Below are positions 1 to 64,000 of a DNA stretch of 64,000 nt, one piece after another. The translations under genes were made by a program, and so were the position numbers. The number at the start of each line of letters is the position of its first letter. Position 1 is the stretch's first letter. Source of the DNA: Aphanomyces cochlioides (taxonomy: Eukaryota; Oomycota; Saprolegniomycetes; Saprolegniales; Verrucalvaceae). Below the pieces are notes generated by a model. It was not told the origin of the DNA. It did no database searches and saw nothing but the letters and a program-made list of their open reading frames with translations. The stretch lies in NCBI GenBank assembly GCA_019828595.1, contig JAHQRK010000004.1, positions 1,550,001 through 1,614,000 of the forward strand, in the 5' to 3' direction.

Positions 1-663
1 CCAGTCCAAGATGCATGGAAATTCTTTCAAGAGAAACATGCGATAGTTGAGGAAGTCCGCCAAGCTATTTGCAATTATGGCTGTACGATGGCTGCACAAA
101 TGGAGGCCGACATGCACAAACATGACCAAGTCTACCACCACTACGCTCATCACTACTACAAGGAGCCACAGGAGCTACACAATCAGGAGCGAGATAATCC
201 AATCGGCGATGATGTTCTTCAACTCATAGCTCGTCTCGGCCAAGTGGATATTGCAATCGAAGCTGCTCGGCAGATCCAAGCTCATGACCTATACCACTGC
301 AAGCCAATTGCAGTGGTAGATGCGCAGCCATCTCGACGTGAAAACATTCGCATGGCTGTGAAAGCACCAATACTAGACAAAGTCCGCTGGGTCAAGCGTG
401 AGGCTCCGCCCAAGGGCAAGCGAAGTCGAGGCTTTGCATTTCGATCACCATTGGCCCCTGCACCAGACTGGAGAGATGACAATGCTGTTCTTTCTGTGCG
501 TCACTCCCCTATGCCTCCAACAGCGAGGCCATCTCGTCGGGGCCGAGGACATGCACATAGGACAATCAAGGCACACCCAACCAGTCCATCGACGACATCA
601 TCCGACGAAAACGAATCACGGCGCGTCGTTTTTCATTCAATCTCCCTCCCGGCATGCACATAA
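1..663 (+). CDS. 3' part of an unrecognised protein gene
   Basis: The frame is open from the first base of the window to a TAA at 661-663, giving at least 220 residues, so the 5' end lies outside. The first half is helical and rich in His and Gln (a run of H/Y around residues 40-55). The second half is basic and Ser/Pro/Arg-rich, so probably disordered. I see no catalytic motif and do not recognise the family. The stop is only 26 bp from the stop of the convergent SEC14-like gene, the tight tail-to-tail packing seen throughout this arm. An intron inside the visible part is not needed but cannot be excluded. Confidence 0.55.
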   Translation, partial: PVQDAWKFFQEKHAIVEEVRQAICNYGCTMAAQMEADMHKHDQVYHHYAHHYYKEPQELHNQERDNPIGDDVLQLIARLGQVDIAIEAARQIQAHDLYHCKPIAVVDAQPSRRENIRMAVKAPILDKVRWVKREAPPKGKRSRGFAFRSPLAPAPDWRDDNAVLSVRHSPMPPTARPSRRGRGHAHRTIKAHPTSPSTTSSDENESRRVVFHSISLPACT

Positions 664-689
664 CAAGCGGCGGACAGCATATTTATTGC

Positions 690-1561
690 TTAGTTGGTAG
701 TGAGGTATCTTTCGACATGCTGGGCGAGAATACGCTCCTCTTCTGATTCGCCCAACGCGCAACTCGTGCCTCCATAATCTAGTCAATTAGTCAAGACCCA
801 ACACATGTTGACAAGGACGTACTCGATGGAAGTTGATCTATGTCAATGGCTGCCAACAATTCTTGTGTCGCGGTGCTTGATGTACAGATGCGAATCTTGG
901 CTTTTGTGACGGGGTCAATCATTGGACTCATGGCACGGTACGTTGCGTTGAACCATCCAGGTACGTTGATCACGATGATCTGTGCACTGCGTTCGGGATA
1001 ATGCGCACCGGCAAATGCCATGGCTTGGCGAATGAATGATGTCACATCGCCAGTGAGGTCGAAAAATCCAAAGTTGGCCACGTCCAAGACTGTAATCGAT
1101 CGGCCCGAATCCGATGGCTCGAGAATCTTCCATAAAAACTCCGTAATGTACATGTAATGACGAAGCAGTTGATCCATGCTCAGGCCTGAGTTCTTGAGCG
1201 TCTTGAAATCGACGTAGCCCAGGCGCTCATAGTACACACGATGGCCCTAGACACACACGTGATGATGATTCATTGCATAGACGATTGCAACACATACATT
1301 CTTCGACTTGCCATGAAAGTACTGTGGGTAGTTTTGCTTGATGATGCGGAAGTGCGGCTGTGGTTCATACAGGAGCGTGTCGATACGGTTTTCGCGGCGC
1401 CATTTCAACGTAGCTTCATATCGTTGCCGACCCTTTTCGAGGTTTCCCTTCTCGGCTGCAATAAAGCGTGGCGAGAATGGAATTTCTTCAACCGCCGCGG
1501 AAGCCTTCACAACGGCGGACTCGTCTCGTCCGGCCACGGTATCCTCGGCATGGGCCGGCAT
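690..1561 (-). CDS. SEC14-like CRAL-TRIO lipid-transfer protein, copy 1
   Basis: Exons 1298-1561, 823-1246 and 690-778 (introns 51 and 44 bp, GTATGT/TAG and GTACG/TAG) join in frame to 258 aa. The N-terminal CRAL-TRIO-N helices hold 'KWRRENRIDTLLYEPQPHF'. The lipid-binding domain has 'ITVLDVANFGFFDLTGDV' and 'HYPERSAQIIVINVPGWF', the characteristic SEC14 strand pair, and the C terminus has an 'NYGGT' loop as in SEC14 proteins. Known family role: phosphatidylinositol or other lipid exchange at membranes. The ATG at 1561 is the first after an in-frame stop. It is a paralog of the gene at 5142-6048: intron 2 is conserved in position and phase, intron 1 is absent there. The two were probably a tandem pair later separated by mobile elements. 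Confidence 0.88.
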
Positions 1562-1889
1562 TCTGATGCTGAACTGCGTGCGTCGACGAAAAAAAGATTA
1601 TGACGTCCTGCCATCCCTCTGCCAAAACTCGGTACACCCTCTTTGGAGATTCGGGCTCTTTTTTTCCGTTGCGATCTCCTCTTTTGAGAAATTGTACCCG
1701 AAAATGTCCTTCTCTGTAGTCTTTCGAACGACTTTGATTGGCCACAGCACTGACTGTAGTTGTCAAATCTTCATCGACAGCGTAGAAAAAAAGTCGGATA
1801 AAAATATCTTACCACATGGCAAGCAGTAACTTAATAGTTGTACACTGTACTATCAATAGCTAATTCACAGTATTATTATTGTGCTTTTG
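1562..1889. other. AT-rich upstream flank, no gene seen
   Basis: This is the likely promoter side of SEC14-like copy 1. Overlapping short open frames exist but none shows a family motif or sensible splice sites. Confidence 0.4.
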
Positions 1890-3824
1890 ATACAAAATTG
1901 TGAGGAACGGTTTGAATCGACCGAGGTTTCGAATCGATTCCGAATCGAACGGGCTTCTCTGATTGGCTAGAATTAAAAATTAAAATTTTTCAGCCAATCA
2001 GAATCGATCAGCCACCTGACTCACGCAAAACACACACTGACACACACCACTTCAGTATTATGAAATCGATTTGAAAACGAATTCGCTTTTTGGTCAAAAC
2101 CACAAATTTGGTTGAAAATGACAATAATAAAAAAACAAATTTTCAATTTAAAATCTATACTAGTATTGTCTTTTTCACCCAAATTTGTATTTTTTTATTG
2201 TTGATTTGGTATGAATTTCCAGATGTCGCCCGAATCGAATCACGCCTTCAAACCGATCCTCCAATCAAAGTCCTATTGGATAATTTTCAAGAAGTTGATT
2301 TTGATTGGTTAAAATATTTTCCTGGACATGTGGGGAATTTGTCTTGGGTTTTCTATTGAGGCAATTGGATTCATCAAGCACATGTCGGCCTTCCTTTATG
2401 CTGATATGCCTGCGCGGAATACCCGATCGTCCCAAAGCTCGCCCCAACAGTCTCAGGAGAATGCAACAAGCAGCCTGTACGAGCTCACGGTTCTACCAAT
2501 GGTCAAAGACACCGTTGGTCAGCGAAACACGTCTTCTACGAAGTTGGCAACTTACATCTGCGGCGGTGCATCATGGAGCGAGATCAAGACGAAGATCTTC
2601 GAGAAGGACAAAGTCAAGTGTCTGGTGATCGCGCAGAGCAACGACGAAGGCGTTTGGAGTGTCCTTGATGACCAAGTGGATGAAAGCAGCTTCGCCAAGA
2701 TATTTTCCTTGCGATCGGGTACGCATGTACGCAAACTTGACACTGACCCCGTCATGAATGACTGGCTAAGATCTGTGCGAGGAACACAAGTGGCACTTTC
2801 AATCTACAAATATGGCAACGAAATCGCAACAAAAGAGCAGCTCCTGGACTTCACCGCTGCTTGTATTGCACCAGGCTTGCAAGACCGATCTGGTGCTCCA
2901 AGCGAGTCAACTATACAAGAATACATGGGGAAACTACATGCAAAATGGGACGATACGTGGGAAGCAGCGAATCCAATTTGGCGAATTTGGGCTTCTCATG
3001 TCGTGAGACCACCCCTCCTTGCCTGGGAATCAAGAGTTAACCAAGCACCACCTCCACATGTGCTCTCCCGTCTTCGGCCAAAGACCTCGGTGCACGAGAT
3101 ACGAATGGAATCATTTAATCGGACCATTCGAACGGCATTGGATATTGTGGATGGCTCCCTTGGTGAATTGGGTCATATACGAGGGGCAGTTGATGTTGTC
3201 TTGCAGCGATTGACGATGTTTGAACAAGGCCTAGTTGCCAAGAGAGAAATTTTGGTCGCTATGGAGCATGATTTAGCACCAATTCCCAACGACGAAGTGG
3301 CAACTACTGAGCTACAGGAAAATCAAAATATCTTGGATACGTTTGTTGGCAACTGTCTTCTCGTCTTTTCGATAGATGACTGCCAAACGGCTCTTCTTCA
3401 TGCCAAGAAAATAGTACCCATATAGGCAATACATCACGGTGTTTGTGCTGGCGTGTCGACGGAAAACACATTCAATAGCGCTCATGTTGGCGCGGAACAC
3501 AAAATATCGATATGAGGCCGTCAGCATACAATGATTTCAGCCAATCAATTTGCTCGGCGTGATTTTGGATCAATTCAAAATTTTCGCACAATCCAAGCAA
3601 AATCTGGAAATTTGGACCGAAATGACAATACCAAAATCGAATTCTATTCCAAATCGATTCGATCATACTGAAGTCAAGTATAAATGGAAAGTATGGCTAA
3701 CATCACAAATTAATTACACGTGTGTCTGGGTGTGTTTTGCGTGAATTAGGTAAATACTCGATTCTGATTGGCTGAGCGATTTGCAGATCGATACATTTCG
3801 GACCCCCTCACAATTTCGAATGAA
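1890..3824. mobile_element. Element with long, degenerate terminal inverted repeats
   Basis: The left end (about 1890-2100) and the reverse complement of the right end (about 3640-3824) share a long series of matching blocks. Examples are 'AAATTGTGAGG', 'CAGCCAATCAGAATCGA', 'TCACGCAAAACACAC' and 'CTTCAGTAT', in the same order with small indels. The arms frame one 347-aa ORF. This is the layout of a DNA transposon or of a gene carried between inverted repeats. I found no clear target-site duplication, so the exact ends are approximate. The block sits between the two SEC14 paralogs. Superfamily not assigned. Confidence 0.6.
2382..3425 (+). CDS. Unrecognised 347-aa protein inside the inverted-repeat element
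   Basis: One uninterrupted frame with good codon character. I chose the ATG at 2382 ('MSAFLYADMPAR'); an upstream in-frame ATG at 2328 would add 18 hydrophobic residues of less protein-like sequence. The middle is mixed alpha/beta ('YICGGASWSEIKTKIF', 'VKCLVIAQSNDEGVW'). The C-terminal half is helical, Trp-rich ('WDDTWEAANPIWRIWASH') and ends in a coiled-coil-like stretch. I see no DDE triad, zinc knuckle or helix-turn-helix, so it is not an obvious transposase. Its position between long inverted repeats suggests cargo of, or a protein encoded by, that element. Confidence 0.5.
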   Translation: MSAFLYADMPARNTRSSQSSPQQSQENATSSLYELTVLPMVKDTVGQRNTSSTKLATYICGGASWSEIKTKIFEKDKVKCLVIAQSNDEGVWSVLDDQVDESSFAKIFSLRSGTHVRKLDTDPVMNDWLRSVRGTQVALSIYKYGNEIATKEQLLDFTAACIAPGLQDRSGAPSESTIQEYMGKLHAKWDDTWEAANPIWRIWASHVVRPPLLAWESRVNQAPPPHVLSRLRPKTSVHEIRMESFNRTIRTALDIVDGSLGELGHIRGAVDVVLQRLTMFEQGLVAKREILVAMEHDLAPIPNDEVATTELQENQNILDTFVGNCLLVFSIDDCQTALLHAKKIVPI

Positions 3825-3860
3825 ATTGACAATATTTAATTGAATTATTTCATGACTAAG

Positions 3861-4417
3861 GGCGGGTCTGGATGCCACCAAAAATGGCATAAAAATGCCA
3901 AAAAATGCCATAATTCGAAATATGCCATAATTTTCAATTTTGACTGACTGGATGCCACCTTTTCAAAGAATTTTTTGTCACAATTTTCTGGAGTTTTGGC
4001 CAAATTATGCCATAAAAAAAATGGACCAAATTGGTCTATTTTATTTATGACATATTTTCGTCATGAACGCACTGATCGAGTCAAGCTTGAGATTCAGCTT
4101 GTCATCTCTACAAAAATACACGCACACACTATATATTATCACTGTTGCATGTTCTAACACTCTGAGAAGCGACAGTGATCGAGCCTTGCTCATCTCTGGC
4201 TCATTTCAAAGTTTCCGGTCGGAAGTGACTGACACAGCAGTATGACAACAATCGTCTGTACCGGTAATGTTGAAGTTTCTTGTGGGCCTCAACCAGACAA
4301 ATAACAAATTCTCCAACTATTCCATTTTAAATTGTGAATTTGGAACTTTGGAAAATTTTTGCAAAATGTCATTTCAGTTTTATGGAATAAAAAAATTGAT
4401 GGGCATCCAGACCCGCC
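3861..4417. mobile_element. MITE, 557 bp, 16-bp perfect terminal inverted repeats
   Basis: The sequence starts with GGCGGGTCTGGATGCC at 3861 and ends with its exact reverse complement at 4402-4417. Both sides are flanked by AAG (3858-3860 and 4418-4420), consistent with a 3-bp target-site duplication. The inside is AT-rich with many 'ATGCCATAA' motifs and no credible ORF. Three-bp duplications and G-rich ends resemble PIF/Harbinger-type MITEs, though those usually duplicate TWA, so the class is tentative. Confidence 0.7.
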
Positions 4418-5141
4418 AAGTAGGATATTGTCTTTTTTGGATTCAAATAGTAGTACTAATTCTACTGCAGGAGCATCCGGATAACGGGAAATCTTTTCCA
4501 AGAAAGCGCGCGACTTGCAATGCACATGCTGACTCTATCGGGAGGTTCAAGGAGTCATGGTGCAAATGGGAATCACCGAGACAAGCACATGCGAGAGATG
4601 CTCTTGAAGTGGGATCGTAGAGTTGCAGGTACAGGGGAAATTGTCAAGTTTTGTTCCACCACCAAGCCGCCGAGCTGGGGATTCTCCGAAATCTTGGAAG
4701 AGAGTGTTTGAAAAAGGTGAAACGTTGCCGTTCAAAAGTGCTTGCGACGTGTATGTATGTTGTAGCCGACGGAAGATCGTTCATGCGACTTCGGGTCGGT
4801 TTGAAAGCGTTGGTGATCTGTTGACAAGCAATGCAATGTACTTGAGTTATCATGAGATTCAGTGTGTAAGGATGAATGCAAGGAACACAATATCTCCTGT
4901 TGATGACAACCAGTTTCATAGGAAGCAGAAATCTCAATGCAGTGTCTTGTTGGCAGTGACCCATGTGGAAAAGAACGAAGCAATGCCGCAGTGGAGTGTC
5001 GCATCCTCGGTCGCTCGAGTATGGCGTGCCTCCAGCCATTCATACACAGTGAGCGCGGCCAATGCAGCCTCCTAGCATGCATCAATTCCCTCCTGCGTTG
5101 AGAAATGCTTGCCAAACGAAAGCTCAGTCGTCTATTGATCA
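4418..5141. other. Intergenic block 3' of SEC14-like copy 2, no supported gene
   Basis: Open frames of 100-150 codons exist on both strands (for example 4623-5075), but none matches a family, has convincing splice signals or continues into a neighbouring exon. It may be decayed coding or repeat sequence. Confidence 0.35.
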
Positions 5142-6048
5142 TTACGGCGGGGTTTGCTGTGCTAAAATGTCGTCGACATGTTTGGCAAGAGCAATTTCTT
5201 CCTTGGAATGCCCCAACGCAACGCTCCCGCCACCATAGTCTACAGAAGCCATCATTTGTTTCCAAATCAATGACTGAAGGATATGTACCCGACGGCAATT
5301 GATCTTCCGCAATGGATTTGAGCAACTCATCCTTGACGGCTTTGCCCTTGCAAATGCGAATCTTCTCCTTCGTGACCGGATCGATCATTGGGCTAATAAC
5401 CTTCCAGAGCATGTTGAACCACGACGGGACGTTCACGATGAAAATCTGCGCACTCCGTTCAGGATAATGCGCACCGACAAACCCCATCGCTTGACGGACA
5501 AAATCCATCACGTCGCCGGTGAAATCGTAAAAGCCAATGCCTTCAACGTCGAGGACTGTGACACTGCGGCCGCTGTCGGACGGCTCGAGGAGCGTCCACA
5601 TATATTCGGTCAAGAAAATATAATGGCGCATGAGTTCGTCCATCGTCAAGCCAGCAGCTTTCATCGCCTTGAGGTCAATCTTGCCCACTTTTTCGTAGTA
5701 GACGCATTGGCCTTTGATCGACTTGCCGTGGAAATACTGCGGATAGTTCCGCTTGATCAAGTGGAAATGAGGTTGAGGCTCGTAGAGAAGGCCATCGACG
5801 CGGTTTTCACGGCGCCACTGGAGCGTCTTTTCGAATCGAGCACGGCCTTTCACCTCATCGCCTTTTTCAGCAGCAATAAACCGTGGTGAAAATGCAATTT
5901 CTTGAATTGGATTCTGAGCCCTGTTGGATGCCGCTGGTGCCGCACTTGGAGGCGTAGCAGTGGTCTCCGCAGGTGCTGCCTCAGCTTCAGCAGCCGTTGC
6001 TGTTGTTGTAGCTGCAGAAGCTTCGATTTGGACAATTTGCATCGTCAC
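5142..6048 (-). CDS. SEC14-like CRAL-TRIO lipid-transfer protein, copy 2
   Basis: Exons 5289-6048 and 5142-5239 (49-bp intron, GTACAT/TAG) give 285 aa. A low-complexity Ala/Thr/Pro N-terminal region of about 45 residues precedes the CRAL-TRIO-N motif 'QWRRENRVDGLLYEPQPHF'. The SEC14 domain follows with 'VTVLDVEGIGFYDFTGDV' and 'HYPERSAQIFIVNVPSWF'. Splicing restores the C-terminal 'LPSDYGGGSVALGHSKEE', parallel to copy 1. Reading through the intron instead gives a long unrelated tail, so the spliced form is preferred. Copy 2 has no counterpart of copy 1's first intron. Expected role: binding and transfer of phosphoinositides or other lipids between membranes. Confidence 0.9.
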
Positions 6049-6155
6049 GTGATGAAGTGGAGATACGTCGTCTTGAGAATTTGATGTTGAAGCGGCAGAC
6101 GACGCGGCTGCATCATGAATATGGAGAATTGCACTACGACAGCATCAGGAACATG

Positions 6156-7491
6156 TCATCTTGGGATCAAGAAAGACCTGGCAACGACAGACACCGAGAG
6201 GAAAAAGCCCATAACAACGGTAACTTGCATGACGCCTTGGAATGGTGGCCCAAATGCATACGCGAGAATGCAACTCACGACGTAGAGGACACTAAAGCTC
6301 AGCGCGAATGCATTGATCGGTGTAGGAAGCATCAACGCTTTTGCACGATGCAATGGCAGTGTTGTCGCTGCTGCAGCTTGTCGAGCATTTGGCAAAGCGA
6401 CGCGCAATGAGACTAGATGAGCTGTTGGCCAATGTCGCGACACTTCCAAGTACCTTGGACGTTGATACACGTGGTATTCGACTTGTTTGGAAGCGTCAAC
6501 GTCGTGACAAAAGGTTGAGAAGATTCAGAGCCACTAGCTGCTTTGAGGGTGCTTGGTGGCAAGGTCAAGATTTGCTGGTCGCTCAGGATGAAATTCACAT
6601 TTGTGTCAGCGAGACGAATGGCACCAAGCGTGATTTCCTTTTGGAGCTCGACTTTACGAGACACGAGACGCTCACGACTGCCGCCTTGCCCGTTGTCCTT
6701 GGCGCTAGATATTGAAATGGCTAAAATGGACGGCGCCACGAGATTCTAAAATGATTATCTATGATTGACGAGCTTTGGATCGTGATACATACGTCAGTTG
6801 GCGCGCTAGATCGAGCACTGTCTGGTTGATTTTCGGCAGTCGATGTTGTTGATGCTCTAGCATATCAGTTAAGCGAATTTTCAAAGAGAAAACAGCAGAC
6901 GAACCCGGTCAAATGAGCAGAATACTCATCGTACATCTCTGGAGTCCACTCATTGGGATACAAGTGTTTCTTGGCGACATCTTGTGCGGCTGAAATAGCA
7001 GCGACCCAAGCTTTGGCCATCGCCAGTGTATCCACGCGAAGGAACCACGTCAATGTGTGTTGTTTTGAGAAAAGACCAACAAAGTGCTTGTCGTTGCCTG
7101 GCTCGACTGTTCCATATGGAGCTTCAGCTTCGGGGATGATCTTTGCATAGGCAAAGTCGCGCAACGACAAATGCCCTCGCTCTGTACCAAAGATTTCCGA
7201 TTCGTCTGCCTTGCGGTAGTAGTGGCAACCACGTACGCTGAGCAAAAAAAGGCGTCGTGCATACCCCGCTCTAACGGCTCCTTCTCTTCGCTTGTCGAGC
7301 ATACCGGACATCAAGATGCCCAAGTACTTTCCTTCAAGACAAACGTTAAACGTGCCGCCGATCGTCGATCGTGGAGTGTCGAGCGCAGAAGATGACGACA
7401 GATTTCTCTCAACGATATGCTTCCCAATCCCATTTCCTGGCGTCTGTGCGCTGCTTGTATCGCTAGCAGTCCGGCGTTTGTCTTCCATCAT
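6156..7491 (-). CDS. PH-domain protein with C-terminal transmembrane hairpin
   Basis: Four exons (6905-7491, 6793-6856, 6454-6745, 6156-6412; introns 48, 47 and 41 bp) join in frame to 399 aa. Residues about 56-172 form a pleckstrin-homology domain: 'SGMLDKRREG', 'RLFLLSVRGCHYYRK', 'LRDFAYAKIIPEAE', and the terminal helix with the invariant Trp in 'MAKAWVAAISAAQDVAKKH'. The last 60 residues hold two hydrophobic spans (about 349-370 and 372-391) separated by a short turn, a likely membrane hairpin. The middle is Ser/Thr-rich with unknown fold. PH domains bind phosphoinositides or proteins at membranes; together with the hairpin this suggests a contact-site or trafficking adaptor, which is inference. 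The start is one of two adjacent ATGs (7489-7491). Confidence 0.8.
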
Positions 7492-7956
7492 CCTTCGAAG
7501 CTTTCCTTGCCCCAAGCCTTGTCGCCGTGTGGATTCAACGGATATTTCGCAATTCAAACGTTTGTTGCAAACCCTAAAAAAAAAATTAATTTCAAAAATA
7601 GAAATTAAAAAGATGGATGGAAATCCTGCTATCAAGAGAGATTTCTCGATCCACTTCGGCGCCAAGCACATTAGATGTCCACACAACGACATGGAAGAGG
7701 ATATGGGTAAGCTCTACACACCTACACCGTGGATGCTCGTATACCGCATGGTGAATCTCAAGGCAAGAAATATTATACTAGTATAAAAAAGAAATCACAA
7801 ACTTTTTAAAACTCATCATTTTAATGTATGTTCAGGGAATTGTATGCAAAAACGTATAAATTAAGTTTATGATATTTATAATAGCTTTTTAAATCTATTT
7901 TAAAATAATTTCAAAGATCAACAAGGTCATCACCATCATTCGCGCCACGAACCGAA
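7492..7956. promoter_or_regulatory. Divergent intergenic region, probable bidirectional promoter
   Basis: The stretch separates the start of the PH-domain gene (minus) from that of the MOCS3-like gene (plus). It is strongly AT-rich between about 7780 and 7910 and has no coding signal. Promoter function is inferred from gene orientation only. Confidence 0.4.
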
Positions 7957-9395
7957 ATGGAAGTCCAAGCCGCGTTGTCGTCCGATGAAATTGCGCGCTA
8001 TAGCCGTCAGCTCTTGGTCAAAGACTTTGGTGTAGATGCGCAGCAAAAGCTCCTTCAAGCTCGGGTCCTAGGTTTGCAATTTTCACTGAAATGTACTCAA
8101 CCGATGCGTAGTTATTGGTGCCGGCGGTCTTGGCTGTCCTGTTCTTGTCTACTTGAGTGGAATGGGTGTGGGTCATTTGGGGATTGTGGATGGTGACAAT
8201 GTCGACTTGAGCAACCTACATCGACAAATTCTCCACACGACAGCTGACATTGGACGATTAAAAGTCGAGAGTGCTCGTGACGCAGTTCTGCAACGGGCAC
8301 CGTCGACCATCGTCGATGTTTTTCCCGTCTACTTGGATGCCCACAATGCCGAATCAATCGTGCGGCCCTATGATGTCATCGTGGATGCTTCGGACAATGT
8401 CGCTACGCGCTATTTAGTCAACGATGTCTGCTGCATCTTGGACAAACCTCTAGTGAGTGGAAGTGCTCTCGGCTTGGAAGGTCAAGTGTCGGTCTACCAT
8501 TTCAAGAGCGGTCCCTGCTATCGATGCTGCTACCCCAAGCCTCTGCCACAGACCATGGTAGGACTACTTACCCTTTCACTGCCTTATCATATTTAGGCAG
8601 GCTCTTGTGCCGAGAATGGCGTCATTGGTGTTGTTCCTGGCATCATTGGATCTCTCCAAGCCATGGAAGTGCGGCAACACAACGATTGCATTTTTCATCT
8701 AACATGGGCGTGTAGACTGTCAAAATCATTACGGGAATGGGGTATCCACTGAGTGGCGTCCAATGTGCTTTGGACGCTTGGGATCTTTCCTTTCGCCACT
8801 ATAAAGTACGTCCATTCTTTGCTGCTTCAGGATTTCATTTTGCTGTCCATGTAGCTGCCCCTCAAACGAGCAGACTGCGCCGTTTGTGGCACTGAGCCAA
8901 TCATTCTCTCTCCATTTGACTCGGTAGCCTCCATTGGACCTCAAGAATGTGAAAACCCAACTCCTCTGGATGCAGCCAACGTCACGACTGTCGAAGTATT
9001 GCCTCTTCATCGATATCATTCAAGCCCTCATTTTAGGAAATGGCTCGAGTCCTTCGAGATCAAGATATATCGGCATTTGATCTCTTAGACGTTCGAGAGA
9101 GTGTTCAGTACGCCATTTGCTCGCTACAAGGCTTCCGAAACATCCCATGGCGGCAATTTGACGTCACCATAGCGTCGCTTGCACAATCCACAAAGCCAAG
9201 TAAGCTGTGACTATGACATCCTTTCTATGGTAACCCCTCTTCTCGTGAATAGTGTACGTAATCTGTCGACGAGGGATGGATTCGACGCACGCGGTCGCAA
9301 AGCTAGTCGCGCTCGGCAAGAAGGATGTCTGGCACGTCCAAGGAGGTCTTCTAGCATGGTCCGCAAAGATCGATTCGTCTTTTCCAAGCTATTAA
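7957..9395 (+). CDS. MOCS3: MOCS3/Uba4-type adenylyltransferase-sulfurtransferase
   Basis: Seven exons (7957-8071, 8112-8557, 8597-8668, 8716-8805, 8855-8995, 9037-9199, 9253-9395; introns 39-53 bp) join in frame to 389 aa. The N-terminal E1-like ThiF/MoeB fold has the ATP loop 'VIGAGGLGCP', 'DGDNVDLSNLHRQILH' and the acidic 'DASDN'. Two CxxC pairs for zinc are visible ('CYRCCYPKP' and 'CAVCGTEP'). The adenylation-domain segment 'CAENGVIGVVPGIIGSLQA' is split by introns. The C-terminal rhodanese domain has 'LLDVRE' and the active-site loop 'VICRRGMDSTHAV', whose Cys accepts persulfide. Known role: activates Urm1 and MOCS2A for tRNA thiolation and molybdopterin synthesis. The stop overlaps that of the convergent PHD gene. 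Confidence 0.96.
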
Positions 9396-11214
9396 TCGTC
9401 TTCGTCTTCATGGTTGGCGTCATCATCCGATTCATCACTCGCTGAAGGCGCCTTCGTGGCTGATGCTGGCTCGTATTCATTATCGTCGTCGTCATCATGG
9501 CCTGCAGGAAACATTTCCCCATGCAATTTTCGATAATCCACGACGGCTCGGCGTCGCTTGCCATGGATAATCAACGAAGCAACATCTTCTTCTGATTCTT
9601 CTTCGTCTTCGGCTGGATCCTGGTCGTCTCCTTCATCATCATCTTCGTTCCCCTTCTAGAGGACAAGGAAATTTCGAATCCATTTATGCTTGAAGTAGAT
9701 TTTGTACCTCAGACGCCGAATCCTGAAGTAGATTTTGTACCTCAGACGCCGAATCCTCCTCTTCTTCATCTACGGTGTTAGCATCCACGTCGGGAAAAAT
9801 CTATTCCATTTTAAACACCGAAGAGCCATGACGTTATCTACCTCGTCCATCGTTTCCCACTTCTCATCAAATGTGGAATTGATCATGACCAAGCATTTGA
9901 AGACGCCATCACAGCGAGGACAATACCATTCTTCATCTTCTTGAGGAAGCTCTGCCAAGATTGGCTCAAGACAATCTTGATGGTACGCTCTAGAGAGCCC
10001 ACATCAGTCGGTGGTTCTGCTGAAAGGAACGACGTACCGATGACATGGACCACAATCGCACAAGACAATATCGTTCGTGTCAGTAGTGGTGGTAGATCCA
10101 CATTTGGAGCATACAATCTCATCATCGTCGAGTTCACTTGCATCTTTGGGGAGTGGTTTGTCATCTGCAAAGACAGCATCGAAGTCCTTCAAGTCGCGCA
10201 AAATCATGCGCTTGCCATGCGCCAATTGATTCTTCACTTTGAGTAGTTCTGCTGTAGGTTTGAGCTTGTCGACTGCACCATTACGCCATCCTTCGAGCTC
10301 GTACGCATCAAGAAATGCCAGTTGCACTCGCATGTTGCTCAGCTAGGTATAGTTCAGTGTCCATACAATGAAATGCAAAACTAACGCGATTGCGTACGCG
10401 GTTCACAATGCGCGTGACGTGTGGATTGCCCAGCGTTTTTGGTTCAGACTGTCTTTGCTGCCGTCGTCGACGTTTCTTGCTCTCGAGATTGTTCGGTGAA
10501 TAATGATCTGCCGCTCTTCGCTCACGGGCTCCTCGTCCACGTCCTTCTTGTGCTCTCAGCATGATACGTGCACTTGCCCTAGTTAGACGCGAGTTCACAT
10601 GACGCACTACAGGTAGCATGGACAAACCTGGACTTTTTATGGACAGGTGGCTTGGTGCTTTGTACTCCTTTGGCTTCTTGTGGTGCTTGAGCTGCATGGG
10701 GATGGTCTAGTAGGATTTTCTGTGGTCGCCCACGACCTTGCTTGATAGGTTGCCCACCAACCGACAGGGGTTGTGGCGTCTCTCTTTGTTCGAGTGACCC
10801 AGCCTGTAGTGGCATTTGGGAAGGTGTACGATGGGTAAAGTTTTTCCGTGGTCTGCCTCGTCCGCGCGATTTGACAGTCGGGGTGGGTGTTGAGAGTAGA
10901 AAATCCACTTTGGATTTTTGCGCTTGCATCGAGAACGACGGTACCGACTCTTGTGCGTTGTTTGCACCTGGTGAGCCTTGGACAAAGGATGAAGAGGGTA
11001 GATTCGACGATGATCCATCATTGTAACCAGAATTCACGGCTATCTTTGGTACATCGCCATTTAATTGTTGCAAGGACGACGTTGTCGCATCCAAGAGATT
11101 ATTTTCATTCTTTCGGGGTTTGCCACGACCGCGCTTATTGAGTGGAAGAAGCGGCGGCGGCGCTGGTAATGGTTCTTCCATCGGACTGAGTAAATGATGT
11201 AGAGCACTTGCCAT
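9392..11214 (-). CDS. PHD-finger protein with AT-hook motifs
   Basis: Six exons (10628-11214, 10386-10578, 10038-10342, 9842-9989, 9741-9800, 9392-9655) give 518 aa. Three AT-hook-like motifs lie in the first exon ('KRGRGKPRK', 'SRGRGRPRKN', 'KQGRGRPQK'), implying binding in the DNA minor groove. A PHD finger at about residues 335-395 has zinc ligands in 'CSKCG', 'VLCDCGPCH', 'YHQDC' and 'YCPRC'; one exon junction falls inside it and the fold appears only after splicing. The C terminus is highly acidic with a nuclear-type 'HGKRRRAVV'. Likely a chromatin reader that recognises histone H3 tails. The 5' splice site of intron 5 is duplicated (see 9691-9756), so two in-frame isoforms differing by 11 residues are possible. 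Confidence 0.88.
9691..9756. repeat. 33-bp tandem duplication spanning a 5' splice site
   Basis: Positions 9691-9723 and 9724-9756 are identical. On the minus strand each copy carries the exon end coding 'DSASE' followed by GTACAAAATC, so the donor site exists twice. Because 33 is a multiple of three, either donor keeps the frame. Confidence 0.9.
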
Positions 11215-11762
11215 GTCGTTTGAGTTAGCTGCGTTGATGATCTCTCTGGTTCAAATAACGAAATATTTGGCTCGAATAAGTTGTTGGTGTTGTATCCGGA
11301 TAAATCCGGATAATCCACAGAAGGGGTGTAGGGGTTCACAATCATCCGGATAATCCAAAATGTCCGCATAAAGGGGTTGCAGGGGTTTAAAAAATTGATT
11401 GGGGGATACATGGCAGAAAGGCAGCAGGATGAGACTCCTCTTGCACGTCCAAGCGCTTGGGATCGAGGCAGGACGGAACATTCACGGGAAATGTATGTAG
11501 TCTAGAGAATAGATGCTCGGACACACATACCAGCCACTCTTCTTGATATTAGGACCATGAATCTGCAGAATGGGGGAGTCAGTGGAGGTCGCCACGGCAA
11601 TACGACGCATAACGTTAACGCATGTCACCATTGACCGAAACATTGATCGGTGGAACTTCCTAAATGATGAGAATGGCCATGGAGATGAAAGTGAGCAGGC
11701 ATCCCCTAGCCCTGGCGCTCGATTTGGTCAAGGTTGCGCAATTCATTTTCTGACACAGAGAC
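11215..11762. promoter_or_regulatory. Divergent region between PHD and UreF genes
   Basis: The gap lies between two divergent starts. 'TCCGGATAATCC'-like motifs recur near 11296-11356. A minus-strand frame of about 65 codons (about 11480-11670, including 'SPILQIHGPNIKKSGW') looks weakly protein-like. I could not extend it through a sensible splice junction, so no gene is called. Confidence 0.35.
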
Positions 11763-12462
11763 ATGGACTGGTACACTTGGCAGTTGGTCGACTCGCTTTA
11801 CCCAACGGGCGGATTTGCCCACTCGCTCGTACGAGTTTCTCCACTGATGACGTTTAAGATCATGGCCGTAGGGACTAGAGAGCGCTGTCCAAGAGAAAAT
11901 TGTCACGAATAGCGTGACGCTGAGGCAGTTTGTTGTGGCGTCGTTGCACCAGACAGCCAACTTGCTCCTTCCCATTCTATATGAAGCTCATGCGAACCCG
12001 ACTGCCGCCAATTTTCTCCGCTTAGATGCACTCACACATGCCATGTTAACAAACCATGTTGCCGCCCGTGCTTCTATCGCGCAAGGCACTGCCATGCTCC
12101 GTGTCGCCTCGACGACTGCAGCAGCTTCATCTGTTCTACATGGCATCAAGCGGAATAAGGTCCACGGGCATCATGTTGTCGTCCTAGGCATTGTGTGCGG
12201 CTCTCTGGGCATTGATGCTCTTGCCACGCAACGACTCCTTCTCTTCTTTACACTTCGAGATACACTCAGTGCTGCCACTCGCCTGAATGTGATCGGGCCA
12301 CTCGAAAGTGCCAAGCTACAGACTCAACTTGCACCTTTGGCCGAGAAGATCCTCCAAGAAAAGAAAGACCGTCCTGTCGAAGACGCGTACCAGTCAGCGC
12401 CGTTCCTCGATTTGGTCCAAGCACGCCATGACATGCTGTACACTCGCATCTTCAACAGTTGA
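11763..12462 (+). CDS. ureF: Urease accessory protein UreF
   Basis: Exons 11763-11828 and 11872-12462 (43-bp intron, GTACGA/TAG) give 218 aa, the usual UreF length. The N terminus 'WQLVDSLYPTGGFAHS' is the UreF signature, and splicing continues it with 'LGLESAVQEK'. Further hallmarks are 'LRLDALTHAML', 'ARASIAQGTAMLR' and 'HHVVVLGIVCGSLGID'. In the urease maturation complex (UreD/UreF/UreG) it gates GTP-dependent nickel insertion into urease. No other urease gene is visible nearby, as is usual in eukaryotes where the parts are dispersed. It converges on the next gene with only 12 bp between stops. The ATG at 11763 is the first after an in-frame stop. Confidence 0.93.
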
Positions 12463-12474
12463 TAACGTTATCAA

Positions 12475-13631
12475 TCAAGCACCACTTGGAATGCAGATAG
12501 CACCAACAACTAGACAGATCTTGCGCCAGAGATGAATCTTTTCCCGAACAAGATGGCTTTCGTCCATGGGGGGATCTGGCAGCTTCAGTTTCTTGCGTCG
12601 GCGAGAGCGCATGGATGCGTCGGAAGGGGTCAAAGACTTGACTTTGTCCATGAAGCCGCGGGCGTGTTCGAAGAGCAGAGGCAATTCAACGTTGGCGATG
12701 CCAATAATCCGCATGTATGGAGTCGTCAAACGGCGGAATTGTCGCTGGAGATGACACAATTGAAAGTTTGTGTAAGCGACCGCAACGGCACTGCATCGCT
12801 TCTAAGAAATAATCAAGCCACTGCCACGAAAAAATAAGGAGTACCTCATGGAGTAAACGGATCATTTGGGAATGTAATTCGTCCAATTCTTGAACTTCAC
12901 CACGGAGAGCGACAATGGATGTCCGACGATGCACAAGCAATTCCTGCAGCAAGTCCGATATTCCATTGAGTTCATCCTATGCCAAATTCTTATGCTATTA
13001 GCAATACATAACATCCAAACCTCGGAGAGAGACGGTGATTGAAGGAGTTTGAGCATCTACGCCAAGAGTTATAAGCTTATTGTAAACAGTACACTTACTC
13101 CCAAATTGGCAACAGAAAGCGACTGAAGCGATTTGTCCTCTGAGGCATTGATATATGTGGTCCAAGACCCTCGAAGTTCATCAAGTTTGGCTTGCTCCTC
13201 CGATGTTGTGCTTGGTTGGCTGGAACTATCGGCAACGAAGCTGTCTAGTCCATCTCAGCATGTTCATCATACCCTTAAGATGAACTTCTTACCATTTGTG
13301 CTGCGTTGTGATATTGGCGGTGGTGCTTGAAGCCTTCTCTGCACATCTTGTACCAATATTGCTTCTTTGCGAATCGCCTCCTGCACATGAGGTTGCATAA
13401 TTGCTGCTCGCGTTAACCAACCTCGTAGGGATGTGGCGGGAAAAGTAGAAAGTCTCTCAACTCTTTGTCCAAAGTTGAGAAGAGCCCGCACATACGGCAA
13501 AGCAGCCTGCCATTCTGTAATGTATCGAAAGGTACAAGCGCTTTGCATCCTTCACATGGATAGCTCAACTGATTGCACGACGAACTGTGAGGCTGATAAG
13601 TGCGTCCAACGCCATTGCAATTGCTTACCAT
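12475..13631 (-). CDS. Zinc-ribbon helical protein, function unknown
   Basis: Exons 13422-13631, 13293-13380, 13099-13244, 13021-13056, 12845-12976 and 12475-12801 (introns 41-48 bp) join in frame to 312 aa. Residues 26-49 form a C-x2-C-x17-C-x2-C zinc ribbon ('CEGCKALV' and 'LLCRMCG'). The rest is mostly helical: 'EAIRKEAILVQDVQRRL', then a coiled-coil-like stretch 'LRGEVQELDELHSQMIRLL', then a basic 'MRSRRRKKLKLPDPP'. The family is not recognised; a trafficking or RNA-related scaffold is possible but unsupported. The 5' end is uncertain: an upstream frame at 13716-13815 ('MKHFGALFKFIRKIPDKS') could be a leader exon, but its phase does not fit the zinc-ribbon frame. Confidence 0.62.
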
Positions 13632-13897
13632 TGAACAGCAAAGCTAGTGCATCTAGAGTCAATCATATCCTTTGGAACTGGGACTGCTTGAGGCGGTTGG
13701 TCGAACGTCGCGCACCGCGAGTTTGAGCATCGCCATCGCATTGCTTTGATTCAGCTTTTCGAGATTTATCCGGAATTTTACGGATAAATTTGAAAAGCGC
13801 GCCAAAGTGTTTCATTTTGGAAAGTGCAGCGTCAAGAACACATCGGTTGATGGAAGAAACGATGTAAAGAGAGATTAAGCGGATGCAAATAGGAAAG

Positions 13898-16287
13898 CTA
13901 CATTGTGGAGCAAGTACAACCAGGTACGCGCGTATGATTCTTCTCCCACTCGGCAAACTTCTTTCCAGATGGGGCAACGGACACCTGGCCGCGAATCGTG
14001 CCAGAGTGGATGCCGTTCCGAATCACAGGAACTTCAAAGGGAAGGCTTTGATCTGGAGCATAATAGTCGGGTAGGTATAAGACAGCTTGACCTGCGAAAG
14101 TATTGAGGTATGACACATGCAATGATATTTGTACCGAGTGGATCATCTGCTGAAGTCGCATCCCAATCCATGAGTAACATGATTAAATGGACGTTCTGGA
14201 GTTGACTGAGTGAACATTTCAACTGAAGCGCTGGGATTTGGCTATCATCCCAACTAAACATGTTTTAGATATGTACCATGGTTATAATTCTTACGATGGA
14301 TTCAGTGTACTCTTGAGAACAGCCGTTTGTGGACGTTTTGTCTCATCACTCAAAAGCATTCCAGGCACTGAGCAATAAAACTTGATCTACAACAAGTCAA
14401 GGCACTAAAATGTTAGGATCATACGTATGGGTCACTTTGGCCATTCATATCCATTGCTGCTAGATTCGCAGCCGAAAGGTTTATCAACTTCACTTCAACC
14501 ATCTAATGTACGACATTGACTGCAGATGCATATTGTACACTTACGTCATGATTATTGAAATCGGGTGATGCAGGTGGTAGCGGCTCAAGTTCAAACGATG
14601 CGAAGATGGGCTTGTGGTCGCTTGTGCAGATGTCTTGGACGCATTTGTATTCGATCAGCTTGAGGTGCTTTTCAAAGCCAGGCAAAGATTTCCAAAGCAC
14701 ACGATCACAGTAAGACGGAACGCGTTGTTTCTAGTCAAAGAACTTGTCAGTCTGGAAATTGAGAATTGAATACCGTATATTCGTCTGTTTTGCCCCTCAA
14801 GCGCTTAAACGTCGGTGGAAAGTTGCAAGGACTTGTCGTCCAGCCAGCTAAGACTTTATTTGCATGCATTTGATGCTGAAGTTGGTCATTTTCGTACAAT
14901 TTGTTATACTCCTAATTGCAAGCAGCTGTGTCAAACTTGGAAATCTCTTGGCTAGTTACCTTGGCCGCAACCAGCGAGTGCACTGCGGCCCAATGTTCCT
15001 CCTTGGACATTTCTTTTGGATCAGAGTAACCAAGGTTCACACGGTAATTCATGTCGCCAAACCAAAATGCGTGGTCAAATTGGTGATCCAATTCAATTGA
15101 CTTCTGTCCCAATCTTGCGCCGTTCAAGATCTCCGCGACCTAACATGACAGTGACAAGACAGAAGAAAAATATTGTGGTTACATCATTATTGCGGCGCTC
15201 GAGAAATTTTTGCGCTTCGTGGGCAGCAAGATGGCAATTGACGAAGCAAAACGAACGATTATTTACATGCAACTTCAGAACCACGCCGCCCTGCCATGAC
15301 AAATTTACATGACCAACCAAGGACAAGCGGTGGCTTACCTTGTTTCCGATTACATTCCCCACACCAGTTGCCTCGGTGATTTTTTCCACATCTGAAACCT
15401 GCCCGAATGTCAAAATACGATTATAAAAGATAGCCTACGTGATGTTGGGTGTGGACGAAAACGACCAAACGAATCTCCATGAGCTCGACAGAGCCAGCCA
15501 TGTGATAATGGCTTCCCAGATGCTCCTGTGAACGGATTACGACAATGAATTCTCAAGAGTTCTTACTTGTAGTTGAACGAAAAAAGGATAAGTACTGGCA
15601 GTGGCACTGTTGCGTTTCGTGAGGCTGAGCATTCTTGTCGGAGTTTTTGGTTTAGGAGGTTCTTCCAACACAACTTCTTGCATCTCGATGTCTTGAGCAG
15701 CATCGTCGTCGTCATCATCTTCCTCGTGCTCTTGCTCCGGTACAGTCTCCATTTCATGGTTGCCATTTGAATGACTCGCTTTCTTTTTGTATGTGCTTTC
15801 TTGAACACCAATTGCCAATATGTCATAGTCTCCTCCACCTGAATTACAATTTTCATGAAGGTTTCGACTCGTTTTCCCTACCTTCTGGAATCCAAGCTGA
15901 TATGCCCTCTCGGTTGGTGGGTGGCATTTTGTTGCCAACATTCCATGATCTAACATCGTGTGACTGAGTGCAAGTTTTACAACACAACGGAAGTACCCAG
16001 TGAATATCTTCATCTTCTTTGAAGTGTCGATGGTTTTCATCTAGGGTGGAACTATGATTGAAATCGCATTGAAAACAACTTACGACACCACCCTTGTCAA
16101 CCAATTTTTGAAGAAATGGATGGGGTGACTTCCTCGGAGATTGTTGTGCCTTCTTCGGGGAGTTTTGCGCCTTCTTTGGAGATGTTGGTATGGGCGCTTC
16201 TGTTGACGTTGACACAGGCTCAGGCACTCTGACGATTTGCGGTGAAGCGAACACTGGTTTTGGTGGCGTAGTCGCAACACTTTGCAT
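13898..16287 (-). CDS. Inositol polyphosphate 5-phosphatase with C2 domain and CaaX box
   Basis: Fourteen exons (16084-16287, 15997-16040, 15882-15949, 15567-15838, 15439-15525, 15339-15398, 15183-15290, 14960-15139, 14774-14911, 14545-14730, 14425-14502, 14295-14386, 14135-14253, 13898-14091; introns 38-48 bp) give 609 aa. The catalytic domain starts at 'MKIFTGSWNVGNKMPP', has 'YDILAIGVQES', then an acidic insert, then the family motifs 'NCHLAAH', 'FWFGDMNYRV', 'PSYCDRVLW' and 'TSDHKPIFASF'. A C2-type domain follows ('INLSAANLAAMDMNGQSDPY'), and the protein ends in 'CSTM', a good farnesylation CaaX box. It should remove the 5-phosphate from phosphoinositides at membranes. Human INPP5B and INPP5E also end in CaaX boxes. 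The N-terminal 68 residues are Pro/Lys-rich. Confidence 0.93.
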
Positions 16288-16466
16288 CGTTCTTGACCTT
16301 TCTGCGCAATGAATCTATAATGGTGTGTGAAGCGCATGGTAGCCTATTTTTGGTAGACTCACATCCGGCAACCGACACGGGATACCGTTTCAGACAAAAT
16401 TGAGTTATATTACTTCAATTAACTAACTGGTTAACATAAATCAAAATCAACTAGGACATGCAAAGA

Positions 16467-19400
16467 CTACAGAAGAGGCAGCAACGAGACCAATATGCAT
16501 TTCGGGCACAGAACTACATCGTTAAAGCGTTGAGTTTTGCCAGCATTTTTGTGGCAAATTGCACATGAGCCCAACTTTTCTTGTAGAATCACCGTCGGAG
16601 AATTCTCATGTTCGAGCTCAATTGAGCACGGCCATGTGATGCTCCGCCTTAGAAGATCTACAGTCAAGTGTGTTCCTTTGGCATTTACTCGTCGAAGTTT
16701 CTTCAAGGCAGAAAATGTCGAAGGCACACCGGTAAATACGTTAAAACCGAGGTTAATTTCTTCAAGTTCTTGAAGCTGACCGATTAAGAGAGGAAGTTCC
16801 ACCAAACTGTTGTGCGAAATATTCAGTTGGCGTAGCATTTTGAGACCAATAATCGAGTCTGGTAATTGCAAGAGCGAATTGTACGACAAATCGAGAATTT
16901 GCAGGTTCACCAACGTCTTGAAGAGAGCATCAGGAATGGACAAGAGGCAATTCCGCGACAAATCCAATTCGAGCAAAGCGGGCAACATAAAAAGCGATTG
17001 CGGAATTTGGATGAGACGACAAGACGACTTGGATAGCCGTTTGACGGTGGTATGTCCTGGGGGATATGAAAACAAAATACCTCGTTGACGTGTGGCTTGG
17101 ACAATCTTGTCCACTTGGGCGAGAGTTAGCTTGGATTTTCCAATAGCCATATCGACACTCAGGGCTAACTCGAAAGGGGATGAAGCTATTGGGTTTGTTG
17201 CGGTCGCAGCCTTTAACAACGCCTTCAATCTGTCGATGGTGAATTTATTTTGCAACGGACTTTGAAGTTCGACAAGTACGGCTGTGCGAAGTAAACCTGC
17301 GTGAGAAGGATAGCCAGCGAGACAAGTCCGCAGAGTGTGTTTGAAGGCAAATCGTTCACGGTCGCTTGAGAATGGACAATCTATTCACTCGAGTAAACGG
17401 CAAAGTCCAAATCATGGTGTCGTACTTGAGTATGCTAAAACAAATGGAGGAAACAAAGCGAAGTCTTTGGCAAAACTTGAATACGCAGACGCATGCACAT
17501 TTTCCGGCAAACTTGCGACATAACGAGAAAACAATTGAAAGGCAAATTTTCTGGAAGGGGATGTGAGACACCAGTCGACTGCTGATACGATTGATTGAAA
17601 GTTTTGAGGAGTGTCGGTTCTTTTAATATAACGGCGCAGCACTTTGTCACCATCATTGCATTCTTGAACGGCCCATTCGACTCGAAGCGACCATAAATGT
17701 TGATGATCCGCCTCGTAAATATTACTCCAAGCAAACGATCGGTCTAAGATCCAATCCAGGTATTTTGTTGCCCTGGCAATACCATCAATGTGAGCAATAC
17801 AATGAAGCAAGATCAATCCCAAGAACACGTTGGGCTCTTCCTTCAAGGACTCTGTCCATTGAATTAATTCAGCGACCGCCCATTGACTGTCGTGCAAGGA
17901 CTGCTTGAATACTGTCTCCACAATTCTTTCAACTTGATCTTTGTTGAAAATACATCGATAAAGAAGCGACTCGTGGTCTTCGATTCCCATGTCTTGCATC
18001 CAAATATTTGCAACATCATTCTTCTCGAGCGATGAAAGAGTCAAAACGATAGAGAAGCGTAATCGTGGCGGCAATGGAAAATCCCAGAGTGTGGAAAGTA
18101 TTGGATCCATTTCAAAATTGCCATGGCACGATTCAATCACCAGTCGATTGTGGAGAAAGATTCCAATGGCTGGGTGAATGTCGCCAATCGAGGTCTTCAT
18201 GCCTTGAAAAATGGAATCAAATTTCATCCGATCCAAATGTTTGAGACCATCCTTCACCATTGCGCAAATGCTCTTCGTCGAATAAATAAAGTCGAATACA
18301 TTCGATGTTCTGAAAGCCTCACAGCTGTGAAAAACACATATATCGACATAGGAGAGCCACAAAATAGCCAAATCATCCGTAGCAAACTCGAACGATCCCA
18401 AACAAGCAGGTTTATCATCCCCACCCTCCAATAGTGAGGCCATAAGCTCCTGTGCCTTCATCACTTGACCAGCATTAAGGAGCATTTGACACCATTCTTG
18501 TACAAGAAGTGCTACTGAGCGCGACGTTTCCTGAGTAGCATGCTTGATTATCTTTTCAATCGCTCGACCATAAACAACACTAGCAACAGACACAGATTCA
18601 AACTTGGTTGAACTAGTCAGGTAGCGCCACAATTTTATTGACGAGGGAAGGAATCGGACAGCTTCTCCAGCCAATTCTTGTTGAGAATTTTCGGGATATA
18701 GGGTGAGATACAATAACCACAGAGTTTCGTTGTACAAGTTCGCTTCCACTTCCAAAGCACGAGCCAGAATATGCAATGCCTTGTCCCAGTTGAGCTCGTC
18801 CAAAAGGCGACAATAAATCTTCGATCTCAAAACCTGAACAAAACAACGAATTGTGGGAATACATCAAGTCACTATCACCTGGATGATTTCGAGCACTTGA
18901 CACTGGCAAGAAATGAGGCCGACATCATCACTACTCAAAATACATCAGTGACCCAACTCGTAAATGAATCAGAGATACATGTTGGGCAAGTCTATGTCGA
19001 GTTGTAGCAGTGCAAGTGAAATCCAGGCATCAACGTCTTCAGGATTTTGCTTTACTTCAGCTTCCAGGTCCTACGTAGTCCAAATCGGTTAAAATGCCTT
19101 GATCCATACATACTTGAATGTAATTTAAAGTGCAATCTTTGGCGTGGTATCGTCCTATTTGATTGATTTTTGGTAGGCCAGAGTCATCTGAAGGTGGCAA
19201 TGCGAGAAAGTCGTCGTCTGATTGTTCAATCAATGGCGATGCAGTCTTTTCCTTGGAGACAAATGTTCCACTAGGGCTTTTTGCCGGGGCTACAACTTCA
19301 TCCTACTCATTCTTTAGTGATTCGAATTCGTCTATCGTAGACCTCGATTAAAAATTCCAAACTGAAATCACTTGGCGTCTTGCGTAGAGTAGATAAAGAC

Positions 19401-21315
19401 TCCGTGAAGGCACAAAAGTCTTGAACTTGCTTTTGCACAACGAGCTCTTTGGACTTGACCACAAATTGTGGAGATGAAATTTGCTTTTCCACAAGCAGTT
19501 CTAACGTCGAACCACCCGAGGCATGAATATTCTCCACAATGTTTGAAGCCATCCTTTCATATTCAAGAGGCTCAACAGAATCAGTGTCTTCGTTGTCTTC
19601 GGAACCCAGTTTACGAGTCAATTCCAAATAGGCATCTCGATGAGACATTAAATAATCACGCTCATGCTGGTAGCTGCATTTCTCATCGTTGCATATTCCA
19701 TTGAGCTCAAACGGACACAAAATCCTACAGTGTATCAGGTCAGACTTTGCCTTCGCCTTGAATCAACTTCATCGGATCGACATGATTGGCATACGTGGAG
19801 CTGAGAAGTGAGCGCTGTGACTTTCTGAACGACTTTTGAAACCGGTAGGCACGGAATTGCTCCAACGCCAGACTATCTTTCCATGAAGGTGATTTGGACA
19901 TTGGGCGGGCATCTTCGTTTAATCCCAGCCTTTCGGAATTCCGGGTATCTTGCAGTAAATAGGTCATTCCACCATTGTACAAATCCACGGTAGATAATTT
20001 TTTTCCTGACAACGTAGGAGGGGGGAAGCACGCAGTGAATGCCGTCGTATAGTGCCACACTGATTTTGCTGAAATAAGAAACATCTTGGCTTGTACAAGG
20101 TCCAAGAAAGAAACCCTGTCGTCATTTGACTGCAGTCGTGCTGATGTGATAAGTGCAGCATTGAGGCTTTCTCGACCACTGGATAATAGAGCCAACAATT
20201 GATCTGAAGCAAAACCTCAGCAAAACCATGACATTAAAAGTGTCAAACCTGATGATGCAATCTTCGACGTGGGAAAGAGACTCCAAGAGTGATCGACTCG
20301 ATGCTTCTCTTGGGCATGTCCAGCGATACAAGCGTGAAACGGTGGAAAGGATGCCAACAAACCAGACAAATCGTAGTTGTCCTCAACATGACACAGCTGT
20401 GCAACAGACAGGAAAGGCTTTGTGGAATATTTGACAAACTTTGCCTCAAGCTGATGCTCCGTCAAGATCTACAATCGCAGATTCTAGACAGCACTATATG
20501 ATGATTTCAACCTTATTTGACGCCAACAGCGACCGAATGCAAAGGCGAAAGAGATGAGATACCATATCATGCGAAGTTTCCAGGACAAGGTTCTCACTTG
20601 GGGGCACTAGACCATAAACTTAATGAGCATGTTCTCACGGAAGTGCACGTACACTCGTACATGTGTGCTTCGAGGTTGACTCGCGAAGACTCGGCGCCAA
20701 TTCGTTGCCGCTTTAAGTTTCGCTGGATCGTATTGGTAGTAACTGTCTGTGCTGTCGTTGTTTTTAATTGTTGGACTGGTAATTTTCGCTTCGTGGGAAT
20801 GGGGACGGGTCTTTGCCTAAGCTTTTCGCTTTCCAATTGTTTTGCCAACTCCAATTGCTCGCGAGCTTGTCGCTGTTTCTACGCATAACTCCAATATTGT
20901 CTCAAGCAAACAATATCTGAGCTACCTGTAAAGCAATTTCTGCTGTCCTCTGAAGTTCTAACAGCTTTTCGCGCCTTTGCGCTTTCAATTTTTCTTCTCT
21001 CAGCTTTTGGAGAAGGCGTTGTTTCTCTGCATTTTGCTCATTTGGTGTTTGATCACTAGTGGGAGACATGGCAGGCGAAGGCAACGGCGTTTGGATTGCC
21101 TGGAGTGGCTTTTTTGGTGCATCCGTTCCACTTTGCATGATTGTTCCTGGTAGTGGGGTTGAAGGTGCAGAATGTGATTTTGGAGGATTTGCGGCCACTG
21201 CGGCTTTTTTCTCGGCGACAACAAGCCTTTGTTTCCAGACACTCAGCTCCGCTTCGCAAATTGCCAATTCCTGGCGCAATTCCTCCAGCTCATCTCTTCC
21301 ATTCGGCTCGATCAT
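16467..21315 (-). CDS. ZFC3H1-like RNA-surveillance protein with C-terminal LRR domain
   Basis: Eleven exons (20926-21315, 20653-20878, 20512-20606, 20249-20468, 19768-20203, 19343-19724, 19114-19302, 18979-19070, 18879-18930, 17426-18833, 16467-17380; introns 40-48 bp) join in frame to 1,467 aa. The N-terminal coiled coil is rich in Glu/Lys/Arg. At about residues 455-480 the spliced segment 'ILCPFELNGICNDEKCSYQH' is the zf-C3H1 finger typical of ZFC3H1/Red1, adaptors that feed nuclear RNA to the exosome. A long helical-repeat (TPR/HAT-like) region follows. The last exon continues in the same frame into about six leucine-rich repeats ('LLELDLSRNCLLSIPDALF') and a C-terminal CxxC pair ('CAIC', 'CPKC'). 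If the last intron is not removed, the ZFC3H1 part stops at 17412 and the LRR part would be a separate gene. Confidence 0.78.
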
Positions 21316-21584
21316 TCGACTGCCTGTCCTTGTCTCGCGAATTGGAATTCGTCCTGTGCAATCAATATGGAGGCACTTTCAAAATTGATAAATGATAAAC
21401 CTCCCTTTATCTATATTTTACGAAACCCTACACGCCCACACTTAGTAAACCCCTGACCCCCTAAACCCCACTTCTCCGAATCAACGATAGACACTCTTTT
21501 CCACCTTGATGGGATCGATATACGGCGTGCTCGATTGGAGTGAGCGCCTAGAACAAACTTCACGCTGTCCACAGGCTACTTGTC

Positions 21585-22412
21585 TTACTCGGAATGGGAG
21601 GAAGCATCGCCAGCCTACGTGTTGCATGAGAAATCAGTAGATGCAACTCTGTCACAACCTTTTTCGTACGCTCCAAGTGCTTCGATTCCGCAACGATGCG
21701 ACGTCTTTGTTGCTAAGGCAAGCAAGGTCATGTGGTGAATTTCCCTATAATGATTGAGACCTGATGCCAACGCCATTCCTCTTGCGTCATAATGATTTGA
21801 AACTCGAACGACCCTTCAATCTCGAGCGTGTTCTCCACGGGATTCTTGGTTGAATAATGACCAGGTTCCTTGAGCGCAACGTAATTTACATCTGAAGGAA
21901 AAGCGAGAGCTTTCTCCAATTTCTTTTATGGTGTCATTACCTCGCTGCGTCCTTAGCCAGGCGGATTGTCGAGTTTCCCATCTATAAAGTGCCTTGACGG
22001 ACTTGGTCTACACAACCAATGATTCAAAATCCATTCCCACTTCACTATCAAGTACCGGGGACTCCGTCGTTTCCTTGATGTTCTTTGGTCTAGAGTTGAC
22101 TCCGTTTCCATTGCTCAATGTATTTATGACGTACTCGAATACACGACTTTTGCGTTTCTTGGCCAATTCCATCCGTAGCTCGCGCAGACGCGTCAGTGGT
22201 TTTTCGATACGAACATCTACACACAACTCAGTAATCACAAAACAATGAGCATACCATCCGGAAATTGGCTTCGCAGCATGTCGAGCTCATCCAGACGTGA
22301 TCCAACAGCTCCAACAAGCTCGTCAATCTGCCGTCCAAATGAGTTTTCAAGCTTATCTCTCTTCGTACTTGTTCGTAAGTTCTCTCCGCGGCAGTCTTGA
22401 CTAACGTATCCA
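21585..22412 (-). CDS. Coiled-coil protein, function unknown (5' end unresolved)
   Basis: Exons 22369-22412, 22255-22327, 22056-22216, 21941-22007, 21761-21891, 21659-21712 and 21585-21614 (introns 38-49 bp) join in frame to about 186 residues. Heptad-like helices dominate ('IDELVGAVGSRLDELDMLR', 'PLTRLRELRMELAKKRKSR'). A Trp-rich patch 'YRWETRQSAWLRTQRD' and a basic helix 'QQQRRRIVAESKHLERTKK' follow. I do not recognise the family. The first exon shown begins at an acceptor (TTTTTAG at 22413). A start 'MALVESQRLTSLVKEG' lies just upstream, but joining it in phase would need a 20-bp intron, so the real first exon is unsettled. Confidence 0.6.
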
Positions 22413-22818
22413 CTAAAAAGCTGTCATTTAACGCTGGGCATATTCCCTCGTGCCTTCTTTCACAAGCGACGTCAAGCGTTGGCTCTCAACCAACGCCATC
22501 CTGGCTGGCATGGTTGAGCTTTTGAAGAGTCAGACCGACATTCTCACTGGATTTCTCAAAATCACATGATGATTGGCTAACGATTATCCGACTAGCCAAT
22601 CAAATGGTTGTATTTCAATGTATTTTAACCAATCATAACTCTCCTATAATTTGATTGGCTTCAAAATATATCCATCAGAATAATATCGCATTTTAATTGG
22701 TAAAAAATAAATATTTAAACCAATTAATTTGCATTATTTAAATTTATTATAGCCAATTAACTTTATTTATTCTAAGTGGAGGGAAGAGTGGTGACAAACC
22801 AAGTTGAACCTCTCGAGC
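22413..22818. promoter_or_regulatory. AT-rich divergent promoter region upstream of KRI1
   Basis: From about 22570 to 22780 the sequence is very AT-rich and repeats 'GATTGGCT/AGCCAAT' (CCAAT-box-like) on both strands. It separates the coiled-coil gene from KRI1. The unresolved first exon of the coiled-coil gene must lie in the 22413-22530 part. Confidence 0.45.
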
Positions 22819-24801
22819 ATGGCCAAGGAGAAGGCTATCTTTGACGACCAGGCGCAAGAAGAGGCAGAAGATGTAGAGATTCGCATCAATGAAAAGTTTG
22901 CCAAGAAGTACCACGAGCGCAAACGCCACGAAGAACTCCAAAATCTTAAACACGTCGATTTAAGTGACGACGAGGACGAATCCGATTCGGAGACGGAAGA
23001 CGAAGATGGCGATCAATTGACAGAAGAACTGGACAAGGATATCTCGCGCACGCTCAAGTTGATCCGCAAGAAGGATCCATCTATTTATGACAGCTCGATC
23101 ACCTTCTTTGAAGCCCAAGACGACGAGGATTCCGACGACGATGATGACAGTGAGAACGGCGAAAAGAAAAGCAAGAAGAAAAAGGAAAAGGAAAAGAAGT
23201 CCAAACCACTCTACTACAAAGATTTAGTTCGCCAACAAGTACTGGCTGGGGATGTTGAAGATTCGGAGGATTCGGACGACGAGCTGCCAGTTCAATCCTA
23301 TGCCGAGGAGCAACAAGAGCTGAAAGGTGCTTTTATGAAATCTGTCGCTGACGCAGAAGACGACGACGAAGAAGAATTGGATGGTGGTTTGTTTACCAAG
23401 CGCAAGAAGACAGATGAAGAGGTCGATGCCGAAGAAAAAGCGTATGAAGAATTCAAGGAAGTCCATGGCAATGAAATCGACAATGCCGACGAGTTTCTCG
23501 CGAAATACATGAAGTCTGGCGCATGGAAAGAACGAAAGCAAATTCCACGATACGACGAGATTGTCGGTAATGAAAATGCAGTCGACGACGATGAAGACGA
23601 AGAGGAATTGGACAAGGCGGACGCGTTTGAACATGCGTACAACTTTCGCTTTGAAGAGGAAGGCGGTGGTCAAATCCAGACTTTCTCTCGTCACATTGAA
23701 GACTCGCTACGTCGCAAGGATGACAAGCGTAAGATTGCCCGCGAGGAGCGCAAGGCTCGTAAAGCTTTGGAGCGTCAGAAGAAGGAAGAGGAGCTCCGTC
23801 GGCTAAAGAATCTCAAGCAAGCTGAAATTCAGAGCAAGTTGGACAAAGTGAGCGCACTCATGGGCGGCCAAAAGCTGACGGTTGCCGACTTGGACGGTGA
23901 TTTCGACCCCGAAGAGCACGATCGACGCATGTCAGAAGTCTTTGACGATGAGTACTACGGCGAAGAAGACAGTGAGAAGCCGACATGGGATGATGACGAT
24001 GAAGTATTTGGTAAATTGCCCGTCGAAGACGAAGAAGATGAAGACGAGGAAAATGAAGACGACAATGAAGTCGCTGCAGATGATAATGACGACGAAGATG
24101 AAGCGGCAGAGGACGACGAAGAACAAGAAGAAGAAACACAAGAGAATGCTGAGGAAGAGGAGGAAGAGCCAGCTAACGACGAAGAAAAACCCATGACACG
24201 CGCGGAAATGGAAGCAAAGAAGAAGCAATACTTGGACGAATTGTACGCGCTGGACTATGAAGATCTTATCGGTGACCTCCCGACGCGTTTCAAGTACCGC
24301 GAAGTAGAGAAAAACGACTACGGCTTGACAACAAATGATATCTTGAACGCTGACGACAAAGAGCTCAAGACGGTCGTGTCGTTGAAGCGCTTGGCGCCGT
24401 TTGCCGACCACGAGTACAAAGTCAATCGCCGCAAAGTGCAACAACTTCGCAAAGCACTTCGTGAAAAACAACGCGGCAAGAAACAAAAGGGCGACGAGGA
24501 TGCCGCCGTCGACACTGCCGTGGATGCTTTAGAAGCTAACAAGGAGGAAGAATCATCAGGATCCAAAAAGAAACGCAAGCGCAAGCACAAGAAAGCGTCC
24601 AAGACGACGACGGAGGAGGAGAACAAGAAGGACGAGCAAGACAAAGAGGAAGAAGAGCAAGAGGAAAGGGACGACGGGCCAGCCAAGAAAAAGCGAAAAC
24701 GCAAGAAGAGCAAAGGAAGCAGCGAGGCAGCGGCGGCATCAACCGCAGGACTGTCGTCGTCGCGATTAGAGTCGTATCGCATCAAGCCACTGAAAAAGTA
24801 A
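22819..24801 (+). CDS. KRI1: Kri1-like ribosome biogenesis factor
   Basis: Intron-less frame of 660 aa from the ATG at 22819 ('MAKEKAIFDDQAQEE'). The family signature lies in the C-terminal third: 'YALDYEDLIGDLPTRFKYRE' followed by 'YGLTTNDILNADDKELKTVV' and 'SLKRLAPFADHEYK'. The N-terminal Kri1 segment has 'LIRKKDPSIYD' and 'FLAKYMKSGAW'. Long acidic runs alternate with basic runs (ending 'KKKRKRKKSKGSS'), typical of nucleolar assembly factors. Kri1 works with Krr1 in 18S rRNA maturation and 40S subunit assembly in the nucleolus. A trinucleotide-rich GAA/GAC tract at about 24030-24190 encodes the acidic stretch. It converges on the PP2C gene with 41 bp between stops. Confidence 0.96.
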   Translation: MAKEKAIFDDQAQEEAEDVEIRINEKFAKKYHERKRHEELQNLKHVDLSDDEDESDSETEDEDGDQLTEELDKDISRTLKLIRKKDPSIYDSSITFFEAQDDEDSDDDDDSENGEKKSKKKKEKEKKSKPLYYKDLVRQQVLAGDVEDSEDSDDELPVQSYAEEQQELKGAFMKSVADAEDDDEEELDGGLFTKRKKTDEEVDAEEKAYEEFKEVHGNEIDNADEFLAKYMKSGAWKERKQIPRYDEIVGNENAVDDDEDEEELDKADAFEHAYNFRFEEEGGGQIQTFSRHIEDSLRRKDDKRKIAREERKARKALERQKKEEELRRLKNLKQAEIQSKLDKVSALMGGQKLTVADLDGDFDPEEHDRRMSEVFDDEYYGEEDSEKPTWDDDDEVFGKLPVEDEEDEDEENEDDNEVAADDNDDEDEAAEDDEEQEEETQENAEEEEEEPANDEEKPMTRAEMEAKKKQYLDELYALDYEDLIGDLPTRFKYREVEKNDYGLTTNDILNADDKELKTVVSLKRLAPFADHEYKVNRRKVQQLRKALREKQRGKKQKGDEDAAVDTAVDALEANKEEESSGSKKKRKRKHKKASKTTTEEENKKDEQDKEEEEQEERDDGPAKKKRKRKKSKGSSEAAAASTAGLSSSRLESYRIKPLKK

Positions 24802-24842
24802 AGAATATGACTACTATTGGTACATAGAGAGGAGCACGTTGC

Positions 24843-25907
24843 TCATACGAGGACACCGGCGCAGACCGATACGTCGTCTTTCTTTCCATTCTGCTTGTTG
24901 GCAAACGTGAGCAGATTCGACGCTGTGTAGAACGCGAGGTTTTTCACGCGCTTGTCGTTGGCAAAGATGGCCCGCGTGTCTAGTTGCGGCAGAGCGCGAC
25001 ATTTTTCCTGAAACATGGCAAACTCGGTTGTCGAAATCGCATCGTTTGACCTCAGTTCTTCAATCGCAGTCAGGCAAAAGGCAGCCGCTGCGACGGCAAA
25101 CGGAATATACCCACATGTGCCTGAAAAGGTCTCCCGACATGCTTTCACTGTCGCTTTGGCAATGTCAGAACCATGATTGGGATGTGATGCTACGGCACGA
25201 AGGACTTGATCCACATATAAATTGTCGTGCACGCCATCGGAAAAGACCATGAGCACGTCGCCAGGCTCGTAACTAGTGACTTGGACATCGATCGCATCAC
25301 ATGGGTAGTGGATTTCATTCAGGGTCGACACGACGGCAGGCACGTTGAAGTCGTATATGATCGAGTCGCTTTCAAAGACGACGCAGTTGTTGCGCACAAC
25401 AATGCATTTGCAATCTCCAACGTTGAATACAAACAACTGGGCGGACGCGGCATCGACGTACACTGCCGTCAACGCTGAGTCAAAGCGGCCTTTCCGCCGG
25501 GTCATATTGCGTGCGTCTCGGACCGCCACGATCATCTCTGCTTGAAAGTCCGAGGATTTGATCGGTTCGCCTTGTCGTCGGAGACGTTCCAACGCAGCCA
25601 ATGTTTCCGTCACGAGCGCGCGGGCCAAGATGCCGGAGGATTTCTGCGTTCCCGACACACCGTCTGCAACGACCATGTAATTCGGACCGTACCCGACCGC
25701 ATCGTCGCCGTGGAAGTCATAGGACGCGCATCCAATCGAGGAGAAACTGCCCAGTCGACTCTGATTGCCGCGACTCGCCTTCATTTTGGATAAAATGTAC
25801 TTGTAACCATCAAATCCCATCGCAGCCCGCCGCCGATCGGCGCTCTTCCACACTGCACGATGGACTTTGGACTGTAACGGTTGGGCAAGTCCAACTCGTG
25901 TATACAA
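24843..25907 (-). CDS. PP2C-family Ser/Thr phosphatase (PTC7-like)
   Basis: Single frame, 354 aa from the first ATG, or 325 aa from the ATG at 25820 ('MGFDGYKYILSKMKASRG'). Metal-binding motifs of the PPM family are visible: 'VVADGVSGTQKSSG' (motif with the first catalytic Asp), 'FNVGDCKCIVV', 'VLMVFSDGVHDNL' and the final 'GKKDDVSVCAGVLV'. The compact arrangement and 'YDFHGDDAVGYGPNYMVV' at the start resemble the PTC7/PPTC7 subgroup, which in fungi and animals acts in mitochondria. The Arg-rich extension of the longer form ('VHRAVWKSADRRRAA') would suit a targeting peptide. Substrates unknown. Confidence 0.9.
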   Translation of the reverse strand: MYTRVGLAQPLQSKVHRAVWKSADRRRAAMGFDGYKYILSKMKASRGNQSRLGSFSSIGCASYDFHGDDAVGYGPNYMVVADGVSGTQKSSGILARALVTETLAALERLRRQGEPIKSSDFQAEMIVAVRDARNMTRRKGRFDSALTAVYVDAASAQLFVFNVGDCKCIVVRNNCVVFESDSIIYDFNVPAVVSTLNEIHYPCDAIDVQVTSYEPGDVLMVFSDGVHDNLYVDQVLRAVASHPNHGSDIAKATVKACRETFSGTCGYIPFAVAAAAFCLTAIEELRSNDAISTTEFAMFQEKCRALPQLDTRAIFANDKRVKNLAFYTASNLLTFANKQNGKKDDVSVCAGVLV

Positions 25908-27186
25908 ATCTCAAGTCAAACTTAAAATTCCCATACAAAAGACCATAGTAAACAGAAAAGCTCTGAGATGCTTGATCGTTGAAGTTGGTTGATACACACA
26001 GACCTCCGAATAGACTTATGTTCAATATAGTATACGTTATTCAAGATTAAAAATGATATGGAGCATTGTATACTATACTGAAGTCAAGTCTGGATCGAGG
26101 TAGGAGAAATCTGTCGCTCGGTCGGACGACCGATGATCACAAGATGAATAATGCGTCGAGCGATCCATCCACTGCAGCTGGATGCGCGTGGATGAAGCAG
26201 GAAGAAGCGAGCGAGAAAGTCACGACATGGAAGAAAAGGACAGCGGGAAGACGTGATGGATTGATGGTGGGCATCGTCTGGACGGAAGCTGGACACGGCA
26301 CGAACACCACTGGTGTCAGGAATTGTGATGAGATTGGATTCCAACCAACACAGCACGGTGAGAACCAAACTATTGCACCTCCACCTCCACGTGGCAAGAA
26401 TAGGCCAGCTTTACGGTAGTTCTAGCTTCGCAAAGATTGAATCGGCGAGATTAACGGATTTGTCGCCAAGATCGCCAAAGCATGTATGAGAATTCACTCG
26501 CAGTGGGCTCGGGGACAAGGATTTGCGATCAACAGGAGAGTTTTCTGCTTGGTGTTGCATGGCAGGCATAACATACAAAGCGCTGCATTGTAACTTCCAA
26601 GCATGGAGCCCTCCCTCGATGGTCTAGGCTCTAGTCTCGAGCGTTCATTCAAGAGGTGAACCAAGCGCACCCGAGAGCACGCTCAAGGTACTTTAACTTG
26701 AACCACAGGCAAAACGTTGAGGATACCTTGTGTCTAATGCTACGAAACAATGCAATGTCGATGAGTGGACCTCAGCGTGCTCGTTGGGTGCAAACGCAAA
26801 CACCTCCATGACTCGAACTGGCGGAAGGAGCAATCTCCTTGAAGCTAATTTGATCTCAAGAAAGCCTGAGCTTTGTTGGGAAGGCCATGTGAAGCGGTGG
26901 CGAATCGTCGGACCAAATCCCCCAGCTCAAACGCCGAGCGAAAGCTTGGAAAGGGCTCTACCTCATCTAACGCCCCGTTCATTAAATGAAAAGCCTTATT
27001 TCAGCTTCCTACGTTACCGAGGGCTAACCATCTTCATTCACTTGGCGACAGCCAAATAAAAAATCGCCATCTTGTATGCCTCCTTGTAGGTCACCGCATA
27101 CCAACCACGATGTATTGTTTCGCTCGATTCCCAACTCTCGCCGAATGGGATCAGTCAGTATGATTTGCGTTATTAACCATGCAAAT
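25908..27186. other. Long region without a supported gene
   Basis: Upstream of the PP2C gene. Frames of 90-117 codons overlap on both strands at 26066-26420 and at 26730-27059 without motifs. At about 27056-27170 a minus-strand frame reads 'WYAVTYKEAYKMAIFYLAVA' before a stop, which looks like the end of a lost gene. Nothing else is recognised. Confidence 0.35.
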
Positions 27187-27271
27187 TGCATAAGCGCGGG
27201 CGCCAAGCGCCATCGATGCTGAGTGTGTTCGACATGATAGTATAGGCTGTAGGATATACTAGTATTTATTA

Positions 27272-27577
27272 GAGCATGCCCAACGCGACAACGCTATTCC
27301 ATGCCGCTAAATCCAAACTAGCGTGCGTTACTCACTCAAAATTTGGCGTGATTGCCTGAGCATGCCCAACGGTCATATCCTCTACGTTTCGGGACTATAT
27401 GGCATCGACCACGCCAGACGCTATTCACCACGCCAAATCTAGTGGAAATTCTAGCGTGCATGCTAGAATTTCATTACACGCTATGTTTAGCGTGACACCG
27501 GTGGGCTTGAATTTGCCACGCTAGAACGCTAAATTCTATTTGGTTAGCGGGTTAGTGTGGCCGCGTTGGGCATGCTC
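27272..27577. mobile_element. PIF/Harbinger-like MITE, 306 bp, TTA duplication
   Basis: It starts GAGCATGCCCAACGCG and ends with the exact reverse complement. TTA flanks both sides (27269-27271 and 27578-27580). The empty site is preserved at about 32515, where the same flank reads straight through with one TTA. The 3-bp TTA duplication and GAGCAT... end are typical of PIF/Harbinger (Tourist-like) MITEs. A second 'GAGCATGCCCAACGG' lies inside at about 27358. No coding capacity. Confidence 0.92.
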
Positions 27578-27800
27578 TTAAATGTAGTCAATGCATGTTT
27601 CATGATTTTAAACTTATGTCCCGAGTTCTCCGCGCCAAAGACCAAATACTTACGGCTCTATGCGAACGGGAGCAAAGTGGCGAGAGTTCATCATTCGATT
27701 CTCGTCGGATTCTTTCTGTCGAGGGACGATACGCTCTTTCCATCATACCAACCCCAACTTGCCGAAAAATAGCAAGTACGAAGGTGTTGGATCCACCTCG

Positions 27801-28064
27801 TCGTTTTCCTCGGAGCTGTCACGTGCAACCCCACAACATCGTCGTTTTTGTAATCTACCAAGGTACACTTGGACAATTATATCCACATATTTTATAGCCA
27901 AGCCTGCTGCGACTTATCAACCTCCTGAGCCTCTTCGACTCTCGTCGAGCAGGCTTGGCTATAAAATATGTGGAAATAATTGTCCAAGTATACCTTGGTA
28001 GGTTGCAAAAACGACGATGTTGTGGGGTTGCAGGCGATAGCTCCGAGGAAAACGACTTGCTATT
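27801..28064. repeat. Inverted repeat, about 115-bp arms
   Basis: The left arm (about 27801-27914: 'GTCGTTTTCCTCGGAGCT' ... 'TATAGCCAAGCCTGCTGCGA') is followed after about 30 bp by its imperfect reverse complement (about 27944-28064). The right flank copy at 36513 onward carries only one arm, so the second arm arose by inverted duplication. Confidence 0.8.
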
Positions 28065-28174
28065 TCGGTGCCAACTCCAGCCCCCAAGCAGGATGGCAAT
28101 GAAGATGTCATGAATTTGTATTTCATTTTTTATTTTATTTTTCAACTGCGGTGACAAAAATGGAGGGCAATTGT

Positions 28175-28621
28175 TCATTTGGTTGCCTCCTTGAGGAGCA
28201 CCATGCCGACGTCCTTGGGGTCATACTTGATTGTTTGTTGGGTCTCTTCATACGATAGTGCACTTGTGGCATCTGGGTCTTGGTGGCACCGGCGTCGCTT
28301 GGTGCACTTTGTGTGCGCTCGTTCATCCGACGCATGTCGCTTCTTGGTACCAACGAACGCGAGCGGGAATTCTCCCCCTTCACTCAGCCAAAAGTACATG
28401 GTCGGAGTTGAAAACTGGACGAGGCGTGAGCTCATCCGACGTCGTTTCGCCACTTGTGGCTCATCATCACAGTCGTGAGCACGTTTTGCCGAGCCATTTG
28501 CCACGACGCGTCGTTTCTTTGACACTTGTGGCCCACCAAGCTCGTCACGAGCGCGCTTCATGCCTTTGACATTTGTTTTCTCTTGGGTATCCTTGGCGTT
28601 TGTTGGACTGCCAACTTCCAC
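28175..28621 (-). pseudogene. Detached cyclin nuclear-region fragment (left arm)
   Basis: The frame encodes 148 aa matching the basic region that lies upstream of the cyclin box in the intact copies ('RRRMSSRLVQFSTPTM', 'KKRHASDERAHTK'). Here it lies downstream of the cyclin tail, so the order is permuted, as if one copy had been joined to the start of another. It ends 'VGMVLLKEATK' with no cyclin box after it. Confidence 0.7.
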
Positions 28622-30494
28622 GGGGGCGACGGGCCATCTTGTCGATACGACTGGTTTTGTACATCCGCGTCAAAGGGTTGGACGGGGGGAGCTTGCTCAC
28701 TCGAGCATACTTGCCGGACATGTACTTGACCGTGACTGCGCGAATATTCTCTGGGTCTGTCTGTGCAACTTGGTACTCGGCATGGTGAACCTTGTAGAGT
28801 TTTGCCACGCAGTCTCGAACTTGCTCAGCATTGTACGTTGTCAAATGATGTAATGTTGGCCTCTACGCGTGGAGAAAATAAGAGAGTCGACCAAATCTAG
28901 ACATACCCAAGGTGATTTCTCCTTTGCCACTACTCGCGTCATGTAAACTATCGAGGCCGCCAAGACAGATAGGGGGTGCGCAATTGTGATGGGATAGTCC
29001 ATCACGGCTAACTCGGCTAAATACTGAGTTCGATGTCAGTAAAAAAACAAGTGCAACGTCTTACATGAGCGAAATGCTGCTGTGTCTCGGTTGCACATAT
29101 CTCGAGGAAATGGTACCGGCCAACTGGTATTCGAGCGTTTCCAGGACAAGATTTTGCTTCAAACTTGTATGCGAGCATCATACACGCACATCCTAATAGC
29201 TGAAGCTTTCCTGGGGCAATTTTCATCACGGACAAACAACGATCAACCAAGTGCAAGGTGCAACGTGTGAGGCACCAAGTTGTCCATTTCTCCAATTTTG
29301 ACAAGCCAATCCATCAAGATACCACACATGCTGGGGTTAATATCACATTGGACCCATCTTTTTCTTCGGCGAGGCAATCGTGTTTGACCCGGTATTTTTC
29401 TCCATGTTGTCGTCGAAATGAATCGACTTCACGGGCGAGACCATCTTCATGCTTGGGAGTCAATCGGGCGAACTTGCTTCACACATTCATCCACGTCAAA
29501 TTCAGAGCCTACAACATTCGTCGTCAATTTTGTGTCAGGCGAGAGCGTGCGTACTCGAAGCACTCGTGCAAATTTCAAACAAATGCTGTCGTCGCTGCTG
29601 CTCGTGACGTAACGACGATCGTCTAGATTCTGGAGACCCTCCCGGTTCCTTCTCTTGACTGTGGAGAGTCGAGGTACCGACCCCTGAGGACTTTGGACGC
29701 TACATCTCGACGCCACCAAGATGGACTCAACGGCAAGGTCCATCGTGGTGGCGTCGAGATGTTGCGTCCAAAGTCCTCAGGGGTCGGTACATCTTCTTGT
29801 CTCTTGGGCCGTGGGAACGTCTGTTGAGTCTTCATCATGGTTGATCGGCCATGAGTGTCGCGTCGTTGTCTTCAAGCGTCCATCTTGAATCGTTTGATGT
29901 GGTTTCTTCATAGTCGTCGCCGATTGTGGCGACGTCAGACAAGACCAAGGAGTCGTCTGCATCGTCGATGACATCCGTGTCGGTATCGGAGTCTTGATTG
30001 TCTTCAATTGTCGAACTTGATATGATTGACATCAAGTCATCCTCGAGGTCTTCGCCCATTGTCGCCACGTCCGAGAAGATTTCTTCATCCATCGTTGCGG
30101 CCGTTGGGGATCGATGTCGTAGTCTTGCTTGATTGTCCTCTTTCGTCCAGCGAGGTTCGCTGTCTGTAAGGCTTTCTTCTTCTTGTTCTTGTTTGGGCAT
30201 CGTGGGCGCCATGTGGAGGGCGAGTGCCACATAAGTGAGCACCGCCAGGCAGCATCTCTTGAACGCAGACCCTGAGAACTTGGCACGCGTCGAGTCGAGT
30301 GGAGCTCCGACGAGACGATATTCTAGACACCACGGCTTGGGTTTTCTCACACCATATCGCCCTGGAATTGTCTTGGATGTATGTCGTCCATGCGACGACA
30401 CGCCGCGAGGTTCCAGAGCTTTGATAAAGTTCCGTCTGTGACGACTTTTGCTCAGATCTGCAGACCCGTATAGAGCTTCAAGCCACGCATACAA
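28545..30494 (-). pseudogene. Decayed cyclin gene (spacer plus left arm)
   Basis: Reading 5' to 3' on the minus strand: an N-terminal frame (29835-30494) with the hydrophobic segment 'CCLAVLTYVALALHM' and acidic region shared with the giant cyclin; one or two decayed TP repeats ('DVPTPEDFGRNISTPPRW'); the linker 'LSPDTKLTTNVVGSEFD'; a cyclin-box frame (29017-29304) with 'LVDRCLSVMKIAPGKLQLLG'; and the C-terminal tail 'YARVSKLPPSNPLTRM'. About 50 residues are missing from the middle of the first cyclin fold and frames are broken between blocks, so a working cyclin is unlikely. Confidence 0.8.
29675..29789. repeat. Imperfect hairpin at the inner edge of the left arm
   Basis: About 50-nt arms (29675-29725 and 29738-29789), for example 'CCCCTGAGGACTTTGG' against 'CCAAAGTCCTCAGGGG', around a 12-nt loop. 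A collapsed version of the same hairpin is at 30838-30908, at the inner edge of the right arm. Confidence 0.8.
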
Positions 30495-30704
30495 GCATAC
30501 TCTGACGCTCGACTGCTGCTGCTGGTAGACAGCCTTCCTGCCAAGGGGGGATGTTTTTCAGGGAAGAAAGATGGACTGACAACCATGTACATCCGGATGC
30601 CTGATAGGTATCCGGGTAAGAGTCAGTCTGCTGAATAATCCACACAAAAAGAATTTATATTTGGTTTTTGTATGTCGTTTATGAAAAAGAAAAGAATAAA
30701 GAGC

Positions 30705-30803
30705 TTAAATTCCAAATTCACCAAAAAAGTCGACATCTTTCTTGACTTCCTTCTTGGGAGGAGGTGCTGGCGCGGCCACTGGAGTTGGCGCTGGTGGCGG
30801 TGG
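30705..30803 (-). pseudogene. Pro-rich protein C-terminal fragment
   Basis: A short frame reads 'PPPPAPTPVAAPAPPPKKEV' and ends 'KKDVDFFGEFGI' at a stop, the look of a genuine acidic protein tail. Upstream it runs directly into the hairpin repeat, so it is a truncated, captured fragment. Source gene not recognised. Confidence 0.4.
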
Positions 30804-30866
30804 AGTATATGAGAGCCCAAGAGACAAGAAGATGTACCGACCCCTGAGGACTTTGGACGCGACATC

Positions 30867-32041
30867 TTGGTGGCGTCGAGATGTAGCGTCCAACGTCCTC
30901 AGGGGTCGGTACCTCGACTCTCCACAGTCAAGAGAAGGAACCGGGAAGGTCTCCAGAATCTAGACGATCGTCGTTACGTCACGAGCAGCAGCGACGACAG
31001 CATTTGTTTGAAATTTGCACGAGTGCTTCGAGTACGCACGCTCTCGCCTGACACAAAATTGACGACGAATGTTGTAGGCTCTGAATTTGACGTGGATGAA
31101 TGTGTGAAGCAAGTTCGCCCGATTGACTCCCAAGCATGAAGATGGTCTCGCCCGTGAAGTCGATTCATTTCGACGACAACATGGAGAAAAATACCGGGTC
31201 AAACACGATTGCCTCGCCGAAGAAAAAGATGGGTCCAATGTGATATTAACCCCAGCATGTGTGGTATCTTGATGGATTGGCTTGTCAAAATTGGAGAAAT
31301 GGACAACTTGGTGCCTCACACGTTGCACCTTGCACTTGGTTGATCGTTGTTTGTCCGTGATGAAAATTGCCCCAGGAAAGCTTCAGCTATTAGGATGTGC
31401 GTGTATGATGCTCGCATACAAGTTTGAAGCAAAATCTTGTCCTGGAAACGCTCGAATACCAGTTGGCCGGTACCATTTCCTCGAGATATGTGCAACCGAG
31501 ACACAGCAGCATTTCGCTCATGTAAGACGTTGCACTTGTTTTTTTACTGACATCGAACTCAGTATTTAGCCGAGTTAGCCGTGATGGACTATCCCATCAC
31601 AATTGCGCACCCCCTATCTGTCTTGGCGGCCTCGATAGTTTACATGACGCGAGTAGTGGCAAAGGAGAAATCACCTTGGGTATGTCTAGATTTGGTCGAC
31701 TCTCTTATTTTCTCCACGCGTAGAGGCCAACATTACATCATTTGACAACGTACAATGCTGAGCAAGTTCGAGACTGCGTGGCAAAACTCTACAAGGTTCA
31801 CCATGCCGAGTACCAAGTTGCACAGACAGACCCAGAGAATATTCGCGCAGTCACGGTCAAGTACATGTCCGGCAAGTATGCTCGAGTGAGCAAGCTCCCC
31901 CCGTCCAACCCTTTGACGCGGATGTACAAAACCAGTCGTATCGACAAGATGGCCCGTCGCCCCCGTGGAAGTTGGCAGTCCAACAAACGCCAAGGATACC
32001 CAAGAGAAAACAAATGTCAAAGGCATGAAGCGCGCTCGTGA
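30867..32041 (+). pseudogene. Inverted decayed cyclin copy (right arm)
   Basis: Mirror of the left arm: linker 'LSPDTKLTTNVVGSEFD' (within 30867-31139), cyclin-box frame 31282-31569, second cyclin fold, and tail frame 31742-32041 ('EQVRDCVAKLYKVHHAEYQV'). It lacks the N-terminal membrane and repeat region. It carries the same internal deletion as the left arm, so the decay came before the inversion-duplication or the arms have been homogenised. Confidence 0.8.
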
Positions 32042-32411
32042 CGAGCTTGGTGGGCCACAAGTGTCAAAGAAACGACGCGTCGTGGCAAATGGCTCGGCAA
32101 AACGTGCTCACGACTGTGATGATGAGCCACAAGTGGCGAAACGACGTCGGATGAGCTCACGCCTCGTCCAGTTTTCAACTCCGACCATGTACTTTTGGCT
32201 GAGTGAAGGGGGAGAATGCCCGCTCGCGTTCGTTGGTACCAAGAAGCGACATGCGTCGGATGAACGAGCGCACACAAAGTGCACCAAGCGACGCCGGTGC
32301 CACCAAGACCCAGATGCCACAAGTGCACTATCGTATGAAGAGACCCAACAAACAATCAAGTATGACCCCAAGGACGTCGGCATGGTGCTCCTCAAGGAGG
32401 CAACCAAATGA
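31965..32411 (+). pseudogene. Detached cyclin nuclear-region fragment (right arm)
   Basis: Mirror copy of 28175-28621, 148 aa with one residue changed. It overlaps the tail frame of the preceding pseudogene in another frame. Confidence 0.7.
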
Positions 32412-32710
32412 ACAATTGCCCTCCATTTTTATTGTCACCGCAGCAAGCGCGGGGGCCAAGCGCCGTCGATGCTGAGCGCGTTCGACATGATAGTATAGGC
32501 TGTAGGATATATTTATTAAATGTAGTCAATGCATGTTTCATGATTTTAAACTTATGTCCCGAGTTCTCCGCGCCAAAGACCAAATACTTACGGCTCTATG
32601 TGAACGGGAGCAAAGTGGCGAGGGTTCATCATTCGATTCTCGTCGGATTCTTTCTGTCAGAGGGACGATACGCTCTTTCCAACATACCAACCCCAACTTG
32701 CCGACAAATA

Positions 32711-33379
32711 CTACACCATTTGCCGGTTTAGTTCGTTTAACTTGCGATATATTTCGTGTCACGTGCAATATATTTCGTATCACGTGCAATATATTTCATA
32801 TGACTTGCATTTAATTTCGTGGCCCGCGACGAAAATCGATTTATATTTCGCATGACGTGCATTATATTTCATACCTCTTGCATTTAATTTCGTATTTTTA
32901 GCTTATATTTCGTATCACGTGCATTTAAATTCGCAGAAAAGAGAAAAAGTACATAGAAAAATTAACAAAAAATTGTTATCGAACTCATAAGAAATTGATG
33001 GACACTTCAATCGCCATATAAGTCAATGCGAGCATCAAGCAAGCTCAGCAGAGTTCATATGCGCCTGCCAGTCGCGAATTCATAGCTCAAGCCAACACTG
33101 CAACACATGTGAAACTTCGTATCTCAATAGGACATTCAATAGATTTGGCATTACTACGAATTTAAATGCACGTGATACGAAATATAAGCTAAAAATACGA
33201 AATTAAATGCAAGAGGTATGAAATATAATGCACGTCATGCGAAATATAAATCGATTTTCGTCGCGGGCCACGAAATTAAATGCAAGTCATATGAAATATA
33301 TTACACGTGATACGAAATATATTGCAAATGATACGAAATATATCGCAAGTTAAACGAACTAAACCGGCAAATGGTGTAG
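32711..33379. mobile_element. Fold-back MITE, 669 bp, about 225-bp inverted arms, TA duplication
   Basis: The ends CTACACCATTTGCCGG and its reverse complement are flanked by TA on both sides; the sister locus at about 27769 has a single TA. Each arm is built from diverged repeats of about 20 bp of the type 'ATATTTCGTATCACGTGCA'. The central 200 bp are unrelated AT-rich sequence. No ORF. A TA target and long arms suggest a Tc1/mariner-type non-autonomous fold-back element. Confidence 0.9.
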
Positions 33380-34238
33380 TAGCAAGTACGAAGGTGTTGG
33401 ATCCACCTCGTCGTTTTCCTCGGAGCTGTCACGTGCAACCCCACAACATCGTCGTATTTGTAATCTACCAAGGTATTGTGGATTCGCTAGAAATTTCCCA
33501 ATTTGGATTGATTTTTAGTATCAATCTCCAATCGCGCCAATAGATTGGATGAATGAAAATTAGAACAGTACTTTCTCTCATGGGAACAGTATGGTGCACG
33601 TCAACTATAAACGACAAACGGCAAAATCTGGCCCAAGGTAGTCGATAAACTAATATATTCATGTTGAGGTGAAAAATAATATTAAAGACTTCTTCAGAAT
33701 GATTAAAGTATTAAAATCTACTTATTTATTTGAAGATGAGACCGCCAGGTTTCCCTTTTGGGCATGGACACTGAAAATGGAAACCAACCGCTCATTGCAA
33801 TTGGCCCCCACTTCAAATCCCGATTCGGACATAATTTTTCTAAAATTATACTAGTATCATTTATCAACATCATTCAAAATTCCAACAGGAATTGGGCGAT
33901 GGCTTTTGTATAGTGGGCGACAGGAAAAGTGGCCCCTTTGCAAGTGGACAAGTTTTATTATTTTATTATATTACAAGCTGTGAAGGATTTTTATTTTATT
34001 TTAGCCAATGAGTGACATTCTTGCATACGACAAGCAACTTGACATGTTGACAGTTTAAATGACACAAAGCCGAGGACGAGTTAGGGAGTGTATGCTGACG
34101 ACGAAATATGCTTATCTAAATCTATTCACTTTTCTCTTGATTAAATTATACATTTCTCCCATCCTCTGACATGTCAAGGGGCTTTTGACACCATTCGTTA
34201 ACTCAAATTGCCCGCCAAATCATACATGCCTGATGACC

Positions 34239-34296
34239 ATTCGTGTACATATTGGTGCACATTTCCCACTCAGCTCCAATATGTACACGAATGGCG
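34239..34296. repeat. Short hairpin overlapping the transposase start
   Basis: 'CCATTCGTGTACATATTGG' and its exact inverse 'CCAATATGTACACGAATGG' flank an 18-20-nt loop. The second arm contains the proposed transposase ATG. Confidence 0.8.
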
Positions 34297-35293
34297 ATCG
34301 GAAGCGACTGCTGCAAGAATTCGAGACATTATCAATGAGTTCCAAGCAGTTTGCAAAGGCGAAAAACGTGCTGTGGACAACTTGGCATCGTTGGTTGAAG
34401 AACAGGGAAGGAATAATCAACACAAATAGAGGAATGAAGCATGCTACGCTTGGTGGACAAGGTGGGAAAGAGATAATTTCTTTCGCTGACTCACTTCTTG
34501 CATACATGAACAAAATGAGAGACTCGGAGAAGCACTTAACGCATGCTCACATGATCAATTTTATGAAGCTCAATCACTTGGAGTGGCTGGAGAGCTACCT
34601 TAATGACAAGAAAAACGAGTCAACAGCTTATCGAAGCTTATTTAGAATATGCCAGCGCTTCTCGGAACGACATGGTTTCTCTCAGCGTGTGCCATGTTAC
34701 ACTAAAATGCCCTCTCAAGACTTGGAGGCGACCAGAATATCTTTCGCAAAACGTTTTTGGGCCACGTACAATGATTTATCAGCAGAAATGATTATCAATG
34801 TCGACGAGACCGCTGTGCATTACGACATGCCACCAATGAAGACTCTGGCCAAGGTTGGTGGTTCGTCGAAGGTCGATTCGTCCGAAAAGCACTCGGATAG
34901 ACTCACGGCTGTCCTATCTGTTCGATCAAATGGTGTGTCAATGATTCAATTTTGTTTAACATGAATGTTGTAGGAGAGAAACTTCCGATTCTTTTCATTG
35001 TAAAGGGTACTCCAGGTGGACTGATTGAGCGTCAAGAGGTTCCAACGTTTCCACGAGGGCATGTCTACGTCGTCCAGGAGAATGCTTGGATGGATTCTCG
35101 AGTTTGGGAGAAACGTAGACTACGCTACATGTGGCTATTTGAGAAGCCAGTATTCACTGCAGCAGACAAGAGAATGGCGATGATAAAACGAACAATCAAG
35201 GCATGGGAAGAAATGTCAAGCGATATGATACGAAGTTCTTTTTGCAAGGCAATCCCCAAGTCACTTGGCAATGAGTCTCACGAGCATTTATAA
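34281..35293 (+). pseudogene. pogo/Tigger-like transposase, internally deleted
   Basis: Exons 34281-34932 and 34974-35293 (41-bp intron) give 323 aa. An N-terminal helix-turn-helix region ('RKRLLQEFETLSMSSKQFAK') and a second DNA-binding region ('FSERHGFSQRVPCYTK') precede the DDE fold. That fold has the first catalytic Asp in 'INVDETAVHYDMPPMKTLA' and the typical 'LTAVLSVRSNG', 'KLPILFIVKGTPGG'. After 'WMDSRVWEKRRLRYMWLF' the sequence jumps to the family's C-terminal helices ('RTIKAWEEMSSDMI'). The segment with the second and third catalytic Asp, normally in between, is missing. The enzyme should be inactive, though it could still bind DNA. Confidence 0.82.
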
Positions 35294-35417
35294 CTCATTT
35301 CAATACATGTACTTTCTTGCATTGAACACTTGTGCACTGTATATATAATGCAAAAATGAACATGACTCATATAATACAACGGCACTTTTCACTTTTGGAA
35401 TTTTTGGAAAAAGACTT

Positions 35418-35496
35418 GCCACTGCCCGGGTTCGAACCCGGGCCCCTTCCTCTATCGCTGTGAGGCTGTCGTTCTTAACCGTTGAGCCACGTGCCA
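35418..35496 (-). other. tRNA-like sequence (degenerate, SINE-type head possible)
   Basis: On the minus strand a box A-like TGGCTCAACGGTT is followed about 40 nt later by a perfect box B GGTTCGAACCC, the internal RNA polymerase III promoter pattern. The ends pair as an imperfect acceptor stem (TTGGCAC/GTGGCAA, 6 of 7). The D arm pairs 3 of 4, and no good 5-bp anticodon stem with T33 forms. It is therefore not called a working tRNA. Confidence 0.45.
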
Positions 35497-35687
35497 AGCC
35501 GATGTTTGATATTTTCAACCATCAATTGGTTCAAAAACTTACGATGTTGACTCGGTCGTGCTGTTTTTGATTGGCTTAGAAAAATTGTTTATAAGCCAAT
35601 GAACACAATTTTTTTAAGGGAGGTTTATTAAATTTAAAAAAAAAGTCATGACCAATAATATTATACGCAATACAAACTTCCATATAT

Positions 35688-36101
35688 TTACAAAGTACAA
35701 CGGGGCCACTTTTCCTGTTGCCCACTGTACTTCTTGTGAGCATATTGCGACAACTTGTAGTCGCATCCATAGCTGTAGGCTTCGATGAAGTGGCCACAGC
35801 GTCGAAAATATTTTCTGATCGATGACAATCCGACACGATTCAAACTTTCTGGAACTGTCTCGACAAGACCAAGCCACGAATAATCACAATTGACACGAAC
35901 GACGAGGAAATCTTCCTCGTCGTTCGAGAAGAAGACCAACTCTACCTCATCGCATTCGTCCTCACCTGTTCTCTCATCTTGAATACACTGGTTCGTCACA
36001 AAATGACATTCGAGAGACGAGTTGCGCCAGTTGCAAGACGAGACCGTCGAGATTTCTTTGGCATCCTGGACTGTAGTGATGTTCGGATATGGAATATGTC
36101 A
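35688..36101 (-). pseudogene. Open fragment of an unrecognised protein
   Basis: A 138-codon open frame, with no ATG in its first 34 codons, reads protein-like sequence: 'VELVFFSNDEEDFLVVRVNC', 'VPESLNRVGLSSIRKYFRR', 'GHFIEAYSYGCDYKLSQYA'. It lies inside the pogo-like element, opposite to the transposase, and is probably a captured or nested gene piece. It vaguely resembles lipid-binding START-type sequences, but I would not name it. Confidence 0.35.
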
Positions 36102-36640
36102 CATCCGGAAAAGCTACATACAACTTATAAGTATAAAGATATCCACCCCTAAGGCCAACATTTCATCAACTCCATATATTAGTTGAGTTTGAAGGGTCCA
36201 CGCCAAACGCATCTACTCCATCATTTCTTAGACAATTGTAAATCTAGGCGGCACATTCTCTTCCTCTCATCAATTTTTATCGAATTAACCGGTTAAATAA
36301 CGACAAAAGTGCATTTTGCTCGACGAGATGAGTTTCGAAGTGGACACGAATTCCTGTCGTTTATAGCTGACGTGCACCATACTTTCTCTTAAATTTTATT
36401 CAGCCAATCACAATCGCCCAAAATATTTATTAGCCAATGGCGTCGATTGGTGAATCGATCCGCCGGCGTGATTCGATTGAACGGGGTCTGGAAATTCGTA
36501 TCAAATCAACAATACACTTGGACAATTATTTCCACATATTTTATAGCCTAGCCTACTGCGACTTACTTCGAAGTATCAACCTTCTGAGCGCATGCCAACT
36601 CCAAGATGTCATGAATTTGAAATTTTATTTCTTTTTTTCT

Positions 36641-38559
36641 TTTATTTTTCATTTTAATAAAAGACATACAAAACCAAATTTAAATACCTTTTTGTGTGGA
36701 TTATTCCAAATTTTCAACCAGGGTAACCTCCATAATATGGAGGTCGTGGGAAACCTTATTGGAGATTTTTGGTGCTGAAAGGTGCGCGATGGGGGTTGTG
36801 GCCCACATCGCACGTTGGTCGTCGAAAGTGTAGCAGGGGAAGAAGCACAGCTTTTTGAAGCCAAAAAAGCGAGTTTGCGCCGTCTCCGCCTCTCGGTGCC
36901 AACAACGCCAAGCTGTGGCGGACTTTGTGCTGGCTCCAGTGGAAGAAAACGCATGAGTGGTGACTGCTCTGGGACGCTAAATCCTGCTTTGAGATACTCG
37001 CAATCATGATTTTCTCAATGATGAGGGCATTATAGAATGGATTGCGCTTTGTCGAAGTGACCACGAGTCCGTTTGCCATGTTTGATTACGCCCACGTATT
37101 GGAAGCGCTCGGGGAATTCACTGCCGCGACCGACGTCATCGAGACGCTCCTCTACGTGCGTCTTTATTATGCAGGGTGAAGACTTGACTTGAATTGCTAG
37201 TCGTTTCTAGGCTTCGCCAATGCCGATCAAGTTATTCTCCGCGCGGCGAATAACTTGATCGGCATTGGCGAAGACGAGCGGCGGCGACAACCGTGAAATG
37301 CTCGAGCAATATTGCGATTATTGCAAGTTTATCATCGACAAGCATGTCTCCAAGGTACAAAGCAACGATGCGCGAGTGATTGACTCGACTTGCGCTCTTA
37401 GACGGACTTGTACGTGACGTGAGTCCATAAAGCCTTGGCGATTCCAAGGACGCTGAAGTACGCCGCAAAGACGTACGAAGAGCTCTACCGCGTGGCGCTC
37501 CGGCATGGCATTCGCTGGGAAAGGAGCGCTTGACTGGTTTCGAGAAAGCGTGTCGTGGGTCGTCTGGGTCGAGGTATGTCGAGCGCCAGTCAGTTTTCTC
37601 AACTCACATGCCGCTGTAGTACTTCGAGCGGCGCGACGAGTTGATTCTCGCGGTCGATACCGCTCAACAGAGCTTGAAGCGCGTTTCCAAGCGCGAATGG
37701 AATGTGCATACGTTCTCCTGGCTCTGATGCAATGGTATCCCCAGCGATGGAGGTAATCTACCAAGTCAACCAATGCATCATCTTGTCATTGCAGCACACC
37801 CCTCACTTCGCAAGCCAAGAGTCAAGTGAAGATCGCCGCGCTTCTGCGTGGCGCTTGGCGCGGTCTGAGTTCGCTTGACGCAGGTGGATTCGACTGCTGT
37901 GTCGACATTGATCCAGGGAATGGTTGAGCGGCAATGATCACTTTCGAAGCGAATATGAACAGGCACCTGCCTACCCAAGAACCTGAGCATCGCGCAAAAA
38001 TACAACACACCCTAAGCTGAAGCCTTCCGCAATAGGAACTGATACTTGACGAGAATTACGACTCGATTGATCCGTAAAATAAACTCAATGCGCTTGTCCA
38101 AGGCACGACACCTGTGCCATTGCCACGCTGGGATCCTTCATCAGCCCCATCGGCTGGTGCTAATGTCATTTTTGTTCTCCAGACATCACAGATATTCCAT
38201 AAAGCTTTGATTTAGGGCCAGTCTGGCAAAATATTGATGGAAAATGGCATGTCAGAAAGGTCAAGTATTGTATTTATCATGAAATGTCGGATTTCGACGT
38301 CCACTTCCACGCTTGGTCATTAATGATCCAAGATGGCGTTCATCATGCTCGTGGCTTCACTTAGCAGCAAAGCCTCGATACTAGAACACTCTCGGCGAAG
38401 TGTCTTTTATCATCGAGAAGTTCATGAAGTAGTTATTATTCTTGATAATCCACTCGAGTTGTTTTTCCGCGCATGATGGAGCCATACTTCTGAAAAATAT
38501 AATTCGTCAAAAAATATATTTAAATAGTCATCAAAAAATAATTTATTCACCATCAAGAA
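36641..38559. other. Decayed region with gene fragments, no intact gene
   Basis: A minus-strand start 'MANGLVVTSTKRNPFYNALI' (37079 downwards) and a plus-strand start 'MFDYAHVLEALGEFTAATDV' (about 37079 upwards) face away from each other. The latter is followed by exon-like pieces with GT-AG boundaries ('LEQYCDYCKFIIDKHVSK' near 37290-37350; 'YFERRDELILAVDTAQQSLK' near 37620-37680). Stops and an inverted duplication (37212-37273) break the model. It may be the relic of a helical-repeat gene. 37800-38559 shows nothing recognisable. Confidence 0.35.
37212..37273. repeat. Perfect palindrome, 26-bp arms
   Basis: Arms 37212-37237 and 37248-37273 are exact inverses ('CTTCGCCAATGCCGATCAAG' begins the left arm) around a 10-bp loop. 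It lies within coding-like sequence and looks like a local inverted duplication. Confidence 0.95.
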
Positions 38560-38720
38560 ATGGAAAAATATATTTATTTTTCTCAGGGAATTATTTCCAA
38601 TATTTTCAGTTTATGGCTGCAGGTGAAGTTCAAAGCGAATGGCTACAGGCAGCCTTCACTGTCCACACATAATGAATGGTCCGTGACCATGTATAACATA
38701 ATCTTAGTCACGTCTGCTTC

Positions 38721-39315
38721 ATTTTTCGACTCAATGGTTCGACGCGACGCTAGCGACAAGAATACATCAGATGTACAGTGTACTGCAAGGGAAAGATACT
38801 TTAGTCTGTTAAGCGCCACGGACAAGACGTGGGTCTGCAAGTGTGGCGCCGTGCGTGTTCAACGGGGGTCGAGTATACAAATTTGTGCTCGCACATATCC
38901 AGTGCTCATCCTGAGTCGTCGCAATTACGCCGTGGCGAGGTGCTGGAAATGAGACGCCAAAAACACTTTTGGTTGGTTAAAATTGGTTTGTGGTGCCTGA
39001 AATTTTGACCAATCACGTTGCTGGAAATTATTTGACATTGAAACGAATCAGCCCAAGGTCGTTTGTTACTTAACTAACAAACGACCTTGGGCTGATTCGT
39101 TTCAATCTCATAAAGTCATTCGCCCGACGTCGAACATGTGCGAACGATTTTTTTCAATTGCCAAGCACGCCTTGCTGCAAAGACGCCAGCGAATTCTGCC
39201 TCAAAATTTTGAAGCTCAAATGTTTCTCCCTGTTAACAGCGACCTTTGGGACGTTCGAGATGTTCGCGATATGCTTCATGGAAACGGCGAACTCTCTGAT
39301 GATGTACAACTTTAG
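38721..39315 (+). pseudogene. hAT-like transposase remnant (BED finger plus C-terminal end)
   Basis: The 5' part encodes 'TDKTWVCKCGAVRVQRG' and, after a one-base frame change, 'YTNLCSHISSAHPE', a BED-type zinc finger. The 3' part (about 39110-39315) encodes 'PTSNMCERFFSIAKHALLQR' and 'RILPQNFEAQMFLPVNSDLW', the C-terminal dimerisation region common to hAT-like transposases. The catalytic middle is missing. A related C-terminal fragment lies at 44016-44213. Confidence 0.65.
39038..39105. repeat. Perfect palindrome, 31-bp arms, 6-bp loop
   Basis: Arms 39038-39068 and 39075-39105 are exact inverses (the right arm contains 'ACGACCTTGGGCTGATTCG'). It sits at the internal deletion point of the hAT-like remnant. 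Confidence 0.95.
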
Positions 39316-40209
39316 ATCTCTTTACATCTTAAATGCATGTTGAATACAAGAATATATTCGAATAATTCTTTCGCGCGGATCATGGCGCTGAATAATTCAT
39401 TCGGCGGTCGTAGCACGAGGAATGAATTGTGAATATGATTTTTCGTATGCATGCATGGGGCTGGCTGCCTCATCGATGAGGAGAGCTCACGACTGCATCG
39501 GTTTGAAATCATGAAACATGCATATAGAATATATAATATATATCCTACAGACTAAGATGTCAAACGCGCTCAGCATCGACGGCGCCTGGCGCCCGCGCTT
39601 GCTGCGGTGACGATTGGAGGACAATTGTTCACTTGGTTGCCGCTTGAGGAGCACCATGCAATTATCCTTGGGTGTCTTCAAGGGTAGACAATTGTTCGCT
39701 TGGTTGCCAACTGGAGGAGCATCATTCCATTGTTTTCGGGGGATCTTGAATAGAGTTCTTTGGAATCGCAGACTTTGAACGAGATGACGACCAAGACGAC
39801 ACACCATCCAAAATATTTGAATCCAATATAGCTCCCCCATGTCCAACCCTATTTGACAAATATGCAACTCTAGTTGGCAAGATTTGTCAAGACAGCGGTC
39901 CACAAGACGTTCCATTTATGTGTGCAAAATTTATGTCAAGGATTGCGCAGTTTGAGCATCTCTGGGGATGTTTGGGTGGCATCCAAGATCAATGAACCCG
40001 GGTTGAAGCCGCTTATTTGAATCCTCATCTACCCGTGGGCCTTCGTTGCCATGAAAGATGGTACTAGTAAAGGTTTTTTGATCTTGAATGCCACCGACTT
40101 GCGCTCTCGTCGTTGCCATCCTTGACATAATTTGTTGCGCACGAGTGATACCATAAATTGGATCGGTACAGAGGCCTTCTGGACTACTGTTTTCCCAAAA
40201 TCTTGCCGA
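39316..40209. repeat. 3' flank of cyclin copy B, shared with the other copies
   Basis: From about 39500 the sequence matches 47090-47906 and 61300-62119 with indels. It includes the boundary motif and a short frame near 39780-39840 ('ADFERDDDQDD'-like in the other copies) that is probably decayed coding sequence. No intact gene. Confidence 0.6.
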
Positions 40210-42059
40210 CTAGAGTTGTGTACATGTCAAATTGGGTTGAACAGGGGGGAGCTTGCTCACTCGAGCATACTTGCCGAACATGTACTTGGCCGTGACTGCG
40301 CGAATTTTCTCTGGGTCTGTCTGCGAAACTTGGTACTCGGCATGGTGAATGTTGTAGAGCTTTGCCACACAATCTCGAACTTGCTCCACATTGTACGTTG
40401 TGTACTCATACAATGTTGGTGTCTACGCGTAGACTAAGTGAGAACGAAAGTCGGCCAAATCCTGACATACCCAAGGTGATTTCTCGTTTGTCACTACTCG
40501 CGTCATGTAAACTATCGAGGCCGCCAAGACAGATGGGGGGTGCGCAATTGTAATGGGATAGTCCATCACGGCTAACTCGGCTAAATACTGAGCTCAATGT
40601 CAGTAAAAAAACAAGCGCGACGCCTTACATGAGCGAAATGTTGCTGTGTCTCGGTTGGACATCCAGCCTGGATAAATCTCTCGAGGAAATGGTAGACATG
40701 GGTACCGGCCAACTTGTATTCGAGGGTTTCCAGGACCATATTTTCCATGGCCAACATGTCGTCCTTTGTGTATGGGTGATCACTCATGGTGACGAAGCGT
40801 TGAACAATTTGGCCACCCTGTGATTCGACCTTGCATGCGAGCATCATGCACGCACATCCTAATAGCTGAAGCTTTTCTCGGCCAATTTTCACCACGGACA
40901 AACAACGATCAACCAAGTGAAAAGCAAGGTGCAACGTGTGAGGCGCCAACTTGAACATTTCTCCAACTCTGACAAGCCAGTCCATCAAGATACCACGCAT
41001 TGTGGAGTTGATGTCTCCACCTTTTTCTTCTGCGAGGTAATCGTACTTCACTCGATATTTCTCTTCATGTTGTCGTCGAAATGAATCGACTTCACGAGCG
41101 AGATCATTTTCCTCCTTGGGGTCCATCGGGCGGGCTTGCTTCACATTTACATCCACGTCAAGCTCAGAGCCTACATCATTCGTCGTCAATTTTATGTCCC
41201 GGGCGAGAGTATGCGTACTCAAAGCTCTCGTGCGAATGTCAAGCATGTGCTGTCGTCGGCGCTGTTCATGACTTAACGACGGCCGTCTAGATTCTGGAGA
41301 CCGTCCCAGAGGGGCTTTGTTCACTTGACTGTGGCGAGATTTCTGGTGGAACTGCATCTCTTGGTCCAGCATATCCACTCTGAGCCAACGGGTCTCGTTG
41401 TATGAGGGTGTACTTGTGGCGGCAGCAGCTGTGACGTGGTGGCGCTGGCGCTTGGCGTAGTTGCTGTACCCTTGTTCGTTCGACGCGTGACGCTTCTTGG
41501 TACGAAGAAGCGGGAGACGGTACTCTCCTCTTTCACTTTGCCAGAAGTGCATGGTCGGAGTTGAAAACTGGACGAGGCGTGAGCTCATCCGACGTCGTTT
41601 CGCCACTTGTGGCTCATCATCATAGTCCAGACCACGTTTTGTCGAACCATTTGCCACGACGCGTCGTCGCTTTGGCACTTGTGAATCAACACACTCGTCT
41701 TGGGGGCGCTTCGACGCCTTGACTTTCGCTTTCACTTGGGTATCCTTGGCATATGTTGTAGGCAGGCCAACAACCCTTGGGGTGGCCGAGTCTCTTCGTC
41801 TTTTCGCCCAATTTGGCGGGGTGGACGTGCCTAAGTCACCCGGCGTCGTCGTGTCTTCTTCTCTTGGCGCACAATTTGGTGGCATGGACATGCCAAAGTC
41901 AACCGGTGTCGCCGGGTCTTCTTCTCGATGTGACGATGAATGGCTCTGGGTGCCAAAGTCAATCGGCATCGCCGGGTGTTCTTCTCTTCTCGCATGGTTA
42001 GGCGACATGGACGTGCCAAAGTCAACTGGCGTCACCGGGTCTTTCGTGGTTTCACCCAA
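40210..42059 (-). CDS. A/B-type cyclin, short copy (copy B), N terminus frameshifted
   Basis: Exons 40629-42059, 40471-40587 and 40210-40422 (introns 41 and 48 bp) give 586 aa from the first ATG of the cyclin frame. Complete cyclin fold: 'STMRGILMDWLVRVGE' (the MRAIL-type helix 1 signature), 'HLAFHLVDRCLSVVKI', 'LQLLGCACMMLACKVES'. The second fold has 'YLAELAVMDYPITIAHPPS' and the terminal 'KYARVSKLPP'. Upstream are five TP repeats and a basic nuclear-type region ('KRRRMSSRLVQF'). The ancestral start at 42303 ('MMNTILRCCLAVLMYVALAL') is out of frame because of two one-base deletions, near 42040 and 42130, relative to the giant copy. A start at 42059 would remove the membrane-like N terminus. 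Expected role: CDK partner in mitosis. Confidence 0.8.
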
Positions 42060-42303
42060 TTTGGCGGGGTGGACGTGCCAAAGTCAACCGGCGTCGACGG
42101 GTCTTCTTGTGGTTTCACCCAATTTGGCGGGGGGACGTGCCAAAGTCAACCGGCGTCGCTTCGACATCTTCTTGTTTCCAGCGAGGTTCGCTGTTTGCCG
42201 GGCTTGCTTCTTCTTGTTGCTTGGGCAACATCATCGTCATGTGGAGGGCGAGTGCCACATACATTAGCACCGCCAGGCAGCATCGGAGGATCGTGTTCAT
42301 CAT
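42060..42303 (-). pseudogene. Frameshifted 5' part of cyclin copy B
   Basis: The frame from 42303 encodes the N-terminal hydrophobic helix and 'EEASPANSEPRWKQEDVEAT' and then stops at 42115. The giant copy has GGCGGGGTGGACG where this copy has GGCGGGGGGACG, and TCTTCTCGTGG where this copy has TCTTTCGTGG. The net loss is 2 bp. Confidence 0.75.
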
Positions 42304-43320
42304 CGCGTTCTTCTCAAATTTGGATTTTTAAATGGCGGTGTCATTTTCGGCTTAGGAAGCAGACGATGCCGAATCTTGATTGGAGTTCATTGCAAATGAT
42401 AGGTGTGTGTCTTGAACGCAGGTACTGAGAACTTGGAACGCGTCGAGTGGTGCTCCGACGAGATGAAATTCTAGACAACGCGGCTTGGTCTTGCATGCAT
42501 ACGAGCATACTCTGTCTGCTGCGGGTGACATCCTTGCAGGGATGTTCTCGGGGGAGAAAGATTGCCATGACAACCATGTATCCGGATGGAGTTGGTATCC
42601 GGACAAGAGAAAAAACCTGTAATAATTTGTACAGGAAAAACCTCTCTGAGGCAAAAATGGCCATAAATGTTGAATTGTGAGAGGTTATGATATCTTGATT
42701 AAGATTGTACTTCGAAGTATATAAAATACTCGATAACTTATAAAATGACAACATCATGGTTATAAGATTACAGATGTATCAGTTTAAAGAGAGATCCCTT
42801 CATCCTGAATTGGCAGCAAACCCCTAATCCCCTGTAAGATTACCATCAACTTTGTCCAGAACGACAATGGACAGAGTATTCTGTCGCTGTAGTGTAGACG
42901 CGGGAATGAGGACAAACTTGAGCTGTCTACTGTGTGAGTCAAGTTTGTCCTCCTTCACGCATCTGCTTGACTAAGAATACTCTGTCCTTTGACGCGCTCT
43001 CTCTAGTCTTGCTGTTACCACTTGGTATGTCGATCGGTGAAATCAGACCCTGGGAAAAATTGATTCTATTTACAGACCGCGATACCATCGAGACTGCTTC
43101 TGGATAACTGATAATTTTAGACAGTGGCTGTACAAAAACCTTTGAACATCTATAATATAGAACAAAAGAGGTATATTTACTGTTAATTATTTACTTTCAC
43201 AAGCTCACTCCATATCACTGCTCGACCCGCTACAATTATCGGAAGAATCCTCGCTGCATTCTTGGGTATCAATGATTTGCAAATGAGCCATGATTTCCAG
43301 TAAATGCTCCTCGGCTTTGT
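42304..43320. other. 5' flank of cyclin copy B
   Basis: 42304-42840 matches 59051-59980 upstream of the giant copy, with about 400 bp less, so it likely carries the shared promoter. 42859-42990 is an imperfect hairpin ('GGACAGAGTATTC' ... 'GAATACTCTGTCC'). The rest is AT-rich with no gene. Confidence 0.5.
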
Positions 43321-43584
43321 CTATGCACTTCTTGATTCATGTCGTTTAGAGTTCCCTGGAGGTGTGGCGATTGTAAGCTTCCCAGTGGCTTGAAATTCTC
43401 GCCATACGTCTTGTACAAGAGGTCTTCCTCTGCTCAACATTGTAGCTATGGTGTCACTGACTCTTTCCGCTCCAGCCGCTCGCATGTTTGCCTGAAGGAT
43501 TAGTATGTCGAGCTTCTCCTGTAGGGTCAAGGCGCGTGGTCTATTGGCCTTGACGTTGCTGATGGCTTCATCGAGATGCGGCAT
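43321..43584 (-). pseudogene. Possible transposase N-terminal fragment
   Basis: An 87-aa frame with 'RALTLQEKLDILILQANMRA' and 'PLVQDVWREFQATGKLTIAT' resembles the helix-turn-helix leader of eukaryotic mariner/IS630-like transposases. No catalytic domain follows. Confidence 0.4.
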
Positions 43585-44015
43585 TTTGAATGAACTGGCT
43601 CAATATCATATTTCAGAGGTTTCTACTTCATTATTTTATATTTGATAATTCTCCTATCTTTATTTGTTTTGAGGAGATACAGCTTTAAAAGGGCAAAATA
43701 AACTTCACTCTGAAGTTTATTTTGGTCTTGAACGCAGGTCATTTTGTTTTAGAGACTATTGATTATTACAGGGAGTTCCCACTTTTTAGATCTTTCAAAA
43801 AGCCCACTTCTGCTCTGATTGGATCAATGGATGGGAAGTAACGCCTGAAAGCAGTCTCGATGGTGTCGCAGTCTGTTAAATAGCAATCTATTTTTGACAT
43901 AAAATAACTTATTTATGAACCGTGACAAAAAAATATATTTACTTTTAATACTTTATAAAGAAACAATTTATTTATTATAACAGTATATAATTTTTAAGAT
44001 ACTGCCGATGCGTAC

Positions 44016-44213
44016 ATGGATTGCCGCTTCATACAGCCTACTTCAAACCTGTGCGAGCGACTCTTTTCGTTGTCTAAGTTTGCGCTCAGTGATCGCCGCC
44101 GCGGCATATTGCCTCAGAACTTCGAGTCTCAAATTTTCCTCCATGCAAATAGGGAAATTTGGGGCCTAACCGACGTGGATGAAGCCATCAAGCAGGCAAA
44201 TTTTCAAAGTTAG
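44016..44213 (+). pseudogene. hAT-like transposase C-terminal fragment
   Basis: 'QPTSNLCERLFSLSKFALSD' and 'GILPQNFESQIFLHANREIW' match the C-terminal dimerisation region also seen at 39110-39315. It is truncated on the N-terminal side. Confidence 0.6.
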
Positions 44214-44311
44214 ATTTACGTTACAGTGTAGCACTAACATCTAACGCGACTTCCATTGTGTATGAACTTGATGGGGCTTTTTTTTCGACTTCTTTCGTGC
44301 CGCGTGCAAAG

Positions 44312-44580
44312 AAAGTAACTTATCTGACAGGATGCGCTGTAAAAATAACTTTATCTTGTGACCGCACTGATGCCATGAATATATTTATTCCTCGCAGTCA
44401 AGGAATAAATATATTCCTCGCAGTCAAGGAATAAATATATTCATGGCATCAGTGCGGTCACAAGATAAAGTTATTTTATATATTTATTCCTCGCAGTCAA
44501 GGAATAAATATATTCATGGCATCAGTGCGGTCACAAGATAAAGTTATTTTTACAGCGCATCCTGTCAGATAAGTTACTTT
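44312..44580. repeat. Fold-back structure with perfect 80-bp arms
   Basis: Arms 44312-44391 and 44501-44580 are exact inverses. The 109-bp centre contains a further partial copy of the right arm and 'CCTCGCAGTCAAGGAATAAA' repeats. It could be a small fold-back element or a template-switch product. Confidence 0.9.
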
Positions 44581-45897
44581 GCCTCGCAGTCAAGGCATAG
44601 GTAGTAAATACGATTTTCCCAGGGTCTGGGTGAAATGCCTGCAAGGTTGACGCCAAGTGATACATGAGCACACAGAACGGATCCTCCGAGAAGCCAACAC
44701 CTCTCAACATGCTTTGTATCCCCCCTTGCAGATCTCGTTGTGGCTTATCCCTTGGCGTTGATCCTCATCAGCGGTCTCGGTGTTTGTTTGCTCCCCGAAT
44801 GAGCAGCTCCGATGGACACAGCAAGGACTTGGAGATCTGTATCCGCCAGATCCATCGATTGGCATCTATGTCGCTGCTGCTAAAGAAGAAGCTGAACATG
44901 GTGGCGCCACGACGCAAAAAACGCCAGTCTTGACTCAGCTTTAACGGCTCAATGTCTATGGTGCATAACAGTTGGTCGCTACAAAAATTTGGGTCATACC
45001 CGGGAGACTAAAGATTTCAGACTGAAGTACTTTATGTCTCGAAAAGCAGTAGAAACGATAGATCTGGACAAGAGCTATCGATCCTACTGCTCAGAATCGC
45101 AATTGAGTAAATATTGTAGGAGCAGTAGGCATTCTACTACGACGGTCTTAACACAGTGATGTATGGAACTTGGGCCCTTTTTGGCATCAGGATGAAGGAC
45201 CATTTGCCCGGATATGGGGTCAAGTCCTAACCGGATGAAGCACATTAACTTGGTATTTGTATGCCCATTCGTATCCGAACTAAAGGGACTGTATCTCAAC
45301 GCGTTGGGCAGTCCAATCGCTCGAAGAATGCCCGCGCAATCCCAAGAAACAACAACCGGTTCATTGCCGCCAGCCCCGCACTAGAGGCTGAGGCCATCTC
45401 TACGGCTGAGATTGAGGCTTCCGAGGATAACGCCACGGCCTTCGAGTTCTTCGACGACTGGTGGGTAGTGCAACCTACTACAGTGATACAGACCACGGCT
45501 ACGAGGGTGGCAACAAGTGGCCGTTAGTCTACGCGGGCGTATTCCAGAGTCGATCTTGCACGAAAAGGACTAGGAAAAGCTCATGAATTACGCAGATATA
45601 GCTCATAAAAGCTCCATGCCCATATATAGTATTGGCTGGCCAAATTTTGGCGCTTTTGTAGGGACCAACTGTTATGCACCATAAGAATGTTGTAGCAATC
45701 TCCATTCTCTGTAGTCCTGCTGTCCTCTGTGTTGTAGAAAAAGCACTTCCATTTGGACAGTACAAATGGAAGTGCTTTTTCCACAACACAGAGAGCTTCC
45801 GCGACGTGGAAAAACACCCCTGCGGCGTTTGCCCTGTCAGTCCACTGCCAGCGCCGTCTTCCCTCATCTCTATACCAGTACACTGTAGCTGAAGTTT
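44581..45897. other. Transposon debris, no intact gene
   Basis: Short frames such as 45261-45527 (+) and 45581-45954 (-, 'RDEGRRRWQWTDRANAAGVF', 'NGDCYNILMVHNSWSLQKR') look like pieces of a transposase-type protein, the latter interrupted by the palindrome at 45725-45793. A segment near 44817-44935 recurs at 59985-60095. Confidence 0.4.
45725..45793. repeat. Near-perfect palindrome, 31-bp arms
   Basis: Arms 45725-45755 and 45763-45793 differ at one position around a 7-bp loop. It splits an open frame, so it arose by inverted duplication inside formerly coding sequence. Confidence 0.93.
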
Positions 45898-45998
45898 GAA
45901 CACATTGGCATCGTGTCGGATTGTCCTTTTATTGCCAGGGGTGAAGGGGTTCATAACCTCTTAAATAAATATGCTTCATTAATTGATACTTAAAGAAA

Positions 45999-47906
45999 TC
46001 TATAATTTGATCTCAAGAAAGGCGCGCACTCTGTGGTTGTCGAATCCATGTTCCCAATTGCTCCTCACGCTCAAACGTCAAAGAAGAGGTACTACATCTG
46101 CAGACAAGTCCAAGATCAAGGTGAAGTAGATGCATACTACTCGAAAAACGGACGAAGGGGACGCTCAAAGAAGCAAGGCGAGCCGCCAACCAGATTGATG
46201 TGGGGATCTTCGTGGGCAGACACGTGCTCATTTCGTCGTCACGTTGAGGAGCATTATGTATTGTCCTTGGGGGTCTTTATGGGTAGACACGTGTTTCTCA
46301 AGGCGGTGACGAAACGAACAATTGTCCACCCATAGAGACCCCCCCCCCAAGGACACATGGCATGGTGCTCCTCAAGGTGGCGAAGAAAAGCAATGTGTCC
46401 ACAGGGCAATCGCACGGTACTTTGACAAAGTCCATGCTATTCTTATCATTGCCGCCATTTGGAGCCGTCCCAAGCCATTGGGTGTGTACGTGTTTCAAGA
46501 AACAAGACGACGGCCGGCCCCGTTCTCTGTGTGTGTCAATAACGTCGTTGTGCAAATATTCAATGGCAAATTTCCATTTGGTGGTGTCGGGCTCGTCGGG
46601 AATGGGGCTATACCACGGCAAGCTCTAATTTGATACGTTTTCCCGCGCCGTGGCCATCCTGCGCAAGCTATTTTCGCTCGACTGGTCGCTGCGATACATG
46701 CCGTTCACGCCTATGAGCGTCAAAATTGTGTGGGTTCTTATGGCAGGGGACATAAGAAGCCACACAATTTTGTCGTTCAGAGGAGTTTACGGCATGTTCA
46801 TGGCATTCCTCGTGCACTTGACTTCATTTAGCGGCAAAGCCTCCATCCTACAAGAACTCTCGGCGACGTCGTCATTGATCAATTGTCATAATTGTTGAGA
46901 ATTCACTTGATTTGTTTTTCCACGCTTCACATGGAGCGCGCTGCCTCATCCAAGACATCCAAGGGAGCTCATGTTGCAGAAACAACCCGAGAAGTGTCCA
47001 TTGTTGAGTCCTTGCCACTTTTGCTCCTGTTGGCATCGGAGGCACTAGGTATTAGATCGTCGGCGCGGAGAACTCAGGATGCGCACCATCAGTATGAAAT
47101 CATGAAACATGCATTAACTAGTTTTAATATATAAATCCTACAGACTAAGATGTCGACCGCGCTCAGCATCAACGGCGCCTGGCGCCCGCGCTTGCTGCGG
47201 TGACGATTGGAGGACAGTTGCTCGCTTGGTCGCCAAGAGAGGAAGAAACACTGAATGTTCTTTGGAAATGCAGACTTTGAACGAGATGACGACCAAGACG
47301 ACACACTATCCGAGAGATTTGAGCAAGCCAAGGCCCTCGAGCAGATGAGGATGCAAGAAACGGCTTCAACTCGGGTTCATTGATCTTGGATGCCACCCAA
47401 ACATCCCCAGAGACGCTCCAACAGCGCAATCCTTGACATAAATTTTGCACACATAAATGGAACGTCTTGTGGACTGCTGTCTTGACAAATCTTGCCAACT
47501 AGAGTTGCATATTTGTCAAATAGGGTTGGAAAGGGGGAGCTTCAAGCCTCACAGAGGACACGCGGTAGCATGGAAAGCACGTGATGCACCAAGTACACCA
47601 CCTGCTGCGGCCTTGGGCAAAGTGCTTCAAAATTTCTACGACGAGAAAATGTATCCAAAAATTACGTTGGAGCAAAAGTGCAATCCAGTAAAAATTTGTC
47701 GTCGTACCAGAGGCGATCGTAATGCTTCACGACATTGGATTTAATTCGTTGCCATGAAAGATGGAAAAGGTTTTTTGATCTTGAATGCCACCGACTTGCG
47801 CTCTCGTCGTTGCCATCCTTGACATAATTTGTTGCGCACGAGTGATACCATAAATTGGATCGGTACAGAGGCCTTCTGGACTGCTGTTTTCCCAAAATCT
47901 TGCCGA
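45999..47906. other. 3' flank of the giant cyclin gene, no supported gene
   Basis: Short frames occur on both strands ('MPWYSPIPDEPDTTKWKFAI' on the minus strand ending at 46298; 'MVVESMFPIAPHAQTSKKRY' on the plus strand from 46033), but none is extended by splice sites or recognised. 46720-46775 is an imperfect hairpin. The same flank lies at 60216-62119; some frames differ between copies by indels, which argues against coding. Confidence 0.45.
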
Positions 47907-50900
47907 CTAGAGTTGTGTACATGTCAAATTGGGTTGAACAGGGGGGAGCTTGCTCACTCGAGCATACTTGCCGAACATGTACTTGGCCGTGACTGCGCGA
48001 ATTTTCTCTGGGTCTGTCTGCGAAACTTGGTACTCGGCATGGTGAATGTTGTAGAGCTTTGCCACACAGTCTCGAACTTGCTCCACATTGTACGTTGTGT
48101 ACTCATACAATGTTGGTGTCTACGCGTAGACTAAGTGAGAACGAAAGTCGGCCAAATCCTGACATACCCAAGGTGATTTCTCGTTTGTCACTACTCGCGT
48201 CATGTAAACTATCGAGGCCGCCAAGACAGATGGGGGGTGCGCAATTGTAATGGGATAGTCCATCACGGCTAACTCGGCTAAATACTGAGCTCAATGTCAG
48301 TAAAAAAACAAGCGCGACGCCTTACATGAGCGAAATGTTGCTGTGTCTCGGTTGGACATCCAGCCTGGATAAATCTCTCGAGGAAATGGTAGACATGGGT
48401 ACCGGCCAACTTGTATTCGAGGGTTTCCAGGACCATATTTTCCATGGCCAACATGTCGTCCTTTGTGTATGGGTGATCACTCATGGTGACGAAGCGTTGA
48501 ACAATTTGGCCACCCTGTGATTCGACCTTGCATGCGAGCATCATGCACGCACATCCTAATAGCTGAAGCTTTTCTCGGCCAATTTTCACCACGGACAAAC
48601 AACGATCAACCAAGTGAAAAGCAAGGTGCAACGTGTGAGGCGCCAACTTGAACATTTCTCCAACTCTGACAAGCCAGTCCATCAAGATACCACGCATTGT
48701 GGAGTTGATGTCTCCACCTTTTTCTTCTGCGAGGTAATCGTACTTCACTCGATATTTCTCTTCATGTTGTCGTCGAAATGAATCGACTTCACGAGCGAGA
48801 TCATTTTCCTCCTTGGGGTCCATCGGGCGGGCTTGCTTCACATTTACATCCACGTCAAGCTCAGAGCCTACATCATTCGTCGTCAATTTTATGTCCCGGG
48901 CGAGAGTATGCGTACTCAAAGCTCTCGTGCGAATGTCAAGCATGTGCTGTCGTCGGCGCTGCTCATGACTTAACGACGGCCGTCTTGATTCTGGAGACCG
49001 TCTCAGAGGAGGTTTGTTGTCTTGAATGTGGAGAGCTTTCTGATTGTTCTGCTTCGCTCGGTACGGCATCTCCGTTCTGAGGCAAAAGGTCTCTTCACAT
49101 GATGGTGCACTTGCGGCGACAGCAGGTGTGTCGTGGTGGCACTTGCGTCGCTTGGCGTAGTTGGTGTTCCCTTGTTCGTCCGATGCGTGACGCTTCTTGG
49201 TACGAAGGAGCGGGAGACGGCACTCTCCCCTTTCACTTTGCCAGAAGTGCATGGTCGGAGTTGAAAACTGGACGAGGCGTGAGCTCATCCGACGTCGTTT
49301 CGCCACTTGTGGCTCATCATCATAGTCCAGACCACGTTTTGTCGAACCATTTGCCACGCGTCGTCGCTTTGGCACTTGTGAATCAACACACTCGTCTTGG
49401 GGGCGCTTCGACGCCTTGACTTTCGCTTTCACTTGGGTAACCTTGGCATATGTTGTATGCACGCCAACAACCCCGGGGGTGGCCGAGTCTCTTCGTCTTT
49501 TCGCACTATTGGGCGACGTCGACATGCCAAGGTCAACCAGCGTCACCGGGTCTTCTCGTGGTTTCACCCAATTTGGCGGAGTGGACGTACCAAAGCCAAC
49601 GGGCGTCGCCGGGTCTTCTTCTGGACGTGACGATGAAAGGCTCTGGGTGCCAACGTCAATCGGCGTCGCCGTGGATTCTTCACTTCGCGCAAAATTTGGC
49701 GACGTCGACATGGCAAAGTACACTGGCGTCGCTGGGGCTTCTTCTGGTTTAACCCAATTTGGCGACGTCGACATGGCAAAGTTCACCGGCGTCGCTGGGG
49801 CTTCTTCTGGTTTCTCCCAATTTGGCGGGGTGGACGTGCCAAACTCGATGGGCGTCGCCGTGGGTTCTTCTCTTCGCGCAAAATTTGGCGACATGGACAT
49901 GGCAAAGTTCACCGGCGTCGCTGGGGCTTCTTCTGGTTTCTCCCAATTTGGCGGGGTGGACGTGTCAAAGTCGATGGGCGTCGCCGTGGATTCTTCTCTT
50001 CGCGCAAAATTTGGCGACATGGACATGGCAAAGTTCACCGGCGTCGCTGGGGCTTCTTCTGGTTTCACCCAATTTGGCGGGGTGGACGTGCCAAAGTCGA
50101 TCGGCGTCGCCGTGGATTCTTCTCTTCGCGCAAAATTTGGCGACATGGACATGGCAAAGTTCACCGGCGTCGCTGGGGCTTCTTCTGGTTTCACCCAATT
50201 TGGCGGGGTGGACGTGCCAAAGTCGATCGGCGTCGCCGGGTCTACTTCTTGACGTGACGAAGAAAGGCTGAGGGAGCCAAAGTTGATGGGCGTCGCCGTG
50301 GATTCTTCTCTTCGCGCAAAATTTGGCGACATGGACATGGCAAAGTTCACCGGCGTCGCTGGGGCTTCTTCTGGTTTCACCCAATTTGGCGGGGTGGACG
50401 TGCCAAAGTCGATCGGCGTCGCCGTGGATTCTTCTCTTCGCGCAAAATTTGGCGACATGGACATGGCAAAGTTCACCGGCGTCGCTGGGGCTTCTTCTGG
50501 TTTCACCCAATTTGGCGGGGTGGACGTGCCAAAGTCGATCGGCGTCGCCGGGTCTACTTCTTGACGTGACGAAGAAAGGCTGAGGGAGCCAAAGTTGATG
50601 GGCGTCGCCGTGGATTCTTCTCTTCGCGCAAAATTTGGCGACATGGACATGGCAAAGTTCACCGGCGTCGCTGGGGCTTCTTCTGGTTTCACCCAATTTG
50701 GCGGGGTGGACGTGCCAAAGTCGATCGGCGTCGCCGGGTCTACTTCTTGACGTGACGAAGAAAGGCTGAGGGAGCCAAAGTTGATGGGCGTCGCCGTGGA
50801 TTCGTCTCTTCGCGCAAAATTTGGCGACATGGACTTGGCAAAGTTCACCGGCGTCGCTGGGGCTTCTTCTGGTTTCTCCCAATTTGGCGGGGTGGACGTG

Positions 50901-53900
50901 CCAAAGTCGATCGGCATCGCCGTGGATTCTTCTCTTCGCGCAAAATTTGGCGACATGGACATGGCAAAGTTCACCGGCGTCGCTGGGGCTTCTTCTGGTT
51001 TCACCCAATTTGGCGGGGTGGACGTGCCAAAGTCGATCGGCGTCGCCGGGTCTACTTCTTGACGTGACGAAGAAAGGCTGAGGGAGCCAAAGTTGATGGG
51101 CGTCGCCGTGGATTCGTCTCTTCGCGCAAAATTTGGCGACATGGACATGGCAAAGTTCACCGGCGTCGCTGGGGCTTCTTCTGGTTTCACCCAATTTGGC
51201 GGGGTGGACGTGCCAAAGTCGATCGGCGTCGCCGGGTCTACTTCTTGACGTGACGAAGAAAGGCTGAGGGAGCCAAAGTTGATGGGCGTCGCCGTGGATT
51301 CGTCTCTTCGCGCAAAATTTGGCGACATGGACTTGGCAAAGTTCACCGGCGTCGCTGGGGCTTCTTCTGGTTTCTCCCAATTTGGCGGGGTGGACGTGCC
51401 AAAGTCGATCGGCATCGCCGTGGATTCTTCTCTTCGCGCAAAATTTGGCGACATGGACATGGCAAAGTTCACCGGCGTCGCTGGGGCTTCTTCTGGTTTC
51501 ACCCAATTTGGCGGGGTGGACGTGCCAAAGTCGATCGGCGTCGCCGGGTCTACTTCTTGACGTGACGAAGAAAGGCTGAGGGAGCCAAAGTTGATGGGCG
51601 TCGCCGTGGATTCGTCTCTTCGCGCAAAATTTGGCGACATGGACATGGCAAAGTTCACCGGCGTCGCTGGGGCTTCTTCTGGTTTCACCCAATTTGGCGG
51701 GGTGGACGTGCCAAAGTCGATCGGCGTCGCCGGGTCTACTTCTTGACGTGACGAAGAAAGGCTGAGGGAGCCAAAGTTGATGGGCGTCGCCGTGGATTCG
51801 TCTCTTCGCGCAAAATTTGGCGACATGGACATGGCAAAGTTCACCGGCGTCGCTGGGGCTTCTTCTGGTTTCACCCAATTTGGCGGGGTGGACGTGCCAA
51901 AGTCGATCGGCGTCGCCGGGTCTACTTCTTGACGTGACGAAGAAAGGCTGAGGGAGCCAAAGTTGATGGGCGTCGCCGTGGATTCGTCTCTTCGCGCAAA
52001 ATTTGGCGACATGGACATGGCAAAGTTCACCGGCGTCGCTGGGGCTTCTTCTGGTTTCACCCAATTTGGCGGGGTGGACGTGCCAAAGTCGATCGGCGTC
52101 GCCGGGTCTACTTCTTGACGTGACGAAGAAAGGCTGAGGGAGCCAAAGTTGATGGGCGTCGCCGTGGATTCGTCTCTTCGCGCAAAATTTGGCGACATGG
52201 ACATGGCAAAGTTCACCGGCGTCGCTGGGGCTTCTTCTGGTTTCACCCAATTTGGCGGGGTGGACGTGCCAAAGTCGATCGGCGTCGCCGGGTCTACTTC
52301 TTGACGTGACGAAGAAAGGCTGAGGGAGCCAAAGTTGATGGGCGTCGCCGTGGATTCGTCTCTTCGCGCAAAATTTGGCGACATGGACATGGCAAAGTTC
52401 ACCGGCGTCGCTGGGGCTTCTTCTGGTTTCACCCAATTTGGCGGGGTGGACGTGCCAAAGTCGATCGGCGTCGCCGGGTCTACTTCTTGACGTGACGAAG
52501 AAAGGCTGAGGGAGCCAAAGTTGATGGGCGTCGCCGTGGATTCGTCTCTTCGCGCAAAATTTGGCGACATGGACATGGCAAAGTTCACCGGCGTCGCTGG
52601 GGCTTCTTCTGGTTTCACCCAATTTGGCGGGGTGGACGTGCCAAAGTCGATCGGCGTCGCCGGGTCTACTTCTTGACGTGACGAAGAAAGGCTGAGGGAG
52701 CCAAAGTTGATGGGCGTCGCCGTGGATTCTTCTCTTCGCGCAAAATTTGGCGACATGGACATGGCAAAGTTCACCGGCGTCGCTGGGGCTTCTTCTGGTT
52801 TCACCCAATTTGGCGGGGTGGACGTGCCAAAGTCGATCGGCGTCGCCGGGTCTACTTCTTGACGTGACGAAGAAAGGCTGAGGGAGCCAAAGTTGATGGG
52901 CGTCGCCGTGGATTCGTCTCTTCGCGCAAAATTTGGCGACATGGACATGGCAAAGTTCACCGGCGTCGCTGGGGCTTCTTCTGGTTTCACCCAATTTGGC
53001 GGGGTGGACGTGCCAAAGTCGATCGGCGTCGCCGGGTCTACTTCTTGACGTGACGAAGAAAGGCTGAGGGAGCCAAAGTTGATGGGCGTCGCCGTGGATT
53101 CGTCTCTTCGCGCAAAATTTGGCGACATGGACATGGCAAAGTTCACCGGCGTCGCTGGGGCTTCTTCTGGTTTCACCCAATTTGGCGGGGTGGACGTGCC
53201 AAAGTCGATCGGCGTCGCCGGGTCTACTTCTTGACGTGACGAAGAAAGGCTGAGGGAGCCAAAGTTGATGGGCGTCGCCGTGGATTCGTCTCTTCGCGCA
53301 AAATTTGGCGACATGGACATGGCAAAGTTCACCGGCGTCGCTGGGGCTTCTTCTGGTTTCACCCAATTTGGCGGGGTGGACGTGCCAAAGTCGATCGGCG
53401 TCGCCGGGTCTACTTCTTGACGTGACGAAGAAAGGCTGAGGGAGCCAAAGTTGATGGGCGTCGCCGTGGATTCGTCTCTTCGCGCAAAATTTGGCGACAT
53501 GGACATGGCAAAGTTCACCGGCGTCGCTGGGGCTTCTTCTGGTTTCACCCAATTTGGCGGGGTGGACGTGCCAAAGTCGATCGGCGTCGCCGGGTCTACT
53601 TCTTGACGTGACGAAGAAAGGCTGAGGGAGCCAAAGTTGATGGGCGTCGCCGTGGATTCGTCTCTTCGCGCAAAATTTGGCGACATGGACATGGCAAAGT
53701 TCACCGGCGTCGCTGGGGCTTCTTCTGGTTTCACCCAATTTGGCGGGGTGGACGTGCCAAAGTCGATCGGCGTCGCCGGGTCTACTTCTTGACGTGACGA
53801 AGAAAGGCTGAGGGAGCCAAAGTTGATGGGCGTCGCCGTGGATTCGTCTCTTCGCGCAAAATTTGGCGACATGGACATGGCAAAGTTCACCGGCGTCGCT

Positions 53901-56900
53901 GGGGCTTCTTCTGGTTTCACCCAATTTGGCGGGGTGGACGTGCCAAAGTCGATCGGCGTCGCCGGGTCTACTTCTTGACGTGACGAAGAAAGGCTGAGGG
54001 AGCCAAAGTTGATGGGCGTCGCCGTGGATTCGTCTCTTCGCGCAAAATTTGGCGACATGGACATGGCAAAGTTCACCGGCGTCGCTGGGGCTTCTTCTGG
54101 TTTCACCCAATTTGGCGGGGTGGACGTGCCAAAGTCGATCGGCGTCGCCGGGTCTACTTCTTGACGTGACGAAGAAAGGCTGAGGGAGCCAAAGTTGATG
54201 GGCGTCGCCGTGGATTCTTCTCTTCGCGCAAAATTTGGCGACATGGACATGGCAAAGTTCACCGGCGTCGCTGGGGCTTCTTCTGGTTTCACCCAATTTG
54301 GCGGGGTGGACGTGCCAAAGTCGATCGGCGTCGCCGGGTCTACTTCTTGACGTGACGAAGAAAGGCTGAGGGAGCCAAAGTTGATGGGCGTCGCCGTGGA
54401 TTCGTCTCTTCGCGCAAAATTTGGCGACATGGACATGGCAAAGTTCACCGGCGTCGCTGGGGCTTCTTCTGGTTTCACCCAATTTGGCGGGGTGGACGTG
54501 CCAAAGTCGATCGGCGTCGCCGGGTCTACTTCTTGACGTGACGAAGAAAGGCTGAGGGAGCCAAAGTTGATGGGCGTCGCCGTGGATTCGTCTCTTCGCG
54601 CAAAATTTGGCGACATGGACATGGCAAAGTTCACCGGCGTCGCTGGGGCTTCTTCTGGTTTCACCCAATTTGGCGGGGTGGACGTGCCAAAGTCGATCGG
54701 CGTCGCCGGGTCTACTTCTTGACGTGACGAAGAAAGGCTGAGGGAGCCAAAGTTGATGGGCGTCGCCGTGGATTCGTCTCTTCGCGCAAAATTTGGCGAC
54801 ATGGACATGGCAAAGTTCACCGGCGTCGCTGGGGCTTCTTCTGGTTTCACCCAATTTGGCGGGGTGGACGTGCCAAAGTCGATCGGCGTCGCCGGGTCTA
54901 CTTCTTGACGTGACGAAGAAAGGCTGAGGGAGCCAAAGTTGATGGGCGTCGCCGTGGATTCGTCTCTTCGCGCAAAATTTGGCGACATGGACATGGCAAA
55001 GTTCACCGGCGTCGCTGGGGCTTCTTCTGGTTTCACCCAATTTGGCGGGGTGGACGTGCCAAAGTCGATCGGCGTCGCCGGGTCTACTTCTTGACGTGAC
55101 GAAGAAAGGCTGAGGGAGCCAAAGTTGATGGGCGTCGCCGTGGATTCGTCTCTTCGCGCAAAATTTGGCGACATGGACATGGCAAAGTTCACCGGCGTCG
55201 CTGGGGCTTCTTCTGGTTTCACCCAATTTGGCGGGGTGGACGTGCCAAAGTCGATCGGCGTCGCCGGGTCTACTTCTTGACGTGACGAAGAAAGGCTGAG
55301 GGAGCCAAAGTTGATGGGCGTCGCCGTGGATTCGTCTCTTCGCGCAAAATTTGGCGACATGGACATGGCAAAGTTCACCGGCGTCGCTGGGGCTTCTTCT
55401 GGTTTCACCCAATTTGGCGGGGTGGACGTGCCAAAGTCGATCGGCGTCGCCGGGTCTACTTCTTGACGTGACGAAGAAAGGCTGAGGGAGCCAAAGTTGA
55501 TGGGCGTCGCCGTGGATTCGTCTCTTCGCGCAAAATTTGGCGACATGGACATGGCAAAGTTCACCGGCGTCGCTGGGGCTTCTTCTGGTTTCACCCAATT
55601 TGGCGGGGTGGACGTGCCAAAGTCGATCGGCGTCGCCGGGTCTACTTCTTGACGTGACGAAGAAAGGCTGAGGGAGCCAAAGTTGATGGGCGTCGCCGTG
55701 GATTCGTCTCTTCGCGCAAAATTTGGCGACATGGACATGGCAAAGTTCACCGGCGTCGCTGGGGCTTCTTCTGGTTTCACCCAATTTGGCGGGGTGGACG
55801 TGCCAAAGTCGATCGGCGTCGCCGGGTCTACTTCTTGACGTGACGAAGAAAGGCTGAGGGAGCCAAAGTTGATGGGCGTCGCCGTGGATTCGTCTCTTCG
55901 CGCAAAATTTGGCGACATGGACATGGCAAAGTTCACCGGCGTCGCTGGGGCTTCTTCTGGTTTCACCCAATTTGGCGGGGTGGACGTGCCAAAGTCGATC
56001 GGCGTCGCCGGGTCTACTTCTTGACGTGACGAAGAAAGGCTGAGGGAGCCAAAGTTGATGGGCGTCGCCGTGGATTCGTCTCTTCGCGCAAAATTTGGCG
56101 ACATGGACATGGCAAAGTTCACCGGCGTCGCTGGGGCTTCTTCTGGTTTCACCCAATTTGGCGGGGTGGACGTGCCAAAGTCGATCGGCGTCGCCGGGTC
56201 TACTTCTTGACGTGACGAAGAAAGGCTGAGGGAGCCAAAGTTGATGGGCGTCGCCGTGGATTCGTCTCTTCGCGCAAAATTTGGCGACATGGACATGGCA
56301 AAGTTCACCGGCGTCGCTGGGGCTTCTTCTGGTTTCACCCAATTTGGCGGGGTGGACGTGCCAAAGTCGATCGGCGTCGCCGGGTCTACTTCTTGACGTG
56401 ACGAAGAAAGGCTGAGGGAGCCAAAGTTGATGGGCGTCGCCGTGGATTCGTCTCTTCGCGCAAAATTTGGCGACATGGACATGGCAAAGTTCACCGGCGT
56501 CGCTGGGGCTTCTTCTGGTTTCACCCAATTTGGCGGGGTGGACGTGCCAAAGTCGATCGGCGTCGCCGTGGATTCGTCTCTTCGCGCAAAATTTGGCGAC
56601 ATGGACATGGCAAAGTTCACCGGCGTCGCTGGGGCTTCTTCTGGTTTCACCCAATTTGGCGGGGTGGACGTGCCAAAGTCGATCGGCGTCGCCGGGTCTA
56701 CTTCTTGACGTGACGAAGAAAGGCTGAGGGAGCCAAAGTTGATGGGCGTCGCCGTGGATTCGTCTCTTCGCGCAAAATTTGGCGACATGGACATGGCAAA
56801 GTTCACCGGCGTCGCTGGGGCTTCTTCTGGTTTCACCCAATTTGGCGGGGTGGACGTGCCAAAGTCGATCGGCGTCGCCGTGGATTCGTCTCTTCGCGCA

Positions 56901-59050
56901 AAATTTGGCGACATGGACATGGCAAAGTTCACCGGCGTCGCTGGGGCTTCTTCTGGTTTCACCCAATTTGGCGGGGTGGACGTGCCAAAGTCGATCGGCG
57001 TCGCCGGGTCTACTTCTTGACGTGACGAAGAAAGGCTGAGGGAGCCAAAGTTGATGGGCGTCGCCGTGGATTCGTCTCTTCGCGCAAAATTTGGCGACAT
57101 GGACATGGCAAAGTTCACCGGCGTCGCTGGGGCTTCTTCTGGTTTCACCCAATTTGGCGGGGTGGACGTGCCAAAGTCGATCGGCGTCGCCGGGTCTACT
57201 TCTTGACGTGACGAAGAAAGGCTGAGGGAGCCAACGTTGATGGGCGTCGCTGGGGCTTCTTCTGGTTTCACCCAATTTGGCGGGGTGGACGTGCCAAAGT
57301 CAATGGGCGTCGCCGTGGATTCGTCTCTTCGCGCAAAATTTGGCGACATGGACATGGCAAAGTTCACCGGCGTCGCTGGGGCTTCTTCTGGTTTCACCCA
57401 ATTTGGCGGGGTGGACGTGCCAAAGTCGATCGGCGTCGCCGGGTCTACTTCTTGACGTGACGAAGAAAGGCTGAGGGAGCCAACGTTGATGGGCGTCGCT
57501 GGGGCTTCTTCTGGTTTCACCCAATTTGGCGGGGTGGACGTGCCAAAGTCAATGGGCGTCGCCGTGGATTCGTCTCTTCGCGCAAAATTTGGCGACATGG
57601 ACATGGCAAAGTTCACCGGCGTCGCTGGGGCTTCTTCTGGTTTCACCCAATTTGGCGGGGTGGACGTGCCAAAGTCGATCGGCGTCGCCGGGTCTACTTC
57701 TTGACGTGACGAAGAAAGGCTGAGGGAGCCAAAGTTGATGGGCGTCGCCGTGGATTCGTCTCTTCGCGCAAAATTTGGCGACATGGACATGGCAAAGTTC
57801 ACCGGCGTCGCTGGGGCTTCTTCTGGTTTCACCCAATTTGGCGGGGTGGACGTGCCAAAGTCGATCGGCGTCGCCGGGTCTACTTCTTGACGTGACGAAG
57901 AAAGGCTGAGGGAGCCAAAGTTGATGGGCGTCGCTGGGGCTTCTTCTGGTTTCACCCAATTTGGCGGGGTGTACGTGCCAAAGTCAATGGGCGTCGCCGT
58001 GGATTCTTCTCTTCGCGCAAAATTTGGCGACATGGACATGGCAAAGTTCACCGGCGTCGCTGGGGCTTCTTCTGGTTTCACCCAATTTGGCGGGGTGGAC
58101 GTGCCAAAGTCGATGGGCGTCGCCGTGGATTCGTCTCTTCGCGCAAAATTTGGCGACATGGACATGGCAAAGTTCACCGGCGTCGCTGGGGCTTCTTCTG
58201 GCTTCACCCAATTTGGCGGGGTGGACGTGTCAAAGTTGATGGGCGTCGCCGTGGATTCTTCTCTTCGCGCAAAATTTGGCGACGTCGACATGCCATAGTC
58301 AACCGGCGCCGCAGGGTCTTCTTTTTGACGTGTCGATGAATGGCTCTGGCTGGCAAAGGCAACCGGTGTCGCTGGGATTTCGGCTTTGTGGGTCGAAAAT
58401 TCATCAACATCGCTATCGTCGTGGCCCGTCTTGCTTGACGCCTCCGTCTCGGACTTGTGTTTTTCTTGTTTTGCAAGGAGGATTATAAGAATGATCGCCG
58501 TTGTGAGGTCGATGTGCGCCGCGACGAGTTTTTTTGCCGCTTCGATGCGGTCCAGATTCTGTGGCATCTTGGTGTCTTCGTTCGTCGGTGTGGCCGCCAA
58601 GGCAGTGTCCTCCTCATCGGGCTTGTCGCACCAATTGATGGTGGATTCCGTCGATGTCATGTCTTGAGTGTCATCGCTCGTTGGAATGTCTGTCGAGTCT
58701 TCGTCAATTTCTTGAATTTCCCCGCCAGTTGCCGCGACATCCGACCACTCGTCATCGGTCATGACATTCATGTCGACACCGGAGTCTTCATTGTCTTCAA
58801 TCCTCGAACTTGATTCGATTGACATCAATTCGTCCTCGAGGTCTTCGCCCGTGGTTGCCACGTCCGAGACTATCGAGTGTTCTTCATTCATCGCGGTCGA
58901 GTCTTCGACATCTTCTTGTTTCCAGCGAGGTTCACTCTTTGTCGGGCTTGCTTCATCTTCTTGTTGCTTGGGCAACATCATCGTCATGTGGAGGGCGAGT
59001 GCCACATACATAAGCACCGCCAGGCAGCATCGGAGGATCGTGTTCATCAT
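47907..59050 (-). CDS. Giant repeat-containing A/B-type cyclin (copy C), about 3,684 aa
   Basis: Exon 1 is 48326-59050 (3,575 codons), then 48168-48284 and 47907-48119 (introns 41 and 48 bp). Layout: a hydrophobic N-terminal helix (residues 5-25, 'LRCCLAVLMYVALALHM'); an acidic region; a second hydrophobic stretch (about 174-193, 'HIDLTTAIILIILLA'); and roughly 2,900 residues of tandem repeats of a 20-21-residue module, [ATP][I/V][D/N]F[G/A]xSxxPN-like. A basic nuclear-type region ('VPKRRR', 'AKRRRMSSRLVQF') and a complete cyclin follow. In the cyclin, 'STMRGILMDWLVRVGE' and 'HLVDRCLSVVKIGREKLQLL' belong to the first fold, and 'YLAELAVMDYPITIAHPPS' and 'KYARVSKLPP' to the second. A CDK-activating role is expected from the fold. 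The repeats add five Ser/Thr-Pro sites per 62 residues. Normal mitotic cyclins have 400-600 residues. Confidence 0.87.
49560..58372 (-). repeat. In-frame tandem repeat array, usual period 186 bp (62 aa)
   Basis: I count 38 copies of the marker 'TCTACTTCTTGACGTGACG' on the plus strand. Between about 51735 and 56385 they fall exactly every 186 bp (25 intervals). At both edges spacing changes to 249 or 312 bp, that is 4 or 5 subunits of 62-63 bp. One 186-bp unit encodes three diverged modules: 'DPATPIDFGTSTPPNWVKPE', 'APATPVNFAMSMSPNFARRD' and 'STATPINFGSLSLSSSRQ'. Core copies are almost identical; two carry GATTCT instead of GATTCG (52730 and 54218), 8 units apart. Confidence 0.95.
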
Positions 59051-60114
59051 CGCGTTCTTCTCAACTTGGATTTTTAAATGGCGGTTTCATTTTCCGCGTA
59101 GGAAGCTGACGCTGCCGAGACTTGATTGGAGTTCATTGCAAATGATAGGTGTGTGTCTTGAACGCAGGTAAGTTACTGAGAACTTGGAACGCGTCGAGTG
59201 GAGCTCCGACGAGATGAAATTCTAGACAACGCGGCTTGGTCTTGCATGCATACGAGCATACTCTGTCTGCTGCGGGTTGACATCCTTGCAGGGATGTTCT
59301 CGGGGAGAAAGATTGCCATGACAACCATGTATCCGGATGGAGTTGGTATCCGGACAAGAGAAAAAACCTGTAATAATTTGTACAGGAAAAACCTCTCTGA
59401 GGCAAAAATGACCATAAATGTTGAATTGTGAGAGGTTTTGATATCTCGATTAAGATTGTACTTCGAAGTATATATAATCCTCTATAGCTTAAATCCTTTT
59501 TCCTTTTTAATGCATTCTCTTGCACCTTGACGTCTGATGAGAAGGTTCGTAGAGGAGGAATGCGCCGTGTTGACCTTCAAGAATCACAGAGAGCTACACA
59601 CAACAGAAAGCCTCGTTCACCCTGACGATCACAGGGACAATCTTCGCCACGTAACGAGTAACGAATGCAATGGACAAAGTGGATGCCTCTCTCGACTGGA
59701 TCGAGCGAAATCTACAGCTTTTTCCAACAGTTCCGAGCGGATTTCATTGCGCCGACGTCGAATTCAGCGTACAGTACTCGAAAAAGATGCTGGCGTGGCT
59801 ACGAGTCGAACGGCGCTTCTTTGAAGAATGACTATCGTCTCCCACGACGCCAAATCCATCGGAATGTCTGGATGCCAAACACGGTATCATATTTATAAGA
59901 TTACAGGGGTATCAGTTTAAAGAGAGATCCCTTCATCTTGAATTGACAGCAAACCCCTAATCCCCTGTAAGATTAACATCAGCACGGGGAACGCAGCAAG
60001 GACTTGGAGATTTGTATCCGCCAGATCCATCGATTGGCATCTATGCCGCCGCCGAAGCTGCTGCTGAAGAAGAAGCTGAACATGGTGGCGCCATGACACA
60101 AATAACCCTGGTTA
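59051..60114. promoter_or_regulatory. 5' flank of the giant cyclin gene
   Basis: Parts match the flank of copy B (42304-42840), so it is the best candidate for the shared promoter. About 400 bp (roughly 59505-59890) have no counterpart there. A segment near 59985-60095 recurs at 44817-44935. No ORF is recognised. Confidence 0.45.
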
Positions 60115-63100
60115 GAACACATTGGCATCGTGTCGGATTGTCCTTTTATTGCCAGGGGTGAAGGGGTTCATAACCTCTTAAATAAATATGCTTCATTAAT
60201 TGATACTTAAAGAAATCTATAATTTGATCTCAAGAAAGGCGCGCACTCTGTGGTTGTCGAATCCATGTTCCCAATTGCTCCTCACGCTCAAACGTCAAAG
60301 AAGAGGTACTACATCTGCAGACAAGTCCAAGATCAAGGTGAAGTAGATGCATACTACTCGAAAAACGGACGAAGGGGACGCTCAAAGAAGCAAGGCGAGC
60401 CGCCAACCAGATTGATGTGGGGATCTTCGTGGGCAGACACGTGCTCATTTCGTCGTCACGTTGAGGAGCATTATGTATTGTCCTTGGGGGTCTTTATGGG
60501 TAGACACGTGTTTCTCAAGGCGGTGACGAAACGAACAATTGTCCACCCATAGAGACCCCCCAAGGACAATGGCATGGTGCTCCTCAAGGTGGCGAAGAAA
60601 AGCAATGTGTCCACAGGGCAATCGCACGGTACTTTGACAAAGTCCATGCTATTCTTATCATTGCCGCCATTTGGAGCCGTCCCAAGCCATTGGGTGTGTA
60701 CGTGTTTCAAGAAACAAGACGACGGCCGGCCCCGTTCTCTGTGTGTGTCAACAACGTCGTGGTGCAAATACTCAACGTCAAATTTCCATTTGGTGGTGTC
60801 GGGCTCGTCGGGAATGGGGCTATACCACGGCAAGCTCTAATTTGATACGTTTTCCCGCGCCGTGGCCATCCTGCGCAAGCTATTTTCGCTCGACTGGTCG
60901 CTGCGATACATGCCGTTCACGCCTATGAGCGTCAAAATTGTGTGGGTTCTTATGGCAGGGGACATAAGAAGCCACACAATTTTGTCGTTCAGAGGAGTTT
61001 ACGGCATGTTCATGGCATTCCTCGTGCACTTGACTTCATTTAGCGGCAAAGCCTCCATCCTACAAGAACTCTCGGCGACGTCGTCATTGATCAATTGTCA
61101 TAATTGTTGAGAATTCACTTGATTTGTTTTTCCACGCTTCACATGGAGCGCGCTGCCTCATCCAAGACATCCAAGGGAGCTCATGTTGCAGAAACAACCC
61201 GAGAAGTGTCCATTGTTGAGTCCTTGCCACTTTTGCTCCTGTTGGCATCGGAGGCACTAGGTATTAGATCGTCGGCGCGGAGAACTCAGGATGCGCACCA
61301 TCAGTATGAAATCATGAAACATGCATTAACTAGTTTTAATATATAAATCCTACAGACTAAGATGTCGACCGCGCTCAGCATCAACGGCGCCTGGCGCCCG
61401 CGCTTGCTGCGGTGACGATTGGAGGACAGTTGCTCGCTTGGTCGCCAAGAGAGGAAGAAACACTGAATGTTCTTTGGAAATGCAGACTTTGAACGAGATG
61501 ACGACCAAGACGACACACTATCCGAGAGATTTGAGCAAGCCAAGGCCCTCGAGCAGATGAGGATGCAAGAAAGCGGCTTCAACTCGGGTTCATTGATCTT
61601 GGATGCCACCCAAACATCCCCAGAGACGCTCCAACAGCGCAATCCTTGACATAAATTTTGCACACATAAATGGAACGTCTTGTGGACTGCTGTCTTGACA
61701 AATCTTGCCAACTAGAGTTGCATATTTGTCAAATAGGGTTGGAAAGGGGGAGCTTCAAGCCTCACAGAGGACACGCGGTAGCATGGAAAGCACGTGATGC
61801 ACCAAGTACACCACCTGCTGCGGCCTTGGGCAAAGTGCTTCAAAATTTCTACGACGAGAAAATGTATCCAAAAATTACGTTGGAGCAAAAGTGCAATCCA
61901 GTAAAAATTTGTCGTCGTACCAGAGGCGATCGTAATGCTTCACGACATTGGATTTAATTCGTTGCCATGAAAGATGGAAAAGGTTTTTTGATCTTGAATG
62001 CCACCGACTTGCGCTCTCGTCGTTGCCATCCTTGACATAATTTGTTGCGCACGAGTGATACCATAAATTGGATCGGTACAGAGGCCTTCTGGACTGCTGT
62101 TTTCCCAAAATCTTGCCGACTAGAGTTGTGTACATGTCAAATTGGGTTGAACAGGGGGGAGCTTGCTCACTCGAGCATACTTGCCGAACATGTACTTGGC
62201 CGTGACTGCGCGAATTTTCTCTGGGTCTGTCTGCGAAACTTGGTACTCGGCATGGTGAATGTTGTAGAGCTTTGCCACACAGTCTCGAACTTGCTCCACA
62301 TTGTACGTTGTGTACTCATACAATGTTGGTGTCTACGCGTAGACTAAGTGAGAACGAAAGTCGGCCAAATCCTGACATACCCAAGGTGATTTCTCGTTTG
62401 TCACTACTCGCGTCATGTAAACTATCGAGGCCGCCAAGACAGATGGGGGGTGCGCAATTGTAATGGGATAGTCCATCACGGCTAACTCGGCTAAATACTG
62501 AGCTCAATGTCAGTAAAAAAACAAGCGCGACGCCTTACATGAGCGAAATGTTGCTGTGTCTCGGTTGGACATCCAGCCTGGATAAATCTCTCGAGGAAAT
62601 GGTAGACATGGGTACCGGCCAACTTGTATTCGAGGGTTTCCAGGACCATATTTTCCATGGCCAACATGTCGTCCTTTGTGTATGGGTGATCACTCATGGT
62701 GACGAAGCGTTGAACAATTTGGCCACCCTGTGATTCGACCTTGCATGCGAGCATCATGCACGCACATCCTAATAGCTGAAGCTTTTCTCGGCCAATTTTC
62801 ACCACGGACAAACAACGATCAACCAAGTGAAAAGCAAGGTGCAACGTGTGAGGCGCCAACTTGAACATTTCTCCAACTCTGACAAGCCAGTCCATCAAGA
62901 TACCACGCATTGTGGAGTTGATGTCTCCACCTTTTTCTTCTGCGAGGTAATCGTACTTCACTCGATATTTCTCTTCATGTTGTCGTCGAAATGAATCGAC
63001 TTCACGAGCGAGATCATTTTCCTCCTTGGGGTCCATCGGGCGGGCTTGCTTCACATTTACATCCACGTCAAGCTCAGAGCCTACATCATTCGTCGTCAAT

Positions 63101-64000
63101 TTTATGTCCCGGGCGAGAGTATGCGTACTCAAAGCTCTCGTGCGAATGTCAAGCATGTGCTGTCGTCGGCGCTGCTCATGACTTAACGACGGCCGTCTTG
63201 ATTCTGGAGACCGTCTCAGAGGAGGTTTGTTGTCTTGAATGTGGAGAGCTTTCTGATTGTTCTGCTTCGCTCGGTACGGCATCTCCGTTCTGAGGCAAAA
63301 GGTCTCTTCACATGATGGTGCACTTGCGGCGACAGCAGGTGTGTCGTGGTGGCACTTGCGTCGCTTGGCGTAGTTGGTGTTCCCTTGTTCGTCCGATGCG
63401 TGACGCTTCTTGGTACGAAGGAGCGGGAGACGGCACTCTCCCCTTTCACTTTGCCAGAAGTGCATGGTCGGAGTTGAAAACTGGACGAGGCGTGAGCTCA
63501 TCCGACGTCGTTTCGCCACTTGTGGCTCATCATCATAGTCCAGACCACGTTTTGTCGAACCATTTGCCACGCGTCGTCGCTTTGGCACTTGTGAATCAAC
63601 ACACTCGTCTTGGGGGCGCTTCGACGCCTTGACTTTCGCTTTCACTTGGGTAACCTTGGCATATGTTGTATGCACGCCAACAACCCCGGGGGTGGCCGAG
63701 TCTCTTCGTCTTTTCGCACTATTGGGCGACGTCGACATGCCAAGGTCAACCAGCGTCACCGGGTCTTCTCGTGGTTTCACCCAATTTGGCGGAGTGGACG
63801 TACCAAAGCCAACGGGCGTCGCCGGGTCTTCTTCTGGACGTGACGATGAAAGGCTCTGGGTGCCAACGTCAATCGGCGTCGCCGTGGATTCTTCACTTCG
63901 CGCAAAATTTGGCGACGTCGACATGGCAAAGTACACTGGCGTCGCTGGGGCTTCTTCTGGTTTAACCCAATTTGGCGACGTCGACATGGCAAAGTTCACC
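60115..64000. repeat. Start of the next 14.2-kb tandem unit
   Basis: Collinear with 45898-49787 and almost identical. Differences include a shorter C-run (CCCCCC against CCCCCCCCC near 60557/46343) and one extra G near 61572. The window ends inside the repeat-bearing exon. Confidence 0.93.
62120..64000 (-). CDS. A/B-type cyclin, next tandem copy (copy D), 5' end beyond window
   Basis: Exons 62539 to beyond 64000, 62381-62497 and 62120-62332 reproduce copy C, with the same introns and protein wherever visible: the first TP modules, the basic nuclear-type region and both cyclin folds. The window ends within the repeat modules, so the length of its repeat array cannot be told. The intact frame suggests it too is functional. 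If the assembly is right, the cluster holds at least two long cyclin genes in head-to-tail order. Confidence 0.88.

Follow-up and report, generated by a model that had tools for sequence, protein, structure and literature searches.

A locus in the root-rot water mould Aphanomyces cochlioides appears, judged from its DNA, to be a tandemly multiplied gene for a cyclin of about 400 kDa that is possibly membrane anchored and carries some 240 sites at which its own partner kinase could act. Within the window (the whole stretch analysed, 64,000 nucleotides), the minus-strand gene at 47907-59050 reads through four exons to a protein of 3,668 amino acids (398 kDa). The best explanation, to which we give a little over one chance in three, is a real lineage-specific gene in which an A/B-type cyclin is joined to its own disordered in-cis array of docking motifs and phosphosites, which would trap its own CDK-Cks complex; the main rival is a nonfunctional repeat expansion in a decaying paralogue.

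Table 1. Positions of the giant cyclin gene, its parts and the neighboring copies in the window
Feature	Position	Strand	Remark
Giant TP-array cyclin gene, copy G2 (P0001)	47907..59050	-	3,668 aa once spliced
Exon 1: hydrophobic segments, acidic region, array, basic linker	48916..59050	-	
Hydrophobic segment 1, residues 8-26	58973..59029	-	Candidate signal peptide or signal anchor (hydropathy)
Hydrophobic segment 2, residues 175-193	58472..58528	-	Candidate transmembrane helix
Array, residues 236-3190	49481..58345	-	Modules A (51), B (49), C (38), few variants
Basic linker with KRRR/KRRK clusters (NLS-like)	48971..49501	-	
Intron 1, 48 nt	48868..48915	-	GTACGC..GATGTAG; retention keeps frame
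Exon 2: cyclin N box	48326..48867	-	
Cyclin_N domain	48407..48778	-	E = 1.5e-33 in P0001
Codon of cyclin A2 E220 equivalent	48665..48667	-	Arg, residue 3462 of P0001
Intron 2, 41 nt	48285..48325	-	
Exon 3: start of cyclin C	48168..48284	-	
Intron 3, 48 nt	48120..48167	-	
Exon 4: end of cyclin C and stop	47907..48119	-	
Copy 1: short family member, few modules	40210..42303	-	Frame broken between N-terminus and array
3' part of next giant copy, G3	62120..64000	-	Runs on to 72960 beyond the window; intact, 3,567 aa

The original prediction described a single frame linking a hydrophobic N-terminus, about 2,900 residues of modules and an A/B-type cyclin. That frame is present (ORF 48278-59050, minus strand, 3,590 aa) and the architecture holds at 3,668 aa, with two hydrophobic segments rather than one. 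The cyclin, thought to be complete with normal introns, does have Cyclin_N, Cyclin_C and GT-AG boundaries at all three introns, intron 1 (48868-48915) having been missed in that account; the spliced frame stops at a TAG at 47909-47907. In the ordinary paralogue P0003, the 48 nt matching intron 1 contain a stop and are omitted from the public model. Openness by itself is weak evidence, since a second frame across the array is likewise open for 2,444 codons, and we rejected the open frame as proof of coding on that ground.

In the last 491 aa of the spliced protein Pfam recognized Cyclin_N (E 5.8e-35) and Cyclin_C (E 1.5e-25), and the closest PDB relative is cyclin A2 (E 5e-39). AlphaFold2 predicted a cyclin-box fold with a mean pLDDT of 70.5 and core helices at about 90, for which the top Foldseek match is cyclin A 1ogu_D (E 9.2e-8, TM 0.58). 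The equivalents of K266 and E295, which we take to be the CDK-contacting Lys and Glu in cyclin A2 numbering, are kept in 13/13 aligned sequences. In the hydrophobic patch M210, I213 and W217 are retained, while E220 has become Arg and E224 Met. Position 220 is R or K in all four family members; of 32 database matches, the motif was found in 26 (E in 23, G in 1, K in 2), and both K-bearing matches belong to the family. Clb2 has a like charge reversal (K270) at this RxL-reading position. Neither a destruction box (RxxLxxxxN) nor a KEN box occurs in P0001. The form RGAL[EQ]DISN is found in eight canonical oomycete cyclins (P0003, P0004, P0006, P0007, P0008, P0010, P0011, and P0014) and is absent from the giant, P0002, P0013, and P0030. 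P0003 (A. cochlioides AC1031_011621, a canonical A/B-type cyclin) shares both Pfam domains, the intron positions and the K266/E295 equivalents with the giant, at 80% identity over the aligned cyclin. Unlike the giant, it has 398 aa, the destruction box RGALEDISN, E at 220 and one TP, and lacks both the hydrophobic N-terminus and the array.

The array, about 2,950 residues long, is built of 21-residue modules. Tandem units of 62 residues had been proposed, and TRF reports a matching period of 186 (49756-58251, 45.6 copies, 90% matches), but the three modules stand in mixed orders, mostly ABC with AB insertions. As predicted, a unit carries five S/T-P dipeptides (four TP and one SP), and the expected 190 or more potential CDK sites are exceeded, with 190 TP and 51 SP making 241 minimal sites in residues 236-3190. 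Residue shuffles of the array gave means of 45 TP and 61 SP. A single unit reached at least five S/T-P in 3.0% of shuffles, so copying supplies most of the large total. TP-[LIVM]-x-F occurs 135 times (shuffle mean 0.4, maximum 3 in 300 shuffles) and PxTP 91 times (mean 6.8, maximum 13), placing about half of the TP sites in an ideal Cks1 context. The array contains no exact LxF, with [LIV]xF at 137, and no full S/T-P-x-K/R site. Every PxTP (91/91) has an S/T-P 12-30 residues downstream, the spacing given for a Cks1 site and its downstream CDK site in PMC9852432; priming of a site 12-16 residues downstream was rejected (0/91).

These motif counts bear on the idea of a spacer, in which the array would be a long, disordered tether linking a nuclear cyclin to a membrane anchor, and its length would count but its TP sites would not. 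Such a tether would suit the layout, in which the two hydrophobic segments are followed by some 3,000 disordered residues and then by basic clusters, and also the variation in array length among copies. We nevertheless consider it improbable, given the enrichment of TP and TP-Phi-x-F and the TP sites retained in the short arrays of the relatives P0013 and P0030.

The gene lies in a cluster of six tandem cyclin copies, four of them giant, of which two (G2 and G3) are intact; G4 is broken by one extra nucleotide in the cyclin, and the middle of the G5 array is in another frame. Further broken relatives are a copy at 955 kb (TGA) and an inverted pair at 28-32 kb. Both the cluster and the lineage-specific family to which it belongs are additions to the earlier account. 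An assembly or annotation artefact, with copies or junctions absent in the cell or transcripts beginning downstream of the array, might explain why single-base differences break some copies. The four giants, however, have unequal array lengths between near-identical flanks, and the 955-kb gene repeats the order of N-terminus, modules and cyclin; we consider this account improbable.

On sequence comparison, the giants are members of a fast-evolving, lineage-specific Aphanomyces cyclin family that is present in A. euteiches too. The A. euteiches relative P0002 is 91% identical over the cyclin; it and P0013 are family cyclins with K at 220, and P0013 carries TPPxW/TP modules and a TPVAF akin to the giant's modules. 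Both differ from the giant in being short or partial models, with no long array in the database records. Diverged lineages retain the TP-Phi-x-F core, which reads TPVAF in P0030 and P0013. In the shorter paralogue P0030, position -2 of TP is F/I/L/P/V/W/Y in 15/15 cases, the residue class taken here for Cks-type sites. One Cks gene was found. CSRNP_N was discarded as the source of the giant's linker: P0013 matches this domain and the giant's linker does not.

Counts of nonsynonymous (N) and synonymous (S) changes indicate that the N-terminus (giant versus 955-kb paralogue, N73:S36, p 0.002) and the cyclin box (giant versus ordinary paralogue, N46:S24, p 0.005) are under purifying selection, with omega below 1. 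Constraint was not significant in the second cyclin-box segment compared with the 955-kb copy (p 0.2) or in the hydrophobic segments taken singly (p 0.58 and 0.46), and omega was 0.97 for the linker against copy 1. Within the arrays no selection was detected: the full set of 583 modules gives N33:S12 (p 0.87), which fits neutrality, and a smaller tally of N10:S4 covers 413 of the 583, leaving out module C and some variants. The array is recently homogenised. Codons for TP showed four synonymous changes and no replacements between diverged modules, against 0:11 elsewhere, in an alignment anchored on the TP motif itself, which favors this result. When 50 amino acid differences between the giant and the ordinary cyclin were polarised, 48 fell on the giant branch, and the family branch may thus be near neutral if synonymous changes split evenly.

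Several of these observations are what would be expected of a neutral minisatellite, expanding by unequal exchange without function in a decaying tandem paralogue, where the array would remain open since the length of its unit is divisible by three and stops in it are few. The second open frame, the array without selection, the broken relatives (copy 1, G4, G5, the 955-kb copy and the inverted pair), the 48/50 asymmetry and the absence from the matches of any public A. cochlioides gene model for the cluster all point this way. Against it stand the omega values below 1 for N-terminus and cyclin, the preserved CDK contacts and splice sites, the 91% identity of P0002 and the TP-Phi-x-F core of P0030 and P0013. 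We regard neutral expansion as possible, short of probable.

In keeping with the earlier remark that no cyclin of this design was known, protein searches (about 270-6,280 aa) and literature searches found no comparable cyclin. The former spanned about 270-859, 605-1,925, and 1,975-6,283 aa, cover only relatives sharing exact words, and returned no giant relatives elsewhere; in the last range, none of 1,180 candidates matched the cyclin part at E <= 1e-3. A literature search on giant, secreted or membrane cyclins found nothing. Hydrophobic segment 1, if a signal peptide, could lead the protein elsewhere, and a secreted, host-directed nuclear protein with an NLS-like linker and a cyclin free of a destruction box might act on the plant cell cycle. 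The hydrophobic segment is retained in N-termini at 955, 962, 1005, and 1580 kb, the genes are clustered and evolve fast, family members occur among the matches only in two plant-infecting species, and A. euteiches has clustered small secreted proteins with predicted NLS (PMC5907361). A size of 398 kDa and a second hydrophobic segment that would stop transfer make secretion unlikely; the literature search found no cyclin-like effector, and the word cyclin does not occur in PMC5907361.

Docking and Cks reading have precedents in the excerpts of PMC6620034, PMC8830886, PMC7160111, and PMC9852432. Yeast Cdc6 and Swe1 are described as LxF- and Cks1-dependent M-CDK inhibitors whose disordered TP sites and hydrophobic-x-Phe motif, both shared by the giant, are recognized by Cks1 and by the pocket of the mitotic cyclin (PMC6620034). 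They are separate proteins with few sites, whereas the giant's roughly 135 motifs are fused to a cyclin and have I/V in place of the Leu that is essential in yeast LxF (PMC6620034). Sic1 shares the multisite, Cks1-guided design, with PxTP called the ideal Cks1 motif, but has nine consensus CDK sites and is not a cyclin; its site specificity is lost inside the complex (PMC7160111). Mammalian cyclin B3 was likewise greatly enlarged, about threefold, by extension of one exon, with no tandem CDK-site array or membrane segments described in the available part of PMC11811201.

The favored reading, a real cyclin trapping its own CDK-Cks complex, is based on two giants intact in frame and splice sites, with CDK contacts kept, the destruction box lost and E220/E224 changed. 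The cyclin would bind CDK1 and Cks1, and the bound kinase would phosphorylate the attached array in cis, its proximity perhaps making minimal sites sufficient. Phospho-PxTP could then be bound by Cks1 and the [IV]xF motifs by the altered pocket, tethering the complex to its own tail in a self-primed trap or buffer, much as Cdc6 holds Clb2-Cdk1 through LxF, phospho-TP and Cks1, but fused to the cyclin. The hydrophobic segments may further serve as a membrane anchor that leaves the array and the cyclin on the cytosolic or nuclear side, and the strength may be set by how long the array is. The in-cis substrate idea fits the Cks-type PxTP sites, TP-[IV]-x-F, the pocket charge reversal and the destruction box loss. 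The earlier interpretation is partly supported, the array without selection of its own and several broken sister copies counting against it. The fullest version is rather unlikely: a self-trapping mitotic-type cyclin with its degradation signal lost, its docking-pocket charge reversed and an expandable in-cis tail of about 135 TP-[IV]-x-F modules, the activating subunit itself buffering or counting CDK activity, with repeat number and gene copy number tuning it.

If the protein is really made, it would be a self-regulating cell-cycle protein of a new kind; in the cases cited, the roles of CDK substrate, Cks-docking inhibitor and cyclin fall to separate molecules. A cyclin carrying sites by the hundred, together with docking motifs that match its own complex, would then offer a natural system for studying multisite phosphorylation, buffering and counting in which array length already varies, and would illustrate how a cyclin, once duplicated, can escape its destruction box.

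The giant cyclin gene (G2) has four exons separated by GT-AG introns of 48, 41 and 48 nt, and its spliced product of 3,668 amino acids (398 kDa) has one stop, at its end. The original prediction that a single long frame runs through both array and cyclin was borne out by an uninterrupted open reading frame (see the table), and intron 1 (48 nt) is supported because the matching 48 nt of the ordinary paralogue contain a TAA and are left out of its public model. The top two 19-residue windows by hydropathy (residues 8-26 and 175-193; means 2.1 and 2.4) are separated by an acidic stretch (residues 28-180, 45 D/E versus 10 K/R). The array (residues 236-3190) is built from modules A (STPPNWVKPEEAPATPVNFAM, 51 times), B (SMSPNFARRDESTATPINF, 49 times) and C (GSLSLSSSRQEVDPATPIDFGT, 38 times) and is followed by a linker with KRRR/KRRK clusters, Cyclin_N and Cyclin_C. 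The exon-1/2 part of the cyclin was modeled with AlphaFold2 (mean pLDDT 70.5), and a Foldseek search with the predicted structure returned cyclin A as top match. The CDK-contacting Lys and Glu are retained in 13 of 13 aligned sequences; a canonical D-box is absent from the giant's cyclin. By its domains and predicted fold the giant is a cyclin, one failing in two usual features, the acidic pocket and the D-box. No giant cyclin was found among 1,180 candidate proteins of 1,975-6,283 amino acids or, apart from an 894-residue cyclin from Closterium and one of 636 residues, among 4,029 candidates of 605-1,925 amino acids. The nearest known size change, in an excerpt of PMC11811201, is the enlarged mammalian cyclin B3.

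Features in the window (G000:C34:1550001-1614000; genome 76.2 Mb) and related loci
Feature	Location	Strand	Remarks
CRAL/TRIO protein	window 4735-6042	-	ordinary neighbor
KRI1-like protein	window 22819-24801	+	ordinary neighbor
PP2C-like phosphatase	window 24846-25820	-	ordinary neighbor
KKRR linker of older copies	window 28178-28669; L016 4321-4641		
Head-to-head inverted pair, degenerate family copies	window 28241-32345		cyclin fragments 29152-29475 (-), 31111-31434 (+)
Two adjacent direct repeats	window 44377-44550		26 and 73 bp; noncoding in appearance
Frame through array and cyclin	window 48278-59050	-	
Stop contexts of six copies	40210, 47907, 62120, 76029, 90313, 106457 (extended window coordinates)	same strand	
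Older relatives	C34 955-963 kb; window 28-32 kb		
Locus L034	C34 ~962 kb		family N-terminus followed by sequence similar to P0013, which matches CSRNP_N
Family N-termini alone (L031, L032, L033)	C34 1,005-1,012 kb		genes or fragments with the hydrophobic N-terminus, KAKEEA repeats, basic clusters
Copy in L014	C34:1658218-1660359 (L014 4218-6359)		family N-terminus, distinct ~95-residue repeat (SEGYFADETEDDFSLEEPYFCLQSRTLFSRVLNELK...), then TP array entered in another frame
CSRNP_N match clusters	C3 near 1.68-1.71 Mb; C9 near 0.72 Mb		
P0003 (ordinary paralogue)	C19		AC1031_011621
P0030 (shorter paralogue)	C34		AC1031_015413

Each of the six same-strand stop contexts marks a cyclin copy, and four of these copies are giant. 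The giant copies have almost the same flanks (upstream of G2 and the next giant, G3, 2,498 of 2,499 aligned bases agree), which makes the amplification recent; array lengths nevertheless vary among the giant copies. G2 and G3 are intact, the cyclin of G4 carries one extra base, G5 has a single open frame of 4,311 codons, yet its mid-array sequence is in a different frame, and the short copy 1 is broken. Among the matches listed, all array matches lie on contig C34; the ordinary cyclin on C19 is without any of the giant's additions, and no cyclin match was found near the solitary N-termini. Domain order has been shuffled: older copies carry the basic KKRR linker on the 3' side of the cyclin, the giant on the 5' side.

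P0002 of A. euteiches shares 91% identity across the cyclin, and P0013 of the same species, which also matches Pfam CSRNP_N, has TPPxW/TP modules upstream of a cyclin. A. stellatus, A. invadans and A. astaci contributed four matches (P0004, P0005, P0008, P0010), each an ordinary-type cyclin, with E at residue 220 in three and G in one, and with a D-box in three, the remaining one being a partial model.

The array contains 190 TP and 51 SP minimal CDK sites, none of them a full S/T-P-x-K/R site. TP-[LIVM]-x-F occurs 135 times (shuffle mean 0.4); a single unit holds three (0.008 expected; 0 of 200,000 shuffles reach three), an enrichment qualified by the probable common origin of the unit's three modules. 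RxL and exact LxF motifs were not found in the array. PxTP, termed the ideal Cks1 motif in an excerpt of PMC7160111, occurs 91 times (6.8 expected), and all 91 have a further S/T-P 12-30 residues downstream, the range stated in part of PMC9852432. A hydrophobic residue or Pro stands at -2 of TP in 15 of 15 cases in P0030 and 4 of 6 in P0013, and in both the final module ahead of the cyclin is TPVAF.

In cyclin A2 the Arg of an RxL motif is recognized by E220. The equivalent of this residue is R or K in all four family members, and that of E224, the next acidic residue, is M or I in all four. Among 32 database proteins, the motif was found in 26 (E in 23, G in 1, K in 2), and both proteins with K belong to the family. 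The yeast Clb2 hydrophobic patch comprises N260, L264, Y267 (as printed) and K270, the last modeled as partner of E45 in the Cdc6 PEKLQF motif (PMC8830886, in excerpt). Equal spacing suggests that K270 corresponds to E220, and hence that the family's docking pocket may have moved toward that of an LxF-reading mitotic cyclin.

The closest published mechanism is phospho-primed inhibition of Clb2-Cdk1 by Cdc6, which engages Cks1 through phospho-TP sites and the pocket through LxF (PMC6620034). By analogy, the giant's cyclin would bind CDK, which would phosphorylate the array in cis; the array would then be held by Cks1, a Cks gene being found in the genome, and by the cyclin pocket, on a protein that would be anchored to a membrane. 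Induced proximity makes consensus quality unimportant in Sic1 complexes (PMC7160111, same excerpt), which would allow the giant's minimal sites to work in cis. We hold this Cdc6-like trap tentatively, at a probability of a little over one in three.

We consider a functionless expansion of the array only slightly less likely. Three results speak against constraint: 48 of 50 polarised amino-acid changes fall on the giant branch, the linker has an omega of 0.97 against copy 1, and array variants are neutral-like (N33:S12, nonsynonymous to synonymous; p 0.87). Across diverged modules, TP codons had 4 synonymous and 0 residue changes and other codons 0 and 11 (Fisher p 0.0007), but TP itself served as the anchor of the alignment, a circumstance that favors such an outcome. 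On the side of constraint, ratios were N73:S36 for the N-terminus against the 955-kb copy (expected N fraction 0.79; p 0.002), N46:S24 for the cyclin box against the ordinary paralogue (p 0.005), and N8:S8 (p 0.008) and N33:S12 (p 0.2) for two pieces of the box against the 955-kb copy; omega for the giant's cyclin was 0.32-0.53 against the C19 and 955-kb copies. In our reading, the family evolves fast under partial constraint, and its giant arrays arose too recently for a test.
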